From Rhodospirillum centenum SW (lineage in GTDB: Bacteria; Pseudomonadota; Alphaproteobacteria; Azospirillales; Azospirillaceae), in the NCBI RefSeq assembly GCF_000016185.1, contig NC_011420.2, positions 3,511,001 through 3,575,000 of the forward strand: DNA of 64,000 nucleotides, read 5' to 3'. Positions 1 through 64,000 of this stretch are shown one piece after another (position 1 is the first letter of the stretch; every line of letters begins with the position of its first letter). The translations under genes and the position numbers were made by a program. The notes beneath the pieces are model-generated. The model was not told where the DNA came from and did no database searches. It saw nothing but the letters and a program-made list of their open reading frames with translations.

Positions 1-1
1 G

Positions 2-802
2 CGCGACCTGTCCGAGCTTTCCGGCCTGCGCGAGCGGTTGCAGGAGGTCGAAGCGGCGGCCGAGCGCGCCGGTCGCGCCAGAAGCCGCTTCCTGTCCGCC
101 GTGGGGCACGAACTGCGCACCCCGCTCAACGCCATCATCGGCTTTTCCGAGATCCTGCGGGACGAACTGCTGGGAAGCCTTGGCAACAACCGTTACCGGG
201 ACTACGCCCAGGACATCCACGACGGGGGGCTGCACCTGCTGCGGCTGACCAACGACCTTGTCGATCTGGCGCGCATCGAGGCCGGGCAGCTCGATCTGCG
301 CGAATCCTGGACGGACGTCCAGGGGCTGGTCGATCGCTGCCTGCGCCTCGGGGCGACCCGGGCCGCCGGCCTGGGGGTGACCCTGGGGGCCGATATCCGG
401 CCCCCAGGCCTGCGCGTTCTGGCGGACGAAGCCCGCCTGCGCCAGATCCTTGCCAATCTGCTCGATAACGCGATCCGCCACAGCGAGCGCGGCAGCCACG
501 TTCAGGTCCGCGCCTCGGGAGAGGGCGGCATCTTCACCCTGCAGGTGGCCGACCAGGGGGTCGGCATGACCGAGAAGGAGGTCCGCGCCGCGCTGCGCCC
601 GTTCGGGGAGGCCCCTGCCGCCGGGGAGGCGGAGGGGACGGCCCGGCAGACCGCTCCCGGGCTGGGACTGCCCCTGGTCCGGGGCTATGTCGAGGCGCAT
701 GGCGGTCACCTCGCCATCGCCAGCGATCCCGGCGCGGGCACCACCGTCACCGTGACCCTGCCGCGCGGCCGGATCTACCTGCCGGAAGCCGCCCGCGCCT
801 GA
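2..802 (+). CDS. sensor histidine kinase, C-terminal part (5' end outside window)
   Basis: The frame is open to the left edge of the window, so this is the 3' part of a longer kinase; the visible TTG at 38 is not a credible start because coding potential and a coiled-coil-like Glu/Arg/Ala stretch continue upstream of it. An H-box (VGHELRTPLNAIIGFSEIL) carries the phosphorylatable His and is followed by a dimerisation helix. The HATPase_c domain shows an N-box (ILANLLDNAIRH), G1 (DQGVGM) and G2 (GLGLPLVRGYVEAHGG). Histidine kinases of this type autophosphorylate and pass phosphate to a response regulator. The sensor region and any partner regulator lie outside the window, so the stimulus cannot be named. 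A class I hybrid kinase core without a fused receiver at the C-terminus. Confidence 0.9.
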   Translation, partial: RDLSELSGLRERLQEVEAAAERAGRARSRFLSAVGHELRTPLNAIIGFSEILRDELLGSLGNNRYRDYAQDIHDGGLHLLRLTNDLVDLARIEAGQLDLRESWTDVQGLVDRCLRLGATRAAGLGVTLGADIRPPGLRVLADEARLRQILANLLDNAIRHSERGSHVQVRASGEGGIFTLQVADQGVGMTEKEVRAALRPFGEAPAAGEAEGTARQTAPGLGLPLVRGYVEAHGGHLAIASDPGAGTTVTVTLPRGRIYLPEAARA

Positions 803-832
803 CGGGGGCGGCCTCCTGCCCCCCAGGGCCGT

Positions 833-1654
833 TCAGCCGGCCAGCAGCGCCAGCGCCTCGCGGTGGGTGCGGGCATCGCCCGCGGCGATCACCTGGCCGG
901 AGGACCCCAGCCGCAGCGGCCGGCCCTGCCAGTCGGTCATGATGCCGCCGGCCCCCTCCACCACCGGGACCAGGGCGGCCCAGTCCCAGGTGTTCAGGCC
1001 CGCCTCCACCACCAGATCGACGAAGCCGCCGGCCAGCAGCCCGTAGCCGTAGCAGTCGCTGCCGTAGACCGTGTAGCGCGCCGCCTTCGAGAGCCGCGCG
1101 AAGGCGTCGCGCTCCCCGGGGCCGAACATGTCGGGCGTCGTCGCCGTCAGCACCGCCTGCGCCACCGCGGGGCAGGGGCGCACCCTCGCCGCGTCGCCCT
1201 CGAACAGGGTGGGGTGGCCGACGGCACCGACCCAGCGTTCCTCCAGCACCGGCTGGTCCAGGATGCCCAGGATCGGCACGCCGCCGCGGAACAGGCCGAT
1301 CAGCGTGCCGAACAGCGGCCGCCCGGTCATGAAGGACTTGGTTCCGTCGATCGGGTCGATGCTCCAGACATAGTCATGGTCCAGTCCGGACGATCCCTGC
1401 TCTTCGCCCAGGATGCCGTCGTCCGGTCTCTCTTCGGCCAGGATGGCGCGGATCTCCTCCTCCGCCTTGCGGTCGGCGATGGTGACGGGCGTCTCGTCCG
1501 GCTTGATGTCCACGGGCACGCGGGTGCGCCAGTAATGCCGGATGACGGCGCCGCTGGCTTCTGCCAGCCGCTGGCCCAGGGCGATCAGCTCCCGCGGGCA
1601 GGGGGCGACAGGGGGCGCCGCGGCCGGATCTGTCTGGGGGGGTGCGCCGGTCAT
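833..1654 (-). CDS. hisN: inositol monophosphatase family protein, HisN-type histidinol-phosphatase
   Basis: 273 aa, usual length for the family. The Li-sensitive, Mg-dependent phosphatase signature is complete: the metal-binding GEE (ILGEEQG), DPIDGTKSF, and the C-terminal WDWAALVPVVEGAGG motif. The closest family by these features is the alphaproteobacterial histidinol-phosphatase HisN, which dephosphorylates L-histidinol phosphate in histidine synthesis; an inositol-1-phosphatase activity cannot be excluded from sequence. The ATG at 1654 has an upstream GGAG-type ribosome binding site (gcggagaccatc). No his genes are adjacent; it converges on the histidine kinase gene, 30 bp away. Cytoplasmic. 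Confidence 0.8.
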   Translation of the reverse strand: MTGAPPQTDPAAAPPVAPCPRELIALGQRLAEASGAVIRHYWRTRVPVDIKPDETPVTIADRKAEEEIRAILAEERPDDGILGEEQGSSGLDHDYVWSIDPIDGTKSFMTGRPLFGTLIGLFRGGVPILGILDQPVLEERWVGAVGHPTLFEGDAARVRPCPAVAQAVLTATTPDMFGPGERDAFARLSKAARYTVYGSDCYGYGLLAGGFVDLVVEAGLNTWDWAALVPVVEGAGGIMTDWQGRPLRLGSSGQVIAAGDARTHREALALLAG

Positions 1655-1680
1655 GATGGTCTCCGCGCCGGGGTGAACGG

Positions 1681-1705
1681 AAAGGGGCGGCCGTCTGGCC
1701 GCCCC
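1681..1705 (-). terminator. Rho-independent-like terminator between cycM and hisN
   Basis: A perfect 9-bp stem (ggggcggcc / ggccgcccc at 1684-1692 and 1697-1705) with a GTCT loop is followed on the minus strand by TTTCC (1681-1683). It lies 150 bp downstream of the cycM stop and only about 30 bp upstream of the hisN start, so it would stop cycM readthrough or act in the hisN leader. The T tract is short. Confidence 0.5.
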
Positions 1706-1713
1706 CGATGTTA

Positions 1714-1727
1714 ACCGGAATTCCGGT
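1714..1727. promoter_or_regulatory. 14-bp perfect palindrome upstream of hisN
   Basis: The sequence ACCGGAATTCCGGT is its own reverse complement. It lies about 60 bp upstream of the hisN start codon, where an operator would sit. No regulator is identified; chance occurrence in GC-rich DNA is possible but the central AATT makes it stand out. Confidence 0.3.
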
Positions 1728-1780
1728 CCCGCGATTGCGACGGATCAAATCGACGGATCGCGCCGGAGGGCCGGTGCGAC

Positions 1781-1846
1781 GGGTCGGGCTGCTGCCCGCG
1801 GGGGGTCGGGCTGCTGCCCGCGGGGGGTCGGGCCGCCGCCCGCGGG
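1781..1846. repeat. three tandem 22-bp repeats downstream of cycM
   Basis: Three copies with a period of exactly 22 bp start at 1781, 1803 and 1825. Copies one and two are identical; copy three differs at two positions in the centre. Every unit contains an internal hairpin (CGGGC/GCCCG), so the transcript of the region immediately after the cycM stop codon would fold into up to three consecutive stem-loops. Confidence 0.8.
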
Positions 1847-1853
1847 GCCGGGG

Positions 1854-2456
1854 TCAGGGCAGGGGCGCCGGCTCGTCCGACAGCGTGCGCAGCCAGGCGA
1901 TCAGGTCGGCGCGGTCCTTCTGGTTCTTGATGCCGGCGAAGATCATCTTGGTTCCCGGCACGGTTCCCCGCGGGTCGGCCAGGAAGCGGTTCAGCGCCTC
2001 ATAGTCCCACGGCTTCCCCTGCAATGCCTTCATGGCGTCGGAATAGGCGAAGCCCTCCATGTGCGCGTGCGAGGCATTGACGATGTTCCAGAGGTTCGGC
2101 CCGACCCGGGTGGGGCCGCCCTTCTCGAAGGTGTGGCAGGCCAGGCAGGGCCGGCTCGCCTTCTGGCCCGCCTGGGGATCGGCGGCGGCCAGCAGCGGCG
2201 CGATCGGTTCGGGCCCGCCCGCCTCCTGTCCGCCCGCCGCGGCGGGGGCGGCATCGGCTGCCCCGGTGCCGGACGCGGTCGCGCCCGGGGTGCTTTCCGC
2301 CGGGGCTGCCGCCGTCTCGGGCAGCGTCACCTTGTAGGCGTTCTCCGCAAGCTGCTTGGGCTTCACGATCTGGTCGGCGATGAAGCCGCACATCATGGCG
2401 AGCAGGATCGCTCCCAGCACCGCCATCATGATCCTGTTGAGGTCGCTTCCTGCCAT
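1854..2456 (-). CDS. cycM: membrane-anchored c-type cytochrome (cytochrome c552, CycM family)
   Basis: 200 aa. The ATG at 2456 was chosen because it has a GGGAG ribosome binding site and opens directly into an N-terminal membrane anchor (residues about 8-28); the much longer open frame upstream lacks coding character. An Ala/Pro-rich linker (about 45-85) leads to the cytochrome domain with one heme site CLACH (C104, C107, H108) and a likely distal Met in GTKMIFAGI (about residue 170). CycM-type cytochromes shuttle electrons between the bc1 complex and aa3-type oxidase on the periplasmic side of the inner membrane, which fits the petABC operon 20 kb away. Divergent from kdsB-pheA, an arrangement common in alphaproteobacteria. 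Confidence 0.9.
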   Translation of the reverse strand: MAGSDLNRIMMAVLGAILLAMMCGFIADQIVKPKQLAENAYKVTLPETAAAPAESTPGATASGTGAADAAPAAAGGQEAGGPEPIAPLLAAADPQAGQKASRPCLACHTFEKGGPTRVGPNLWNIVNASHAHMEGFAYSDAMKALQGKPWDYEALNRFLADPRGTVPGTKMIFAGIKNQKDRADLIAWLRTLSDEPAPLP

Positions 2457-2688
2457 CACTCCCGTTTCCCTGTCTGCCGGTGTGGTCCGGTCCATTTTGC
2501 GCTGGCGACAATACCGTTCCCATCCCGAACCGTCCACGCCCCCGGACATTCCGCCGCCATCCCTTTCCGGGCAAGCCATCCGGCATGTCCGGTGTGGCAC
2601 CACCGTGTCGGCCCCGCGGCGGACATGCGGCCGCAGGCCGTGATTGGGGCTTGACCGGCGGGGCGGAATGCCGCAGGCAGCGGGGATC

Positions 2689-3462
2689 ATGACCGCCGCT
2701 CCGCGCAACCCCCTGATCGTCATCCCGGCCCGTCTCGCCGCCTCGCGGCTGCCCGACAAGCCGCTGGCGGACATCCATGGCCGCCCGATGATCGCGCATG
2801 TGCTCGACCGCGCGCGGGAGGCCGACATCGGCCCCGTCGTCGTTGCCTGCGCCGATGCCGCCATTGCCGACGCCGTGGCCGCCGCCGGCGGCCGGGCCGT
2901 GCTGACCGACCCGGCCCATCCGTCGGGCTCCGACCGGGTGTGGGAGGCGGTCTGCCGCGTCGATCCCGACGGGCGGCACGATGCCGTCGTCAACGTGCAG
3001 GGCGACCTGCCGACCATCGACCCGGCGGCGGTCCGCGCCGTGTTCGGGCCGCTGGCCCGGCCGGGCACCGACATCGCCACCCTGGCGGCGGAGATCGTGC
3101 GGGTGGAGGAGCGGACCGACCCCAACGTCGTGAAGGCGGTGGTGGAACTGGCGCCCGGCGCCCGCGACGGCCGCGCGCTCTACTTCACCCGCGCCACCGC
3201 GCCGTGGGGCGAGGGGCCGCTGTTCCACCATATCGGCCTCTACGCCTACCGGCGCGAGGCGCTGGCCCGCTTCGTCGCGCTGCCCCCGGCCGCGCTGGAG
3301 CGGCGGGAGAAGCTGGAGCAGCTCAGGGCGCTGGCGGCCGGCATGACGATCGCGGTCGCCATCGTGGACACCGTGCCGCTGGGCGTGGACACGGCCGCCG
3401 ACCTGGAGCGCGCCCGTGCCCTGCTCGACCCCCGGACCGGCGCACGGCCGGCCCTGCCCTGA
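2689..3462 (+). CDS. kdsB: 3-deoxy-manno-octulosonate cytidylyltransferase
   Basis: 257 aa. KdsB activates KDO with CTP to CMP-KDO for lipopolysaccharide inner-core synthesis in the cytoplasm. The N-terminal nucleotide-binding signature [15 protein letters not shown], the conserved PHPSGSDR-like segment ([11 protein letters not shown]) and NVQGDLP metal/nucleotide motif are all present, as is the [10 protein letters not shown] region. The start at 2689 matches the family N-terminus; an in-frame ATG at 2668 would add seven residues and cannot be excluded. The stop is 10 bp before the GTG of pheA, so the two are co-transcribed. Confidence 0.93.
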
Positions 3463-3472
3463 GGACCCGACC

Positions 3473-4345
3473 GTGAGCCAGCCCGCCGACATCATCGCCT
3501 ACCAGGGCGCCCCCGGGGCCAATTCGGACCTCGCCTGCCGCAGCGTCTTCCCGGAGATGGAGCCGCTGCCCTGCGCCGCCTTCGAGGACGCCTTCGCCGC
3601 CGTGCGCGAGGGCCGGGCCCGGCTGGCCATGATCCCGGTGGAGAACTCCGTCGCCGGCCGTGTCGCCGACATCCACCACCTGCTGCCCAAGGGCGGGCTG
3701 CACATCATCGGCGAGCATTACCAGCGCGTCGTCCACTGCCTGCTGGCGCCGAAGGGCGCCACGCTGGCGGGGCTGCGGCAGGTCCACAGCCATGTCCAGG
3801 CGCTGGGCCAGTGCCGCGGCTGGCTGCGCGAGCGGGGGCTGGCCCCTGTCACGCACGCCGACACGGCCGGGGCGGCGGCCGACGTGGCGCGCTGGAACGA
3901 CCCGGCCCAGGGCGCCATCGCCAGCCGGCTGGCTGCGGAGATCTACGGGCTGGACGTGCTGGCCGAGGGGATCGAGGACGCCCGGCACAACACCACCCGC
4001 TTCGTCGTGATGGCACGCGAGCCGGTGGTGCCGCCGCGCGGGTCCGGCCCGTGCGTCACCAGCTTCGTCTTCCGCGTGCGCAGCGTGCCGGCCGCGCTCT
4101 ACAAGGCGCTGGGCGGCTTCGCCACCAACGGCGTCAACCTGACCAAGCTGGAAAGCTATCTGGTGGACGGCCGCTTCACCGCGGCGCAGTTCTATGTCGA
4201 GGTGGAAGCCCACCCGGAGGACCGGCCCCTGCGGCTGGCGCTGGAGGAGCTGGCCTTCTTCGCCCGCGAGGTGACGATCCTGGGCGTCTATCCGGCGCAC
4301 CCGTTCCGCATCAAGCAGGGCGAGGACGCCGCCGGGGAGGACTGA
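3473..4345 (+). CDS. pheA: prephenate dehydratase (monofunctional, with ACT domain)
   Basis: 290 aa. Converts prephenate to phenylpyruvate in phenylalanine synthesis. The catalytic domain begins IAYQGAPGANSDLA and holds the Thr-Arg-Phe catalytic motif (NTTRFVVM); the C-terminal ACT domain carries the Phe-binding motif as LTKLESYLVDGRF, where the usual ESRP is ESYL. No chorismate mutase domain is fused. The GTG at 3473 was chosen over the upstream frame because the protein then starts at the family N-terminus and lies 10 bp after kdsB. Feedback inhibition by Phe through ACT is expected from the family. Confidence 0.93.
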   Translation: MSQPADIIAYQGAPGANSDLACRSVFPEMEPLPCAAFEDAFAAVREGRARLAMIPVENSVAGRVADIHHLLPKGGLHIIGEHYQRVVHCLLAPKGATLAGLRQVHSHVQALGQCRGWLRERGLAPVTHADTAGAAADVARWNDPAQGAIASRLAAEIYGLDVLAEGIEDARHNTTRFVVMAREPVVPPRGSGPCVTSFVFRVRSVPAALYKALGGFATNGVNLTKLESYLVDGRFTAAQFYVEVEAHPEDRPLRLALEELAFFAREVTILGVYPAHPFRIKQGEDAAGED

Positions 4346-4378
4346 TCCCGCCCGGCGGCGTCCGCGCAGCCCGGCCCG

Positions 4379-6388
4379 TCAGGGCCAGACCCCGATATCC
4401 TGCACCAGGAAGCCCAGTACCCGCTTGTCCGGGGCTGCGCGTGCCGGATCGATGCGGCTGTTCAGGCTCAGCCGGACCGTGACAGGCCCGGGCTCCGGCG
4501 TGGCCGGGCAGGTGATCGGTGCCTCGATCCGGTAGGCCCCCGGCTTCCGGACCGGCAGTTCCGCCTCGGCGCAGCCCGGGATGGAGAGGCGCAGCATCAC
4601 CGGACCGCCATCCGGGGCGCTGCCGCCGTCCAGCCCGATGACGCCCTCCACCAGCGTGACGCCGGCCGCGACCCTCGTCTCCGACCGCCGTTCCAGGGTG
4701 ACCGTCACCTCCGGCGTGGCCCAGCGATAGCCGGCCTCGCGCGGATGGACGCCGGCGACATGGGGATAGTCCTCCGTGCCCAGGTCCACGACCCGCTGCA
4801 GCCGGTCCGAGGGCAGGGCCTCTGGTTGCACGGGCAGGATTCGGAACACGGCCCCGCCATCGCTGCGGAACACCGGCTCCAGTGCGTAGAGACGGCGCAG
4901 TTCCTCCAGCCCGCCGGGGGCCAGCGCCAGGGCATAGCGGTCCCATACCAGATAGCTTCCTGGTCCGGCGCGGACCGCCTCTGGCGACCAGGTCTCGATA
5001 TCGTCGATGCGGCGTCCGGACAGCAGCGCCACGACCGGCGCCTGCCACCAGCCCTTGCCGAACAGGCGGGCGTCCGCCGGCAGGGCCGCGACCGCTTCCG
5101 CCACGTCCACCTCGGCGGCGACGGCAGGCGGCGGCTCGGCAGAGCGGAAGACGAGCTGGCCGTTGAAGCCCAGCGCCGCCAGCGGCAGTGCCAGCAGCGG
5201 CACCAGCAGCAAGGGCAGCATCCGCGGCACCCGCCGGGGCAGCGCGGCTCCGCTCCAGGCGGCACGGGCGCAGGCCGTGGCGACCAGCAGGATGGTCACC
5301 TCCTGCAGCACCAGCCCGTTCATGATCCGGCGCAGCCAGGCCTGTTCCGTCGGTGTCACGAACAGCCACCACAGGGCATAGGCGGCCGCCACGCCGGCGA
5401 CGCTGCCCAGCACCAGCAGCCGGCCGTACCGGCCGGCGCGCAGATCGGCCCCCAGCATCGCCAGCACCACCGGCGCCGGCAGGAGCCAGAAGAGCAGGAG
5501 CAGCGGCGAGGGCGTGCCGGTCTGTTCCGCCAGCAGTCCCAGATGGGTCCAGCCCTTGGCCAGCACGCCCGGCGTGTCCTGTAGCTCCGATTCCACGCCG
5601 GACTGCGACAGGATCTCCCCGATCTGCGGCATCCACCAGCCGACATAGGCGTCGAGGCCGCCCAGCGACAGCAGGCGGTACGCCTCCCAGAGCAGCACCG
5701 GCCCGGCCAGCCCCAGGGCCAGCGCCGCCAGCAGCCGCCAGCGGCCGGGGCGGCCCAGCGCCAGCAGCGCGAACAGCCCGGAGACCGGCAGCACCCAGAT
5801 CAGCGCCACCGTCTTGGTCAGGAAGGACAGTGAGAGCGCCACGCCGCCCAGCAGCGCCAGTGCCGCGGCGCGCAGTCTGGCGCCGCGTTCCAGCGCGCGG
5901 GCCAGCGGCACCAGGGCGGCGAACAGGAAGGCCAGCGCCGGCACCTCGCCATAGCCGTTCATGGCGTACTCGGCCATGCCCGGCGCCTGCACGGCCAGCA
6001 CGACCGCCAGCAGGGCCACGGCCGGCCGTTCGCGCCGGCGCAGGGCGACATAGAGCGCCAGCGCGAACAGCACGACATAGCCCAGGTTCACCACCTGGCT
6101 GCTCAACAGCCCCACCCCCAGCACGCCGAAGGCCAGCGCGGCGGGGAAGACGTAGGGCGCATTGGTCTGCGTCTCGATCGGGAACAGGCGGAAGCCGTTG
6201 TAGTAGCTCCCGTAGCCCGTCCCCTCCAGCAGCGAGCGGGCGACGTTCAGGTTCAGGCCGCCATCGAAGGAGGGCGGCGACCACAGCGCGGTCTGGACAT
6301 AGAAGACAATGATCGACACCAGGCAAAGGCCCAGTACGAAGACTGTCACCTTACCGGCGTTGGCGTCATGGTTTTCATTACTCGGCAT
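4379..6388 (-). CDS. polytopic membrane protein resembling GT-C glycosyltransferases (ArnT/PMT-like)
   Basis: 669 aa. The start at 6388 opens just before the first membrane helix; the region upstream of it is AT-richer and not protein-like. About ten to twelve hydrophobic segments occupy the first two thirds, starting with a helix at about 15-37. An early loop has acidic residues (SFDGGLNLNVARSLLEGTGYG) in the place where GT-C enzymes keep their catalytic Asp. The last third is soluble and probably periplasmic, with beta-rich character. GT-C enzymes use polyprenyl-phosphate sugars to glycosylate lipids or proteins; no specific substrate can be inferred. It converges on pheA with a 33-bp gap and stands alone. 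Confidence 0.6.
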   Translation of the reverse strand: MPSNENHDANAGKVTVFVLGLCLVSIIVFYVQTALWSPPSFDGGLNLNVARSLLEGTGYGSYYNGFRLFPIETQTNAPYVFPAALAFGVLGVGLLSSQVVNLGYVVLFALALYVALRRRERPAVALLAVVLAVQAPGMAEYAMNGYGEVPALAFLFAALVPLARALERGARLRAAALALLGGVALSLSFLTKTVALIWVLPVSGLFALLALGRPGRWRLLAALALGLAGPVLLWEAYRLLSLGGLDAYVGWWMPQIGEILSQSGVESELQDTPGVLAKGWTHLGLLAEQTGTPSPLLLLFWLLPAPVVLAMLGADLRAGRYGRLLVLGSVAGVAAAYALWWLFVTPTEQAWLRRIMNGLVLQEVTILLVATACARAAWSGAALPRRVPRMLPLLLVPLLALPLAALGFNGQLVFRSAEPPPAVAAEVDVAEAVAALPADARLFGKGWWQAPVVALLSGRRIDDIETWSPEAVRAGPGSYLVWDRYALALAPGGLEELRRLYALEPVFRSDGGAVFRILPVQPEALPSDRLQRVVDLGTEDYPHVAGVHPREAGYRWATPEVTVTLERRSETRVAAGVTLVEGVIGLDGGSAPDGGPVMLRLSIPGCAEAELPVRKPGAYRIEAPITCPATPEPGPVTVRLSLNSRIDPARAAPDKRVLGFLVQDIGVWP

Positions 6389-6613
6389 AGAATACACCAA
6401 GCTGTGGCAGGGGAGGTGATCCCGAAGGGACGGATTGGCGGCTTGAACAAAACTGGAGTGGCATGATGCAGTAGGCCCAAACCTCCGTTCGGCCGGATTG
6501 CATCGGCCGCCTGTCATCAGACCGCACGACCCGGCTGGACAGGCCTGCCGGACCCGGGTTTCTGATGCCGCGAGCCTCTGCCCCCGTTCATTTGCTGAGG
6601 TGGTGGCCCGCCG

Positions 6614-7093
6614 TCAGCCGCCGGCCGCCAGATCGCGGAACTCTGCCACCACCTTGGTGTAGATCTCCCGCTTGAAAGGCACGATCAGGCGGATCAGGTC
6701 GTCCATGGGCACCCAGCGCCAGGCGTCGAATTCCGGGTGCGCGGTGGCAAGGTCGATCTCCGCATCGGTGCCGGTGAAGCGGTACAGCACCCATTTCTGT
6801 TCCTGCCCGCGGAAGCGGCCGCCCCAGACCTTGCCCTGGAGATGCGGGGGCAGGTCGTAGCGGTACCAGTCGCGGCTTTCCGCCAGGAACTCGGCCTTGG
6901 CCGTGCCGATCTCCTCCCCCAGCTCGCGCAGCGCCGCCTCGCGCGGGGTCTCGCCGGGGTCGATGCCGCCCTGGGGCATCTGCCAGGCGTCGCGGGTGTC
7001 CAGCCGCCGGCCGACGAAGACCTGGCCCTCCCGGTTCAGCAGCATGACACCGACGCAGGGCCGGTAGGGAAGGGTCTCAGGGTCGATCTTCAT
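6614..7093 (-). CDS. rppH: RNA pyrophosphohydrolase (NUDIX)
   Basis: 159 aa. The start [21 protein letters not shown] and the full NUDIX box ([23 protein letters not shown]) identify RppH, which removes pyrophosphate from the 5' end of triphosphorylated mRNA and so triggers decay. The downstream [13 protein letters not shown] and EFDAWRWV segments are family hallmarks. ATG at 7093 gives the usual length; ATG at 7105 would add four residues, and neither has a strong ribosome binding site. The long open frame further upstream is not supported. Monocistronic. Confidence 0.9.
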
Positions 7094-7601
7094 GGCACGC
7101 GGCATCCGGTAACGGGAAGGGCGCACCCTACACCGATCGTCCGCAGGATGCAGCCGGCACGGTGGCGGCATGGTGGGCGGTTCCGCTGTCCCGCCATCGG
7201 TATCTGTCCGGGGTTGCAGCCGGCGACCTGTCCGGGTCGCGGGGGGCATCCGGGGCTGATCGCCTGGTCCCGATCCGACCGTGATCAACGCCGGCCCGCG
7301 CAGTACCGCATGCAGCGCGATGTTCCCGGATTTCACGCGCCTGCGTCTCCAGCCGGCAGACATCCCGCGACCGTCGGCGAGGTTTTCGCAGGACCGGAGG
7401 AACAGGTTACACTTTCCGACAATTTCGTATAGTTTGATGCATCGCGGAGCTAGTCCTGCCGACGGAACGGTGCATCGTGGGGACGACGCATGTAGAATGG
7501 ACGTCGGCACCGGCCGGCGGAACGGGCGGTCGGGGCGCGGTTAAGGATCAGGGGCGGACCGGGGACGGACCGGGACGGATCACGGCGGGCCAGGAACGGA
7601 G
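7094..7601. other. 508-bp divergent intergenic region between rppH and the degenerate-EAL gene
   Basis: No convincing gene on either strand. A locally AT-richer patch (7405-7440) contains TTACAC and TATAGT separated by 15 bp, a poor housekeeping-type promoter in the plus direction. The right end contains a near-consensus EcfG-type promoter (7519-7542). Confidence 0.5.
7519..7542 (+). promoter_or_regulatory. EcfG-type (general stress) promoter candidate
   Basis: GGAAC at 7519-7523, a 16-bp spacer, then GTT at 7540-7542. This matches the alphaproteobacterial sigma-EcfG consensus GGAAC-N16/17-(c)GTT exactly in elements and spacing. It is 59 bp upstream of the ATG at 7602, a normal distance for a promoter with a leader of about 50 nt. 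Confidence 0.6.
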
Positions 7602-8882
7602 ATGAATCGTCCGAATGCACCCAAGCGCGACTGGGTCCGGGTCAAGCCGGGCGAACGGGCAGCGCCGCTTGCAGAGAAGCCGGAGCACGACGACCAGAAG
7701 CTTCTGACGCTCCTGCAGTCCGCCAAGCGTGAGGTGCAGGGCCTGCGCCTGATCCATCTGCACATGTCGCTGCTGAAGGACAAGACGCACCTGGACATCA
7801 TGTCCATCCGCCGCGCCATGCAGGAGACGGCGGACCAGTCCGCCTATCTCCAGGTCTTCAACCTCTCCAACGACGACGTGATCGTCCTCTACAAGGGCAT
7901 CAAGTTCTCCCTCATCTCCGACGTCTGCCAGAAGATCGAGAAGCTGATGCTGGCGCGGACCATCATGGTCCGGCGCAACCCCTACGGGGAGGACAGCCTC
8001 TACTCGATCATGGAGCTGTCGCTGAACTTCGTGAACGTCCTGCGCTTCGTGGAGGGACTGCAGAAGGACGTGAGCGGCGAACAGGCGGTGCAGCAGACCA
8101 AGCCGCCGATCACGCTGGAGGAACTGGGCAAGATCGAACGCGCCGTGCAGATGTTTGATCTGTCGCCCTTCATGCTGAACCAGCCGGTCATCAACATCCA
8201 CAACGCCGAACAGAACGAATTCGAGTATTTCGAGCTGTACATCGCCGTGAAGGCGCTGGAGGAGCGGCTGTCGCCGCAGTTCGACATCACGGCCAACAAG
8301 TGGCTGTTCAGCTATTTCACCGCCAACCTGGATCAGTCGGTGCTGAAGGCGCTGAACTACGGGGTGGACTTCCTGCGCGGCCGCCGGCTGGGGCTGAACC
8401 TGAACCTCTCCACCATCCTGTCGGCCTCCTTCATCAAGTTCGACGAGCGGCTGACCACCGATCTCCGCGGCAACGTGGTGCTGGAGATCAACAAGGCCGA
8501 TCTGGTCGAGAACATTTCTCTGTACAAGGAAGTGGTGGATTTCGCCGCCACCCGCGGCTACCGGATCTGCATCGACGGGCTGAACGAGTTCTGGGTCACG
8601 CACATGGACCTGGAATACATGGCCTGCGACTACGCCAAGATCATCTGGTCCGACGACATGGACCTGATGTCGGAGGACGAGTACGCGACCTTTTCCGAGA
8701 AGATCCGGGCCCAGCACAACTGCCGTTTCGTCCTGGCCCGCTGCGGTACGGTCAGCGGCCTGATGTTCGCGGAACGGGCCGGGATCGGCCTCGTGCAGGG
8801 CCGCGTCGTGGACAACATCCTGCGCAAGGGCGTGCTGATCCATGACGCCATCAAGACCGCCAAGGTCATGAGTGATGACTGA
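7602..8882 (+). CDS. protein with degenerate EAL domain
   Basis: 426 aa, soluble. The N-terminal half (to about 200) is not recognised. The C-terminal half has the fold pattern of an EAL phosphodiesterase: a segment parallel to NVSV (LGLNLNLSTI), then VLEINKADL where active enzymes have LELTE, then IDGLNEFWVTHMDLEYMACDYAKI where they have [22 protein letters not shown], and finally GIGLVQGRVV where they have GYYFQGYLF. The EAL motif itself and most metal-binding acidic residues are missing, so hydrolysis of cyclic di-GMP is unlikely and a ligand-binding or regulatory role is inferred. ATG at 7602 with a GAACGGAG ribosome binding site. It is preceded by an EcfG-type promoter. Confidence 0.75.
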   Translation: MNRPNAPKRDWVRVKPGERAAPLAEKPEHDDQKLLTLLQSAKREVQGLRLIHLHMSLLKDKTHLDIMSIRRAMQETADQSAYLQVFNLSNDDVIVLYKGIKFSLISDVCQKIEKLMLARTIMVRRNPYGEDSLYSIMELSLNFVNVLRFVEGLQKDVSGEQAVQQTKPPITLEELGKIERAVQMFDLSPFMLNQPVINIHNAEQNEFEYFELYIAVKALEERLSPQFDITANKWLFSYFTANLDQSVLKALNYGVDFLRGRRLGLNLNLSTILSASFIKFDERLTTDLRGNVVLEINKADLVENISLYKEVVDFAATRGYRICIDGLNEFWVTHMDLEYMACDYAKIIWSDDMDLMSEDEYATFSEKIRAQHNCRFVLARCGTVSGLMFAERAGIGLVQGRVVDNILRKGVLIHDAIKTAKVMSDD

Positions 8883-9041
8883 AGCGATGGCCGGTACCGC
8901 GGCCCGCCGCCTCCCTCAAACCTCCGCGAAGCCGGCCTCCTATGCGGAGGGGGTGCTTAACGGCGGGGCCATCCTGTCGTAACAGGAGGGGAGTCGCCGC
9001 CCGCGCGACCATCCGCCAGCCACAGGCATCCATCGACGGCC

Positions 9042-10088
9042 ATGTCCACCGCCCCCGGCACCCCTTCTCCCGCAGATGGCGACGGCGCCCGGCCCGCCGG
9101 GGCGGAACCGCAGGTCCAGGCGCCGGCCCAGGAGCCTGCTCCGGCGCCGGAGGGGAGCGATCCGAGCACCCATTTCGTCTTCAGGAACAAGGTCTTCACC
9201 CTGGCCGGCGGGTATTTCAGCCTGGCCCGCGACACCGGCGAGGCGGTCTACAACGTCCATCTGGGCGATGTCTGGGGCAAGCTGCCCTTCCGCACCCTGC
9301 GCCAGACCTTCGATATCGACGAGCGCAGCGACGACGGCCGCCTGCTCCAGGTGGTCGAGCGTGGCCTGAAATACGTCAAGGAGATCCGGCCCGGCGACAG
9401 CATCCCGCGGGAACTGCTGGACGGTTCCGCCTCCTGGCGGGTGGACGAACGGCACCTGAACATCGCCCGGGGCCGGCTGGCGCTTCAGCTCGTCTCCTGG
9501 ATCACCGGCAAGGAGACGGTCATCACCGAGCGTTACCAGCTCGAACAGATCGTCGAGGACCCGCAGACCAAGCAGCGCACGCAGGAGGCCTTCGCCCTGC
9601 TGGCCCAGCGCATGGGCATCCCGGAGGAGCGCAAGCAGGAGGTGGTGGACCGGGTGGACTCCCTGGCCCGCGAGTTGTCCTACATCGAGGCGCTGCGCGA
9701 CCGCTTCGGGCTGGTGCAGAAGATCGTCTCCAGGCTCGGTCAGGCCAAGCGGGTGTTCCGCGGCGACCAGCAGCTCCTGTCGGACATCGCCCGGATGCAG
9801 ACGCTGGTGAAGTCGCCCTATGCCCATTTCGAGGATCTGTTCCAGCAGCTCGACGGCCAGACCGGCGAGATCATGGCGGTGCTGAAGACCTATGACGCCC
9901 AGGTCGCCTTCATCCGCCGCATCCGCGACGAGCTGCACACCGCGCTGATGATCTGGGACGACCAGATCGAGGCCTGGAACGACCAGGCGATGGAGAAGAC
10001 GCCGGAGGTGGAAGTCTTGCTCAAACGCTTCTACCAGTTCCTGGCGCAGAACTTCCTCATCAGCAAGGTCTGGCAGCGCGGCGGCTGA
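9042..10088 (+). CDS. conserved hypothetical protein, helix-rich
   Basis: 348 aa; I do not recognise a named family. The first 40 residues are Pro/Ala/Glu-rich and probably disordered. Residues about 45-85 (FRNKVFTLAGGYFSLARDTGEAVYNVHLGDVWGKLPF) look like a compact domain; from about 165 to the end the protein is almost wholly helical with charged heptads (for example EERKQEVVDRVDSLAREL, MAVLKTYDAQVAFIRRIRDEL). No signal peptide or membrane segment. It follows the degenerate-EAL gene by 158 bp in the same direction and may share its promoter. Confidence 0.7.
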   Translation: MSTAPGTPSPADGDGARPAGAEPQVQAPAQEPAPAPEGSDPSTHFVFRNKVFTLAGGYFSLARDTGEAVYNVHLGDVWGKLPFRTLRQTFDIDERSDDGRLLQVVERGLKYVKEIRPGDSIPRELLDGSASWRVDERHLNIARGRLALQLVSWITGKETVITERYQLEQIVEDPQTKQRTQEAFALLAQRMGIPEERKQEVVDRVDSLARELSYIEALRDRFGLVQKIVSRLGQAKRVFRGDQQLLSDIARMQTLVKSPYAHFEDLFQQLDGQTGEIMAVLKTYDAQVAFIRRIRDELHTALMIWDDQIEAWNDQAMEKTPEVEVLLKRFYQFLAQNFLISKVWQRGG

Positions 10089-10126
10089 CCCGTCCGCGCT
10101 GCCACCGTTCCGCCGGCCCTTCCGCC

Positions 10127-12196
10127 TCAGCGGCCCTCCCGCCGCCATGCCGCCAGCAGCAGCCCCAGCGCCAGGGCCAGCACGGCGATCCAGGGCAGCA
10201 GCGGCGCCTGGTCCACGCCCGTGACGACATGGTCGCCGTTGGCGCGCAGGCCCAGCCAGCCGCGCCCGGCGGCGTCGCGTCCGGGGCGCACGCGGCGGGT
10301 GTCCGGGGCGGCCTCGGCCAGCCAGAAGGCGCCGCCGCCCGTCCGCCGCATCACCGGCTCCAGCGGGTCCGCGGAGGTGCGCATGTCCGCCAGTTCCGGC
10401 GGGTTCACGGCGCCGACCACGGCCAGCGCCGTCCGCTCGCCGTCGCTGACGCGCCAGATGCCCGGCTCGGTCGCCAGCAGCGTCGCCGTCTCCAGCCCGT
10501 CGGCCTGTTCCTCCAGGCTCAGCTCCTGCACCGCATCGGAGGGGGAGGTGATCTGGACCGCCCGCGGGTCCGGCTCCAGCGCGCGGCGCTCCACGGTGAT
10601 GCGGTTGCCCTCCACCCGGGCGCGCAGGTCGTTCTCCTCCAGCGCCGGTTCCTTCATCAGCCAGTGCGCCAGCCGGCGCAGCAGTTCCGCCTGCGGCCCG
10701 CCGCCCTCGAAGCCGCGGCTCCACAGCCAGATCTGGTCCGAGGTGAGCTGCGCCACCCGGCCCTGGCCGACCCGGTCCAGGATCAGGAGCGGCCGCCCGT
10801 CCAGCCCGTCCATCACCACGGTGCCCCGGCTGGGCGTGGTGGCGATCTGGCGGAACCAGCGGCCCCAGTCGCCGCGGCCGTCCGGTCCCGCCAGCCCGGC
10901 GGTCACCGGATGGCGGCGGCCGACTTCCGTCACCGTCGGCGTGAAGGGCTGTTCCAGCACCTCCCCGGTCGGCTCCGCCGGCAGCACGGTGCCCAGCGGC
11001 GTGCGGAACAGCGACAGCGGCGTGGCGAAGGTCGGGCCGCTGGCCTCCAGGAAGGCGCCGCCCTTCTCCACATAGTCTGCGATGTTCGCCAGATACATGT
11101 TCGGCAGCACGCCGCGGCGGCGGTAGCGGTCGAAGATGATGAGGTCGAACTCGTCGAGCTTCATCTCGAACAGCTCGCGGATCGGGAACGCGATCAGCGA
11201 CAGCTCGCGGATCGGCGTGCCGTCGTTCTTCTCCGGCGGGCGCAGGATGGTGAAGTGGACCAGATCGACGGACGGGTCCGCCTTCAGCAGGTTGCGCCAG
11301 GTCCGCTCGCCGGCGTGCGGCTCGCCCGACACCAGCAGCACCCGCAGCCGGTCGCGCACGCCGTTGACGACGATGGCGGCGCGGTTGTTGGCCAGCGTCA
11401 GTTCCTCCGGCCCGCGGTCCACCTCCAGCTCGACGACGTTCTGGCCGCCGTGCGTCAGGGTGAAGGTGAGGGGGATCTCCTGCCCCACCGGCACGCGGTA
11501 GGGCCGGCCGGTCCCGCCGTCCTGCGTCACCACCAGGGTCGCCATGCCGCCCGTGCCGCCGGGCAGATCGTCCACCCGCACGGTCACCGTCACCGGCCGG
11601 TCCACGATGCCGAAGGACGGCGCCTGCACCACCGCCAGCCGGCGGTCGCCCTCGTCGCGCTCGCCGGTCAGCAGGGCGTGGACGGGGCCGAAGCCCTCCA
11701 GCGTCGGCAGTGCCTCTGCCACGTCATGGACCTGCCCGTCGGTCAGCAGCACGGCCCCGGCGAGGCGGCGGCGCGGCACGTCCGCGACGGCGCGGTTCAT
11801 CGCCTCCAGCAGCCGGGTCTGCTCGATGCCCGCCCCCTCGGCCCCGGCGGCGTCGGCGGTGCGCACGACGCGCACCTCCAGATCGTCGTAGCGGGCCAGC
11901 CTGCGCTGCAGGTCCTCCAGGGCCCGTTCCGCCCGCGCCCGGCGCTCGCCCACGTTCTGGCTGGGCGACTGGTCCACGACGATGACGGCCACGTCCTTGA
12001 TCGGCTCGCGCTCCTCCTGCACCAGGGCGGGGTTCAGCAGGGCCACGAACAGCACGGCCAGGGCCAGGGCGCGCAGCAGCGTGCCGCGCGCCCGGCGGAT
12101 CAGGCCGAGCCCCAGGCCCGCCAGGGCCGGCACCGCCAGGATCAGCAGCACCGCCCAGGGCACCAGGGGCGAAAGGGCGATCGAGGTGCCGGTCAT
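10127..12196 (-). CDS. membrane protein with VWA-like and glutamine-amidotransferase-like domains
   Basis: 689 aa, last gene of the MoxR block. Two membrane helices at about 12-32 and 40-58 precede a VWA-like domain with a MIDAS-type motif (VVDQSPSQN). Around residues 280-430 the sequence resembles the class I glutamine-amidotransferase-like fold found in this family, without an evident catalytic triad. A last helix (LLPWIAVLALALGLLLAAW) anchors the C-terminus. The ATG at 12196 overlaps the stop of the preceding gene by 4 bp (ATGA), showing translational coupling. By analogy with Bat/MoxR operons the product probably works in the periplasm with the DUF4159 protein; the reaction is unknown. 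Confidence 0.75.
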   Translation of the reverse strand: MTGTSIALSPLVPWAVLLILAVPALAGLGLGLIRRARGTLLRALALAVLFVALLNPALVQEEREPIKDVAVIVVDQSPSQNVGERRARAERALEDLQRRLARYDDLEVRVVRTADAAGAEGAGIEQTRLLEAMNRAVADVPRRRLAGAVLLTDGQVHDVAEALPTLEGFGPVHALLTGERDEGDRRLAVVQAPSFGIVDRPVTVTVRVDDLPGGTGGMATLVVTQDGGTGRPYRVPVGQEIPLTFTLTHGGQNVVELEVDRGPEELTLANNRAAIVVNGVRDRLRVLLVSGEPHAGERTWRNLLKADPSVDLVHFTILRPPEKNDGTPIRELSLIAFPIRELFEMKLDEFDLIIFDRYRRRGVLPNMYLANIADYVEKGGAFLEASGPTFATPLSLFRTPLGTVLPAEPTGEVLEQPFTPTVTEVGRRHPVTAGLAGPDGRGDWGRWFRQIATTPSRGTVVMDGLDGRPLLILDRVGQGRVAQLTSDQIWLWSRGFEGGGPQAELLRRLAHWLMKEPALEENDLRARVEGNRITVERRALEPDPRAVQITSPSDAVQELSLEEQADGLETATLLATEPGIWRVSDGERTALAVVGAVNPPELADMRTSADPLEPVMRRTGGGAFWLAEAAPDTRRVRPGRDAAGRGWLGLRANGDHVVTGVDQAPLLPWIAVLALALGLLLAAWRREGR

Positions 12197-13905
12197 TGGC
12201 CGAGCCGCTCCAGGATGGCGGGGACATGCACCTGGTCGGCCTTGTAGTTGCCGGTCAGGGCGTACATCACGAGGTTCACGCCGAAGCGGTAGGCCATCTC
12301 GCGCTGGCGCTCGGCCCCGGGCACGACGGCGTTCAGGGCGCGGCCCTGCGCGTCCACGGCCCAGGCGCCGGCCCAGTCGTTGCCGCCGACGACCACGCCG
12401 GAGACGCCGTCATTGGCGCGGCCTTCCTCCGCCTCCACCCAGACCGCCCCGCCGACATAGCGGCCGGGGAAGTCCTGCAACAGATAGAAGGCCTTGGTCA
12501 GCACATGGTCGGGGGGCACGGGCGCCAGCGGCGGGATGTCCAGCCCGCGCAGCAGCTCCTCCAGGCGGGAGCCGCCGCCCATGGAGAAGCCGCGGTCGCG
12601 GGTGTCGATCAGGATCAGCCCGCCATGGCGCAGATACTCGTTCAAGCGCTGCCGGGCCGCGTCCGAGATGGCGGGCTGCGTCTCCGTCACCGGCCAGTAG
12701 ATCAGCGGGAAGAAGGCCAGTTCGTCCGTCTCCAGGTCCACCGCCATGGCCCCCGCCGCCTCCACCGCCGTGCGGCGGTTGAGCTGCTCCGCCAGTCCTT
12801 GCAGGCCGGCGCGGCTGGTCGCGTCCACGCTGCGGTCGCCGGTCTCGACATAGGCCAGCCAGTTCTGCGTGCTGGCCTGCACGGCGCGGGCATCGGGGCC
12901 GCCGGTCACCGGCTGCGCCCGCGCCCCGTCCGCCCGGAGCCCGGCGGCAAGGCCGGCCGCCAGCAGCAGCACCAGCCCGGCCGCCATGCCGCCGCGCCGG
13001 AACCGCAGGCGGGGCAGCGGCAGCAGGCCGCGCAGGGCCAGCCCGATGAACAGGTCCAGCACCGCCAGGGCCAGCGCCGCGGTCAGCAGGGCCGGCTTCA
13101 GGTCCAGCTCGCCGCGGCTGCCGTAGAGCCCGCGCGCCACGTTGGGCGGCAGCCCTTCCAGCGGGCGCAGCTCCGCCACGGCGGCGGACAGGTTCAGGGC
13201 CCGCCGCGCCTCGCTGGTGCCGTAGAAGCCGGGCGGGTGCCGCGGCCCGATCAGGTCGCCGGGCGGCGTCTCCGCCAGCCGTTCGGAGGCCAGCGGGAAG
13301 GCGGTCGCCGGCGGGGGCACCAGCCGGCCCAGACCGTCGAGCAGTTCCAGCGGCGGCAGGGCACCGCCCGCCTCCGCCTCCCCGGCGACGCCGGCGGACA
13401 GCGCCACCAGCCGTTGCAGCATCTGCACGAACAGCCCCGAGAGCGACAGGTTCGACCATTCCGGGCTGGCGGTGGTGTGGACCAGCACGACATGGCCGCT
13501 GCCGCGCCGCTCCGCGGTCACCAGGGGCGTGCCGTCCTCCAGCCGCGCCCAGGTCCGCTCCCCCAGGTCCACGGAGGGTTCGGCCAGCACCTGCCGGGCC
13601 ACGGTCACGTCGGCCGGCACCGGAAGACCGCCGAACGGTCCGTCGGCGGCAAAGGGGGCCAGCCGCGCCGGCACCGACCAGGACAGCGCCCCGCCCAGGG
13701 CGCGGTCGCCGGCCCGCAGCCGCACCGGCACCAGCGTGTCGGCGTTCTGCGCCAGCCGCGGCCCGGCGAAGCGCACCAGCATGCCGCCGCCCTGGACCCA
13801 CTCCGCCAGCCGCTCCGCCTCCGGGACGGAGAGCGAGCCGACATCCGCCAGCACCAGCACGGCGAGGTCACGTTGCAGCAGGTCGGTGATGGTGCCGCGC
13901 CGCAC
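12193..13905 (-). pseudogene. C-terminal part of frameshifted BatA/DUF4159 membrane protein
   Basis: 570 codons that belong to the same gene as the fragment at 13868-14968. The apparent GTG start at 13905 is an internal valine. This part contains the amidotransferase-like middle domain, a membrane helix pair (about 285-330) and the DUF4159 domain at the C-terminus (from NWLAYVETGDRSVDATSRAGL to the end, including LRHGGLILIDTRDRG). If one base is removed from the three-C run at 13982-13984 the two parts read as one protein of about 925 aa, the normal size for this family. The stop codon overlaps the next start by 4 bp, so the coupling of the operon is preserved. I think a sequencing error or very recent mutation is more likely than two genes. 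Confidence 0.8.
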
Positions 13906-14968
13906 CTCCGCGAAGGGGGAGAGGGCGCGCTCCAGATAATAGAGGTCGGACAGCAGCGGCTGCGCCTCGGCGTCCGGCCGGCCCGGAGACCAGCCCCACC
14001 GGGCGGCGGCGCCAGCGTTCGTCCAGCAGGATGGTGGCGCCGGCGGTGGACTGTCCGTCCAGCCGGACCTCCGTCACCTCGTTGCGCAGTTCCGTCGGCA
14101 GGTCCAGCCGCACCTCCGTCCGCCGCGCGTCGGCGGCGAAGGCACCGCTGCCCGCAGCCAGCAGCCGGCCGTCGGCGCCGCTGGCGCGCACCGCCACCGG
14201 CTGCGGCAGTCCGCTCCGGGCGCGCTCCACCGGCACCAGCAGCGACAACCCGTCCGCCACCGGCGGACGCAGCAGGAGGGCCGGCCGGTCGGGGCCGTCC
14301 TCCACCACCTCCACCCCGCCCAGCCGCACCAGCCGCGCGGCCAGATCCGCATCGCCGCCGGCTCCCGGTCCATCGGCTCCCAGCCCGTCTGACAGCCAGA
14401 TGGCGTGCATGCTGCCGCGCGGGCGCAGGTCGTCCAGGGCCGCCAGTGCCGCCCGCCGGTCGCCGGGCCAGGGCTGCGGTTGCAGGGCCTGCGCCTCCCG
14501 CCGGGCGTCGGCGGCGACCATCGGTCCGATCAGGCGCGGCACTCCGGTCGCGGCGGCCGGGGCGGTGGGCAGGATCGCCACCTCGCGCCCGGTCCGGTCG
14601 GCCTGGTCGATCAGCCGCCCCAGCATCTCCTGCCGCGCCGGCCAGTCGCGGCCGGCGGCCCAGCCGTTGTCCACCACCAGCAGCAGCGGACCGCTGCCCG
14701 GCAGGGCGGCGTCGGGGTTCAGCAGCGGCCGTGCCAGCGCCAGGATCACCAGTCCGGCCAGCAGGATGCGCAGCAGCAGCAGCCAGGGCGGCGTGCGCTG
14801 CGGCGTCTCCTCCCGGCTGACCAGATCGCGCAGCAGGCGGATGGCGGGGAAGGCGACGGTGCGGGGGGCGGGCGGCGTCACCCGCAGCAGCCACCAGAGC
14901 GCCGGCAGCACGGCCAGGGCGAGCAGCGCCCAGGGGGCGGCGAAGGCAAGCGGACCCAGGCTCAGCAT
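13868..14968 (-). pseudogene. N-terminal part of frameshifted BatA/DUF4159 membrane protein
   Basis: About 366 codons. It begins with the BatA N-terminal signature: two membrane helices (LAFAAPWALLALAVLPALWWLLR and LLLLRILLAGLVILALARPLL), followed by a VWA-like domain that starts LLLVVDNGWAAG. The frame is lost after LLDERWRRRPVGLVSG: the next residues are Arg/Ala/Gly-rich nonsense to a stop at 13868. Removing one base at 13982-13984 restores SGRPDAEAQPLLSDLYYLERAL and continues into the downstream frame. The ATG at 14968 overlaps the stop of the DUF58 gene (TGATG); a GTG one codon earlier is possible. Confidence 0.8.
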
Positions 14969-15900
14969 CACACGGCCTCCTGGGCCAGCGCCCCCCAGAG
15001 GGACAGCAGCGGCACCTGCGCCGGTCGGTCGGTGCAGTGGACGCTGTAGCTCCAGCCGGCCGCGCGGGCCAGATCGGACAGGCCCGTCTTCTGTGCCGCC
15101 AGCCGCTCCAGATAGGCGTCCCGGATGCCTTCGACGCGCGGCACCAGCAGTTCCGCCTCGCCTTCCAGCCCGGTGAACTCGACCCGGCCGCCGAAGGGCA
15201 GGGTCTCCTCCGCCGGGTCCAGGACCTGCACCAGATGGCCGCGCAGGCCGCGGTTGGCGTAGGCGGCGACGGTGGCCTGCACCCGCTCCAGCGGTCCCAG
15301 CAGGTCGCCCACCAGCACGATCCGGGCGTGCCGCGGCAGCGCCTCCACCGGCGGCACGCCGTCGCCGTCCCGGCCCGCGTCACTGCCCGTGTCCCTGCCG
15401 CCGGCCGCCGCGGCGGGGCCGGTCAGGTGCAGCGCCAGCCGCGGCAGGATGCTGCGCGCGGCCGACGGGGCGACGCCGCTGCCCAGCAGCGCCACCCGCT
15501 CGCCGCCGCGCACGAGCAGCACGGCCAGCGCCAGGGCCAGCAGGTCGGCCCGCTCCCGCTTGGTCGGCAGGTCGCGGTCGGAGCGCCAGTCCATGGAGGC
15601 GGAGTCGTCGCGCCAGATCCAGACGCTCTGCGCCGCTTCCCACTCGTTCTCGCGCACGAAGACATGGCGGTTCTTCGCCGACTGGCGCCAGTCGATCATC
15701 TGGGCGCTGTCGCCGGGCTGGTAGCGGCGGAACTGCCAGAAGCTCTCGCCGGTGCCGACGCGGCGGCGGCCGTGGACACCCTGCGCCACCGTGGCCGCGA
15801 CCCGCTCGGCCGCGACCAGCAGCGGGGGCAGGCGCAGGGCCAGGGTCTCGGCCCGGTGCTGGGCGCGCAGGGCGGTGGCGGTGGCGGGGGGGCGGCTCAT
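14968..15900 (-). CDS. DUF58 domain-containing protein
   Basis: 310 aa. The DUF58 hallmark GESFWQFRRYQPGDSAQMIDWRQSAKN lies at about 50-77, followed by a VWA-like fold with DDSASM. DUF58 proteins are encoded next to MoxR ATPases and VWA membrane proteins and are thought to act as partners of the ATPase. The gene overlaps the next start by one base (TGATG) and follows moxR by about 50 bp, so it is the second gene of the four-gene operon. No membrane segment is evident. Confidence 0.88.
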   Translation of the reverse strand: MSRPPATATALRAQHRAETLALRLPPLLVAAERVAATVAQGVHGRRRVGTGESFWQFRRYQPGDSAQMIDWRQSAKNRHVFVRENEWEAAQSVWIWRDDSASMDWRSDRDLPTKRERADLLALALAVLLVRGGERVALLGSGVAPSAARSILPRLALHLTGPAAAAGGRDTGSDAGRDGDGVPPVEALPRHARIVLVGDLLGPLERVQATVAAYANRGLRGHLVQVLDPAEETLPFGGRVEFTGLEGEAELLVPRVEGIRDAYLERLAAQKTGLSDLARAAGWSYSVHCTDRPAQVPLLSLWGALAQEAV

Positions 15901-15952
15901 TCGGGTCCGGGACCTGTCACGCGGGAGCGGGGGCGGCGGCGCGGCGGCGCCG

Positions 15953-16966
15953 TCAGGCCAGGGGCGCGCACAGCCGGTCGATCACGTCGTCCAGGGTGAC
16001 GCCGTCGGCACGGGCGGCGAAGTTCAGCGCCATCCTATGCTTCAGCACCGGCTTCGCCAGGGCCAGAACGTCGTCCAGCGACGGGGCCAGCCGCCCGTCC
16101 AGCAGGGCGCGGGCGCGCGCCGCCAGCATCAGCGACTGGCTGGCGCGCGGGCCGGGACCCCAGGCGACGTTGCGGCGCACCTCCGGCAGGTCGCTCTCCT
16201 CCGGCCGCGCGCTCCGCACCAGATCCAGGATGCCGTCCACCACGCTGTCGCCCACCGGCACGCGGCGGACCAGCCGCTGCGCCGCCATCAGGTCCTCCGG
16301 CCCCAGCACGGCGCTGGGCGCGGCGGCCTCCGCCCCGGTGGTGGCGATCATCATGCGCCGTTCGGCGTCGCGGTCGGGATAGGCCACGTCCACCTGCATC
16401 AGGAAACGGTCGAGCTGCGCCTCCGGCAGGGGATACGTCCCCTCCTGCTCCAGCGGGTTCTGCGTCGCCAGCACATGGAAGGGCCGCGGCAGCGGGTGGT
16501 AGTGCCCGGCGACGGAGACCCGCCCCTCCTGCATCGCCTGCAGCAGCGCCGACTGGGTGCGCGGGGAGGCACGGTTGATCTCGTCCGCCATCAGGAGCTG
16601 GCTGAACACCGGGCCGGGGATGAAGCGGAAGCCGCGGCGACCGCCCTCGTCCTCCTCCAGCACCTCGGACCCCAGGATGTCCGCCGGCATCAGGTCGGGG
16701 GTACACTGGATGCGGCGCTCGTCCAGGCCCAGCACGGTGCCCAGCGTCTCCACCAGCCGCGTCTTCGCCAGCCCCGGCACGCCGATCAGCAGCAGGTGCC
16801 CGCCGGCCAGCAGCGTCACCAGCGACAGATCGACGACCGTCTGCTGGCCGTAGATGACCCGGCCGATCATCTCCCGCACGGTGGCGAGGCGCTGGCCCAG
16901 CGCGTCCACCTCGCGCACGAGGGCCTGGGCGTCGGCGGTGGGGCGGGACAGGTCGAGGGCACTCAC
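15953..16966 (-). CDS. MoxR-family AAA+ ATPase
   Basis: 337 aa. The GTG at 16966 has a GGAG ribosome binding site ten bases upstream and gives the family N-terminus; the frame continues upstream without coding character. Walker A is GVPGLAKT (62-69), Walker B is LLMADEIN, sensor 1 is LATQNP, and QEGTYPLPEAQLDRFLM is the MoxR signature. MoxR proteins act as chaperone-like ATPases in the maturation of metal enzymes and envelope complexes, with VWA partners; here the partners are the three genes downstream. It heads the operon and is divergent from the DUF1285 gene, with a large inverted repeat between them. Confidence 0.92.
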   Translation of the reverse strand: MSALDLSRPTADAQALVREVDALGQRLATVREMIGRVIYGQQTVVDLSLVTLLAGGHLLLIGVPGLAKTRLVETLGTVLGLDERRIQCTPDLMPADILGSEVLEEDEGGRRGFRFIPGPVFSQLLMADEINRASPRTQSALLQAMQEGRVSVAGHYHPLPRPFHVLATQNPLEQEGTYPLPEAQLDRFLMQVDVAYPDRDAERRMMIATTGAEAAAPSAVLGPEDLMAAQRLVRRVPVGDSVVDGILDLVRSARPEESDLPEVRRNVAWGPGPRASQSLMLAARARALLDGRLAPSLDDVLALAKPVLKHRMALNFAARADGVTLDDVIDRLCAPLA

Positions 16967-17031
16967 GATGGCTCTCCAGGGTGGCGGCGGGGGGTGTCCG
17001 AACGAAGACGGGCCCATTATGTTAACTCTGT

Positions 17032-17081
17032 GGCCGCCCTTCCGGGAACGCTGCCGGGGTTGCGTTCCCGGAAGGGCGGCC
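17032..17081. repeat. 20-bp perfect inverted repeat in the moxR / DUF1285 divergent region
   Basis: Arms of 20 bp at 17032-17051 and 17062-17081 are exact reverse complements, separated by a 10-nt loop. Imperfect direct repeats (CCGAAC..AGACGG at 16998-17011 and 17083-17094) flank it. It ends 24 bp before the DUF1285 start and begins about 65 bp from the moxR start. There is no T tract on either side, so a terminator is a poor explanation. Confidence 0.85.
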
Positions 17082-17105
17082 CCCGAACAGACGGCACGAT
17101 AACAG

Positions 17106-17780
17106 ATGGTCGGCAGCGCCATGGAGGAAAGCAAGAGACTTGCGGCAGACGGCGAAAAACCCGCCGACGGCCGCCTGCCTCAGCCTGAACGCTCACAGCC
17201 TGAACGCTCACAGCCCGGACACCCCCTGCCCGGACCTGACGCCTCCGGTGCCCTCGGCGGCTTCGGGGGCCTCGGGCCGATGGCGGAGGACGAGGCCTAC
17301 GACATCCGCATCGGCATCGACGGGACCTGGTACTACCATGACAGCCCGATCGGCCGGCTGCCGCTGGTCAAGCTGTTTGCCAGCGTGCTGCGGCGGGACG
17401 AGGCCGGCGACTACTGGCTGGTGACCCCGGCCGAGCGGGGCCGCATCCGCGTGGACGACGTACCCTTCATGGTCGTCGAGGCGGCGTTCGAGGGGACCGG
17501 CGCGGACCAGACCGTGCGCTTCCGCACCAGCCTGGACGAGTGGGTGACCGCCGGCCCCGGACATCCCATCCATGTCCGAACGGACGCTAGGACGGGGGAG
17601 CCCCGCCCCTATATCCTGGTCCGGAACAATCTGGAGGCCCGCATCAACCGGCCCGTCTTCTACGAGCTGGTGGAGCGCGGCGAAAGCAGGCGGAGGCCCG
17701 GCGGACCCGGGTCCGGCGGGACAGAATTCGGACTATGGAGCGACGGGACCTTCTTTCCCCTGGGCAACCTGACGGACTGA
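17106..17780 (+). CDS. DUF1285 domain-containing protein
   Basis: 224 aa. The DUF1285 domain starts at about residue 65 (YDIRIGIDGTWYYHDSPIGRLPLVKLFASVLRRDEAGDYWLVTPAERGRI) and ends with LWSDGTFFPLG. The first 60 residues are a low-complexity Pro/Glu/Gln tail containing a perfect 15-bp tandem duplication (17182-17211, PERSQ twice), so the true start is uncertain: 17106, 17121 or even 17280 are possible and none has a strong ribosome binding site. The family has no proven function. The 3' end overlaps the next gene by 46 bp. Confidence 0.8.
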   Translation: MVGSAMEESKRLAADGEKPADGRLPQPERSQPERSQPGHPLPGPDASGALGGFGGLGPMAEDEAYDIRIGIDGTWYYHDSPIGRLPLVKLFASVLRRDEAGDYWLVTPAERGRIRVDDVPFMVVEAAFEGTGADQTVRFRTSLDEWVTAGPGHPIHVRTDARTGEPRPYILVRNNLEARINRPVFYELVERGESRRRPGGPGSGGTEFGLWSDGTFFPLGNLTD

Positions 17781-18415
17781 TCACCGAGGCGGACATCCGC
17801 GCGCGCTTCCTGCGCCGCCCCGGCCAGCCCGGCCGGATCATCGGCGTGCGCGGCGACCATGAGGGCAATCCCGGCATGGGGACGCCGGCGGCGCTGCGCG
17901 AGGCGGCCGTGCTGGTGCCGCTGATCGACCGCGACGCCGGGGTGACCGTGCTGCTGACCCAGCGCACGGCCCATCTGGCGGCCCATGCCGGCCAGATCTC
18001 CTTTCCCGGCGGCGGGGTCGAACCGGCCGATACCGGGCCGGAGGACACGGCCCTGCGCGAGACGGAGGAGGAGGTCGGGCTGCCGCGCACCAAGGTGGAC
18101 CTGATCGGCCGGCTGGACACCTACGTGACCCGCACCGGCTTCCGCGTCACCCCCGTCGTCGGCATCATCCGCCCGCCCTTCACGCTGAACGCCCAGCCCG
18201 ACGAGGTGGCGGACGTGTTCGAGGTGCCGCTGGCCTTCATCCTGGGACCCGGCGGGCGGGAGCGGCGCAGCGCCGAACTCCGCGGCACCCTGCGCCATTT
18301 CTGGGTGGTGCCCTACCAGGACCGCTTCATCTGGGGCGCCACCGCCGGCATGCTGGTCAATCTCTGCGAGGTGCTGACCGGCGAGGGCGCCGATCCGGCA
18401 CCGCAGCCGGCCTGA
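17735..18415 (+). CDS. CoA-pyrophosphatase-type NUDIX hydrolase
   Basis: 226 aa. The UPF0035-type signature (LLTQRTAHLAAHAGQISFPGGGVEP) and NUDIX box (GGGVEPADTGPEDTALRETEEEVGL) mark the CoA pyrophosphatase group, which cleaves coenzyme A or acyl-CoA to phosphopantetheine and ADP. The C-terminal part keeps FEVPLAFIL and the WGATAGML motif. The start lies 46 bp inside the DUF1285 gene in another frame, so translation is coupled. Confidence 0.9.
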   Translation: MERRDLLSPGQPDGLITEADIRARFLRRPGQPGRIIGVRGDHEGNPGMGTPAALREAAVLVPLIDRDAGVTVLLTQRTAHLAAHAGQISFPGGGVEPADTGPEDTALRETEEEVGLPRTKVDLIGRLDTYVTRTGFRVTPVVGIIRPPFTLNAQPDEVADVFEVPLAFILGPGGRERRSAELRGTLRHFWVVPYQDRFIWGATAGMLVNLCEVLTGEGADPAPQPA

Positions 18416-18472
18416 CCGGACGGACGGGGCAGGGCGGGAGACCGTGATGACGACCAAGGAAGGGAAGGCGCG

Positions 18473-18808
18473 ATGCTGAGGCCGGTGCTCACCGTTCTGC
18501 TGCCGCTGCTGCTGCCGACGCTGGTCTTCGTCGCCTACAGCCTGTGGGAGGCGCGGCGGCTGCGGGCCGCGGGCCACGCCCCGGATCCCTGGCACGCCCG
18601 CGCCCCCTGGCCCTGGTTGCTGGCCGGCGGTCTGCTTCTTGCTCTCGCGGCGCTCGGCACGCTGGCGACCCGCGGTGCCGGGGTGCCGCACGGCGTCTAT
18701 GTGCCGGCGCATGTCGGGCCGGACGGGCGCACCGTTCCCGCCCGCACCTATGCCCCCGGCGCGGTCCCGCCGGACGGGGCGGTTCCTCCCGACGCATCGG
18801 GTCGCTGA
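18473..18808 (+). CDS. DUF6111 family small membrane protein
   Basis: 111 aa with two membrane helices (about 3-22 and 44-63) and a Pro-rich C-terminal tail. The N-terminus MLRPVLTVLLPLLLPTLVFVAY and position between NUDIX and cca are typical of this small alphaproteobacterial family. Function unknown. Strong purine-rich ribosome binding site (ggaagggaaggcg) before ATG 18473. Confidence 0.75.
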   Translation: MLRPVLTVLLPLLLPTLVFVAYSLWEARRLRAAGHAPDPWHARAPWPWLLAGGLLLALAALGTLATRGAGVPHGVYVPAHVGPDGRTVPARTYAPGAVPPDGAVPPDASGR

Positions 18809-18908
18809 GCCCGCCGGCGCATTGGGCTGGCAATCGGGCCGCCGGGGCGGGTAGAACAAAGCTCCGTTCCGTCTCCTCCGGCGCTGCGCCGCGCCCCCTA
18901 CCCACCCG

Positions 18909-20183
18909 ATGAAACCGGTCGGCACCCTAGAACCCGTCGGCCTGATGGCCACCGTCCAGGCCCGTCTCGTCCTCCAGGCGCTGATGCGTACGGGGCAGGA
19001 GGCGCGCTTCGTCGGCGGCTGCGTGCGCGACGCCGTGCTGGGTCAGGAGGCGGACGACGTGGACATCGCCACGCCGCTGCCGCCGGACGAGGTGATGCGC
19101 CGGCTGAAGCAGGACGGCATCCGGGTGGTGCCGACCGGCATCCGGCACGGCACCGTCACCGCCATCCGGGACGGCCACGCCTTCGAGATCACCACGCTGC
19201 GCCGCGACGTGGAGACCTATGGCCGCCATGCCCGGGTCGAGTTCACGGACGACTGGCTGGAGGATGCGCGCCGGCGCGACTTCACCTTCAACGCGCTCTC
19301 GCTGTCCAGCGAGGGCGATCTCTACGATCCGTTCGGCGGGCTGGCGGACCTGTCCGCCGGCCGTGTCCGCTTCGTCGGCGACGCGGAGGCGCGCATCCGC
19401 GAGGACGTGCTGCGCATCCTGCGCTACTTCCGTTTCCATGCCCGCTTCGGCAAGGGCGGGCTGGACGATGACGCCATCGCCGCCTGTGCCGCGCAGGCGC
19501 CGCTGCTGCCCACCCTGTCGGGCGAGCGGGTGCGGGAGGAGCTGCTGCGCCTGTTCGCCACCGACCGGGCGGTGGAGACCTGGCGGCTGATGCTGGAGCG
19601 CGGGATCATCCAGCACCTGCTGCCCCAGGCCACGCGGATCGACACGCTGGCGGCCCTGGACCGGCTGGAATGGATGGTGGGGGAGGCGGGACCGCTGACC
19701 CAGCTCGCCGCCCTGCTGCCCCGCGGCGGGGAGGAGGGGCGGGCCGCCGCCCTGGCCGTGGCCGACCGGATGCGCCTGTCCAACGCCCAGCGCGACCGGC
19801 TGCTGGTCCTGTGCGCCCCGCCGCTGGCCGTGGATGCCGGGCTGGACGTGCGCGGCCGGCGCCGCGCCCTGCAGACGGTGGGGCCGGAGCTGTTCCGCGA
19901 CCTGCTGCTGCTGGACACGGCCACGCGCGGCATCCCCGCCTTCGAGATCCTGGAGTCGCTGGCCGAGGCCGCGGCCTGGCGCGTCATCCCCTTCCCGCTG
20001 AAGGGGCAGGACGCGGTGGACCGCGGCGTGCCGCAGGGGCCGGCGGTCGGCCGCCTGCTGGAGGCGGTGGAGGGCTGGTGGGCCGGGCGCGACTACCGGC
20101 CGGGGCGGGAGGACTGCCTGGCCGAGCTGGAGCGGCGGCTGGCCGCCCCGCCCGATCCGTCCTCCCCCGACGCGTCCCCCTGA
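18909..20183 (+). CDS. cca: CCA tRNA nucleotidyltransferase
   Basis: 424 aa. Adds or repairs the 3' CCA end of tRNAs. The class II nucleotidyltransferase motifs are clear: RFVGGCVRDAVLG, the catalytic DVDIATPLPPDEV (Asp pair), GIRHGTVTAI, RRRDFTFNALSL, and EDVLRILRYFRFHARFG for base recognition. A helical C-terminal region follows. The start at 18909 lacks a good ribosome binding site; ATG 18945 would shorten it by 12 residues. It is the fourth gene of the DUF1285-NUDIX-DUF6111-cca row. Confidence 0.93.
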   Translation: MKPVGTLEPVGLMATVQARLVLQALMRTGQEARFVGGCVRDAVLGQEADDVDIATPLPPDEVMRRLKQDGIRVVPTGIRHGTVTAIRDGHAFEITTLRRDVETYGRHARVEFTDDWLEDARRRDFTFNALSLSSEGDLYDPFGGLADLSAGRVRFVGDAEARIREDVLRILRYFRFHARFGKGGLDDDAIAACAAQAPLLPTLSGERVREELLRLFATDRAVETWRLMLERGIIQHLLPQATRIDTLAALDRLEWMVGEAGPLTQLAALLPRGGEEGRAAALAVADRMRLSNAQRDRLLVLCAPPLAVDAGLDVRGRRRALQTVGPELFRDLLLLDTATRGIPAFEILESLAEAAAWRVIPFPLKGQDAVDRGVPQGPAVGRLLEAVEGWWAGRDYRPGREDCLAELERRLAAPPDPSSPDASP

Positions 20184-20217
20184 TCCTGCCCCCTGCTCCC
20201 GCCGGGCCGGACCGCCC

Positions 20218-21147
20218 TCAGGACCATTTCACCTCGGGCGGCAGGCTCATCATGATGGCGTCGATGTTGCCGCCGGTCTTCAGCCCGAACAGCGTGCCGC
20301 GGTCGTGGATCAGGTTGAATTCGGCATAGCGGCCGCGGCGGTGGAGCTGGTGCTCGCGCTGCGCCTCCGTCCAGGGCAGGTGCATGCGGCGGCGGACGAG
20401 GCGCGGATAGACCTCCAGGAACGCCTCGCCCACCGCCCGGGTGAAGGCGAAGTCCGCCTCCCAGTCGCCGGTGTCGTGGCCGTCGTAGAAGATGCCGCCC
20501 ACGCCGCGCGGTTCGTTCCGGTGCGGCAGGAAGAAGTAGCGGTCGCACCAGTCGGAGAAGCGGGCGTAGAAGTCCGGCCCGTGCGCGTCGCAGGCCGCCT
20601 TCAGCGCGGCGTGGAAGTCGGCCTTGTCCTCCGCCGTCTCCCTTGTGTCCAGGAACATCGGGGTCAGGTCCGCTCCGCCGCCGAACCAGGCGTGGCTGGT
20701 GACCAGGTGGCGCGTGTTCATGTGGACGGCGGGCACCAGGGGGCTGCGCATGTGCGCCACGAGGCTGATGCCGCTGGCCCAGAAGCCACCGGACTCCGCC
20801 GCACCGGGGATGGAGCCGCGGAACTCCTCGGAGAAGGTGCCGAAGACGGTGGAGACGTTGACCCCCACCTTCTCGAACACCCGGCCCCGCATCACCGACA
20901 TGACGCCGCCGCCGCCGGGCGCGGCGTGGGGGCCGTCGCCATGGCCGGGGCGGTCCCAGGCGGTGCGCTCGAAGCGGCCGGGCGGCAGCCCGGCGTGGGG
21001 GCCGTCGGCCAGGTCGTCCTCCAGCGCCTCGAAGGCGGCGCAGATGCGGTCGCGCAGGCCCTGGAACCAGGCCTCCGCCCGTGCCTTGCGGTCCGCCAGC
21101 ACGTCGGCGGGGGGGAGCGGGGTGGGGACGGGGGATGGAGTGGACAT
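20218..21147 (-). CDS. hemF: oxygen-dependent coproporphyrinogen III oxidase
   Basis: 309 aa. Catalyses the aerobic oxidative decarboxylation of coproporphyrinogen III to protoporphyrinogen IX in heme synthesis. Family signatures are present: [39 protein letters not shown] with the catalytic Asp, and the [21 protein letters not shown] region. The ATG at 21147 has a GGAGG site 10-14 bases upstream. It converges on cca with a 34-bp gap. Heme supply suits the cytochrome genes nearby. Confidence 0.95.
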
Positions 21148-21250
21148 GTCTCTGAACGCCTCCGGGTTTTTCCCGATGGTGTAGCGCGCCCGGCGCCGCC
21201 GGGCCATAGGGCTATGTCCTTACAAATGTTAGGGAAATGGCGGTTCCGGG

Positions 21251-21712
21251 TTACCCCGCCGGAGCGTGTGTCCAGGCCCTTGTCTGGCGCAGCGCCTCGC
21301 CCAGCACCATGGCCGCGGCGATCGCCACGTTCAGGCTGCGCGCCCCCGGGTGCATCGGGATATGGACGGCGGCATGGCAGGCGGCCGCCACCTCCGGCGG
21401 CGTGCCCGCACTCTCCCGCCCCAGCAGCAGGGTGTCGTCGGGATGGAACGCGAAGTCGGTGTAGGGGACGCCGTGGTCCGTCTCCACCAGCACGATGCGC
21501 CCGCGACGGCTGGCCGCGAAGGCCGACCAGTTGACGTGGCGGGAGACCGCCGCCAGTTCACCGTAGTCCATCAGGCTCCGGCGCAGGCGGGTGTCGTCCA
21601 GGATGAAGCCGCAGGGTTCCACGATGTCCACGGGAACATCCAGGCAGGCCCCGGTGCGGATCAGGGTGCCTGCATTCTGTGGTATGTCCGGCTGGAAGAG
21701 GGCGATGCGCAT
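21251..21712 (-). CDS. trmL: tRNA (cytidine(34)-2'-O)-methyltransferase
   Basis: 153 aa, the normal TrmL length. The SPOUT fold motifs are clear: LFQPDIPQNAGTLIRTGACLDVPVDIVEPCGF at the N-terminus, LLLGRESAGTPPEV, and the C-terminal knot ARSLNVAIAAAMVLGEALRQ. TrmL methylates the wobble base of certain leucine tRNAs. The start at 21712 matches the family. It is divergent from petABC, an arrangement frequent in this group. Confidence 0.93.
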   Translation of the reverse strand: MRIALFQPDIPQNAGTLIRTGACLDVPVDIVEPCGFILDDTRLRRSLMDYGELAAVSRHVNWSAFAASRRGRIVLVETDHGVPYTDFAFHPDDTLLLGRESAGTPPEVAAACHAAVHIPMHPGARSLNVAIAAAMVLGEALRQTRAWTHAPAG

Positions 21713-22042
21713 GGCCGAACTCTCTGGCCTGCCGTCCGCGCCGCCGTCAACCCCGGAGCGAACCCTATACAGTCTCCGGGGTCGCACCCCCCGCGACAGA
21801 GTGTCCCTGATCATGCGAGGGAGATGGTTAATCGAGCGCTCCCGCTTTCCATCGGGCATCCTGGGATGTATATCGACAGTCCGCGACCGGGCCTGCTGTC
21901 CGGGCGCTACCCCAGGCATGTGTCCGGCCGGCTCTCGCCGTGGTCGCCGGCCGAGCGGGGGTCCCGCGGAAACTCAGCAAGAATGGCCGGGGCGCAGCGG
22001 TGCAGCGACCGTACTCCCCCGCTGCCGAGGAGATGAGACGTA
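21713..22042. other. 330-bp divergent region, trmL / petABC promoters
   Basis: No gene on either strand. It must hold the promoters of trmL and the bc1 operon but I find no convincing consensus. The petA ribosome binding site (gaggagatgagacgta) is strong. Confidence 0.4.
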
Positions 22043-22612
22043 ATGGCGGACACGACGCATCCGGCCCCCCCAGGCGCCGGGCACGAGGGCGGGGACCCTT
22101 CCCGCCGTGACATCCTCATTCTGAGCACCGTGGCCGTCGGTGCCGTCGGCGCTGTCTCGGCCGTCTGGCCGTTCATCGACAGCCTGAACCCGGCGGCCGA
22201 TACCCTGGCGCTGGCCTCCACGGAAGTGGATCTGACCCCCATCGCGGAAGGTCAGGCGATCACCGTGACGTGGCGCGGCAAGCCGGTCTTCGTCCGCCAC
22301 CGCACGGCGGCGGAGATCGCCTCCGCCCAGAAGACGGACCTCGGCTCGCTGATCGACCCGCAGCCGGACAGTGCCCGCGTGAAGGAAGGCCATGAGCAGT
22401 GGCTGATCGCGGTCGGCATCTGCACCCATCTGGGTTGCGTGCCGCTGGGGCAGAAGTCCACCGATCCGCGCGGCGACTACGGCGGGTGGTTCTGCCCCTG
22501 CCATGGTTCGCACTACGACACGGCCGCCCGCATCCGCAAGGGTCCCGCGCCGCTGAACCTGGCGATCCCGGACTATACGTTCCTGGACGACACCCGCATC
22601 CGCATCGGCTGA
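22043..22612 (+). CDS. petA: ubiquinol-cytochrome c reductase, Rieske iron-sulfur subunit
   Basis: 189 aa. N-terminal Tat-type signal anchor ([25 protein letters not shown], twin Arg) followed by the Rieske domain with both cluster-binding boxes, CTHLGC and CPCHGSHYD, giving the two Cys and two His ligands of the [2Fe-2S] centre. It takes electrons from ubiquinol at the Qo site and passes them to cytochrome c1. First gene of the operon; petB follows after 31 bp. Confidence 0.97.
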
Positions 22613-22643
22613 GCCTGAGCCCAGGCCGGACAGGGAGAGCGCA

Positions 22644-23948
22644 ATGGCTCACGCCCAGACTTCTGAATTCAAGAACCCGGTGGTGAACTGGATCGATCAG
22701 CGCCTGCCGCTGTTCACGATGATCCAGAAGGAGTACGGGGTTTTCCCGACGCCCCGGAACTTCAACTATTTCTGGAACTTCGGCGCGATCGCCTCGGTGA
22801 TCCTGGTGGTGATGATCGCCACCGGTCTCGTGCTGGCGATGCACTATGCGCCGCACACCAGCCTCGCCTTCGACAGCGTCGAGCGCATCATGCGCGACGT
22901 GAACTACGGCTGGCTGCTGCGCTACATCCACGCCAACGGCGCCTCGATGTTCTTCATCGCGGTGTACATCCACATCTTCCGCGGCTTCCTCTACGGCTCC
23001 TACAAGCAGCCGCGCGAGCTGCTCTGGATCCTCGGCGTCGTCATCTTCCTGCTGATGATGGCCACCGCCTTCATGGGCTACGTGCTCCCCTGGGGCCAGA
23101 TGAGCTTCTGGGGCGCCACCGTCATCACCAACCTGTTCTCGGCCGTGCCGCTGGTCGGCGGTGACATCGTCACCCTGCTGTGGGGCGGCTTCTCGGTCGA
23201 CAACCCGACGCTGAACCGCTTCTTCGCGCTGCACTTCCTGCTGCCGTTCGTGATCTTCGCGGTGGTGTTCCTGCACGTCGCGGCGCTGCACATCACGGGC
23301 TCGAACAACCCGCTGGGCATCGAGCCGAAGGGTCCCCAGGACACGCTGCCGTTCCACCCGTATTACACGAGCAAGGACAGCTTCGGTCTGGCGATCTTCC
23401 TGATCATCTTCGCGGCGTTCGTCTTCTTCCTCCCGAACTACCTCGGCCACCCGGACAACTACATCCCGGCCGACCCGCTGGTGACCCCGCCGCACATCGT
23501 GCCGGAATGGTACTTCCTGCCCTTCTACGGCATCCTGCGCTCGGTCACCTTCTCCATCGGCATCCCGTTCACGGACATCGTGCTGATCCCGGCGAAGCTG
23601 GGCGGCGTGATCGCCATGTTCGCGTCGATCCTGATCTGGTTCGCCATGCCCTGGCTCGACAAGTCGCCGGTCCGCAGCTACCGCTTCCGGCCGATCTACA
23701 GCCAGTGGATCTGGATGCTCCCGATCAGCTTCTTCATGCTGATGTATGCTGGCGGCAAGCCGGCCGAGGCGCCCTATGTCCAGATCGGCCAGATCGGGAC
23801 CGTGGCGTACTTCGCGTGGTTCCTGGGCCTGCCGTACATCACCCGGCATGAGAAGCCGCTGCCGCTGCCCTCCAGCATCGCCGAGGCGGTCCTGGGGTCT
23901 GAGGCGGCTGCCGCCGGTGCGACCGCCAAGCCGATGGAGAAGGCGTGA
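22644..23948 (+). CDS. petB: cytochrome b of the bc1 complex
   Basis: 434 aa, a full-length unsplit cytochrome b with eight membrane helices. Heme ligands lie in helices B and D ([32 protein letters not shown]), and the Qo-site PEWY motif is intact ([14 protein letters not shown]). The stop overlaps the petC start (TGATG), so petB and petC are translationally coupled. Codon use here is cleaner (strong C/G third positions) than in neighbours, as expected for a highly expressed gene. Confidence 0.98.
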
Positions 23949-24742
23949 TGCCGCGTTTCAATCTGAAGACCACCCTGGCCGGCGCCGTCTTCGCCGGGCT
24001 CCTCTCCCTGGCGGCGGCGTCCTCCCCGGCGGTCGCGGCCGGCAGCACGGTTCCGCCGGAAGAGGAATGGCCGCACGGCGGCGTCAACAGCTTCAGCTTC
24101 AAGACCTTCGACCGCGCCGCGTTGCAGCGGGGCTTCCAGGTCTACAAGCAGGTCTGCTCGGCCTGCCACGCCATGCATCTGCTCTCCTACCGTAACCTGG
24201 CGGCCCTGGGTTATTCGGAAGAGGAGATCAAGGCGATCGCGGCCGAGTACGAGGTGACGGACGGCCCGAACGACCAGGGCGAGATGTTCACCCGCCCGGC
24301 CCTGCCGTCCGACCGCTTCCGTTCGCCGTTCCCGAACGCGAAGGCGGCGGCCGCGGCCAACAACGGCAAGGCCCCGCCCGACCTGTCGCTGATCGTCAAG
24401 GCCCGCGAGCATCACGAGGACTACGTCTTCCACCTGCTCACCGGCTTCGTCGATCCGCCGGAGGGGGTGACGGTTCCGGATGGCGCCTACTACAACCAGT
24501 ACTATCCGGGCCACCTGATCGCCATGCCGCCGATGCTGTTCGACGACGGCGTCACCTATGAGGACGGCACCCCGGCCACGGCCGTGCAGCAGGCCCGCGA
24601 CGTGACGCAGTTCCTCGCCTGGGCGGCCGAGCCGCACATGGAGGCGCGTCGCTCCATGGGCGTGAAGGTGATCCTGTTCCTGATGGTCTTCGCCGGCCTG
24701 CTCTACATGACCAAGCGCCGGATCTGGGAGACCGCCCACTGA
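23948..24742 (+). CDS. petC: cytochrome c1 of the bc1 complex
   Basis: 264 aa. Signal peptide (to about residue 30, ending AVAA), heme site VCSACHAMHL, the likely Met ligand in AMPPMLFDDG, and a C-terminal membrane anchor (VILFLMVFAGLLYMTKRRIW). It accepts electrons from the Rieske protein and delivers them to soluble or membrane cytochrome c such as CycM. ATG 23948 is preferred over GTG 23945 because it sits in the TGATG overlap with a GGAGAAG site. Last gene before a strong terminator. Confidence 0.96.
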   Translation: MPRFNLKTTLAGAVFAGLLSLAAASSPAVAAGSTVPPEEEWPHGGVNSFSFKTFDRAALQRGFQVYKQVCSACHAMHLLSYRNLAALGYSEEEIKAIAAEYEVTDGPNDQGEMFTRPALPSDRFRSPFPNAKAAAAANNGKAPPDLSLIVKAREHHEDYVFHLLTGFVDPPEGVTVPDGAYYNQYYPGHLIAMPPMLFDDGVTYEDGTPATAVQQARDVTQFLAWAAEPHMEARRSMGVKVILFLMVFAGLLYMTKRRIWETAH

Positions 24743-24832
24743 TCTCCGCGCCGCGGCTCCGCCGGCCGGCCCTCCGGTCGGCGGTCCTGCGGCAAGGGAT
24801 CCTGGGAAGCGGTTTCTGGTAACGACGGTGAA

Positions 24833-24860
24833 GGGGCGTCCCCGCGGGGGCGCCCCTTTT
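24833..24860 (+). terminator. Rho-independent terminator of petABC
   Basis: An 11-bp stem (24833-24843 with 24846-24856, one G-T pair) with a two-base GC turn is followed by TTTT (24857-24860). It lies 90 bp after the petC stop and before the DUF924 gene. Confidence 0.85.
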
Positions 24861-24974
24861 CCATTGGCCGGGCGGGCCTGGCCCTCCGCCCGCGCCCCCT
24901 TGTCAGGACGTGCTCCGCACCCCATACCCAGCCGGTCGCAAGGGCGTGCGCGCCCGCACCGCCGGAGGGGGATC

Positions 24975-25532
24975 ATGGCCGGACACTATGCGGAGATCGT
25001 GCGCACCCTGCGCTTCTGGTTCGAGGAAGCGGGACAGGAGGCGTGGTTCAAGGGCGGGCCGGCGTTCGACGCGCTCTGCCGAGAGCGGCTGGCGGACCTG
25101 CACGGGCAGGCGGCGGCCGGCACGCACGACGCCTGGGCCGACACGCCGGAGGGCAGCCTTGCGCTCTGCATCCTGCTGGATCAGGTGCCGCGCAACATCT
25201 TCCGCGGGACCGCCCGCGCCTTCGCCACCGACGCGCGCGCGCTGGAGGTGGCCCGCGCCGCGCTGGAGCGGGGTTTCGACCAGGGCATGCGGGAGGAACA
25301 GCGGGTCTTTCTCTACCTGCCCTTCGAGCATTCCGAGTCGCTGGAGGACCAGCGCACGGCGGTCCGCCTGTTCGCCGGTCGCACGGCGGACCCGCTCTGG
25401 CTGGACTATGCCTGCCGGCATCTGGCGGTGATCCACCGCTACGGCCGCTTCCCCCACCGCAACGCCGCCCTGGGGCGGGAGACGACGGCGGCGGAGGCGG
25501 CCTGGCTCGCCATGCCGGACAGCGGTTTCTGA
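24975..25532 (+). CDS. DUF924 family protein
   Basis: 185 aa. The DUF924 pattern is clear: LRFWFEEAGQEAWFKGGPAFDALCRERL, ALCILLDQVPRNIFRGTARAFATDARAL, FLYLPFEHSESLEDQ and HLAVIHRYGRFPHRNAALGR. All-helical, TPR-like fold according to the family; no known reaction. ATG 24975 has a GGAGGGG site. It stands alone after the pet terminator and converges on ychF across a 15-base G tract. Confidence 0.88.
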   Translation: MAGHYAEIVRTLRFWFEEAGQEAWFKGGPAFDALCRERLADLHGQAAAGTHDAWADTPEGSLALCILLDQVPRNIFRGTARAFATDARALEVARAALERGFDQGMREEQRVFLYLPFEHSESLEDQRTAVRLFAGRTADPLWLDYACRHLAVIHRYGRFPHRNAALGRETTAAEAAWLAMPDSGF

Positions 25533-25559
25533 CCTGCCGGCCCCCTCCGCCCGCCCCGC

Positions 25560-25574
25560 GGGGGGGGGGGGGGG
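25560..25574. repeat. homopolymer tract of 15 G
   Basis: Fifteen consecutive G between the convergent DUF924 and ychF genes, 17 bp after the ychF stop on its strand. Such tracts are prone to slippage in replication and sequencing, so the length in the assembly may be inexact. Confidence 0.9.
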
Positions 25575-25591
25575 CGGTCAGGGGGCGGGGA

Positions 25592-26689
25592 TCAGACGTT
25601 GAAGCGGAAGTGGAAGATGTCGCCGTCCTGGACGACGTATTCCTTGCCTTCCATCCGCATCTTGCCGGCTTCCTTGGCCGGGCCTTCGCCGCCGAGCGTG
25701 ACGTAGGTCTCGAAGTCGATCGTCTCGGCCTTGATGAAGCCGCGCTCGAAGTCGGTGTGGATGACGCCGGCGGCCTCCGGCGCCTTGGCGCCGCGGCGGA
25801 CGGTCCAGGCCCGCGCCTCCTTCGGGCCGACGGTGAAGAAGGTCAGCAGGTTCAGCAGCCCGTAGCCGGCCCGGATCAGCCGGTTCAGGCCCGGTTCCTC
25901 CAGCCCCATGCTCGCCAGATACTCGGCCTTGTCCTCGGGCGGGAGCTGCGAGACCTCCGCCTCGATCGCGGCGGAGATGACGACGCTGGCCGCACCCTGC
26001 GCCTTCGCCATCGCCTCGACCCGGGCGGAGAAGGCGTTGCCGGCGGCGGCGCTGGCCTCCTCCACGTTGCAGACATAGAGCACCGGCTTGCCGGTCAGGA
26101 GCTGCATCTGGCGGAAGCCGGACACCTCTTCCGGTGACAGCTCGACGGTGCGGGCCGGCTTGCCGTCGCGCAGGACGGTCAGCGCCCGCTCCATCAGGTC
26201 GGCCGTCGCCTTGGCCTCCTTGTCGCCGCCCTTGGCCTTCTTCTGGAGCGGCGGCAGGCGCTTCTCCAGGCTGTCCAGGTCGGCCAGCATCAGCTCCGTC
26301 TCCACCGTCTCCGCATCGCGGACGGGATCGACCGAGCCTTCGACATGGGTGATGTCGCCATCCTCGAAGCAGCGCAGGACGTGGACGATGGCGTCCACCT
26401 CCCGGATGTTCGCCAGGAACTGGTTGCCCAGCCCTTCGCCCCGGCTGGCGCCGCGGACCAGGCCGGCGATGTCCACGAACTCAAGCTGCGTCGGGACCGT
26501 CTTCGCCGATTTCGCGATGACGGCCAGCCGGTCCAGCCGCGGGTCGGGCACGCCGACTCGACCGACATTCGGCTCGATGGTGCAGAAGGGATAGTTCGCC
26601 GCCTCGGCCGCCGCCGTGCTGGTCAGCGCATTGAACAGGGTGGACTTGCCCACATTGGGCAGCCCGACGATGCCGCAGTTGAAACCCAT
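25592..26689 (-). CDS. ychF: redox-regulated ATPase/GTPase YchF (OBG family)
   Basis: 365 aa, standard length. P-loop GLPNVGKST (8-16), DIAGLVRGASRGEGLGNQFLANIREVDAIVHVLRCF switch region, the altered G4 (YVCNVEE) that gives YchF its ATP preference, and the C-terminal TGS domain (FFTVGPKEARAWTVRRGAKAPEAAGVIHTDFERGFIKAE). YchF associates with ribosomes and is involved in stress and translation quality control. Complete and ordinary. Confidence 0.96.
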   Translation of the reverse strand: MGFNCGIVGLPNVGKSTLFNALTSTAAAEAANYPFCTIEPNVGRVGVPDPRLDRLAVIAKSAKTVPTQLEFVDIAGLVRGASRGEGLGNQFLANIREVDAIVHVLRCFEDGDITHVEGSVDPVRDAETVETELMLADLDSLEKRLPPLQKKAKGGDKEAKATADLMERALTVLRDGKPARTVELSPEEVSGFRQMQLLTGKPVLYVCNVEEASAAAGNAFSARVEAMAKAQGAASVVISAAIEAEVSQLPPEDKAEYLASMGLEEPGLNRLIRAGYGLLNLLTFFTVGPKEARAWTVRRGAKAPEAAGVIHTDFERGFIKAETIDFETYVTLGGEGPAKEAGKMRMEGKEYVVQDGDIFHFRFNV

Positions 26690-26819
26690 GGGTGGAGCGC
26701 CGGTCTGGTTGGAAGGCCGCGCAGGTTATGGGGGATCGCGGCCCGGAATGCAAACGCGCTGGGCGGAACGGGGACCCGCGCCGCCGCCCGGTCCGCCCCG
26801 AGTCGGGGGCGTGGGGCGC

Positions 26820-27017
26820 TCACTCGGCGGCGACGGCCAGGGCGTCCGGCGCCGGGGCGATCCGCTCGGCGATCATCTCGCGCATGGTGGAGAAGCACCT
26901 GCCGCACTGCGGCGTCTTGCCGGTGGCCTTGAAGACCCCCCCGATGGAGGCCGCGCCGTCGTCCACGCAGCGCTTCACGGTCCGGCAGTTGATGGCATTG
27001 CAGACGCAGACATACAT
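26820..27017 (-). CDS. bfd: bacterioferritin-associated ferredoxin
   Basis: 65 aa. The four cluster Cys are C4 and C6 (YVCVCNAIN) and C38 and C41 (QCGRCF), the pattern of the [2Fe-2S] BFD-like domain. Bfd reduces bacterioferritin-stored iron so it can be released. The start at 27017 gives the canonical MYVCVCNAI N-terminus. It lies 339 bp downstream of bfr on the same strand and has a Fur/Mur-like box in its own promoter region. Confidence 0.93.
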   Translation of the reverse strand: MYVCVCNAINCRTVKRCVDDGAASIGGVFKATGKTPQCGRCFSTMREMIAERIAPAPDALAVAAE

Positions 27018-27356
27018 GATCCCGCCCGGCTCCCGACTGGTTGCTTGCGGAAGGTAATGCAAATCAATCGCAGCCGCAACGCACTTTCGGGCAGCGTCCG
27101 GGGACGTTCCCCCGCCTGTTGTCGCTGCGGCCCTCCCGCTGCGCACAGGATGCCCGGCCCCGGCCTTCCCTTTCGTTGACGGGGCGCAACCAGCCGGCGC
27201 CGGGGCGGTGACATTCCAGGGACCGGCCGCCCGGGGACCGGCCGCCGGAATCGCGGCAGGCGGGGGCCGGAACGCGGACCGGCGCCGGATGGACCGGCGC
27301 CGGTGGCGAAGGGGCATGAGGGGAGGGGAAGGCGCGGACGGCCGGGACGGCGGGGA
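27018..27356. other. 339-bp intergenic region between bfr and bfd
   Basis: No credible gene. The bfd-proximal 60 bp are AT-richer and contain the Fur/Mur-like box; the rest is GC-rich with several short CCGGCGCCGG palindromes around 27280-27305 that may form the bfr terminator but lack a T tract. Confidence 0.4.
27058..27072. promoter_or_regulatory. Fur/Mur-like iron or manganese box upstream of bfd
   Basis: TGCAAATCAATCGCA is a 15-bp interrupted dyad (arms TGCnAnT/AnTnGCA) resembling the TGC-rich operators bound by Fur and Mur in alphaproteobacteria. It is centred about 48 bp upstream of the bfd start codon. bfd is iron-repressed in many bacteria, which supports the reading. Confidence 0.45.
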
Positions 27357-27848
27357 TCAGTTCCCGCTGGTCGGGTCGCCGCTGCCCATCTGTTCCTGCA
27401 GGTAGTTCTGGATGCCCAGGCGGGCGATCAGGCCGAGCTGGGTTTCCAGATAGTCGATATGCTCCTCGGTATCCTCCAGGATGCGCCGGAAGATCTCCTT
27501 GCTCTGGTAGTCGCGCACGGCCTCGCAGTAGTGCAGCGCCTCCAGCAGGTCGGTGCGGTTCTTGGTCTCCGCCTCCAGGTCGAAGGTCATCATCTCGGGG
27601 ACCTCCTCCCCGATCTTCAGCTTGTGCAGGTCCTGAAGGTTCGGCAGCCCCTCCAGGAACAGGATGCGCTCCATCAGCATGTCGGCATGCTTCATCTCGC
27701 CGATGGATTCCTCATAGACCTTCTTCGCCAGCCGCATCAGGCCCCAGTTCTTCAGCATGCGCGCATGCAGGAAGTACTGGTTGATGCTGGTCAGCTCGTT
27801 GGTCAGGATCGTGTTCAGGTGCCGGAGGACCTGCGGATCGCCCTGCAT
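27357..27848 (-). CDS. bfr: bacterioferritin
   Basis: 163 aa, usual length. Oxidises Fe(II) and stores iron in a 24-subunit shell with heme. The ferroxidase residues are seen in [17 protein letters not shown] (Glu), [21 protein letters not shown] (Glu, His) and [17 protein letters not shown] (Glu, His); the heme Met is likely the one in [10 protein letters not shown]. The start at 27848 gives the family N-terminus [12 protein letters not shown]. Paired with bfd downstream. Confidence 0.95.
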
Positions 27849-27950
27849 ATGATGTTTCCCCGTCGTCTGTTGGGCAGTCTGGAACGAGTTTAAAACAACC
27901 CGGCCGGCCTTGCCCACCCCAAACACGGGGGGATGCCGCCCGCCCGCCCC

Positions 27951-28418
27951 CTAGCGGTCCCCGGGTTGCCCGCTCCCCGGCTCCCAGCCCGGCGGGGCCA
28001 GCTCGAAGGCGGCGAACTCGAAGGCCGGGGCGACGGTGCAGCCGACCAGGGTCCAGTCGCCCAGGCTGCGCGCCGTCTGCCAGTGGCCCGCCGGCACCAC
28101 CGCCTGCGGCCGCTGGCCCCGATGCAGGGCCGGACCCAGCTCGTGGCTGCGCACCGCATGGCCGTCGGGGCTCAGGCCCAGGGCCAGCGGCGCCCCGGCA
28201 TGCCAGTGCCAGACCTCGTCCGCGTCCAGCACCCGGTGCCAGGCCGACACCTCCCCCGCCTGGAGCAGGAAGTAGATGGCGGTCGAGGCGCCGCGGCCGC
28301 CATCCGCCGGCTGGTGCCGGTAGGTCTCGACATAGTGGCCGCCCTCCGGGTGCGGGCGCATTCCCAGCAGCGCGATGATCCGTGCCGGGGTCAGCTCCTG
28401 CCAGGGCATCGGGCTCAC
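27951..28418 (-). CDS. cupin family protein (DUF985)
   Basis: 155 aa. The DUF985 pattern is complete: LGMRPHPEGGHYVETYR, STAIYFLLQAGEVSAWHRVLDADEVWHWHAGAPL (cupin metal-type His residues), and PAGHWQTARSLGDWTLVGCTVAPAFEFAAFELA. The biochemical role of the family is not established. The GTG at 28418 overlaps the stop of the upstream GST gene by 4 bp (GTGA), so it is translationally coupled to it. Confidence 0.88.
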   Translation of the reverse strand: MSPMPWQELTPARIIALLGMRPHPEGGHYVETYRHQPADGGRGASTAIYFLLQAGEVSAWHRVLDADEVWHWHAGAPLALGLSPDGHAVRSHELGPALHRGQRPQAVVPAGHWQTARSLGDWTLVGCTVAPAFEFAAFELAPPGWEPGSGQPGDR

Positions 28419-29026
28419 TCGCTCGGCGGGGCGGTGCGGCGGAAGCTCTCGCGCTCGGCCGCGGCGGCGAACCAGCGCGACAGGGCCGAGCGGCCGGCCC
28501 GCCAGCCTTCGTGCGCGAAGCGGAAGTCGAGATAGCCCAGCGCGGCCAGGATGGCGAGGCTGCCGATGGTCGGCCGGTCCGGCGGCGGCAGGTCGCCCGC
28601 CTCCTCCTCCAGCCGGTCCAGCGACCGGGCCATGGCGCGGCGCTGCCGTTCCGTCCAGTCGGCGGAACGCTGGCTCTCCGGTCGCAGCGTCTCCAGCCGG
28701 CGCAGCACGGCGGCGTCGCAGATGCCGTCCGCGATGGCCTGCTGGCGCAGCGCCACCCAGCGGGCGCGGCCCGGGGGCGGGAACAGCGACGGGCCGCTGT
28801 GCAGGCTGTCCAGATACTCGCAGATGACCGGGCTGTCGAACAGCACCAGCCCGTCCTCCGTCACCAGGGTGGGGATCTTGGACAGGGGGTTGTCGCGCAC
28901 GATGGGGCTGTCCGGCACCCAGACATCCACCGGGTCGATCTCGATGCGGCCGGCAAGGCCGGTCTCGTGCGCGGCCATCATCACCTTGCGCACGAAGGGG
29001 GAGGTCTGGCTGTAGTGCAGCTTCAT
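28415..29026 (-). CDS. glutathione S-transferase family protein
   Basis: 203 aa. N-terminal thioredoxin-like domain (KLHYSQTSPFVRKVMMAAHETGL, IPTLVTEDGLVLFDSPVICEYLD, with the cis-Pro and the glutathione-binding DS) and a helical C-terminal domain (DRPTIGSLAILAALGYLDFRF). The Ser in SPFVRKV is the probable catalytic residue. Located between gloB and the cupin gene, suggesting a glutathione-linked detoxification role; substrate unknown. Confidence 0.9.
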   Translation of the reverse strand: MKLHYSQTSPFVRKVMMAAHETGLAGRIEIDPVDVWVPDSPIVRDNPLSKIPTLVTEDGLVLFDSPVICEYLDSLHSGPSLFPPPGRARWVALRQQAIADGICDAAVLRRLETLRPESQRSADWTERQRRAMARSLDRLEEEAGDLPPPDRPTIGSLAILAALGYLDFRFAHEGWRAGRSALSRWFAAAAERESFRRTAPPSE

Positions 29027-29093
29027 CTTGGCAGGCTCGGCAGGGGTTGACCGGCGGGTGCCGCCGGATCGGGAAGGCGGTCGGGCGAAAGGA

Positions 29094-29867
29094 TCAGTGG
29101 AAGCCGTCCTTGCGTCGGCGGATCTCGGCGAAGACCGTCACCGGGTCGGCGCCGGCCAGCCCGACCGCCGCCGCCACGGCGGGATCGTCGGCCCGCAGGA
29201 AGGGGTTGGTCGCCCGCTCCAGCCCGATGCTGCTGGGCAGCGTCGGCTGGCCCTGGGTCCGCAGCCGCTCCACCTCCGCCGCGCGGGCGCGCAGGGCATC
29301 GTTGCCGGGGTCCACCGTCACGGCGAAGCGGGCGTTCGACAGGGTGTATTCGTGGCCGCAGTAGACGGCCGTCTCCTCCGGCAGGCGGCGCAGCTTCAGC
29401 AGCGACTGCCACATCTGCGCCGGCGTGCCCTCGAACAGCCGGCCGCAGCCCAGCGCGAACAGGCTGTCGCCGCTGAACAGCGCCCCGGCATCGCTGAACC
29501 AGAAGGCGATGTGGCCGCGGGTGTGGCCGGGCACGTCGATCACCTCCACCGGGCGGGCGCCCAGCAGGAAGCGGTCGCCCTCGCCATAGGCCTCGTCGAT
29601 CTCCGGGATGCGGGCCCGGTCGGCCGCCGGGCCGATCACCCGCGCCCGGAAGAGCCGCTTCAGTTCGCCGTTGCCGGCCGTGTGGTCGGCATGGTGGTGC
29701 GTGTTCAGGATGTGCGTCAGCCGCCAGCCCAGGCGGTTCAGCTCGGCCTCCACCGGGAACGGGTCGGCCGGGTCCACCACCGCGACGGCGCCCGTCTCCG
29801 GGTCGCGCAGCAGGTAGACGTAGTTGTCGGCCAGGGCCGGGATCAGACGGATGTCGAGCGGGGCCAT
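29094..29867 (-). CDS. gloB: hydroxyacylglutathione hydrolase (glyoxalase II)
   Basis: 257 aa. Hydrolyses S-lactoylglutathione in methylglyoxal detoxification. The metallo-beta-lactamase metal motif is THHHADHTAG (residues 56-65), with later ligands in VPGHTRGHIAFWF, FSGDSLFALGCGRLFEGT and YCGHEYTLSNARFA, all diagnostic of GloB. The C-terminal glutathione-binding part contains LRADDPAV and ending RRRKDGF. It is followed by the GST and cupin genes on the same strand. Confidence 0.95.
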   Translation of the reverse strand: MAPLDIRLIPALADNYVYLLRDPETGAVAVVDPADPFPVEAELNRLGWRLTHILNTHHHADHTAGNGELKRLFRARVIGPAADRARIPEIDEAYGEGDRFLLGARPVEVIDVPGHTRGHIAFWFSDAGALFSGDSLFALGCGRLFEGTPAQMWQSLLKLRRLPEETAVYCGHEYTLSNARFAVTVDPGNDALRARAAEVERLRTQGQPTLPSSIGLERATNPFLRADDPAVAAAVGLAGADPVTVFAEIRRRKDGFH

Positions 29868-29931
29868 GACGGAATCCTATACGAAGGGCGCGGCCGGGCC
29901 AAGCGAGCGGGTGGCGGTCGGGGCTCCCGGC

Positions 29932-31083
29932 TCAGCAGGCGGCCAGCCCCGCGCTGCCGTGACGTGAGGACGGTCCTCCGGCGCGGCTCCAGCCATCGCC
30001 GGCTTCCGGGGCCGTCTCCACGCGGTTGCGGCCCGCCGCCTTGGCGCGGTAGAGCGCATCGTCCGCCGCCTGCAGCATGGCAGCCCATGACCGCCCGTGC
30101 GCGACATAGGTGGCGACGCCGATGCTGACCGTCGCCCCCACCGGCACCGGGCCGCGCAGCAGCGGTTCCGCTTCGACCAGGGTGCGCAGCCGCTCGGCCA
30201 GGGTGGTGGCGTCATCCAGTGCCGTTTCCGGCAGCAGCGCCACGAACTCGTCGCCGCCGGCGCGGGCGAACAGATCGGTCTGCCGCAGCGCCCGCCGGCA
30301 CAGGGTCGCCAGTGCCGACATCAGCGCATCGCCCCGGGCGTGGCCGTGCTCGTCGTTGACGCGCTTGAAATGGTCCAGGTCCAGCATCAGCACCGACAGC
30401 GGGCGGCCGAACCGGCGGGCCCGCTCCACCTCCAGATCGGCCTGCTCCTCCAGCCGGCGGCGGTTGGCCAGTCCGGTCAGGGGGTCGATCCGGGCCTCCT
30501 CCTCCAGCCGCAGTTCCAGGGCGAAGCTCTGCCGCGCCGCCCGTTCCAGGGCCAGCGCCACGACATAGGCGGTGAACAGGCCGGTGCCGAAATGCGCCAG
30601 CACGTTGCCCAGGGTGAAGCCGCCGGCACCGCTGGCCAGCAGCACGGTCAGCACGACGACCGCCGGTGCGAGATTCAGCACCGGCACGTCGCGCGCCCGC
30701 GGCGCGGCCACGGCGGACACGGTGGGGAACAGCACCAGACCGGCGGTGCCGTAGTCGAAACCGCCGGGTGCCAGCGCCTGGGTCAGGGCCACGGCCCCGA
30801 CCCCGGTGGTCAGGGCCAGGATCGTCAACGGCCGCAGCGGCGCCTCCGCATCGGCCGCGATGCGCCACGCGCTCCACAGCATGGCCGCGGCCGCGGCCAG
30901 CCGGATCGCCAGCGCCCACGGCAGCGATGCCGGGTGCAGCACCCAGTCCCACAGGGTGAACCCGACCAGGGCCAGGGCACCGATGACGATGGGGGTCGGC
31001 AGCAGATCGCGCAGCCGCTCGCAGCGCCACGCCTCGAAGCGCTGTTCCGCGGTTCCGTCGAAGGCATGAAGCGATCCCACCAT
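29932..31083 (-). CDS. membrane diguanylate cyclase (GGDEF)
   Basis: 383 aa. The ATG at 31083 has an AAAGGCGG site and starts just before the sensory part; the longer frame is not supported. Six hydrophobic segments (about 30-200) form an integral-membrane sensor module, followed by a GGDEF domain: DPLTGLANRRRLEEQ, LMLDLDHFKRVNDEHGHARGD, active site AGGDEFVALLPE, and ATVSIGVATY. The motif is intact, so cyclic di-GMP synthesis is expected. An RxxD inhibitory site five residues before GGDEF reads RQTD, consistent with product inhibition. Divergent from the MDR oxidoreductase gene. Confidence 0.92.
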   Translation of the reverse strand: MVGSLHAFDGTAEQRFEAWRCERLRDLLPTPIVIGALALVGFTLWDWVLHPASLPWALAIRLAAAAAMLWSAWRIAADAEAPLRPLTILALTTGVGAVALTQALAPGGFDYGTAGLVLFPTVSAVAAPRARDVPVLNLAPAVVVLTVLLASGAGGFTLGNVLAHFGTGLFTAYVVALALERAARQSFALELRLEEEARIDPLTGLANRRRLEEQADLEVERARRFGRPLSVLMLDLDHFKRVNDEHGHARGDALMSALATLCRRALRQTDLFARAGGDEFVALLPETALDDATTLAERLRTLVEAEPLLRGPVPVGATVSIGVATYVAHGRSWAAMLQAADDALYRAKAAGRNRVETAPEAGDGWSRAGGPSSRHGSAGLAAC

Positions 31084-31140
31084 CCGCCTTTCGGCCCCCT
31101 CACCGCCGTTTCGACCATGGGCCGGCGCCAGCGGACCTCT

Positions 31141-31175
31141 GATACCATGTGTATCGTACCTATTTCGAGGGTATC
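31141..31175. promoter_or_regulatory. cluster of GATAC/GTATC half-sites, candidate operator
   Basis: GATAC (31141-31145) and GTATC (31151-31155) form a dyad with a 5-bp centre, and a further GTATC follows at 31171-31175. They sit in the 254-bp divergent region between the diguanylate cyclase and the oxidoreductase, in an AT-richer patch. No regulator gene is adjacent. Confidence 0.35.
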
Positions 31176-31337
31176 TACCAGAGAGTTCCGCCGCCGCCGA
31201 CGTGCGGTCGGCCGCACCCATGCCGACTTATGCGCGTCGTTGCACCCTTGCTACACTCCGCGCCGGCCGCGACGGCGGCGTGACCGACGGCGGACGGACG
31301 CCGTCGGGAACCGCAAAGAAGAGAAGAGGGAGGGAGC

Positions 31338-32366
31338 ATGACCGCCAGAATGAACCGCCAGTGGATTCTCACCGCGCGGCCGCAGGGCGATGCCTTCGAG
31401 GACTGCCTCGTCTGGCGGGAGGCTCCGGTGCCGGAGCCGGGACCCGATCAGGTGCTGGTCCGCACCATCTACCTGTCCATGGACCCGTCCAACCGGATCT
31501 GGATGCAGCAGGCCAGCTACATCCCCGCGGTGCCGCTGGGCGAGCCGATGTGGGGCGTGATCCTGGGCGAGGTGGTGGAGAGCCGCAATTCCCGTTTCCG
31601 GCCGGGCGATCTGGTCACCGGCATGGGGGCCTGGGCCGACTACTGCCTGAGCGACGGCAAGGGGCTGGGGCCGGTGCGGCGCATCCCCGGCCTGCCGCTC
31701 CAGGCCTTCACCGGCGTGCTGGGACCGACGGGGCTGACCGCCTATTTCGGGCTCTACGACATCGGCCGGCCGCAGCCGGGGGAGACGGTGGTCGTCACCG
31801 CCGCGGCGGGTGCCGTCGGCTCCATGGTCGGACAGTTCGCCCGTCTGCGCGGCTGCCGGGCGGTGGGCATCTGCGGCTCCGACGAGAAGGCGCGCTGGCT
31901 GGTGGAGGAACTGGGCTTCGACGCCGCGCTGAACTACCGCAGCGGTCCGGCCGAGCTGCGCCGTGGCCTGAAGGCGGCCTGCCCGTCCGGCATCGACGTC
32001 TATTTCGAGAATGTCGGCGGCTGGATCTCGGAGGTCGCCTACGGCTTCCTCAACCTGCGCGCCCGCATCCCGCTGTGCGGGCTGATCAGCCAGTACAACG
32101 CTGCCGAGCCGCAGCCGGGTCCCCGCAACATGGACATCCTGCTGGTCCGGCGCTGCCGGATGGAAGGCTTCATCGTCCTGGACTACATGGACCGCGCGGC
32201 GGAGATGCTGCGCGAGGTCGGGCCGTGGCTTGCCGATGGCAGGCTGAAGTGGAAGGTGGACGTGGACCAGGGCCTTGAGACGGCGCCCCGTTCCCTGCAC
32301 AAGCTGTTCAGCGGCGGCAACACCGGCAAGCTGGTGGTCCAGGTGGGGGCGGAGCCGGCCGCCTGA
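31338..32366 (+). CDS. NADP-dependent zinc-less MDR oxidoreductase (CurA/YncB-like)
   Basis: 342 aa. Medium-chain reductase of the leukotriene B4 dehydrogenase-like group: starts NRQWILTARPQG, has YLSMDPSNRIWM, GVLGPTGLTAYFGL, the cofactor motif VTAAAGAVGSMVGQ (AxxGxxG type) and YFENVGGWISE. Zinc ligands of alcohol dehydrogenases are absent. Enzymes of this group reduce alpha,beta-unsaturated ketones and aldehydes with NADPH. Strong ribosome binding site (agagggagggagc) before ATG 31338. Confidence 0.9.
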   Translation: MTARMNRQWILTARPQGDAFEDCLVWREAPVPEPGPDQVLVRTIYLSMDPSNRIWMQQASYIPAVPLGEPMWGVILGEVVESRNSRFRPGDLVTGMGAWADYCLSDGKGLGPVRRIPGLPLQAFTGVLGPTGLTAYFGLYDIGRPQPGETVVVTAAAGAVGSMVGQFARLRGCRAVGICGSDEKARWLVEELGFDAALNYRSGPAELRRGLKAACPSGIDVYFENVGGWISEVAYGFLNLRARIPLCGLISQYNAAEPQPGPRNMDILLVRRCRMEGFIVLDYMDRAAEMLREVGPWLADGRLKWKVDVDQGLETAPRSLHKLFSGGNTGKLVVQVGAEPAA

Positions 32367-32549
32367 AGCCGGGCATCTACCCTTCTGGCCTCCCTTGTCC
32401 GGTCATGAAGCGGTGCCATACTCCCTGCTCCGGGCGGCCTCGCGGGGCGGCGCCGGGCCGGAGCCGGCGTCTTAACGGGACGTTCAGGCCCGCGATCCGA
32501 TAGTGACGGATGCGCCCTTGGTGGACGCGCCGTCCGGCGGCGGGAATGG

Positions 32550-33203
32550 ATGCTTGAACAGCTTGCCAAGGCGGGAGCCGTCCTCTTCTCCATCGCGGGC
32601 CTCGCCTATCTGGCGGGCCTGGCCGTCGCCTACTGCGTCGAACGCCTCACCCTGCGCCGGATGAAGGCGGAAGGGGTGGAGGAGCGCATCCAGCGCGTGC
32701 TGAAGCTGATCTCCCGGTTCCAGCACCGGCGGGATCAGATGCTGCCGATGCTGGTCCGCCTGGACGATCAGGTGAAGTCCGCCCGCCGCCGCCATTACAT
32801 GGTGAACAAGCGCCTCGCCGATCTGGCGGTCAGCCGTTCCCGGCTCCTGCGCGTGCTGGGGGAGGAAGAGGCGTTCGCCCGGGCCGAGCGGCCGGCCCGG
32901 CGCTTCATCGCCCATGTCATCAACCGCCATGTCCAGCGCGCTCACCTGGAGCAGAAGGCGCATCCCTTCCTCGCCCCCTCCTGGGGCCGGGCGCAGCAGG
33001 TGCATGCCTGGGCCGGCTCCATCGGCGATGCCAAGGTCCTGATCGAGAGGGTCTATCCGCCCTCGGCGGGGTTCGCCGTGATCGACATCTCGGAACCCGA
33101 CGGAGAGGCCGCCGCCCTGGCCGATCCTGCCGCCATCCTGCAACCGGCGGACCCTCCGGCGTCCGCCTCCCCGGCATCCGGCGTCCGGGCCGCCGGGCGA
33201 TGA
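32550..33203 (+). CDS. membrane-anchored hypothetical protein, first of a coupled pair
   Basis: 217 aa. One N-terminal membrane helix (about 9-30), then a helical, strongly basic region (LRRMKAEGVEERIQRVLKLISRFQHRRDQM ... KSARRRHYMVNKRLADLAVSRSRLLRVLG) that looks like a coiled coil, a short globular part ending FAVIDISEPDG, and an Ala/Pro-rich tail. No family recognised. The stop overlaps the start of the next gene (ATGA), and both share the layout of one N-terminal helix plus coiled coil, suggesting a heteromeric complex on the cytoplasmic face of the inner membrane. Confidence 0.7.
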   Translation: MLEQLAKAGAVLFSIAGLAYLAGLAVAYCVERLTLRRMKAEGVEERIQRVLKLISRFQHRRDQMLPMLVRLDDQVKSARRRHYMVNKRLADLAVSRSRLLRVLGEEEAFARAERPARRFIAHVINRHVQRAHLEQKAHPFLAPSWGRAQQVHAWAGSIGDAKVLIERVYPPSAGFAVIDISEPDGEAAALADPAAILQPADPPASASPASGVRAAGR

Positions 33204-33739
33204 GCGCCCAGGATGTCGCCGTCTGGCTGGGGATCATCGCCGGGGTCGGTGCCGCGGCTCAGGTCGCCAGCACGGTGCAGAAGCGGCTCCAGCGGATGCA
33301 CCAGATGCAGGAGGGGCGACTGCGCCAGCTCCGCGAGGCGACCCGGCAGCTCCGCGACAAGGCCCGCATCAGCCTGGACCTGAAGCGGGAGGAGCGCGCC
33401 ATGCGCCGCGAGCTGGCGGAGTTGCAGGCGCAGATCGAGTCCGGCGACGACACGGTGGCGCGCGAGACCAGCCAGGAGGCGTGGCTCTACATCTTCGACG
33501 ACCGCTTCAGTCCCGGCGACAAGCCCTTCACCGTGGTGGTCAGCCACCCCGATTTCCGCCGCGTCTCGCGCAACGCCCCGGCGGAGGTGGTGGAGTCCTG
33601 GCAGGCCGGGCGGCGCTATCTGATGTTCGCCGCGGTGGACAAGCTGGCCCAGGCCAAGGCCACCCAGCGCCACCCGCCGGAGCGGGGCTTCGTGGTCGGT
33701 CCCGTCAGCCTCTACGAAGGCAATCTGGACGAGGTATGA
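33200..33739 (+). CDS. membrane-anchored hypothetical protein, second of a coupled pair
   Basis: 179 aa. An N-terminal helix (VAVWLGIIAGVGAAAQVAS, about 6-24), a long coiled coil (about 28-85, rich in Arg, Glu, Gln) and a compact C-terminal domain (EAWLYIFDDRFSPGDKPFTVVVSHPDFRRVS ... YLMFAAVDKLAQAKATQRHPPERGFVVGPVSLYEGNLDEV). Not recognised. The start overlaps the previous stop by 4 bp, so the pair is co-translated. Confidence 0.7.
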   Translation: MSAQDVAVWLGIIAGVGAAAQVASTVQKRLQRMHQMQEGRLRQLREATRQLRDKARISLDLKREERAMRRELAELQAQIESGDDTVARETSQEAWLYIFDDRFSPGDKPFTVVVSHPDFRRVSRNAPAEVVESWQAGRRYLMFAAVDKLAQAKATQRHPPERGFVVGPVSLYEGNLDEV

Positions 33740-34259
33740 CCGCCCCTTCCGCGTGCGGGCTGCGGGCGGGAATGCCCCGGCGTCGCCGGGAGCGGGACAG
33801 CCTTTGGCCGCAATCCGGGTGTTGGATGAAGCCTGGGGTGGATGGGCGTGCGCCCCGGCGGTGATCGGCGCGCCCCGGGGTCGCACCATGTTCCTTGTCT
33901 CCACGAGAACGGCGCCGCTGCTGCTGCTGGCGCTCGCCTGCGGGGCCTGTGCCGGCCTCTGGGACCTGAGCGCGGCCGCGCTGCACGAGACGCTGGCGAT
34001 CCGATCGCCGTTTCCGCCGCCCTGCTGGCGGCCGCAGCCCCCGCCGCGGCGGGCGCCGCTGCTGGCGCTGGCGGTGGCGGCCGGGGTGCTGCTAGCGCAT
34101 CTAGTCTCGCCGCCGCCGCCGGAGCGCGCATCTTGGCCCGCTGGAAACGCGGGCTGATCTCGGCGGCCGTGGCGGCGGTGCCCGCGCTGGCCGGTGCTGC
34201 GGCGGGGGCGGGGGATGCGCGGCTGCTGGCCCGCCGCGGCCGGGCCCTGACGGGGACGC
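33740..34259. other. 520-bp stretch with a doubtful or decayed gene
   Basis: No intact gene of good quality. A possible ORF starts at ATG 33888 (plus strand, to 34157): MFLVSTRTAPLLLLALACGACAGLW looks like a signal peptide with a lipobox-like LACGAC, but after about 40 codons the frame becomes Pro/Trp/Arg-rich, while the neighbouring frame from about 33998 (DPIAVSAALLAAAAPAAAG, later ILARWKRGLISAAVAAVPAL) looks protein-like. This would fit a small exported protein broken by a frameshift near 33995, or simply Ala-rich noise in GC-rich DNA. Confidence 0.35.
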
Positions 34260-35174
34260 TCAGGCCGCCCCGGCGCAGGCCGTCACCTCCGACAGCACCC
34301 AGGCGCGGAAGGCGCGGATGTCCGGCTCCTGCGCCCGCCGACGGCTGCTCACGACCCAGAAGGCGTCGCCGGTGTCGAACAGCAGGCCGGGGAAGGGGGG
34401 CACCAGCCGGCCGGCGGCGATCTCCGGTCCGAAGAAGGCGGGGCAGACCATGGCCACGCCCTGGCCCATCATCGCCGCCTGCCCGCTGAACTGCTGCGTG
34501 TCGAACTGGATGCTGGCCGGCAGGTCGGCCGCCTCCACCGGCACGCCGGCCTGACGGAACCAGCCCAGCCAGAGCCGGCGGTCGTCGGGGTCCACCGTGT
34601 CCAGCAGCGGCAGCCGCAGCAGGTCCGCCGGCCCCGCCAGCCCGCCGGTGCGCTCCAGCAGGGCGGGGCTCAGCACCGGCGCCACCGACAGGTCGATCAC
34701 CTTGTCCGCCGCCAGCCCCGGCCAGTCGCCGCGGCCGTTGCGGATGGCCACGTCGAATTCCCGCTCCAGGTCCACCATCCGCGGGCTGGCGTCCAGGCGC
34801 ACGGCGATCTCCGGGTGCAGCACCTGGAAATGCCCCAGCCGCGGCACCAGCCACTGGCTGGCGAAGGTCTGCAAGGTGCTGATGGAGAGAACCGTGCCCG
34901 CCCGCCGCTCCGTCAGCCGCTCCACCGCCCCGCCGATGCGCTGGAAGCCGTCTGCCACGGCCTCGGCCAGATCGCGGCCGGCCTCGGTCAGCTCCAGCCG
35001 CCGGGTCAGGCGACGGAACAGGGGCTGGCGCACATGCTCCTCCAGCAGCCGGATCTGGTAGCTGACCGCCGCCTGGGTGACGCCCAGTTCCGCGGCGGCG
35101 TGGGTAAAGGACAGGCGCCGTGCCGCCGCCTCGAAGGCGCGGAGCGCGTTCAACGGGGGCAGGCGGCGGGTCAT
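34260..35174 (-). CDS. LysR-family transcriptional regulator, GcvA-like
   Basis: 304 aa. The start at 35174 has a GGAGG site and gives the typical N-terminus RRLPPLNALRAFEAAARRLSFTHAAAELGVTQAAVSYQIRLLEEHV, i.e. the winged HTH of the GcvA subgroup. The ligand-binding domain follows, with the GcvA-type ending DAFWVVSSRRRAQEPDIRAFRAWVL. Effector and targets unknown; the divergent small ORF at 35351 is the positional candidate. Confidence 0.92.
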   Translation of the reverse strand: MTRRLPPLNALRAFEAAARRLSFTHAAAELGVTQAAVSYQIRLLEEHVRQPLFRRLTRRLELTEAGRDLAEAVADGFQRIGGAVERLTERRAGTVLSISTLQTFASQWLVPRLGHFQVLHPEIAVRLDASPRMVDLEREFDVAIRNGRGDWPGLAADKVIDLSVAPVLSPALLERTGGLAGPADLLRLPLLDTVDPDDRRLWLGWFRQAGVPVEAADLPASIQFDTQQFSGQAAMMGQGVAMVCPAFFGPEIAAGRLVPPFPGLLFDTGDAFWVVSSRRRAQEPDIRAFRAWVLSEVTACAGAA

Positions 35175-35350
35175 GGCAGAACCTCCGGGAACGCCCGGCA
35201 CGGGCGCATGCATAAAAACAGCTTTTGCATTCTATCCGGATTTCTCGTTTGTCGTCCATCGGCCGACCCTGCGAAACTGGCCTCAATGGCCGGTTTCAGG
35301 GGTTCTGCCGGGACTGGCATCGGGTATTTCTGTCGAGTGGTGAGGCGACC

Positions 35351-35572
35351 ATGCATAAGCGGACCTGCGCAAACCAGGCAGACTGGGCGACCGCCGAGAC
35401 GGGCGCCGGCCTGCTCTCGGGATCCGCGGCCCCGGCCGGCGCCCTCGGCGCCCTGCTGGAAGGGGTTCTGCTGGGCCTGATGCGGAACTCCTGGCATCCC
35501 GACCCTCACACCGGCCGCGATGCTGCCCCCGGCCGGCCGATCGGCTGGGACGGTCCGGGCCACTGCGGCTGA
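35351..35572 (+). CDS. small hypothetical protein
   Basis: 73 aa. Starts at ATG 35351 after a GTGAGG-type ribosome binding site, divergent from the LysR gene with a 176-bp AT-richer promoter region between them. Contains one short hydrophobic stretch (ALGALLEGVLLGLM). Not recognised; it may not be expressed, and the position relative to LysR is the main support. Confidence 0.4.
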   Translation: MHKRTCANQADWATAETGAGLLSGSAAPAGALGALLEGVLLGLMRNSWHPDPHTGRDAAPGRPIGWDGPGHCG

Positions 35573-35725
35573 CCTGGGACCGGCCGGGCGCGGCCCCTCC
35601 GGTGCGCGCAGATGGCGCGCCCGGGGCGGGGACGTCCGCGGGGCTTTCGCAGAACGGTAACATTGGCTAGCCTGGGCTGAAACCTGCGGCCGGCAAACGG
35701 CCGTGACAGTGGAGGAAGCCCAAGG

Positions 35726-37567
35726 ATGACCCGTCTTCTGGCGACCACGGCGCTTGCCGTGGTGATGGCGTCGGTGGCCGCCCCGGCCCTGGCGCAGCAG
35801 CGCAGCTACTCCTCGATCGTCGTCTTCGGCGACAGCCTCAGCGACACGGGCAACCTGCCGGCCCCCCTGCGGCCCGGCGCGCCCTATGTCGGTGGCCGCT
35901 TCTCCAACGGACCCGTCTGGGCCGAACAGCTCGGCACCCTGCGCGGCACGCCGGTGCAGAGCGTCGCCCTGGGCGGTGCCCGCTCCGGCCGGGTGCAGCC
36001 CATCGACCTCCAGTTCCAGCTCGACCAGTATCTCGCGGCGCGGCCGCAGCTCAGCGGCGATGCGCTCTACGCCGTCTGGATCGGCGGCAACGATTATCTG
36101 GCCTATGCGTCCAACCCCGTGGGCGATCCGTTCCAGGTGGTCGGCACCACGGTGGGCAACACCGTGGCCGGGGCCACCCGGCTGATCCAGGCGGGGGCGC
36201 GGAACCTGATCGTGCTGGGCCTGCCCGACCTGGGATCGACGCCCGGCGTGGCGGCGAACGGCTCCGCCGCGGCGGCGCAGGCCAGCCAGATCACCGACGT
36301 CCACAACGCCAATCTGCAACAGGCCGTGCGTTCCCTGCGCGCCGGCACCGGCGCCAGCATCACCTATGTGGACATCGGGGCGCTGATCCGCTCGGTGGTG
36401 GCCGATCCCTCGGCCTACGGGCTGTCCAACGTGACCGTGCCCTGCCTGGGCACCAGCGGCCCGACCGGCGCCTGCGCCACGGCGGACGCGGCGGCGGCGA
36501 CGCTGTTCTTCGACCCGATCCATCCGACCGTGACGGGGCACCAGGGCATCGCCCAGTACGTCAACGGCACCTTCGCCGCGCTCTACGACGCGCCGGCGGC
36601 CTATGTCGCCACCAGCCAGCTCGGCCTGCGCCTGTTCGAGCTGGCGGCCCAGGGGGTGCAGTCGCGCATGGCCGCGGCCCGCACCGGCCGCGGCGATGTC
36701 GGCCTGCTGGGCTCGGCCCGGGCGGGGGCGGACGGGCGGTACGGCCTCTATGCCTTCGGCGGCTATGTGGACGGCGAGCGCGACCGTATCCCCGGTCAGT
36801 TCGGCTATGACTACGATGCCTGGAACGTGGGCGCCGGGCTCGACTACCAGGTGGACGAGAACTTCCTGGCCGGCATCGCGCTGGGCTATGCCGACGGCTC
36901 GCTGGATCTGGAGGGCGGCGCCGGCTCGGCCGACGCCAAGTCCTACAGCGTCCAGATCTATGGCACGGCCGCCTGGGGCCCGTGGTACGCCGACGGCAGC
37001 ATGGGCTACAGCTACGAGGATTACGGCACCCTGGAGCGGTCCACCCGCTTCGCGCCCTATCCCCTGGCCGAGGCGGATACGGACGGCAGCACCTACGGCC
37101 TGTCGGGCCGGGCGGGCTACGTCATCCAGGCCGGAGGCTTCGGCATCGGGCCGGAGGTCGGGCTGCGTTACCTGAACACCGAAGTCGAGGGCTTCACCGA
37201 GGAGGATGCCGGGCCGCTCGCCCTGACCGTGGAGCGCAGCCGGGCGGAATCCCTGATCGGCTCCCTGGGCGTGCAGGCATCCGGCCGCTTCGGGGATGAC
37301 GGACTGGCCGTCGTGCCCGCCCTCGGCCTCGCCTACGAGCACGAGTTCCTGGGCGACGGCCGCAGCCTCACGGCGCGGCTGGCGAACGGGGAGGTCGGGA
37401 TGACCGAGGTCGGGGCCGGCGACCGTGGCCGGATCGTGCTGGATGCCGGCGTGACGGTGGAGACGGCGGCCGGCCTGCTGCTCTCCGTCGGCTACAGGGG
37501 CGAACCGTTCGGCGGCAGCGACCGCGAGGACCACGCCGTCGTCGGCCGGGTGCGGATCGGCTTCTGA
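35726..37567 (+). CDS. autotransporter esterase/lipase with GDSL (SGNH) passenger
   Basis: 613 aa. Signal peptide (residues 1-23, ending ALA), then a GDSL hydrolase with block I FGDSLSDTGN (about 33-42), block III GGNDY and block V DPIHPT holding the Asp-His pair. From about 330 to the end comes a type Va autotransporter beta-barrel ending VVGRVRIGF, a C-terminal Phe as required for outer-membrane insertion. This is the architecture of EstA-type esterases, which stay anchored on the cell surface and hydrolyse short or medium acyl esters. Monocistronic, with a GGAGG ribosome binding site (gtggaggaagcccaagg). Confidence 0.93.
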   Translation: MTRLLATTALAVVMASVAAPALAQQRSYSSIVVFGDSLSDTGNLPAPLRPGAPYVGGRFSNGPVWAEQLGTLRGTPVQSVALGGARSGRVQPIDLQFQLDQYLAARPQLSGDALYAVWIGGNDYLAYASNPVGDPFQVVGTTVGNTVAGATRLIQAGARNLIVLGLPDLGSTPGVAANGSAAAAQASQITDVHNANLQQAVRSLRAGTGASITYVDIGALIRSVVADPSAYGLSNVTVPCLGTSGPTGACATADAAAATLFFDPIHPTVTGHQGIAQYVNGTFAALYDAPAAYVATSQLGLRLFELAAQGVQSRMAAARTGRGDVGLLGSARAGADGRYGLYAFGGYVDGERDRIPGQFGYDYDAWNVGAGLDYQVDENFLAGIALGYADGSLDLEGGAGSADAKSYSVQIYGTAAWGPWYADGSMGYSYEDYGTLERSTRFAPYPLAEADTDGSTYGLSGRAGYVIQAGGFGIGPEVGLRYLNTEVEGFTEEDAGPLALTVERSRAESLIGSLGVQASGRFGDDGLAVVPALGLAYEHEFLGDGRSLTARLANGEVGMTEVGAGDRGRIVLDAGVTVETAAGLLLSVGYRGEPFGGSDREDHAVVGRVRIGF

Positions 37568-37601
37568 TCCGCGGGCAGTGCAGGGCGGGGCGGACCGGGC
37601 C

Positions 37602-38237
37602 TCAGCGCTCCGTCCGCTCCGCCGTCTGGGTCAGGGTGGGCTTCAGGCGCAGCACGGGTACGCCGTCATGCACCCTGTCCCCCACCTCGACCAGCACCGC
37701 GGTGACCGTGCCGTCGGTCTCCGCCGTCAGCATGGTGCGGTCCATCAGGGCGCGGGCCTGATCCAGCGCGGCATGGGCGTCGCGCAGGCGCTGCCGGGCC
37801 AGGGCCGCGTCCGCCCGGCGGGCCTCCAGCGCGTCGGCGTCGGCGCGGCCGTCGCGCAGCAACGCCGCTGTCAGGCGCACCGCACGGGCGGTACGGTCGG
37901 AGTCCGCCGCGGCTGCGGCCAGCGCATCCTCGGCGGCGCGGACCGACTGGTAATAGGCGACCGAGTCGAGTTCGAGCAGAAGCTGGCCCTTGCCCACCTG
38001 GTCGCCGACGGCCACATGCCGCCCGGCAACCGTGCCGGGAACGCGGAAGGCAACCGCCCCTTCCCCTGCGGCGAGGGGCTGCACCACGGCTGTTCCGTCG
38101 GGCCGGAGCTCGGCCCGGGCGGCGGCGGATGCCAGCAGAAGCGCGCCGGCCAGCAGAAGGCCGGCACCGGCTGCGCGCCGCGGGAGCCACGGGCAGGGCT
38201 GCGCAAAAGCGTTGGAAGCGACGGCGGGAACGGACAT
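37602..38237 (-). CDS. short periplasmic adaptor (HlyD/RND membrane-fusion type)
   Basis: 211 aa. An N-terminal signal or anchor (about 20-42), the first half of a biotinyl-lipoyl domain (VAFRVPGTVAGRHVAVGDQVGKGQLLLELDS), a helical hairpin (about 92-170) and the second lipoyl half (LTAETDGTVTAVLVEVGDRVHDGVPVLRL). The beta-barrel and membrane-proximal domains of normal adaptors (about 350-400 aa) are missing. No RND or ABC pump is next to it. It is divergent from the TetR gene and shares its operator region, so it may be a TetR target; a partner could be the MMPL transporter 1 kb beyond tetR, which is only an inference. Confidence 0.75.
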   Translation of the reverse strand: MSVPAVASNAFAQPCPWLPRRAAGAGLLLAGALLLASAAARAELRPDGTAVVQPLAAGEGAVAFRVPGTVAGRHVAVGDQVGKGQLLLELDSVAYYQSVRAAEDALAAAAADSDRTARAVRLTAALLRDGRADADALEARRADAALARQRLRDAHAALDQARALMDRTMLTAETDGTVTAVLVEVGDRVHDGVPVLRLKPTLTQTAERTER

Positions 38238-38366
38238 TCTGCCCTCCGGCTTACGCCGCCCGGTCGGACGGGCGGAGACTGCGGGATCAAGGTGCGGGTC
38301 GGAGTACGCGCGGGCAGCGCCCGTTGCCTAGGTCCGCACCGCTCTGGTACGCTGGGTACAGTAACT

Positions 38367-38409
38367 TGAACGCTGATAACTTACCGGGCGTGAAACTTAT
38401 CATCGTTCA
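38367..38409. promoter_or_regulatory. inverted-repeat operator candidate for the TetR regulator
   Basis: Arms TGAACGCTGATAA (38367-38379) and TTATCATCGTTCA (38397-38409) are reverse complements at 12 of 13 positions with a 17-bp spacer. AACTT occurs three times in or beside the site (38363, 38378 and 38395 regions). It lies in the AT-richest part of the 198-bp divergent promoter region between the adaptor and tetR genes, 27 bp before the tetR start: the place expected for autoregulation. Confidence 0.65.
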
Positions 38410-38435
38410 TATGAGCGTCAAGGGGGAAGCGACAG

Positions 38436-39206
38436 GTGGTCGCAAGAGCGCGTGTGAAGCACGAGGACGGGCCGGGCGGCATCGCTGAAACCGTCGCTGA
38501 AACCGTTGTGGGAACCGTGGCGGACCCGGCCGGAGCCGGTCCCGGCGACACGTCCGGGGCTGCCGCCGGAAGCCGCCCCTACCGCAAGCGCAAGGGCGAA
38601 GGCCATGTCCGGCGGGACGAGATTCTGACCGCGGCCCAGCGCATCTTCATCGAGGACGGTTTCGAGCAGGCGACGATCCGCAAGATCGCCGCGCGGGCCG
38701 GCATCTCACCGACCGCTCTCTACCTCTATTTTCCGGACAAGCAGACGATCCTGGAAGAGCTGTGCGAGCACGCCTTCGCCAAGCTGGTGCAGCGGATGGA
38801 TGCCATCCTGGCCGGGGGCGGCGGCGCCCTGGACAAGGTGCGCCGGATCATGCGCGCCTACATCGACTTCGGCCTTGAGCATCCCGACGAGTACCGCCTG
38901 ACCTTCATGGTCAAGGCGCTGGGCCGGATGTCGGTTGACCATCGTGATCCCGGCGCCCGCCAGCCCGGCCAGCCGGGCTACAGCGGGCCGCAGGCCTATG
39001 CCCGGCTGCGCGACGCCATGGCCGACCTGATCGCGGAGACCGGGGCGGACGGCCAGGATGTCGATCTGGCGACCGAGGTCATCTGGATGAGCGGGCACGG
39101 CCTCGTCTCGCTCATGATCGGCAACTCCCCCCGCTTCCGGACGCACAAGGAGGAACTGGTGGAGGCCCTGATCCGGACCCAGCTCTACGGCATCCTGCGG
39201 CGCTGA
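38436..39206 (+). CDS. TetR/AcrR-family transcriptional regulator
   Basis: 256 aa. GTG start at 38436 behind AGGGGGAAG. An unusual N-terminal tail of about 55 residues, Thr/Glu/Val/Ala-rich with repeats (AETVAETVVGTV), precedes the HTH: RRDEILTAAQRIFIEDGFEQATIRKIAARAGISPTALYLYFPDKQTILEELCEHAF. The C-terminal ligand domain (about 115-256) is of the fatty-acid/multidrug type with FGLEHPDEYRLTFM. It probably represses its own promoter and the divergent adaptor; convergent orientation to the DUF1302/DUF1329/MMPL genes makes control of those uncertain. Confidence 0.92.
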   Translation: MVARARVKHEDGPGGIAETVAETVVGTVADPAGAGPGDTSGAAAGSRPYRKRKGEGHVRRDEILTAAQRIFIEDGFEQATIRKIAARAGISPTALYLYFPDKQTILEELCEHAFAKLVQRMDAILAGGGGALDKVRRIMRAYIDFGLEHPDEYRLTFMVKALGRMSVDHRDPGARQPGQPGYSGPQAYARLRDAMADLIAETGADGQDVDLATEVIWMSGHGLVSLMIGNSPRFRTHKEELVEALIRTQLYGILRR

Positions 39207-39240
39207 CGCTTCGCGCGCGACGGGAACCCCGGAAATGCCG

Positions 39241-39272
39241 ACGGCCGCGGAGGGCATCCCCTCCGCGGCCGT
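39241..39272. terminator. bidirectional terminator hairpin between tetR and the MMPL gene
   Basis: A perfect 14-bp stem (39241-39254 with 39259-39272) and a CATC loop sit between two convergent genes, 35 bp from each stop. The T content after the hairpin is modest on both strands (TCTGCATCC on plus, CGGCATTTCC on minus). Confidence 0.7.
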
Positions 39273-39308
39273 TCTGCATCCGGGTGGATGGCCCGGGCGC
39301 GCGGTGCG

Positions 39309-41675
39309 TCAATGCTGGGCGAAGGTCCGCCTGGAGGCGCGCTCCACCTCCTTCTCGAACAGTCGCGGGAAGCGGCTGTAGAGCAGCGAGGCCACGGCCG
39401 GCAGCAGGATCACCGCCCCCACCATGTTGGCCAGGAAGATGAAGGTCAGCAGCACGCCCATGTCCGCCTGGAACTTCAGGTCGGAGAAGGCCCAGGTGGC
39501 GGTGCCCACGGCCAGGGTGATGCCGGTGAACAGCACCGAGCTGCCGGTCTCCTGCAGGGTGCGGAAATAGGCCTCCGCGAAGGTCAGCCCGTGCTTCAGG
39601 TACGCCTGGAGCCGGTTGAAGATGTAGAGCCCGTAATCCACGCCGATGCCCACCCCCAGCGCCGCCGCCGGCAGGGTGGAGATCTTCAGCCCGATCCCCA
39701 GCACCGTCATCAGCGCGTTGCACAGGATCGACACGACGATCAGCGGCAGCACCGTCGCCAGTGAGCCGACCAGCGAGCGGAAGGTGATCAGGCAGAAGAG
39801 CACCACCGTGGCGTAGACCAGCCCCAGCATGGGCTTTTCCGCCTCGCGCACGGCCTCGTTGGTGGCGGCCATGACGCCGACATTGCCCGTCGCCAGCCGG
39901 AACCGCACCTCGTCCGACGGGTTCGCCTTCACATAGCCTTCCACCGCCTGGACGATGCGGTCGATCGTTTCCGCCCGGTGATCCACGGTGTAGATCACGA
40001 CCGGCATGACCGAGCAGTCGGCATTCAGCAGTCCGGTCGATGTCTCGATCGGGGTGACGGTCCGTACCAGGACCTGGCTGTTCCGCGGCAGCACCTGCCA
40101 GTTCAGGTTTCCCTCGTTCCAGCCGGTGTTGACCCCCTTCATCACCGTGGACAGGGAGAAGGCGGACTGCACCCCCGGCACATTGCTCATGTGCCAGGTG
40201 AAATCGTCGATCTGGCGGATCACGCCATAATCGATGCAGCCGTTCGCCGGCGCCTCCGCGATCACCTGGATCACGTCGGTGCCGATGCTGAAGCGGTCCA
40301 CGATCAGGGCGGCGTCCCGGTTGTAGCGGGAGTCCGGCCACAGTTCCGGCACGCCCGCCTCGGTATCGCCGATGGTCATGTCCTTCTGGATGTAGAAGGA
40401 CCCGCCCAGAACCAGCAGTGCTGCCAGCACCATGGGCACCGCCCCCTTGGGCGTCGCCAGCACGGCGATGCGCCGCCAGAGCGGGTCGAAACGGTCTACC
40501 TGCCCGGCGACGCGGGCGCGATAACGCTCGTCCAGCGGCAGGTAGCTCAGCAGCACCGGCAGGATGAACAGATGGGTCAGGATGATGATGACCATGCCCA
40601 CCGAGGCGGAAACGGCCAGTTCCTGGATCATCCGGATCTGGATGATGGCGATGGTCAGGAAGCCCAGCGCATCCGTCACCAGCGCCGAGGAACCGGGGAT
40701 CAGCAGGCGTTCGAAGCTGATGCGGGCTGCCGTATAGGCATCGGCACCGCGGCCCATCTCCTGGCTGATGGTGCCGATGTTCTGGACGCCGTGGCTGACG
40801 GCGATGGCGAAGACCAGGAACGGCACCAGGATGGACAGCGGGTCGATGCCGAACCCCAGCAGCACCAGCATGCCGAACTGCCAGACCACCGTGGTCAGCG
40901 ACACCAGCAGCATCACCGCCATCATCATGAAGGAGCGGCCGTAGCCGTAGACCAGCAGGGCCGTGATGACGAAGGCGATGACGAAGAAGGTGACGACGCT
41001 GGAGGCGCCGTCGGCGATGTCGCCGATCGACTTGGCGAAGCCGATGATGTGGATGTCGATCTTCCCGTCGGCATGGCGGGCGCGGATGGCCTCCAGCTTG
41101 TCGGCCACGGCCTGGTAGTCCAGCTTCTCGCCGGTGCGCGGATCCCGCTCGATCAGTTGCGCGCTGACCAGGGCGGCATCGAACTTCTCCCCCACCAGCC
41201 GGCCGACCGTGCCCGACTTCAGCACGTTCTCCCGCACGACGGGCATCCACTCCTCGGTCGGCTGGAACTCCGCCGGGATGACGTTGCCGCCGGAGAAGCC
41301 CTCCGCCGTGATCTCCACGAAACGCACGTTCGGCGTGAACAGACTGGTCACGCTGGCGCGGTCCACGCCGGGGATGAAGAACACCTCGTCGGTGACCTTC
41401 TTCAGCCGCGCCATGAAGTCGGGAGTGTAGATGTCGCCCTCGTCCACCGACAGGGCGACGACGATCCGGTTCGCGCCGCCGAACTCCTGCTGGTAGGTGA
41501 GGAACGTGTCCATGTAGGGGTGGTCGATCGGCAGCATCTTCTCGAAGCCGGCATCGACCCGCAGCTTGGCGGCATTCCAGCCCATGAAGAGGGTGGCCAG
41601 CGCGAACAGGACCAGGAGCAGCGCCCGGTTCCGGAACACGAGCCCTTCGAGGTTCTGGAGGAACGGTGTGGACAT
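39309..41675 (-). CDS. MMPL/RND-family transporter
   Basis: 788 aa. Duplicated RND layout: an N-terminal helix (about 17-35), a first periplasmic domain (about 36-225), five to six helices, then a helix (about 405), a second periplasmic domain (about 425-615) and six helices to the end. Sequences such as FVIAFVITALLVYGYGRSFMMMAVML and LPAAALGVGIGVDYGLYIFNRLQAYLKHG (with the conserved GVGVDYG-type motif) are typical of MMPL/HpnN-like lipid exporters rather than drug-efflux AcrB, and the protein is shorter than AcrB. It is the last gene of a set with DUF1302, DUF1329 and YCF48 proteins. I infer movement of a hydrophobic molecule across the envelope, driven by proton gradient. Confidence 0.88.
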   Translation of the reverse strand: MSTPFLQNLEGLVFRNRALLLVLFALATLFMGWNAAKLRVDAGFEKMLPIDHPYMDTFLTYQQEFGGANRIVVALSVDEGDIYTPDFMARLKKVTDEVFFIPGVDRASVTSLFTPNVRFVEITAEGFSGGNVIPAEFQPTEEWMPVVRENVLKSGTVGRLVGEKFDAALVSAQLIERDPRTGEKLDYQAVADKLEAIRARHADGKIDIHIIGFAKSIGDIADGASSVVTFFVIAFVITALLVYGYGRSFMMMAVMLLVSLTTVVWQFGMLVLLGFGIDPLSILVPFLVFAIAVSHGVQNIGTISQEMGRGADAYTAARISFERLLIPGSSALVTDALGFLTIAIIQIRMIQELAVSASVGMVIIILTHLFILPVLLSYLPLDERYRARVAGQVDRFDPLWRRIAVLATPKGAVPMVLAALLVLGGSFYIQKDMTIGDTEAGVPELWPDSRYNRDAALIVDRFSIGTDVIQVIAEAPANGCIDYGVIRQIDDFTWHMSNVPGVQSAFSLSTVMKGVNTGWNEGNLNWQVLPRNSQVLVRTVTPIETSTGLLNADCSVMPVVIYTVDHRAETIDRIVQAVEGYVKANPSDEVRFRLATGNVGVMAATNEAVREAEKPMLGLVYATVVLFCLITFRSLVGSLATVLPLIVVSILCNALMTVLGIGLKISTLPAAALGVGIGVDYGLYIFNRLQAYLKHGLTFAEAYFRTLQETGSSVLFTGITLAVGTATWAFSDLKFQADMGVLLTFIFLANMVGAVILLPAVASLLYSRFPRLFEKEVERASRRTFAQH

Positions 41676-41729
41676 GGTGAGGCGTCTTTCCGGGAACCGG
41701 GCGTCAGGGGGGCGGCAGGCGGCGCAGCA

Positions 41730-42731
41730 TCAGTGGATCGCCGCGGGCGGGCCGGTCATCAGCACGCCGTCCTGGCCGAACAGGATCAGACTGCCGTCCG
41801 GCGCCTCGATGGCCTCGGCCAGGGCGATGCGGTCGGGCCGCTGCTCCAGCGTGAAGCTGCGGCCCTGGTCGGTGCTGGTCAGCACGATGCCCTGCATCCC
41901 CACCAGCACCACGCGCCCGTCCGACAGCCGGGTGCCACCCAGCAGCCCCGCGGTGGAGCGGTTCTCCACCGCGGTCCAGGTCGCGCCGGCATCCGTGCTG
42001 CGGTAGATGTTGCCCTGCAGGCCGAAGACGAGCACCGTCTCCGGCCCCACCGCCAGCGCACCGAAGTAGGACCCCTCATAGGGTGTCTGCATGGCCTCCC
42101 AGGTCCGGCCGCGGTCCCGGCTGACATGGGCCATGCCGAACTCTCCCGCGATCAGCCGCAGGTCGGGCGTGGGGGCGATGATGGCGTTCAGGTGGTAGTC
42201 ATCCTCCTCGATCCGGCGCCGGGTCCAGGTCCGGCCGCCGTCGTCGGTCTCCAGGAACAGGCCGTAGGCGCCCACGGCCATGCCATGCTGCGGGTCGTCG
42301 AACAGCACGTCCATCAGCGGCAGTTCCCAGTCCGGCGCCGCGTGCTGGAGTGTCCAGCTTTCGCCGCCGTCGCCGGTGTGCAGGATCACGCTGTCGTGCC
42401 CGACGGCCCAGCCGTTGCGGGCATCCACGAAGAAGACGCCGGTCAGGGCGGAATCGACCGGAACCGGCATCTGCCGCCAGGTCCGGCCGTTGTCGTCGGA
42501 CAGCAGGATGTGCCCGCGCTGGCCGACGGCGACCAGACGGTCGCCGGCACGCGCGGCGTCCAGCAGCAGCGAGCGGACGGCAAGGGGCGCCAGCGCCGCC
42601 GGCTTGAGGCTGTCGGCCTGAACCGGCGGCGGGGCGGCGGCAGCGGGCCCCTGCTGGGCCAGGGAGGGCATGGCGATGCCCAGGGCGAAGGCTGCGGCGG
42701 CCAGAGCCGCCGGGGCGCGGAATGGGGTCAT
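41730..42731 (-). CDS. YCF48/Asp-box beta-propeller protein (exported)
   Basis: 333 aa. Signal peptide to about residue 26 (SLAQ), then six Asp-box-like repeats: DDNGRTW, GDGGESW, DDGGRTW, DRGRTW, TDAGATW and TDQGRSF, each followed by a beta-blade with WAVGHDS/MAVGAYG-type turns. This is the fold of the photosystem II assembly factor YCF48/HCF136 family; in non-photosynthetic gene sets such proteins accompany DUF1302/DUF1329/RND genes. Likely periplasmic scaffold or assembly factor for the transporter. Starts about 70 bp after the DUF1329 stop, beyond a terminator hairpin. Confidence 0.85.
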   Translation of the reverse strand: MTPFRAPAALAAAAFALGIAMPSLAQQGPAAAAPPPVQADSLKPAALAPLAVRSLLLDAARAGDRLVAVGQRGHILLSDDNGRTWRQMPVPVDSALTGVFFVDARNGWAVGHDSVILHTGDGGESWTLQHAAPDWELPLMDVLFDDPQHGMAVGAYGLFLETDDGGRTWTRRRIEEDDYHLNAIIAPTPDLRLIAGEFGMAHVSRDRGRTWEAMQTPYEGSYFGALAVGPETVLVFGLQGNIYRSTDAGATWTAVENRSTAGLLGGTRLSDGRVVLVGMQGIVLTSTDQGRSFTLEQRPDRIALAEAIEAPDGSLILFGQDGVLMTGPPAAIH

Positions 42732-42755
42732 GGCACCCTGTTCTTCCTACGAAGG

Positions 42756-42785
42756 AAAAGGGCCGGCCGGTTTCCCGGCCGGCCC
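42756..42785 (-). terminator. Rho-independent terminator inside the DUF1302-MMPL set
   Basis: A perfect 11-bp stem (42760-42770 with 42775-42785) with a four-base loop is followed on the minus strand by TTTTCC (42759-42754). It lies 15 bp after the DUF1329 stop and 25 bp before the YCF48 start, so it should reduce transcription of the YCF48 and MMPL genes relative to DUF1302 and DUF1329. Confidence 0.75.
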
Positions 42786-42799
42786 GTCGGCTGCGTGGG

Positions 42800-44140
42800 T
42801 CAGCGCACCCCCGCCCGCCTCAGGGAGTCCGGGGCGAAGTCCGCCGCCGTGTAGTCCTGGTCGAAGCGGTAGGGCGGCTCCTGGTTGTCGAAGCCGTTGC
42901 AGGTGTAGCGCCCCGACGGCAGGTCGTAGGTGCATTCCAGCGTCGTATTGTAGCCCGGCAGATCATAGTAGTTGATGCCGTGGCTTTCGCTCACACGCCA
43001 GATCTGGTCGCGGACGTCATAATTGTCGGCCGCCAGGATGACCCAGCTGTCCTCGTCGATGTAGAAGCGACGCTTGGCGTAGACATGGCTGGTGCCAGGG
43101 CGCACCGTGCCGTCCACGACCCAGACCCGGTGCAGTTCGTAGCGGGTCAGATCCTGGTTGATATGGCGCGGCTTGATGATCTGGTCATAGCTGAGATCGC
43201 CGCTGTGCAGCTTGTAGGAGTTGTACGGCACGTACATCTCCTTCCGGCCGACGAGCGTCCATTCATAACGGTCGGGCGACCCGTTGAAGACGTCGAGCTG
43301 GTCGTTGGTGCGCAGCCCGTCCGACGCCGTGCCGGGGTTGTCGTAGGCGACGTTCGGGGCGCGGCGGACACGGCGCTGGCCCGGATTGTAGGTCCAGGCC
43401 GAGCGCGGTTCTTCCACCTGGTTGATGGTGTCGTGGACCAGCAGGATCTCGCCTGCCAGCCGGGCCGGCGCCACCACTTCCTGAAGGAAGAACAGGGCCA
43501 GGTTGCCGTCCGCCCCCTCCGGACGGGAGTACAGGTACTTCACCTTCTCCGTCAGGGTGATCATGGTATAGGCGCCGTTGGCCTGCGGATTCGCCTGGCC
43601 GTACTGGCGGAACACGTTCAGGCCGCGCCAGCGCAGCAGGTGATTCCAGACCGCTTCAACGCCTTCCTTGGGGATCGGGAAGGGAATGCCGGTCTTCGCC
43701 TCCAGCACGCCGTTGCCACCGGGGGCCAGCTTCGCCGTCCCGGCATTCTTCACGGTGGCGTCATAGATGAACTGCGGCGCCGAGGCGCTGCGGCGCGTCG
43801 GGTAGACCGGCAGCCTGTAGGTATCCGGATAGGTCTTGAGCAGGGCCTTCAGGCCGTCGGGCAGCTTGTCCGCATACTTGTCCATGTTCTCCGAGGTGAT
43901 GGTGAACAGGGGCTTGTCGTCCGCGAACGGGTCGATGTGCTGCTTGCCGGGGGTGTAGCCCGGGGGCGGGGCGGTGATGCCGCCCGTCCATTCCGGGATG
44001 CTGCCGTCGGCATTGCCGGCCTTGATCGCCCCCATGGGGGTGAGCGTCTTGCCGAGGTCCGATGCGGTCTGCGCCTGTGCCGGCAGGGCCAGGGTGATGG
44101 CCAGCGCACCGCCGAGCAGCGCGGCCTTAACGCGATTCAT
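42800..44140 (-). CDS. DUF1329 domain-containing exported protein
   Basis: 446 aa. Signal peptide ending AQAQ (about residue 24), then the DUF1329 pattern: LTPMGAIKAGNADGSIPEWTGGI, GYTPGKQHIDPFADDKPLFTITSENMDKYADKL, PGQRRVRRAPNVAYDNPGTASDGLRTNDQLDVFNGSPDRYEW and RRFYIDEDSWVILAADNYD. The C-terminal part has an antiparallel beta character like LolA/LolB-type lipoprotein carriers, which suggests lipid or hydrophobic ligand binding in the periplasm (inference). Excellent ribosome binding site (aaggaggagacttc). It follows DUF1302 by 46 bp. Confidence 0.88.
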   Translation of the reverse strand: MNRVKAALLGGALAITLALPAQAQTASDLGKTLTPMGAIKAGNADGSIPEWTGGITAPPPGYTPGKQHIDPFADDKPLFTITSENMDKYADKLPDGLKALLKTYPDTYRLPVYPTRRSASAPQFIYDATVKNAGTAKLAPGGNGVLEAKTGIPFPIPKEGVEAVWNHLLRWRGLNVFRQYGQANPQANGAYTMITLTEKVKYLYSRPEGADGNLALFFLQEVVAPARLAGEILLVHDTINQVEEPRSAWTYNPGQRRVRRAPNVAYDNPGTASDGLRTNDQLDVFNGSPDRYEWTLVGRKEMYVPYNSYKLHSGDLSYDQIIKPRHINQDLTRYELHRVWVVDGTVRPGTSHVYAKRRFYIDEDSWVILAADNYDVRDQIWRVSESHGINYYDLPGYNTTLECTYDLPSGRYTCNGFDNQEPPYRFDQDYTAADFAPDSLRRAGVR

Positions 44141-44186
44141 GAAGTCTCCTCCTTTTTATTCGGTCCTTCCTGGCTCTTTCCGGCCG

Positions 44187-46337
44187 TTAGAAGGAGTACT
44201 TGACACTGACCGAGACGAAGTCGCGGTCGCGGATCAGGTTGCGCTGCCCGGCACCGAAGAAGGTCGAGTAGCTGATGTCCGCGGTCCACTTCTCCAGATA
44301 GAGCGCGCGCAGGCCGAAGCTCAGCGCCTTGCGCCCTTCGACGAAGTTACCGATCGGACCCGGCGTCACGCCGTTGACGTCGTGCTGCCAGGAGATGGAG
44401 GGCGACAGGTTCACGCCCGAGAACGCATTCAGGTAGTCGAAGCGCGCCGTCATCCGGTAGCCCCAGGAGAACCGGGTGGCGAAGCCATCCTCCACCGCCG
44501 GACCGGGGGCGGCGCCGCCCGCACCGGACTCCGCGAAGGCCGGGATGTAGGAGCGGTCGGTGCCCGGCCCGTCCAGACGGTACTCGTCCGCCCCCGGGAA
44601 GCCATGGACATAGTTGAAGCCGAACTCGCCCAGCAGCACCCACTGGTCGGCGCCGACCATCGGGCCGAACGCCTTGGTCGCCGTGAACTGGAGCTGAGAG
44701 ATGTCGAAGAACTCGTAGCCCTGGAGCGTGCTGCCGAAGAAACGGCTGGCACTGGTCACGGGGTCGTTCAGGTCGATACCGCCCAGCCGCTGGATCATCG
44801 GGTACTGGTTGAACAGGGCGGCCGCCTGACGCGCACCGGCCAGCGCCCCCGCCTGGGCACCCGCCTGCAGGGCCGCGGCATAGCTGGCGGGGCCGCCCTG
44901 CGACGCGATGGCCGCCTGTACCTGACCCTGCACCGCGCCCGGCAGGCTGGTGAAGGAGGTGCCGACCAGCGACGGCGCGGCCACGGCCAGCACCCGGTTG
45001 ACGGCCGCCTGATACTGCGACTGCGCCGCGGCCTGCCCGGCCGTCTGGCCCGACGCCGCGGCGCCCAGCACGGCCGGGGCGGCGAAGGTGGACTGCAACA
45101 GCTCCACATCGTCCAGCGCCAGCGGCTGGTCCTTGCGGAACGAGTATTCCGCCTGGAAGGAGATGCCGGCGGGCAGGGTCGTGTTCAGGCTCAGGCCGAA
45201 GAGCTGGATGTCCTCCGGATAGACCAGCCGGTAGCCGCTGGCCTCGGAGAAGGGGGCGGCCTGCGGGTTGGCGGCGAAGCGGTAGAAGTCGGACTGCGTG
45301 CCGACGATCGTCTCCAGCACCGGCAGGCGGGAATGGTAGTTGATGTAGTAGGCGCCGAACTCGGTGTTGCCCAGATCCGGCGAGAAGTAACGCGCGGCGA
45401 AGCCGAACTGGCCGCTGTCGCTCGGCTGGTCGTCCTCCAGCCGCGGCACGCGCGAGCCGACGGAGGCCGCCGCGTTCACGACCGAGCGGTCGATGTCCGG
45501 GATCAGCGGGTTGCCGAAGCCCAGCAGCAGGTAACGCGCGCCGGGCGAGCCCGAGTCCGTCGTGCTGAAGAAGCTGTTGGCGGCTTCCGGCTCCGTCTGG
45601 TCCCACTTGAACTGGTAGAAGGCTTCCAGGCTGAAATTGTGGCCGAGGCTCAGGGAGACGTCGGCGATCGGCACCGGCAGGAAGGATTCCTTCAGCTCCG
45701 AGCCCGGGATGCGCAGGGCGGAGACGTCGATCGGGTTGATCGTGTTGATGCCGTTGGCGATGAAGGTGCTCTCGCCCCAGCTCAGCACCTGGTTGCCCAG
45801 GCGGACGTCAAGGCCGGCATCGTCACCCAGGCTGAAATTGCCGTAGACCAGCGCATCCAGCAGCTTGAAGTCGCGCCCGACCCGCTCCACCGCCTCGCCG
45901 TCCAGCGGGAAGCGGCCGGTGCGCGCGAAGTCCGTGCTGTCCTTGTCGGCGTTGACGACATCGTAGAAGTAGGTGGCGCGGACGAAGGCGCCCAGATTCC
46001 GGTAGTTCAGCTTCAGCTCGTGCAGGGCACGGCCGGTCAGCGAGACAAGGCCCTTGTCGTAGTTCAGGTTGCCGTTGTCGCCATTGTGCGAGTTGAAGGT
46101 ACCGCCGTTGACCCGCGCGATGATGCTTTCGTCGCGGTCCTGCACGCGGAACAGCGCGCCCAGGGTCAGGGTCGTGTCGAAGCTGCCGGTCAGCTCGCCG
46201 CGGTTGAACTGCACCGCCTGCGCGCTGCCCGCTGCCAGCAGCGGGGCCAGCAGGGCCGCGGCGCTGGCGCCGGCCAGCATGCGGCGGTTGAGCCTGCGAC
46301 GATGTGGACGGATTTCGGGCGTGATCGTGCGTGCCAT
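44187..46337 (-). CDS. DUF1302 family protein, predicted outer-membrane channel
   Basis: 716 aa. The ATG at 46337 has the best ribosome binding site of the region (gaggaggaaacgcc). Signal peptide to about residue 43 (GSAQA), then the DUF1302 features: FNRGELTGSFDTTLTLGALFRVQDRD, LGNQVLSWGESTFIANGINTINPIDVSALRIPGSELKE, and a beta-strand pattern ending VSVSVKYSF with the C-terminal Phe of outer-membrane barrels. An Ala/Gln/Gly-rich block of about 95 residues (about 416-512) interrupts the family pattern, probably an extended loop. First gene of the DUF1302-DUF1329-YCF48-MMPL set. Confidence 0.88.
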   Translation of the reverse strand: MARTITPEIRPHRRRLNRRMLAGASAAALLAPLLAAGSAQAVQFNRGELTGSFDTTLTLGALFRVQDRDESIIARVNGGTFNSHNGDNGNLNYDKGLVSLTGRALHELKLNYRNLGAFVRATYFYDVVNADKDSTDFARTGRFPLDGEAVERVGRDFKLLDALVYGNFSLGDDAGLDVRLGNQVLSWGESTFIANGINTINPIDVSALRIPGSELKESFLPVPIADVSLSLGHNFSLEAFYQFKWDQTEPEAANSFFSTTDSGSPGARYLLLGFGNPLIPDIDRSVVNAAASVGSRVPRLEDDQPSDSGQFGFAARYFSPDLGNTEFGAYYINYHSRLPVLETIVGTQSDFYRFAANPQAAPFSEASGYRLVYPEDIQLFGLSLNTTLPAGISFQAEYSFRKDQPLALDDVELLQSTFAAPAVLGAAASGQTAGQAAAQSQYQAAVNRVLAVAAPSLVGTSFTSLPGAVQGQVQAAIASQGGPASYAAALQAGAQAGALAGARQAAALFNQYPMIQRLGGIDLNDPVTSASRFFGSTLQGYEFFDISQLQFTATKAFGPMVGADQWVLLGEFGFNYVHGFPGADEYRLDGPGTDRSYIPAFAESGAGGAAPGPAVEDGFATRFSWGYRMTARFDYLNAFSGVNLSPSISWQHDVNGVTPGPIGNFVEGRKALSFGLRALYLEKWTADISYSTFFGAGQRNLIRDRDFVSVSVKYSF

Positions 46338-46710
46338 GGCGTTTCCTCCTCGCTCCACGTTTCTCTTTTTCGCCCGCGTTTGTTGGGGGCGCCGGAACGG
46401 AGGCAGCCCGATTTGCGGGAATTTCAAGGCTGTAGCAGTAAAGGCTGGCGTGCGCCTGCGTCAAGGTCTCTATGCCCGGAATGCAGGGCTCCGGCCCCGC
46501 CGGACAGGGTTCCGGAGCGTCCTTGAAAAGTCTGTCCGCACTGTGGATGTCAGCCGGCTGCCCCGTAAGTGCTTGATTCAAGGCTCCGTTGCATAAAGGG
46601 ACCGGCCCGGCCGGAAGCCCGGCCCGGCGCTCCGCCGGCAACCGGGCCAGAACTGGGGCCGAGTCGGGGCGAGACCGCGGGGCGGGCGCGGCCCCGTCGG
46701 CTGCAGGGGG
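46338..46710. other. 373-bp promoter region upstream of the DUF1302 gene
   Basis: No gene. On the minus strand TTGACG (46464-46459) and TTACTG (46441-46436) are 17 bp apart, a moderate sigma-70-like promoter about 100 bp before the DUF1302 start. The rest, up to the stop of the GGDEF/EAL gene, is GC-rich without clear structure. Confidence 0.4.
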
Positions 46711-49533
46711 TCAGCTCGCGGCCTGGTTGCGCGCCGGCCGCAGGCAGCGGGCTTCCAGTTCGGCCGCCGGAACCGGAAAGCCGATGAGGAAGCCCTGTGC
46801 CTCGTGGCAGCGGTGCCGGCGCAGGAAATCGAGCTGCTCCTGCGTCTCGATCCCCTCTGCCACCACGGTCAGGCCGAGCTGCCGGCCCATGGCGATGATG
46901 GTGGCGGCGATGGCCCCGGTATCGGCGTTGCTGGGCGCCTCGCTGACGAAGGAGCGGTCCACCTTCAACGTCGTGATCGGCAGCCGGCGGAGATAGGAGA
47001 GCGAGGAGTAGCCGGTGCCGAAATCGTCCACGGCGATGCGGATGCCGCGGCCGCGCAGTTCCGCCAGCCCGTCGGCGATGAAGGCCATGTTGGACATCAT
47101 GGCCGTCTCTGTGATCTCCAGCTCCAGCAGATCGGGCCGCACGCCGTACTCGTCCAGCAGGGACTGGATGCGGTCGGCGAAGTGGCTGGAGGTGATCTGG
47201 CGGACGGAGACGTTGACGGCGACCGGCAGCGGCTCCAGCCCGGCGCGCTCCCAGCGATTGATCTGCTCCAGCGCGGCGCGCAGCACCCAGTCGCCGATGG
47301 CCAGGATCATGCCCGTCTCCTCCGCCACCGGGATGAAGGTGGAGGGCGGGATCATGCCCATCTCCGGATGGCGCCAGCGCAGCAGCGCCTCCACGCCCAC
47401 CGTCTGCATCGTCTCCAGGCTGGCCTTGGGCTGGTAGTGAAGCTCGAACTGCCCCTGGTCGATCGCCTCGCGCAGGGCGTGCTCCAGCGACAGCCGGGCC
47501 ACGGCCGCCTCGTTCATCTCCGGCGTGAAGAAGCGGTAGCCGTTGCCGCCGGCCGACTTCGCCGTGTGCATGGCGGTGTCCGCATCGCGCAGCAGGGCGC
47601 CGATGTCGGTGGCGTCGCCGGGGAAGAGCGTGATGCCGATGGAACAGGTGATGAAAAGCTGCTGTCCGTCCAGGCCGAAGGGCTGGGACAGGCCGGCCAG
47701 CACCGTCTCGGCCACGCGGGCGGCCATCTGCGGTTCCGTCAGATCCTCCGCGATGATCAGGAACTCGTCCGCGCCCAGCCGGCCGATGGTATCGGCCGGG
47801 CGGACGGAGCTGGCCAGCCGCTGCGAGATGGCGCGCAGCAGCTTGTCGCCGACCTGGTGGCCCAGGCTGTCATTGACCAGCTTGAAGCGGTCCAGGTCCA
47901 GCAGCAGCACCGCGACCGAGTTGCCCTTGCGTTCGGCCTGGTCGGCGGCATGCTGGAGCCTGTCCTGCAACAGGGTGCGGTTCGGCAGCCCGGTCAGCGG
48001 GTCATGGGTGCTGACATACATGAGCTGCTCTTCGAACCGCTTGCGGTCCGTGACGTCCGTCATGGTTCCGGTGATCCGCACGGGGCGGCCCCGGTCGTCC
48101 CGGATCGCCTGTCCGCGCGCCTCGATCCAGATCAGGGAGCCGTCGCGGTGACGCAGCCGGTAGAAGGCGTGGTAGTCGCCGGATTTCCCGGCCAGATAGC
48201 GTTCGATCTGCGCCAGTGCGGCTGGCCGGTCGTCGGGATGCAGGATCTCGCGGAACAGCAGGTCGGCCTGACCCGGCGGGCTGCCCTCGTAGCCCAGCAT
48301 CTCGATGAACTCCGGGCTCCACCAGAAGATGCCGTTGGCGTAGTCCACGTCGAACACGCCCGATCGGGTGGCGCGCACGGCCAGCTTCAGCCGCTCCTCG
48401 CTGTCGCGCAGGGCCTGCTCCGCCTGCTTGCGGCGGGTGATGTCCTGCACCACGCAGATGGCCGTGCGGCGGTCGCCCAGCCGCATCTGGCTGACGCCGA
48501 AGGCCATGCTGAAGGTCACGTTCCGGCCGGTCCGGCCCTGGATCTCCGACCAGGTTTCGCGCCGCCGCCCGTCGCCGCTCTGGCGCAGGCAGGCCATCAG
48601 CGCCATCGCCACGCGGGTCCAGTCTCCCTCGTCGATCAGGGTGACGAAGGGTTTGCCCACGACATCGGCGGCGGCATGGCCGAACAGCTCCAGCGCCGCC
48701 CGGTTCATCGTCTCGATCCGCAGATCCTCGTCCAGCGTGATGATGCCGTCGGCGACGTTGTCCATGATGCCGGACAGCCGCGTCTCGCGCTCGCGCAGGG
48801 CGGCCTCCGCCCGCCGGCGTTCGACCAGCGAGCGGTCGAACTGGGTCAGCAGGTCGTTGGTGATGCGTGCCAGCAGGCCCAGCTCGTCGTCGGCATGGTG
48901 CGACGGCACCGTCAGCGGCCGGCCGGCCGGCTGGGCCGGATCGACCTCTGCGATGGCGCCCGCCAGCCGCAGGAAGGGCTTGGTGATGCTGAGATAGAGC
49001 ATCACCGCCAGCGCCGTCGCCAGCCCCAGCATCCACAGCGCGCTGGTCGCCAGCACCAGCTCCGCCCGGCGGAAGAAGTCGGCGGCGATGACGTAGCGGT
49101 CGATGCTGACCCGCAGCTCGCCCACCCGCAGCTCCTCCGCCCGGCGGACGATCAGGGGGATGGCGAAGGACTTCTCGTGCGGCAGCAGCAGTTCCGCCAG
49201 CCACTTCAGCCGCCCCTCGGTCGGCAGCCGCTCCTTCGAGGCCAGGACGTTGCCCAGATCCTCATAGATCGCCGCGCGGTAGACCGGCCGGTAGGCGAAC
49301 AGCCCGGTGATGACCCGTTCCGCCAGCGCCTGATCGAAGGAATAGGCGGCCTCGGCCGCCGGCTCCTCCAGCGTGGACAGGACCTGCTTCACGAGCTGGT
49401 CCGTCTGCTTCTCCATGTCCAGCAGGTCCAGGGCGATCTGGACCGAACTGAGGAACAGGCCCAGCACCAGGGTGAAGACCAGGGTATTGCGGGCCTGCTT
49501 GTAGGACAGCCGCTTGCGCAACGGGATCTTCAT
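46711..49533 (-). CDS. membrane PAS-GGDEF-EAL protein, likely cyclic-di-GMP phosphodiesterase
   Basis: 940 aa. Two helices (about 16-38 and 168-192) frame a periplasmic sensor domain; a HAMP-like linker (about 195-250), two PAS domains (about 255-370 and 385-505), GGDEF and EAL domains follow. The GGDEF site reads LGADEF (Ala for the second Gly), which may abolish cyclase activity. The EAL site is complete: VEALLRWRHPEMG, NVSVRQ, LELEITETAMM, VDDFGTGYSSLSYLRRLPITTLKVDRSF and AEGIETQEQLDFL. Phosphodiesterase activity, possibly GTP-modulated, is the likely role. The start is uncertain: ATG 49533 lacks a purine-rich site, GTG 49650 is the alternative. Confidence 0.9.
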   Translation of the reverse strand: MKIPLRKRLSYKQARNTLVFTLVLGLFLSSVQIALDLLDMEKQTDQLVKQVLSTLEEPAAEAAYSFDQALAERVITGLFAYRPVYRAAIYEDLGNVLASKERLPTEGRLKWLAELLLPHEKSFAIPLIVRRAEELRVGELRVSIDRYVIAADFFRRAELVLATSALWMLGLATALAVMLYLSITKPFLRLAGAIAEVDPAQPAGRPLTVPSHHADDELGLLARITNDLLTQFDRSLVERRRAEAALRERETRLSGIMDNVADGIITLDEDLRIETMNRAALELFGHAAADVVGKPFVTLIDEGDWTRVAMALMACLRQSGDGRRRETWSEIQGRTGRNVTFSMAFGVSQMRLGDRRTAICVVQDITRRKQAEQALRDSEERLKLAVRATRSGVFDVDYANGIFWWSPEFIEMLGYEGSPPGQADLLFREILHPDDRPAALAQIERYLAGKSGDYHAFYRLRHRDGSLIWIEARGQAIRDDRGRPVRITGTMTDVTDRKRFEEQLMYVSTHDPLTGLPNRTLLQDRLQHAADQAERKGNSVAVLLLDLDRFKLVNDSLGHQVGDKLLRAISQRLASSVRPADTIGRLGADEFLIIAEDLTEPQMAARVAETVLAGLSQPFGLDGQQLFITCSIGITLFPGDATDIGALLRDADTAMHTAKSAGGNGYRFFTPEMNEAAVARLSLEHALREAIDQGQFELHYQPKASLETMQTVGVEALLRWRHPEMGMIPPSTFIPVAEETGMILAIGDWVLRAALEQINRWERAGLEPLPVAVNVSVRQITSSHFADRIQSLLDEYGVRPDLLELEITETAMMSNMAFIADGLAELRGRGIRIAVDDFGTGYSSLSYLRRLPITTLKVDRSFVSEAPSNADTGAIAATIIAMGRQLGLTVVAEGIETQEQLDFLRRHRCHEAQGFLIGFPVPAAELEARCLRPARNQAAS

Positions 49534-49839
49534 CAGGGGGGGAGCCGGATGCAGTTCCCCTGCAACCGGGCCGGCGGGTTCCTCCCCCGGCGTCGGCGGA
49601 AGACCGCCGTCCTGCGTTTGCGCAGGAAAAGAAGCGTCCGATGCCCGCACCGTGCTGTGACCCGTCCCCCGTGTGCGTCCTTGAGACTAGACTGCCATCT
49701 CCGGTTTGGACATGACAATCGTGTTAACCGGTTCGGAGGGCACAGGGCGACGTGCCGGCGCAGGGGCCCCGCGCAGGTAACCGTCGCGCACCGCGCGGTC
49801 GTTTGCTAGGAGAGCGGAAGAGCTGAGCGGAGGAGTGGT
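49534..49839. other. 306-bp divergent region between GGDEF/EAL and ycjX
   Basis: No gene. An AT-richer centre (49690-49735) contains a dyad CCGGTT (49701-49706) / AACCGG (49726-49731) with a 19-bp spacer, and the palindrome AACCGGTT. It may hold promoters for both sides. Confidence 0.35.
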
Positions 49840-51255
49840 TTGGCACGAGGCATCCTGGGCGAGATCGAGGGAGCGGGCCAGCGCGCGGCGGACGGGCTGG
49901 CGCAGGTCTTCGCGCGCCTGTCCGGCGGCGATCTGCGGCTGGGCGTGACCGGCCTGCGCCGGTCGGGCAAGACCGTCTTCGTCACCTCCCTGCTCCACAA
50001 CCTGCTGACGGCCGGGCGGCTGCCCTTCCTGGACGTGATGTCCCAGGGCCGCTTCATCGCCTCGCGCCTCCAGCCGCAGCCCGACCCCGCCGTGCCCCGA
50101 TTCGATTTCGAGGGCCGGCTGACCGAGCTGACGGCGGAGATCCCGCGCTGGCCGGAGAACACCAAGGCCGTCAGCGAGATCCGCGTCGCCCTGCGGTTCC
50201 GTCCGGTCGGGCTGATGCGCCGCAACCTGGGCGGCATCGCCACGCTGAACCTGGACATCGTGGACTATCCCGGCGAATGGCTGCTGGACCTGCCGATGCT
50301 GGGCCAGGGCTTCGCCGAATGGTCGCGGCAGACGCTGGACCTGTCGCTGCGGCCCCCCCGCGACGAACTGTCCCGGCGCTGGCGGGAGTATCTGCGCGGC
50401 GTCGATGCCACGGCCGACGCGGACGAGGCCGTGGCCCGCCGGCTGGCCGCCCTCTACACCGACTATCTCAAGGCCTGCCGGGCCAGCAGCGTCGGGCTCA
50501 GCCTCGTGCAGCCCGGCCGCTTCGTCGAGCCGGGGGAGATGGAGGGGGCCCCGGTGCTGACCTTCTGCCCCCTGCCGCCGCAGGAGGCCGCGCCGGCGGA
50601 CTCCCTCTACGCCCTGATGGCGGAACGCTTCGAGGGCTACAAGGAGAAGGTCGTCCGCCGCTTCTTCCGCGACCATTTCGGGCGTCTGGACCGGCAGATC
50701 GTGCTGGTGGACGTGCTCTCGGCGCTCAACGCCGGGGCGCCGGGGCTGGAGGATCTGCACCAGTCGCTCGCGGCGACGCTGGAGAGCTTCCGCCATGGCC
50801 GCACCGGCTGGCTGAACTGGCTGGGCGGCTCGCGCATCGAGCGCGTCCTGTTCGCCGCCACCAAGGCCGACCATGTCGCCGCCAGCCAGCACGGCAACCT
50901 GCGCTCGCTGCTGGAGAGTTTCCTGGCAGGCTCGCTGAACTCCGTGCGCTATACAGGCGCCGCGGTGGACACCATGGCCATCGCCTCGGTGAAATGTACC
51001 GAGACCGTGCTGACCGAGTACCGTGGACGGCCGCTCGCCTGCGTGCAGGGCGTGCCGGCCGGCCGCACCGAACAGGCGGTGATCTTCCCCGGGGAGATCC
51101 CGGCCAGCCATCACGATGTCGGGCCGACGGGGGAGGGGCGCTTCAACTTCCTACCCTTCCTGCCGCCGCAGGGGCTGGGCCGCGACGGCCGCGGCCTGCC
51201 CAACATCCGGATCGATCAGGCACTCCAGTTCCTCGTGGGGGATCGCCTCGCATGA
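49840..51255 (+). CDS. ycjX: YcjX-like P-loop protein (DUF463)
   Basis: 471 aa. P-loop GLRRSGKT (38-45) in the family context RLGVTGLRRSGKTVFVTSLLHNLL, DYPGEWLLDLPML (G3-like) and ATKADHV (G4-like NKxD variant TKAD). In E. coli YcjX and YcjF are part of the phage-shock (Psp) regulon and respond to envelope stress. TTG start at 49840 behind GCGGAGGAG. The stop overlaps the start of ycjF by 4 bp. Confidence 0.9.
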   Translation: MARGILGEIEGAGQRAADGLAQVFARLSGGDLRLGVTGLRRSGKTVFVTSLLHNLLTAGRLPFLDVMSQGRFIASRLQPQPDPAVPRFDFEGRLTELTAEIPRWPENTKAVSEIRVALRFRPVGLMRRNLGGIATLNLDIVDYPGEWLLDLPMLGQGFAEWSRQTLDLSLRPPRDELSRRWREYLRGVDATADADEAVARRLAALYTDYLKACRASSVGLSLVQPGRFVEPGEMEGAPVLTFCPLPPQEAAPADSLYALMAERFEGYKEKVVRRFFRDHFGRLDRQIVLVDVLSALNAGAPGLEDLHQSLAATLESFRHGRTGWLNWLGGSRIERVLFAATKADHVAASQHGNLRSLLESFLAGSLNSVRYTGAAVDTMAIASVKCTETVLTEYRGRPLACVQGVPAGRTEQAVIFPGEIPASHHDVGPTGEGRFNFLPFLPPQGLGRDGRGLPNIRIDQALQFLVGDRLA

Positions 51256-52253
51256 CTTTGCGGACAGACGAGACAACGCGGACGCCCTGGGTTCCGCCCA
51301 TGGAGTTCGACCCCGCGCGGGCGATGCCGGCGCCGCTCGACCAGCGCGACGCGCCGACCCCCCTGGCCGGAGAGCTGCTGCCACCGCCGACGCCGAACCC
51401 GCGGCGGTTCGCCGCCCGCGCCCTGGTCTTCTCGCTGGCCGGCCTGGTCGTCGCCGCCATCGGCATCGACACGGCGGATCTGGTGATCCGCGCCTTCGCC
51501 GTCTCGCCCTGGATGGGCGGGGTGCTCTGCGGGCTGGTCGCGGTGGCGGCCGGGGCGCTGGGCATGATGGCCGGCCGCGAATGGCGGGCCTTCTCCCGGC
51601 TTGCCAAGGTGGACGGGCTGCGCCAGCGGGCGGCGGCGCTGCGCGCCAAGGCCGGCCATGGCAAGGCGCAGCCGGTGGCGCGGCAGGTGCTCGCCCTCTA
51701 TGTCGGCCGGCCGGAACTGGAGCGCGCGCGCGAGGCCTACCGCACCGCCGTCACCGACGCCCATGACGACCGCGAGGTGCTGGACCTTGCCGAGCGCACG
51801 CTGCTGACGCCGATCGACCAGACCGCCTACCGGCTGGTGGTGCGCGCCTCGCGCGACGTGGCGCTGGGCACGGCACTCAGCCCGGCCGCCCTGCTCGACG
51901 CCGCCCTGGTGATCTGGCGCAACGCGAGGCTGGTGCGCGAGGTCGCCAGCCTCTACGGCGCCCGGCCCGGCCTGTTCGGCTCCGCCCGGCTGCTGCGCCG
52001 GATGGCGGAGAACATCGCCATCGCCGGCGTGGCCGAGTCCGGCGACAGCATCGCCGTGGACGCGCTGGGCGGCACCGTGGCGGCGGCCCTGTCCGCCCGC
52101 ATCGGCCAGGGCGTCATCAACGGCCTGCTGACGGCGCGCATCGGCCTCACGGCCATGCATCTCTGCCGGCCGCTGCCCTTCGCCCCGGAGCGGCGGCCCC
52201 GTCTGGCTGAAATCCGCAAGGAGCTGCTGCGCCTGCCTAAGGAAGTGCTGTAG
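51252..52253 (+). CDS. ycjF: YcjF-like membrane protein (DUF697/TIGR01620)
   Basis: 333 aa. Pro-rich N-terminal tail, two membrane helices (about 55-75 and 85-108), a helical cytosolic part and the DUF697 domain (VALGTALSPAALLDAALVIWRNARLVREVASLYGARPGLFGSARLLRRM ... GGTVAAALSARIGQGVINGLLTARIGLTAMHLCRPLPF). Partner of YcjX; the ATGA overlap shows co-translation. Psp-type envelope stress role by family. No other psp genes are in the window. Confidence 0.9.
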   Translation: MTLRTDETTRTPWVPPMEFDPARAMPAPLDQRDAPTPLAGELLPPPTPNPRRFAARALVFSLAGLVVAAIGIDTADLVIRAFAVSPWMGGVLCGLVAVAAGALGMMAGREWRAFSRLAKVDGLRQRAAALRAKAGHGKAQPVARQVLALYVGRPELERAREAYRTAVTDAHDDREVLDLAERTLLTPIDQTAYRLVVRASRDVALGTALSPAALLDAALVIWRNARLVREVASLYGARPGLFGSARLLRRMAENIAIAGVAESGDSIAVDALGGTVAAALSARIGQGVINGLLTARIGLTAMHLCRPLPFAPERRPRLAEIRKELLRLPKEVL

Positions 52254-52306
52254 CCTCGGTGGTCGGGATGGCGCCCGGCGGTGGCGGGCGCATGAGGGGA
52301 GAGGCC

Positions 52307-53230
52307 ATGCGCATCCTGTTCCTCGGCGCCGGAGCGACCGGCGGCTATTTCGGCGGACGCCTGATGGAGGCGGGGGCCGACGTCACCTTCCTGGTCCGGC
52401 CCCGGCGGCAGGCCCAGCTCCGCGAGAACGGGCTGGTGGTGGAGAGCCCCGCCGGCAACATCCGCCTGCCGGCGCAGACCATCACGAAGGCCCGGCCCGG
52501 CTACGACCTCGTGGTGCTGACCTCCAAGGCCTACGACCTGGACGGCGCCATCGAGGCGATCCGGCCCGCGCTGGAGCCGCGGACGCTGGTGATGCCGCTG
52601 CTCAACGGTCTGAACCACATCGACCTGCTGGACGCCGCCTTCGGCCGGGAGCGGGTGCTGGGCGGCATGTGCCACATCCCGATCACGCTGGAGCCGGACG
52701 GCACCATCCGCCATCTCTCGCCGGTCCACCGGCTGGCCTTCGGTGCCCGCTCGCCCGGGCAGGACGCCATGGTCGGGCGGCTGGCCGAGGCCTTCCGCCC
52801 GACCCCGGTGGAGTGGCGGCGCAGCGACGCCATCATGCAGGACCTGTGGGAGAAGTTCGTCTTCCTGGCGACGCTGGCGGCGGCGACCTGCCTGATGCGT
52901 GCCCCGGTCCGTGCCATCGTCTCCCAGCCCGGCGGGGAAGGCTTTCTGCGCGCCCTGTTCGCGGAGGCGCAGGCCACCGCCCTGGCGGAGGGGTATCCGC
53001 CCTCGCCCGCCTCGGTGACGGACAGCCTGGACCAGCTCACCGACAAGGAGAGCGCCCTGACCGCCTCCATGATGCGCGACGTGGTCCGCGGCCACCGGGT
53101 GGAGGGGGAGCACATCATCGGCGACATGGTCCGTCGCGGCGAGCGCCACGGCCTCTCCATGCCGCTGATGTCGCTGGCGCTGCTGCATCTGCGCGCCTAC
53201 GAGTCCGAGCGGCTCCGCCGGGCCGGCTGA
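52307..53230 (+). CDS. ketopantoate reductase family protein (PanE/ApbA)
   Basis: 307 aa. Rossmann motif ILFLGAGATGGYFGGRL, LTSKAYDLDGAI, LMPLLNGLNHIDLL and the C-terminal helical domain with KFVFLATLAAATCLMRAPV (conserved Lys) and DKESALTASMMRDVVRGHRVEGEHIIGDMVRRG. These are the features of 2-dehydropantoate 2-reductase, which makes pantoate for coenzyme A. PanE paralogues with other 2-oxoacid substrates are common, so the specific role is not certain. ATG 52307 with AGGGGAGAGG ribosome binding site. Confidence 0.88.
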   Translation: MRILFLGAGATGGYFGGRLMEAGADVTFLVRPRRQAQLRENGLVVESPAGNIRLPAQTITKARPGYDLVVLTSKAYDLDGAIEAIRPALEPRTLVMPLLNGLNHIDLLDAAFGRERVLGGMCHIPITLEPDGTIRHLSPVHRLAFGARSPGQDAMVGRLAEAFRPTPVEWRRSDAIMQDLWEKFVFLATLAAATCLMRAPVRAIVSQPGGEGFLRALFAEAQATALAEGYPPSPASVTDSLDQLTDKESALTASMMRDVVRGHRVEGEHIIGDMVRRGERHGLSMPLMSLALLHLRAYESERLRRAG

Positions 53231-53256
53231 GGGGGCGCCGGAGAAGGGGCGGGGCG

Positions 53257-54507
53257 TCAGGCCAGCAGCCCGTTCAGCACGTACAGCAGCCCGCCGATCA
53301 TGGCGCCCAGGATGGTGCCGTTGATCCGGATGTACTGGAGATCCTTGCCGACCCGCACCTCCATCCGGCGGGTGAACTCGTCCAGGTCCTGGCCGCGCAG
53401 GGTGTCTGAGATGAAGTCGCGGATGCGCTCGCGCCAGCGCGGGATGGCGGCGACGAAGGCGTCCTCCACCGAGCGGTTGACGCGGCCGCGCAGCTCGGCG
53501 TCGTCGAGCTGGCTGGCGAGCGAGGCGACGGCGGCCTCGACCACGCCGCGGATGCGGCTGTCGGGCCCTTCCAGATCGTCCACCACCAGCCGGCGCAGGG
53601 TCGCCACCGCCTTGTCCAGCAACTGGCTGAAGCTGGTGTCCTGAAGCGCCATCCGGACGACGCGGGTCAGCCGCTCGCCCAGGGGGCCGCCCCGCTCCAC
53701 CTCGTCGGGCAGCTCGCGCAGCCAGCGGCGCAGGTCGCGGCCCACGTCGGAATGCGGGCTGCGCAGGTCGAACAGGTGGTCGATCGCGGCGTCGGCCAGA
53801 TTGCCGGCGACACGGCGGTCCACGGCGCGGGGAATCCACCAGCGCGAGCGCGCCTCCACCGCCTCCTGCAACCAGTTCCGTCGGTCCTGCACCATGCCGA
53901 CCAGCCGGTCGGACAGTTCGGTCAGCAGCGCCTCCAGCGCGTCGCTCTCGACCACGGCACGCAGCACCCGGGCCAGCGGACGGCGCAGGTCCACCCCGCC
54001 CAGCGCTTCCTGCAGGGCGCGGGTCAGGGTGCCGCGGATGGCGGCCTCGCCGTCGCCGCGCACCAGCCCCGGCAGCAGGCGCACCACCACGTCCACGACG
54101 CGGGCGCGGCTCTGCCCGTCGTGCAGCATCCGGGCGATGCGGTCCGCCAGATCCATGCGGTGGAGCTGCTCCACCAGCATGCCGGGCTCCAGGAACTCGC
54201 GGTCGATGTAGGCGGCGATGCCGTCGGCGATGCGGTCGCGGTTCTTCGGCACCAGGGCCGTGTGCGGGATCGGCAGGCCCAGCGGGCGGCGGAACAGGGC
54301 GGTCACGGCGAACCAGTCGGCCAGCCCGCCGACCATGCCGGCCTCCGCCACGGCGCGCAGGGGATGCACCGCCTCCGGCGGCAGCGGGGCGACATGCGAG
54401 GCCACCCAGCCGGCCGCCGCCACGCCCAGGGCGGACCCGGCCAGAAGCCGGTAGCGCGCCAGTTCCGTCTCCCGCTCGCGCAGCGCCTGGTCATCCCCGG
54501 TCCGCAT
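53257..54507 (-). CDS. DUF445 family membrane protein (YjiN-like)
   Basis: 416 aa. N-terminal helix region (about 21-45) with the DUF445 signature AGMVGGLADWFAVTALFRRPLGLPIPHTALVPKNRDRIADGI, a long helical middle part, and a C-terminal helix preceded by YIRINGTILGAMIGGLLYVL, the conserved family ending. The function of DUF445 proteins is unknown; they are inner-membrane proteins. Divergent from the CBS gene, monocistronic. Confidence 0.9.
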   Translation of the reverse strand: MRTGDDQALRERETELARYRLLAGSALGVAAAGWVASHVAPLPPEAVHPLRAVAEAGMVGGLADWFAVTALFRRPLGLPIPHTALVPKNRDRIADGIAAYIDREFLEPGMLVEQLHRMDLADRIARMLHDGQSRARVVDVVVRLLPGLVRGDGEAAIRGTLTRALQEALGGVDLRRPLARVLRAVVESDALEALLTELSDRLVGMVQDRRNWLQEAVEARSRWWIPRAVDRRVAGNLADAAIDHLFDLRSPHSDVGRDLRRWLRELPDEVERGGPLGERLTRVVRMALQDTSFSQLLDKAVATLRRLVVDDLEGPDSRIRGVVEAAVASLASQLDDAELRGRVNRSVEDAFVAAIPRWRERIRDFISDTLRGQDLDEFTRRMEVRVGKDLQYIRINGTILGAMIGGLLYVLNGLLA

Positions 54508-54583
54508 CCGCAGCCCCCGTCATGGTCGCATCCTTTCCCACGCTAATCCCCCGCCCGGCGGTGACCGGCCAGGATTTACCGAG

Positions 54584-54776
54584 GCGTTACAAAGCGAAAA
54601 GCCCGGGTAACGCGTTTTCCCCTAGAACGGCGTCCGGACAGGGACCGACTGCCTCCCCCGCCCGTTTCCGGGGGACGCCGGTCCTGTGACGGCGATCCCG
54701 CGGGCGGGGGTTATTCCCTTTCCACCGTCGGCGGGGACTGGACCCGGCGGCTGTGGCCGCCGGGTTTCCTTTTTCC
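54584..54776 (+). ncRNA. candidate structured small RNA with terminator
   Basis: A run of structures in a gene-free region: a 7-bp dyad GCGTTAC/GTAACGC (54584-54590, 54607-54613); a perfect 10-bp stem CCCCCGCCCG/CGGGCGGGGG (54655-54664, 54701-54710) enclosing a smaller hairpin (54674-54693); and a Rho-independent terminator at 54743-54774. No plus-strand coding gene lies upstream that this terminator could serve, because the neighbour is transcribed the other way. Not matched to 6S, SRP or tmRNA signatures. It could alternatively be the 5' leader of the CBS gene with an attenuator. Confidence 0.45.
54743..54774 (+). terminator. strong Rho-independent terminator upstream of the CBS gene
   Basis: A perfect 9-bp stem CCCGGCGGC/GCCGCCGGG (54743-54751, 54756-54764), loop TGTG, then TTTCCTTTTT. 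It is the most classical terminator in the window and lies 116 bp before the CBS start, with no annotated gene on this strand ahead of it. Confidence 0.85.
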
Positions 54777-54816
54777 CGTCCCGGAGTCCTGTCCGGCCCG
54801 CTCTCCGCCGCTCCCA

Positions 54817-54841
54817 GGAACTTCACCCGACCGCCCCGGTT
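54817..54841 (+). promoter_or_regulatory. EcfG-type (general stress) promoter candidate
   Basis: GGAAC at 54817-54821, a 17-bp spacer and GTT at 54839-54841, matching the sigma-EcfG consensus GGAAC-N16/17-GTT. It is 48 bp before the ATG of the CBS-domain gene and downstream of the terminator at 54743, so it would drive that gene alone. Confidence 0.6.
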
Positions 54842-54889
54842 GAACCGCAGCCCTCCGCGGCGGTGGGCGCGCAAGCCAGGGAGATCGCC

Positions 54890-55318
54890 ATGCAGATCCG
54901 GGACATCATGACGAAGGACGTGGAGCTGGTGAACCCCGGCACCACCCTCAAGGAGGCCGCGCGCAAGATGCGCGACGCCGATACCGGGTTCCTGCCTGTC
55001 GGGGAGAACGATCGTCTGGTCGGCACCGTCACCGACCGCGACATCACCGTGCGCTGCGTGGCGGAGGGGGCGGACCCGAACAGCGCCGCCGTCCGCGACG
55101 CCATGACGGACGAACTGGTCTTCGTCTTCGACGACCAGGACAGCAGCGAGGCGGCCCAGCTCATGTCCGAACGCTCCGTCCGCCGCCTGCCCGTGCTGAA
55201 CCGCGACAAGCGGCTGGTCGGTGTCGTCTCCCTCGGCGATGTGGCGGCCAGGGGCCGGGACGAGGACGTGGTCGGCCTGACCCACGGCGACATCGCCAAA
55301 GCGCCCCCGAACGGCTGA
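54890..55318 (+). CDS. CBS-domain pair protein
   Basis: 142 aa. Two CBS domains in tandem (about 7-60: DIMTKDVELVNPGTTLKEAARKMRDADTGFLPVGENDRLVGTVTDRDI; about 72-125: VRDAMTDELVFVFDDQDSSEAAQLMSERSVRRLPVLNRDKRLVGVVSLGDV). Such stand-alone pairs bind adenine nucleotides and act as energy or stress sensors; no effector domain is fused. ATG 54890 behind AGGGAGAT. The EcfG-type promoter suggests induction in the general stress response. Confidence 0.92.
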   Translation: MQIRDIMTKDVELVNPGTTLKEAARKMRDADTGFLPVGENDRLVGTVTDRDITVRCVAEGADPNSAAVRDAMTDELVFVFDDQDSSEAAQLMSERSVRRLPVLNRDKRLVGVVSLGDVAARGRDEDVVGLTHGDIAKAPPNG

Positions 55319-55367
55319 GGGCAGACGGCGAGGGGCAGACGGGCGAGGGGGAACGGGTGGGGTCCCC

Positions 55368-56174
55368 TTATGTCCCGCCCCCGCCCTCCAGCGGCTGGTG
55401 CCGGTGGACATCGTAGTCGGGGGCGGCCTCGACGCGGGACCGCGGAACCGAGACGCCCGCCCGGTTCTCCGCCCATTCGATGGTGCTGATCCAGTCGGTG
55501 TCGATCACCACCTTGCGGCCGGGCAGCCAGGTGCCCGTGTCCACCACCACCCGGCGCACCGTCCAGCGGTCGGTGTCCAGCAGCAGACTGTCGATGCTGC
55601 CGATGTCGCCGTCCGGCGCGCTCAGGGTGTAGCCCGCCAGTTCGCGGGTGCTGCGCAGGTGCGGGTCCCCGTCCGGCCCTGTCGTTTCCGCGGCGCCCGC
55701 CCCGGCTGCGTTCGCCTCTGCCGTGGTCCCGCCGCCCTCCTCTCCCGGTGGCCCGCCGGCGGCGGGGGGCAGGGAACCGGCCGGCGGGATGCCCAGGCCG
55801 GGGGCGAGGCCGGCGGCCATCCCCGCCGCACCGCCGACGGAACCGCCGATGGTCCAGTAGGGCGCCCAGCCGTAGTAGCGGTGCAGCAGCGCCTCCTGCT
55901 GGCGGTTGACCGGACGGTCCGTCTCGATGCTGGGGCTGGACTCCACCTGTGCCACCGTCAGGGCGACCTCGATCTCCTTCGCATCCGCGTCGGGCGTGCC
56001 CAGGACCGACGGTACGATCAGCACCCGCCGGCCGAACAGGAACGATCCCGTGTCCACCACCAGATAGCGCACGGTCCAGTCGCGGTCCTCGAACAGCAGG
56101 TCATGGACCCGGCCGATGCTGCCGTCGGCTGCGCGCAGCGTGTAGCCCTTCAGCGTGTCGAAGTTCCAGATCAT
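55368..56174 (-). CDS. PRC-barrel domain protein (two barrels)
   Basis: 268 aa. Two PRC-barrel domains: residues about 1-75 (FDTLKGYTLRAADGSIGRVHDLLFEDRDWTVRYLVVDTGSFLFGRRVLIVP) and about 180-245 (STRELAGYTLSAPDGDIGSIDSLLLDTDRWTVRRVVVDTGTWLPGRKVVI), joined by a Gly/Ala/Pro-rich linker with YYGWAPYW. The ATG at 56174 has a GGGAGG site and was chosen over a long spurious upstream frame. Stress-related in many relatives; a weak EcfG-like pair (GGAAC and GTT on the minus strand) has an 18-bp spacer at 56228-56253, one base too long. Confidence 0.88.
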   Translation of the reverse strand: MIWNFDTLKGYTLRAADGSIGRVHDLLFEDRDWTVRYLVVDTGSFLFGRRVLIVPSVLGTPDADAKEIEVALTVAQVESSPSIETDRPVNRQQEALLHRYYGWAPYWTIGGSVGGAAGMAAGLAPGLGIPPAGSLPPAAGGPPGEEGGGTTAEANAAGAGAAETTGPDGDPHLRSTRELAGYTLSAPDGDIGSIDSLLLDTDRWTVRRVVVDTGTWLPGRKVVIDTDWISTIEWAENRAGVSVPRSRVEAAPDYDVHRHQPLEGGGGT

Positions 56175-56366
56175 CCGATGCCTCCCGTGGCCGCCTGCCG
56201 TGCCCACCCGGGGCCTTGACCCAGGGCAACCCGGACAGGGGCGGAGCGGTTCCCCGCGGGCCGACCCGGTCGCGCATGCCGGTCCCGCCCCTTCCGGCCT
56301 TTCCCGAGACGGCGGGGACGCGCTACACCCCTGGTGATCGGGTTGGTGGAACGGGAGGAGCCCGCG

Positions 56367-57344
56367 ATGCTGCGCGCCTACCGGATGGTCGAGGGCCAGA
56401 ACGAACGGCTGGAGGGCGCCGTTGCCGCCGATGCCCTCATGTCGGCCGCCTGGATCGACCTGTTCTCCCCCACGCCGCAGGAACTGGCGCAGGTGCAGGA
56501 CGCCTTCGGGCTGGAGCTGCCGACGCGGGAGGAGATGCGGGCGATCGAGCTGTCCAGCCGCGTCTACCGCGAGGCGGGCGGCGTGTTCCTGACCGCGACC
56601 GTGCTCTGCCGCGCCGATGCGCCGGTGCCGGAGACGATGGACGTCACCTTCGTGCTGACGGGACGGACCCTGATCACGCTGCGGTTCGACGACCCCAAGC
56701 CCTTCTACGGCTTCCACAACCAGGTCCAGAAGCAGGGCATCCGGCTGGAGTCCGGGCTTGTCGCCTTCGTGCAGTTGCTGGAAGCCATTCTTGACCGCAT
56801 CGCCGACGTGCTGGAGGGGACGGCGCGCGACCTCAATACCGTGGCGCAGCATCTCCTGCTCCAGGGGGATGAGCGGGCGCGGCTGTCCTCCGAGCTTCAG
56901 GCCGACCTGCTGCGCCGGATCGCCCGCGGCCACGACGTCACGGCCAAGGCGCGCGAAAGCCTGGTCACCCTGGCCCGCGTGCTGGCCTTCGTCGCCGCGC
57001 TGAAGGAGGTGGTGTCCGACAAGGGGTTGCGCGGCCGGCTGAAGACCATGCTCCAGGACAGCCAGTCGCTGTCCGACTACACGGCCTTCCTGTCGTCGAA
57101 CATCAGCTTCCAGCTCGACGCCCTGCTCGGCCTTGTCGGGATCGAACAGAACAACATCGTGAAGATCTTCTCGGTCGCGGCGGTCGTGTTCCTGCCGCCG
57201 ACGCTGGTCGCCAGCATCTACGGCATGAACTTCCACCACATGCCGGAACTGGACTGGACCTTCGGCTATCCGCTGGCCCTGGTCCTCATGGTCCTCTCGG
57301 CCGTGGTGCCCTATCTCTGGTTCAAGCGCCGCGGCTGGCTGTAG
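56367..57344 (+). CDS. corA: CorA-family magnesium transporter
   Basis: 325 aa. Cytosolic N-terminal domain with AAWIDLFSPTPQELAQVQDAFGLELPTREEMRAIELSSRVY, a long stalk helix and two C-terminal membrane helices separated by the signature YGMNFHHMPELDW, the GMN selectivity loop. Mediates Mg2+ (possibly Co2+ or Ni2+) uptake as a pentamer. ATG 56367 has a GGGAGGAG site; the ATG/GTG codons upstream are unlikely. Ends at 57344 before the convergent DUF3224 gene. Confidence 0.92.
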   Translation: MLRAYRMVEGQNERLEGAVAADALMSAAWIDLFSPTPQELAQVQDAFGLELPTREEMRAIELSSRVYREAGGVFLTATVLCRADAPVPETMDVTFVLTGRTLITLRFDDPKPFYGFHNQVQKQGIRLESGLVAFVQLLEAILDRIADVLEGTARDLNTVAQHLLLQGDERARLSSELQADLLRRIARGHDVTAKARESLVTLARVLAFVAALKEVVSDKGLRGRLKTMLQDSQSLSDYTAFLSSNISFQLDALLGLVGIEQNNIVKIFSVAAVVFLPPTLVASIYGMNFHHMPELDWTFGYPLALVLMVLSAVVPYLWFKRRGWL

Positions 57345-57360
57345 GGCCGGCCCACCCCGG

Positions 57361-57987
57361 TCAGGGGGCCGGGGTATCCGGCAGGCTGTAGTCCAGGGTG
57401 TAGGAATGCCGGCCCTCGGCGATGCTGATGCCCATGACGCCGCGGATGCCGGTCAGTGCTCCCGTGCCCGAATCCGGCACGATGGTGATGGACAGGGACT
57501 GTCCCCCGCGGTCCATGACGCCGCGATGGACCAGGGCGAAACCGCCGCTGCGGCCATGCAGCGTGCCGCTGAACCGTTCCACCGCGACATAAGCGGCGGA
57601 CCCCTGGACCGGCGCCATGGCGGTCAGCATCTCCCCTTCGGAGGTTCCCTCAAGGTCGCCCTGGAACCGCTTGTCCAGGATCATGCGTCCCAGCTTCGCG
57701 CCCTCGCCGGACCCGCCACCGGCCTCGCCCGTCGCCTGCGGGGTGAGGGTGACCTCGAACCCACCGCTCGCCCGCACCGTCGCCCGTCCGTCCGTGCCGT
57801 CGTCCATGCCCGCCTCTCCACCTCTGTTCTCCGTGGCGGCCCCGGTCCGCGGAGCCTCCTGTGCCGCCGCCGTCAGCCCGACGGGCGTCAGCGCGGGCAT
57901 CAGGAGCAGGACCGCCACGCCCGGCAGGCCCGCCCATGGGCGCCTTCCCGGCCGGTCCCGGGTTCCCGTGTCCGTTGCCCGCCGCAT
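57361..57987 (-). CDS. exported DUF3224 domain protein
   Basis: 208 aa. ATG 57987 (site GGGAGGGGGC) gives a signal peptide with a basic N-terminus and helix ([26 protein letters not shown]). A low-complexity Asp/Gly part follows, then the DUF3224 barrel: [75 protein letters not shown]3224 proteins are usually cytoplasmic and about 130-140 aa, so the export signal is unusual. Function unknown (allene-oxide-cyclase-like barrel). Divergent from the DUF1194 gene. Confidence 0.8.
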
Positions 57988-58150
57988 GCCCCCTCCCGAT
58001 CCGCTTCCGTCCAGCCTAGCACGCGCCGTCCTTGGGGGAAGGGGGGAGGAGCCGCCCCGTCGATTCCGTGCCCCTTGCACCGCCCGGCAGGGTCCGGCAC
58101 GCTTTGTCCCTTCGGCCCAGGGCTCCGGCCCGCCAGCGAAAGGCTTCCGC

Positions 58151-58975
58151 ATGCAGGTGCCGCGCGTCCGACCGGGCCTCCGCCGTGTCCTTGCCGCGGT
58201 GCTGCTGGTTGCGCTGGGAACCCTGGTCGCCGTGCTCCCCGCCGGGGCGTCGCGGGCGCAGGAGCTGCCGGTGGACCTGGAACTGGTGCTGCTGGTGGAT
58301 GTCTCCGGCAGCGTGGACGCGCAGGAAGCGGAGTTGCAGCGCCGCGGCTATGCCGACGCGCTGATGAGCGATCAGGTGGTCGAGGCCATCCGCTCCGGGC
58401 CGCTGGGCCGGATCGCCGTCACCTATGTGGAATGGGCCGACGACACCTATCAGGTGGTGGTCGTCGGCTGGACCGTGCTGGACGGGCCGGAGAGCGCCCG
58501 CGCCTTCGCGGAGCGGCTGACCGCCGCCCCCGTCACCACCGCCTTCTGGACCGCCATCGGCAGCGCACTGGACTTCGCCACCCGCCAGTTCGACGGCAAC
58601 GGGGCGGAGGGCACCCGCCGCGTCATCGACATCTCCGGCGACGGCTACAGCAACCGCGGCCGACCCCCGGCGGAGGCGCGCGACGCCGCCGTGGCGGCGG
58701 GCATCACCATCAACGGCCTGCCGATCCTGAACAGCCGTCCCAACCCGTGGGGCGGGCTGCCGCCCCTCGATCTGGACAGCTACTACCAGACGCACGTCAT
58801 CGGCGGTCCCGGTGCCTTCATCCTGGTGGCAGAGGACTTTCCGGCCTTCGGGGAGGCGATCCTGGCCAAGCTGGTGAAGGAGATCGCGCAGGCGCCCGGA
58901 CCGGCTCCCGGTTCCCGGCTTGCCGGCGGGGTGCCGGAGGCGGCCGGACAGAACGGGGCCGCCGCGGCCCGGTGA
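58151..58975 (+). CDS. exported DUF1194 protein with VWA-type fold
   Basis: 274 aa. Signal peptide (about 1-37, ending SRAQ), then [31 protein letters not shown] with a complete MIDAS motif DVSGS, a TxxTA-type second segment ([16 protein letters not shown]) and [16 protein letters not shown]1194 is a periplasmic VWA-like family common in alphaproteobacteria; the ligand is unknown. Ala/Pro-rich tail. Confidence 0.88.
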
Positions 58976-59278
58976 CCTTCCGGAAACCGTGGCGGCCCAC
59001 CAGTTTCTGGCGGTTCAGGGAGGCAACGCACCAGTGCCCGCACCAACATCCCGCCCGGCGGGCGGTTCCGGGTCCGGGCTCCGTTTCTGCCGTCCCCCCC
59101 GGGGAAGCGCCCGCGACAAGGGTCGCTCCGCCCGGTTCCGCCCTTCCTGACGCGGCGGCGCGCCCCTCCTTCGGAGTGACCCCGTCTGTGGAATGGCATC
59201 CGCGGATAAAGTTCCCAAAATGGCCCTGGTCGATGATGCCGGAGCCGGTCCGGCGGAGAGGGGCGAGGACGCAAACCC
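58976..59278. other. 303-bp promoter region of phyR
   Basis: No gene; in particular no nepR (small anti-sigma factor) or ecfG in either direction. It holds two EcfG-like arrangements: GGAAT-N16-GTT (59190-59213) and GGAAA-N16-GTT (58982-59005). Confidence 0.5.
59190..59213 (+). promoter_or_regulatory. EcfG-like promoter candidate upstream of phyR
   Basis: GGAAT at 59190-59194 (one mismatch to GGAAC), 16-bp spacer, GTT at 59211-59213. The spacer contains the palindrome ATCCGCGGAT. phyR is autoregulated by sigma-EcfG in other alphaproteobacteria, which supports the reading despite the mismatch. Confidence 0.45.
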
Positions 59279-60115
59279 ATGGATGCAATTTCCGAGGCGC
59301 TGCTGCGGCAGGTGCCCTTCCTGCGCCGCTATGCCCGCGCCCTCACGGGGTCGCCGGAAGCCGGCGACGATCTGGTCGGCCGGGCACTGCCCGTCGTCCT
59401 TGACGATCCCGACGGCTACGGCCTGGGCGGGGAAGGCGAAGCCCGCCGCGGCGCCCTCTACGCGCTGCTGAACCGGTTGCAGGACGATGCCGGCCCGCGA
59501 CCGCAGCCAGTGGAGACCAGCCACCCGATGGAAGCGGCCCTGGCCCTGCTGCCGGAAGCGGAACGCCGCCTGTTCCTGCTGGTCAGCCTGGAGGAACTGT
59601 CGTTCCAGGAGGCCGCCGCCGTGCTGGGCGTGGCGCCGGACCAGGCGCACGCCCTGATGGCCGATGCACAGGAGGCCCTGCGCGAAGCCCTGATCGCCAG
59701 CATCATGATCGTCGAGGATGACGCCATCATCGCCTTCGATCTGGCCGAGACGGTGCGCGGCATGGGCCATACGGTCTGCGGCACCGCCGCGACGATGGAG
59801 TCGGCCCTCACCACGGCCCGCGACTGCCGGCCGACGCTCGCGCTCATGGACCTGCGCCTTGCCCACGGCGACAGCGGCATCACGACGGCGCAGCGGCTGC
59901 GGCAGAGCAGCGAACTGCCGATCATCTTCGTCACCGCCTTCGGCGACGAGCTGACCCGGCGGGGGCTGGAACATCTCGGCCCCGTGATCCGCAAGCCTTT
60001 CACCCGCGAGCAGATCGAGCGGGCGATCACCCAGGCAGTCTTCGCCCCCCCGCGGGAGGCGCGCATTCCTGCCCTGGCGGCCTTCGCCCGCGACCCCGCC
60101 GGGGGGGCCGTCTGA
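59279..60115 (+). CDS. phyR: general stress response regulator PhyR
   Basis: 278 aa. N-terminal ECF-sigma-like domain (about 1-138; LPEAERRLFLLVSLEELSFQEAAAVLGVAPDQAHALMADAQEAL) fused to a C-terminal receiver (IMIVEDDAIIAFDLAETVRGMGH; phospho-acceptor D191 in LALMDLRLA, T219, K239 in IRKPF). Phosphorylated PhyR binds the anti-sigma factor NepR and frees sigma-EcfG. The sigma-like domain is somewhat shorter in its region 2 than usual and includes the GYGLGGEGEARRGALYALLNR segment. ATG 59279 with a GAGG site. The expected neighbours nepR and ecfG are absent from the window. Confidence 0.93.
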   Translation: MDAISEALLRQVPFLRRYARALTGSPEAGDDLVGRALPVVLDDPDGYGLGGEGEARRGALYALLNRLQDDAGPRPQPVETSHPMEAALALLPEAERRLFLLVSLEELSFQEAAAVLGVAPDQAHALMADAQEALREALIASIMIVEDDAIIAFDLAETVRGMGHTVCGTAATMESALTTARDCRPTLALMDLRLAHGDSGITTAQRLRQSSELPIIFVTAFGDELTRRGLEHLGPVIRKPFTREQIERAITQAVFAPPREARIPALAAFARDPAGGAV

Positions 60116-60314
60116 GCCCCGGGCGGCAAGGGCTGCCTGTGACATTGTGCGGCATCGGTGTGGACGCCGGAACACAGTGTGACGCGCCCGCAAAAAGTTG
60201 CCAAGTTTCTGTTGCACGCCGATTCCCGGCGGTCCAAAGATACCTCAGCAGACAGGATCGGCAGTGGTACGGACAGTCGGTACCCTTGGGCCGATCCGGG
60301 CGCGGGTCGGGCAC

Positions 60315-61127
60315 ATGGATCGCAGGACATTGTTCCGTATCGCTGCCGGCGGGTGCCTCCTCACCCTCGGCGGGGGATGGTCAGCGGGCGCGTTCGCAGC
60401 GCAGGACAGGACGGTCCCGGCGCGCAAGCCGGAGCCGCCGCGTCCTCTCCGGCGCGTGGTGCTGGACCCCGGCCACGGCGGGCACGATCCCGGCGCCATC
60501 GGCGTGCGCGGCACGCACGAGAAGGACATCACCCTCGACATCGCCAAGGAGCTGGCCCGCCAGCTCCGCAAGGCCCGCGGCCTTGAGGCGGTGCTGACGC
60601 GGGAGACGGATGTCTTCCTCAGTCTCGGCAAGCGGGTGGAGATCGCGCGCACCGCGCGGGCCGAGCTGTTCATCTCCATCCATGCCGACAGTGCCCCCAA
60701 TCCGAACGCCCGCGGTCTCTCCGCCTACACCCTGTCGGAGAAGGCGACCGACGCCTTCGCCGAGGCGCTGGCGCAGCAGGAGAATCTGGCCGACCGGCTG
60801 GGCGTGGCGGAGGAGCAGTTCGACGCCAACGTGCAGGCCTTCCTGGTCGATCTCGCCGCCGACTACACCCGCCGCGCCTCGCTCTCGGCCAAGCAGGGCA
60901 TCGTGAAGGGGGTGGGGCGCGACATCCGCCTGCTCGACAACCCGATGCGGTCCGCCAATTTCGCGGTGCTGAAGGCGCCCGACGTGCCTTCGGTGCTGGT
61001 CGAGACCGGCTTCCTGTCCAACCCGGAGGACGAGAGGCTGCTGCGCGACGCCACGGCGCGCCGGCGGATCGCCGCAGTCCTGGCCCGCGAACTGGTGGCG
61101 GTGGTCAACGCCGCCCCCTTCGCCTGA
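60315..61127 (+). CDS. N-acetylmuramoyl-L-alanine amidase (AmiC-type, Tat signal)
   Basis: 270 aa. ATG 60315 gives a Tat-like signal (DRRTLFRIAAGGCLLTLGG, twin Arg) and cleavage after about residue 29 (AFAAQ). The Amidase_3 domain has the zinc motifs VVLDPGHGGHDPG (His54), HEKDITLDIA (Glu), FISIHADS (His) and the catalytic Glu in VLVETGFLSNPED. It cleaves the amide bond between MurNAc and the stem peptide in septal peptidoglycan. The AMIN targeting domain of AmiC is absent. First of three same-strand envelope genes. Confidence 0.93.
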   Translation: MDRRTLFRIAAGGCLLTLGGGWSAGAFAAQDRTVPARKPEPPRPLRRVVLDPGHGGHDPGAIGVRGTHEKDITLDIAKELARQLRKARGLEAVLTRETDVFLSLGKRVEIARTARAELFISIHADSAPNPNARGLSAYTLSEKATDAFAEALAQQENLADRLGVAEEQFDANVQAFLVDLAADYTRRASLSAKQGIVKGVGRDIRLLDNPMRSANFAVLKAPDVPSVLVETGFLSNPEDERLLRDATARRRIAAVLARELVAVVNAAPFA

Positions 61128-61248
61128 GGTGCTGCCGCGTAACGACGCACCGGGCGGGCATGGCCCCGGCGGACGGGAAGCCCTACCTCAAACGAACTGG
61201 TTGGAGCCGGAGGCGCGTTGGTCGTGCGTCCGGCGGGAGATGACGGCG

Positions 61249-61866
61249 ATGGGCGATGGGTGCCAGCAGGTCCGGGGAACGGCTCCGGTGGGTCTGACCG
61301 CGCGTGGCGAGGCGCGCGCCGGGCGGCGCCTGCGCGGCGCCCTTCTGGCGGCGCTTCTTCTGTTGCCTGCCTGCGCCCAGCTCGATGCGGGCGCGCCGCG
61401 TCCGGCCGCGACGGCGGCACAGACCCCCGCCGTGCCCGACGCCACCATCCGCAAGGAGATCGAGCGGCGCTGGCAGGAGCAGGGAGAGGCCGGCCGCGGC
61501 ATCGATCTGTCCGTCAGCGGCGGCCGCGTCCTCCTGACCGGCCGCGCCCGCACGCCCGATCAGCGGGTGGACGCGGTGCGGCTCGCCTGGCAGGCGGACG
61601 GTGTGACCGAGGTCCTCAACGAGATCCAGATCGACGACGAGAGCGGCCTGACCGACAAGGCGACCGATCTCTGGATCAGCACCCGGATCCGGTCGAAGCT
61701 GCTGTTCGATCCCGACATCTCCTCGGGCATGTTCTCGGTCGATACCGTGAACGGCACCGTCTACGTCATGGGCCGGGCCCGCTCGCAGGTGGAGCTCGAC
61801 CGCGTGCTTTCCCATGTGCGCGCCGTGCCGCGCGTCAGGCGGGTGGTCAATCATGTCGTTCTCTAG
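61249..61866 (+). CDS. BON-domain lipoprotein
   Basis: 205 aa. ATG 61249 is preferred over 61240 because of a GGGAG site at the correct distance. Signal peptide with lipobox LLPAC (Cys at about residue 46), then two BON domains: about 65-125 (DATIRKEIERRW ... SGGRVLLTGRARTPDQRVDAVRLAWQADGVTEVLNEIQI) and about 140-205 (WISTRIRSKLLFDPDISSGMFSVDTVNGTVYVMGRARSQVELDRVLSHVRAVPRVRRVVNHV), the layout of outer-membrane-associated proteins like OsmY/DolP. Likely a periplasm-facing lipoprotein that binds phospholipid. The 3' end overlaps the next gene by 14 bp. Confidence 0.88.
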   Translation: MGDGCQQVRGTAPVGLTARGEARAGRRLRGALLAALLLLPACAQLDAGAPRPAATAAQTPAVPDATIRKEIERRWQEQGEAGRGIDLSVSGGRVLLTGRARTPDQRVDAVRLAWQADGVTEVLNEIQIDDESGLTDKATDLWISTRIRSKLLFDPDISSGMFSVDTVNGTVYVMGRARSQVELDRVLSHVRAVPRVRRVVNHVVL

Positions 61867-63202
61867 GGGCATACCGCATCCCGCCCAGGGATTCTGCGGC
61901 GTCCTGCTGATTCTGGTGGCGTTCGTCTGGCCGGGTGCCGCCTTCGCGGACTCCGACCCGGCGGCCCAGGCCAACCGTCTGTTCGTCCAGGCCATGCAGG
62001 CCATCCAGAAGGCCGACCAGACCTATGACCCGCAGGAGCAGGCGAAGTTCCTGATGGAGGCGGACAAGCTCCTGTCCGACATCATCACCCGTCTGCCGGA
62101 AAGCCCGCTGGCGGTGCAGCTCGTCACCAACCAGTTCATCGGCGACTTCGACTATGTCGCGTTCCAGAGCCGCATCCGCGGGCTGGTCTGCGCCGAGCCG
62201 CAGGCGACCGGCTGCTTCCTGCACCGGATCGAAACGATGATGCCGCCGCTGGAGTATCCCATCGCGGGTCCGCGCTGGGACTGGCTGTCGCTGGCGGTCG
62301 CCCATTGGCATCTGGGGGACAGGGGGCGGGTGAAACCGATCATCGCCCCTTTCGTGATGGCCCTGCGCCGGTCAGCGCCGCCGGCGGAGGGCAGCCAGGA
62401 CCTTTTCCTGGGCCGGGCGCTCGCGCTTACGGGCGAGCCTGATCTGGCGCTGCGCATCACCCGCTCCATTGCCGACTGCTCCACCCGCATCTACAACCTG
62501 ACGGACATCGCCGAGGCGCTGGTCTGGCAGGGGGAGGGCACCCGCGCCACCGCCGTGGCGGAGGAGGCGGCGGACTATGCCCGCGCCAATGCCTGCGCCT
62601 GGGAACTGGGGCTGGTCGCCCAGGCGCTGCTGCGCGTGGGCGACGAGGGGCGCGCCCGCACGCTGTTCCTGAACACGGTGGAGGAGCAGTTCTCGCGCTT
62701 CAAGGAGCGCCGGGGCACCTGCTGTCCGCCCGAACTGGCGGTGGCCGCAGGCGACCTGGGCGACGTCAACCTCGCGCTCGGGCTGCTGCGCACGGTGCAG
62801 GAGGAGAGCCCCTGGACCGTGCCGCAGGTGCTGGGCAAGCTCGGTGCCCGCGGGGAGAAGACCCTCACCCTCACCTTCGCCGACCAGATCGCGGACATGG
62901 AGCTGAAGGCGGAGACCTATGTCGAGCTGATCGGGGCTTCGCTCAAGGCCGGGGACCGCAGGCAGGCCGATCTGGTCTCCACCCGCCTGGACGGCATGCT
63001 GAAGGGAGCCGACAAGAGCCCGCTGGTGCTGATCCAGCGCGCCCGTGCGGACCGGCTGCTGTTCAAGGATCAGCGCTGGCGTCCGCGCTTCCAGCAGGCA
63101 CTCGATCAGTCGGACAGAGAGGGGCAGGCGCGGCGCGACGTGGCCGTGCCCTTCCTCGCCGCCCTGGTGGAGATCGAGACCGGGCGCGCCATGCTGGAGT
63201 GA
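61853..63202 (+). CDS. exported helical-repeat (TPR-like) hypothetical protein
   Basis: 449 aa. ATG 61853, inside the end of the BON gene, gives a signal peptide (HPAQGFCGVLLILVAFVWPGAAFA). The mature part is all-helical with repeated helix pairs (ALALTGEPDLALRITRSIADCSTRIYNLTDIAEALVWQGEGTRATAVAEEAADYARANACAWELGLVAQALLRVGDEGRARTLF) typical of TPR/Sel1-like solenoids, and several Cys (CAEPQATGC, RRGTCCPPE). No named family recognised. Co-translated with the BON lipoprotein and following an amidase, it probably acts in the periplasm. Confidence 0.72.
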   Translation: MSFSRGIPHPAQGFCGVLLILVAFVWPGAAFADSDPAAQANRLFVQAMQAIQKADQTYDPQEQAKFLMEADKLLSDIITRLPESPLAVQLVTNQFIGDFDYVAFQSRIRGLVCAEPQATGCFLHRIETMMPPLEYPIAGPRWDWLSLAVAHWHLGDRGRVKPIIAPFVMALRRSAPPAEGSQDLFLGRALALTGEPDLALRITRSIADCSTRIYNLTDIAEALVWQGEGTRATAVAEEAADYARANACAWELGLVAQALLRVGDEGRARTLFLNTVEEQFSRFKERRGTCCPPELAVAAGDLGDVNLALGLLRTVQEESPWTVPQVLGKLGARGEKTLTLTFADQIADMELKAETYVELIGASLKAGDRRQADLVSTRLDGMLKGADKSPLVLIQRARADRLLFKDQRWRPRFQQALDQSDREGQARRDVAVPFLAALVEIETGRAMLE

Positions 63203-63271
63203 GCGGCGGCGGGGCGGGTTTCCCGCCCCGCGCACGACATCCTTCCCTCCTGCGCCCTGGCAGCCTGTACC

Positions 63272-63721
63272 CTACCGGCTGCCGGCCCGCGGCTTCAGCC
63301 GCCGGGCAAGCTGGCGGACATAGCGGCTGTCGGCCGGGCTGAACTCCCCGGCGGCGATGTCCTTGCGCAGGTCGGTCAGTTCCTGCCGCGTCTGATCGGA
63401 CAGGACATAGTCCGCCAGCATCCGGTCGATCAGATCCCGGTCCTCCGGTCCCCCGGCGTCGCCCGCGCCCGTGTCCGTACCGTCCACGCCGGCTCCGTCC
63501 GTGTCGGTATCGTCCACCCCGGCATCATCCAGGTCCAGGTCGAGCCCGTCTTCCGCGTCGCCGTCCGTCCGCGGGGCGGGCACCAGCAGCGCATCCCAGC
63601 CGACCCCGGCATCGACCATGCGGCGGTGGACCGTCCGCGCCGCTTCCAGGGCCTTGGCGTCATCCGGATCGCCCAGGCTGTCCAGCAGCGCGATGAAGCT
63701 CTCGCGGTCCATGAAGGGCAT
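63272..63721 (-). CDS. Asp-rich hypothetical protein
   Basis: 149 aa. ATG 63721 with AAGGAGACG site. The N-terminus (MDRESFIALLDSLGDPDDAKALEAARTVHRRMVDAGVGWDALLVP) and C-terminus (LADYVLSDQTRQELTDLRKDIAAGEFSPADSRYVRQLARRL) are helical and well formed; between them is an acidic low-complexity block (about 50-97) of Asp/Gly/Thr repeats (DDTDTDGAGVDGTDTGAGDAG). No family recognised. The two structured ends suggest a real protein. Confidence 0.65.
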   Translation of the reverse strand: MPFMDRESFIALLDSLGDPDDAKALEAARTVHRRMVDAGVGWDALLVPAPRTDGDAEDGLDLDLDDAGVDDTDTDGAGVDGTDTGAGDAGGPEDRDLIDRMLADYVLSDQTRQELTDLRKDIAAGEFSPADSRYVRQLARRLKPRAGSR

Positions 63722-63796
63722 GGCGGTTCGTCTCCTTTTTCGCCTTTCGCGTCCGCCCCTTAGGTGGGGAGCGACCGGGTCCCGTCAACCGCTGCC

Positions 63797-63833
63797 GTCA
63801 GCCGGATCCCGTCGGCCGGATCCCGTCAGCCGG
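63797..63833. repeat. 14-bp tandem repeat, about 2.6 copies
   Basis: Units GTCAGCCGGATCCC, GTCGGCCGGATCCC and a partial GTCAGCCGG follow one another in the non-coding stretch upstream of the Asp-rich gene. The remaining DNA to the window end (63834-64000) shows no gene. Confidence 0.7.
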
Positions 63834-64000
63834 CCGGACCGCGGGGACGATGTCCTGCCGCACCTTTTCCCAGGCCGTGCGGTTGAACGGGGCATGGAGG
63901 CAGGGTGACGCCGGGTCGCAGCCGACAGGAGCAGATTCGGCATCTTTTCCTGCCTGTTCCCGTTGCCCGTCTGCCGAGCGTTCCCGAAGGCGAAGCAGGG

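Follow-up and report, generated by a model that had tools for sequence, protein, structure and literature searches.

A DUF1302/DUF1329/YCF48/MMPL cassette of the AmeABCD type in Rhodospirillum centenum, with long-chain acyl compounds as its proposed cargo

The closest described system is AmeABCD of Castellaniella defragrans, which comprises a DUF1302 protein (AmeA), a DUF1329/LolA protein (AmeB), a COG4447 propeller (AmeC) and a 787-aa RND protein of the HAE3 class (AmeD) (PMC6394551). Deletion of ameABCD lowers monoterpene tolerance, and the mutant has a higher influx of Nile Red, reported in CCCP-treated cells; the authors read AmeABCD as an efflux system (PMC6394551). In P. putida the genes PP_0765 (DUF1302), PP_0766 (DUF1329), PP_2018 and PP_2019 are all required for growth on Tween 20, and the proteins are linked by AlphaFold contact scores, some of them weak (PMC10866462). 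The 'nanopod' cluster of the benzene degrader ORM2a includes highly expressed DUF1329, YCF48-related and MMPL proteins, for which transport of hydrophobic substrates was proposed, and a Delftia DUF1329 protein is cited in the same paper as needed on phenanthrene (PMC13101534). These families are widespread and are carried on catabolic plasmids, and most of them still go under the name 'unknown function'. A further parallel comes from Vibrio, where the gene for the surface lipase VolA lies beside that for the outer-membrane lipid transporter FadL. FadL belongs to a barrel family other than DUF1302, and has neither a periplasmic carrier nor an RND protein dedicated to it.

The window analysed here is a stretch of 64,000 nucleotides from the genome of R. 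centenum SW, a single contig of 4.36 Mb. It contains the following features.

44187..46340, minus strand: DUF1302 protein (AmeA-like), apparent beta-barrel of the outer membrane, encoded by the first cassette gene (Pfam PF06980, 583 bits)
42800..44140, minus strand: DUF1329 protein, predicted periplasmic LolA-like carrier (AmeB-like) (Pfam PF07044, 522 bits; Pfam LolA_like, 39 bits)
42760..42785, minus strand: terminator-like GC hairpin with a T-rich tail between the DUF1329 and YCF48 genes, a possible partial terminator (scan)
41730..42731, minus strand: exported YCF48/Asp-box beta-propeller (AmeC-like) (Pfam PSII_BNR, 105 bits)
39309..41675, minus strand: MMPL/RND permease of the AmeD/HAE3-like lineage, 788 aa (Pfam MMPL, 97 bits; NCBIfam HAE3, below cut-off)
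38436..39206, plus strand: TetR regulator, judged not to be part of the cassette
38367..38409, no strand assigned: inverted repeat between the TetR and adaptor genes, TGAACGCTGATAACTT / AACTTATCATCGTTCA, likely TetR operator
37602..38237, minus strand: short periplasmic adaptor, 211 aa, judged not to be part of the cassette
35726..37567, plus strand: GDSL-lipase autotransporter (surface esterase), putative functional partner (Pfam Autotransporter, 179 bits; Lipase_GDSL, 91 bits)

The coordinates and Pfam matches confirm the central observation of a preliminary description of this DNA, that DUF1302, DUF1329, propeller and MMPL genes lie together on one strand. The four are collinear and are transcribed in the order DUF1302, DUF1329, YCF48, MMPL, separated by gaps of 46, 68 and 54 bp. 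Judged by sequence, the DUF1302, DUF1329 and YCF48 proteins each start with an apparent signal peptide, and the propeller matches the Ycf48 structures 8am5 and 2xbg in a phmmer search. A scan of the cassette region found no sigma-70-like promoter. The evidence for a terminator between the DUF1329 and YCF48 genes is weak, since the scan gave two overlapping sites where 3.8 are expected from shuffled sequences.

The preliminary description presented this as a candidate system; it is not a new one, being a member of the published AmeABCD type (PMC6394551). Compared by the published description, the four families and their order are common to both, and AmeD at 787 aa is matched by the 788 aa of the permease here. 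The differences are that the R. centenum cassette has a GDSL autotransporter esterase gene next to it, that no terpene genes were seen nearby, and that the DUF1302 protein bears a 130-residue helical insert. The P. putida set likewise combines DUF1302 and DUF1329 proteins with an RND-type transporter and a periplasmic protein, all associated with growth on an acyl ester (PMC10866462), but their genes are split over two loci rather than forming a single collinear run. The ORM2a cluster also brings together DUF1329, YCF48-related and MMPL proteins; it differs in its extra universal stress protein genes, its benzene context, and an outer-membrane member described no further than as a porin-like hypothetical protein. 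We regard the cassette as ordinary as a system, and useful as a lead with a specific cargo hypothesis. What is new is that esterase, ligase and acyltransferase neighbours narrow a vague hydrophobic substrate to a testable long-chain acyl cargo. To this are added the exclusion of the TetR regulator and adaptor, an invariant motif in the permease, the retention of DUF1329 elsewhere in genomes that lack it at the cassette, and the folds of the DUF1302 and DUF1329 proteins.

How constant is the gene set? Using the permease alone as query we fetched 80 loci from relatives, 69 of them with enough upstream DNA. All four families are present in 60 of the 69, in the order and strand found in the window. 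The nine exceptions comprise L077, in which all four families are present with the DUF1329 match in two pieces, and eight loci without DUF1329 at the cassette (six of the Nitrospirillum type, L032 and L038). Each of these eight genomes has a strong DUF1329 match elsewhere. In the Nitrospirillum genomes that copy clusters with the cassette DUF1329 of the Azospirillaceae in a tree, and thus it appears to have been displaced rather than lost. DUF1302 was not found near the permease at the L032 and L038 loci. Of the named relatives, those closest in permease belong to the Azospirillaceae, among them Niveispirillum, Oleisolibacter, Nitrospirillum and Indioceanicola. A GGDEF/EAL gene upstream is conserved in this family and was matched in L038 only; it is therefore treated as local synteny and not as part of the cassette.

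The association extends to whole genomes. We examined 144 alphaproteobacterial genomes, taking as strong matches those with E<1e-15 for DUF1302, E<1e-40 for DUF1329 and E<1e-60 for the permease. The cassette is patchily distributed, with the permease in 22 of the 144. Permease and DUF1302 are co-present in 19 genomes against 3.2 expected (hypergeometric p ~1e-18, ignoring phylogeny), permease and DUF1329 in 21 against 3.5, and DUF1302 and DUF1329 in 21/21 (p ~3e-23, ignoring phylogeny). Plasmid copies occur in the gene order of the window (L082, L083, L085 and L086), and on plasmids the four genes are found in four arrangements, showing that the linkage survives rearrangement. In several plasmid records the cassette lies among catabolic genes. 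The statement that the four families recur together thus stands, with co-presence far above chance.

The DUF1302 protein had been predicted to be an outer-membrane barrel, and its AlphaFold2 model (pLDDT 87, pTM 0.83) agrees. Predicted secondary structure gives 18 long strands, with short turns following the even strands and long loops following the odd ones, so that the model forms an apparent 18-strand barrel. Foldseek matches it to Occ porins and AlgE with TM ~0.5 by target length, and it is therefore a barrel lacking a close structural match. PF06980 is its sole Pfam match; the FadL/TodX family PF03349 was not matched. The helical insert occupies residues 411-540. The window and 13 core Azospirillaceae loci have inserts of 130-165 residues, compared with 17-70 in the other loci; the helical insert seems to be particular to the Azospirillaceae, and its place in the model corresponds to a putative extracellular loop. 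The AlphaFold2 model of the DUF1329 protein (pLDDT 89, pTM 0.89) is LolA-like in fold, with Foldseek matches to LolA3 (9tp6; E 2e-14, TM 0.82 by target) and to the solved DUF1329 structure 4z48. A fold of the LolA type shields lipids inside its pocket. The earlier suggestion that the four proteins reach from the inner membrane through the periplasm to the outer membrane is upheld, and a hydrophobic cargo is likely.

The best NCBIfam model for the permease is HAE3 (TIGR00921), at 159 bits against a cut-off of 352. An earlier hint at HpnN falls away. Although the MMPL/RND plan is shared with HpnN, the permease scores 62 bits against TIGR03480, for which the cut-off is 752, and a hopanoid/HpnN function is rejected on these scores. 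No protein exceeded that cut-off anywhere in the genome, where the best stretch reached 37 bits. The permease also has Ser-His in TM4 where its C-terminal half has Asp-Tyr. The MMPL family is known to move lipids, and glycerol-3-phosphate acyltransferase (GPAT) genes adjoin the cassette in two relatives (L033 and L036), so that the proteins might carry a hopanoid or another of the cell's own membrane lipids to the outer membrane, independently of any growth substrate. The genome-wide result for HpnN argues against this, as does the patchy and plasmid-borne distribution of the cassette, which is unlike that of envelope housekeeping functions, and we consider such a role improbable.

Five residues are invariant in all 88 permease sequences: S294, H295 and Q298 of TM4 (S294-H295-x-x-Q298), and D680-Y681 of TM10. 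A profile alignment of the N-terminal and C-terminal halves sets S294-H295 opposite D680-Y681. In MmpL3 there is Asp-Tyr at both of the corresponding positions, and thus this lineage of permeases keeps one relay aspartate and swaps the other for Ser-His. H295 may carry protons, and the invariant motif provides concrete residues for mutation.

What might the cargo be? The preliminary description held that the substrate could not be guessed from context, but the neighbouring genes are informative. The GDSL autotransporter of the window carries GDS, GND and DPIHP motifs. The 13 core Azospirillaceae loci (L003-L014 and L052) are related by descent, and all but L004, 12 in number, have such a gene 0.1-1.7 kb past that for the permease. 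Among 39 relatives searched, the nine family genomes with a permease of at least 69% identity are exactly the nine with a GDSL ortholog at least 41% identical along its full length, and in two of them (G159 and G162) the two genes are on separate contigs; this is suggestive rather than proof, because the nine may be a single clade. Outside the family, four relatives from two phyla (L023, L025, L029 and L053) have a VolA-like lipase gene (Lipase_bact_N) immediately before DUF1302, ending 14-21 bp short of it or overlapping it, in a likeness to the VolA/FadL pair. An acyl-CoA ligase gene lies within about 210 bp of the cassette in L020 and L027, an Ntn acylase gene adjoins it in L041, and a DUF4442 gene is among the neighbours in other relatives. 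Acyl-lipid families of these kinds make up 13 of the 138 near genes and 2 of the 144 lying farther off (p 0.002, which is too optimistic because the families were picked after viewing the near set). The Rheinheimera and Opitutaceae loci have no neighbours from the counted families. Outside the window the genome has a second DUF1329, 67% identical, with an enoyl-CoA hydratase gene alongside. From the lipase, ligase and acyltransferase neighbours and the Tween growth phenotype of P. putida, long-chain acyl compounds are the favoured cargo. A FadL homologue (a PF03349 protein) is encoded away from the cassette, and therefore the cassette is not the only possible route for fatty acids; as the sole outer-membrane route it is ruled out.

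We propose that the cassette encodes a trans-envelope carrier of the AmeABCD type for long-chain acyl cargo freed by surface esterases, a reading to which we give about an even chance, with inward movement slightly favoured. In this clade, secreted esterases would liberate fatty acids or lysolipids at the surface of the cell; in this genome the esterase would be the adjacent GDSL autotransporter. The hydrophobic molecule would pass through the outer membrane by way of the DUF1302 barrel and be ferried across the periplasm by the LolA-like DUF1329 protein. At the inner membrane it would be moved by the permease, with the propeller as periplasmic partner, using the proton gradient. The analysis shows the parts, their linkage, the predicted folds of two of them and the association with the esterase; we infer the cargo, the energy source, the contacts between partners and the direction. 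The reading is supported by a gene set and order like those of ameABCD, by the barrel and LolA-like folds, by the Tween 20 requirement and predicted contacts in P. putida, by the GDSL ortholog that tracks the cassette, by the lipase and other acyl-lipid genes next to it in relatives, by the enoyl-CoA hydratase gene alongside the second DUF1329, by the catabolic surroundings of plasmid copies, and by the DUF1329 retained in all eight genomes that lack one at the cassette.

Characterised RND/HAE3 proteins mostly move their cargo outward, and for LolA-type carriers and characterised HAE3 members such as HpnN the path leads from the inner membrane to the outer. This habit of the family and the efflux reading of AmeABCD pull towards the outward direction, in which toxic hydrophobic compounds (solvents, terpenes or excess fatty acids) would be picked up at the inner membrane or in the periplasm and expelled through DUF1302. 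Such a tolerance pump would suit the reduced monoterpene tolerance of the ameABCD mutant (PMC6394551) and the catabolic plasmids, with their toxic aromatics. Against it, the P. putida counterparts are required for growth on Tween 20 (PMC10866462), and the lipases, acyl-CoA ligases and GPAT that adjoin the cassette would release fatty acids and then use them. Active efflux by AmeABCD is itself weakened as a reading because the difference in Nile Red was seen in CCCP-treated cells (PMC6394551). We regard an outward pump as possible but rather doubtful, and the lipase and ligase neighbours together with the growth phenotypes incline us slightly to inward transfer. The fullest version of the acyl carrier, a proton-driven uptake route in which fatty acid freed by a surface esterase enters through DUF1302 with its clade-specific insert, passes to DUF1329 and is taken inward by the permease using an asymmetric Ser-His/Asp-Tyr relay, is, taken as a whole, unlikely. 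If it were true, the route would run opposite to the usual RND direction. Simple uptake assays would tell these two directions, uptake and efflux, apart.

The TetR regulator and the shortened adaptor had been put forward as associates of the cassette. Both are indeed nearby, but the closest relative (L002, permease 81% identical) has at the equivalent site genes for TetR, an adaptor of 372 aa and an RND pump of 1044 aa in a row. This intact operon, and the likely operator lying between TetR and adaptor, suggest that the short adaptor is a remnant of a TetR/adaptor/RND efflux operon, and that TetR most likely controls that separate operon; the two are excluded from the cassette on the same grounds. 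The inverted repeat, of 16 bp, has no second copy in the window, and so none upstream of DUF1302; on this ground we reject a role for the neighbouring TetR in regulating the cassette. It is scarcely credible that the regulator and adaptor belong to a six-part pump in which the adaptor bridges to the permease. The pair does lie close to the cassette in R. centenum as well as in L002, which would fit such a pump, but it adjoins the cassette in only two of 15 family loci, the window included, and the full-length adaptor of L002 is followed by an RND pump gene of its own. That pump gene is absent after the adaptor in the window, and the short adaptor there does not amount to a tripartite pump of the HAE1 type, in which a full-length adaptor has a pump gene beside it. 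Compared with L002, the window has kept TetR and 211 of the 372 residues of the adaptor.

The TM4 helix of the cassette's MMPL permease carries S-H-x-x-Q where TM10 has a D-Y pair, and this is invariant in all 88 sequences examined.

39309-41675, minus strand: MMPL permease gene with the TM4 motif
39207-39308: strong GC hairpin, GACGGCCGCGGAGG...CCTCCGCGGCCGTT, in the spacer where the MMPL and TetR genes converge
44187-46340, minus strand: DUF1302 gene; residues 411-540 are an Ala/Gln/Gly-rich helical insert
46711-49650, minus strand: gene encoding a PAS/GGDEF/EAL protein, immediately upstream of the cassette
G000:C1:3680322-3681407 (6305-7663 of locus L103), outside the window: second DUF1329 gene

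The hairpin is probably a terminator common to the MMPL and TetR genes. At the other end of the cassette, the PAS/GGDEF/EAL gene is conserved in 12 Azospirillaceae loci, and a relative is also present in L038. The DUF1302 insert (130-165 residues) is restricted to the core Azospirillaceae. In L002, the closest relative, the corresponding stretch is 66 residues long, despite 81% permease identity.

The R. centenum genome contains only one DUF1302 gene, compared with two for DUF1329, whose products are 67% identical. The Nitrospirillum-type loci L009-L014 have a cassette lacking DUF1329, and each of these genomes retains a cassette-clade copy elsewhere. An enoyl-CoA hydratase gene lies ∼240 bp downstream of the second R. 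centenum DUF1329 gene, on the same strand.
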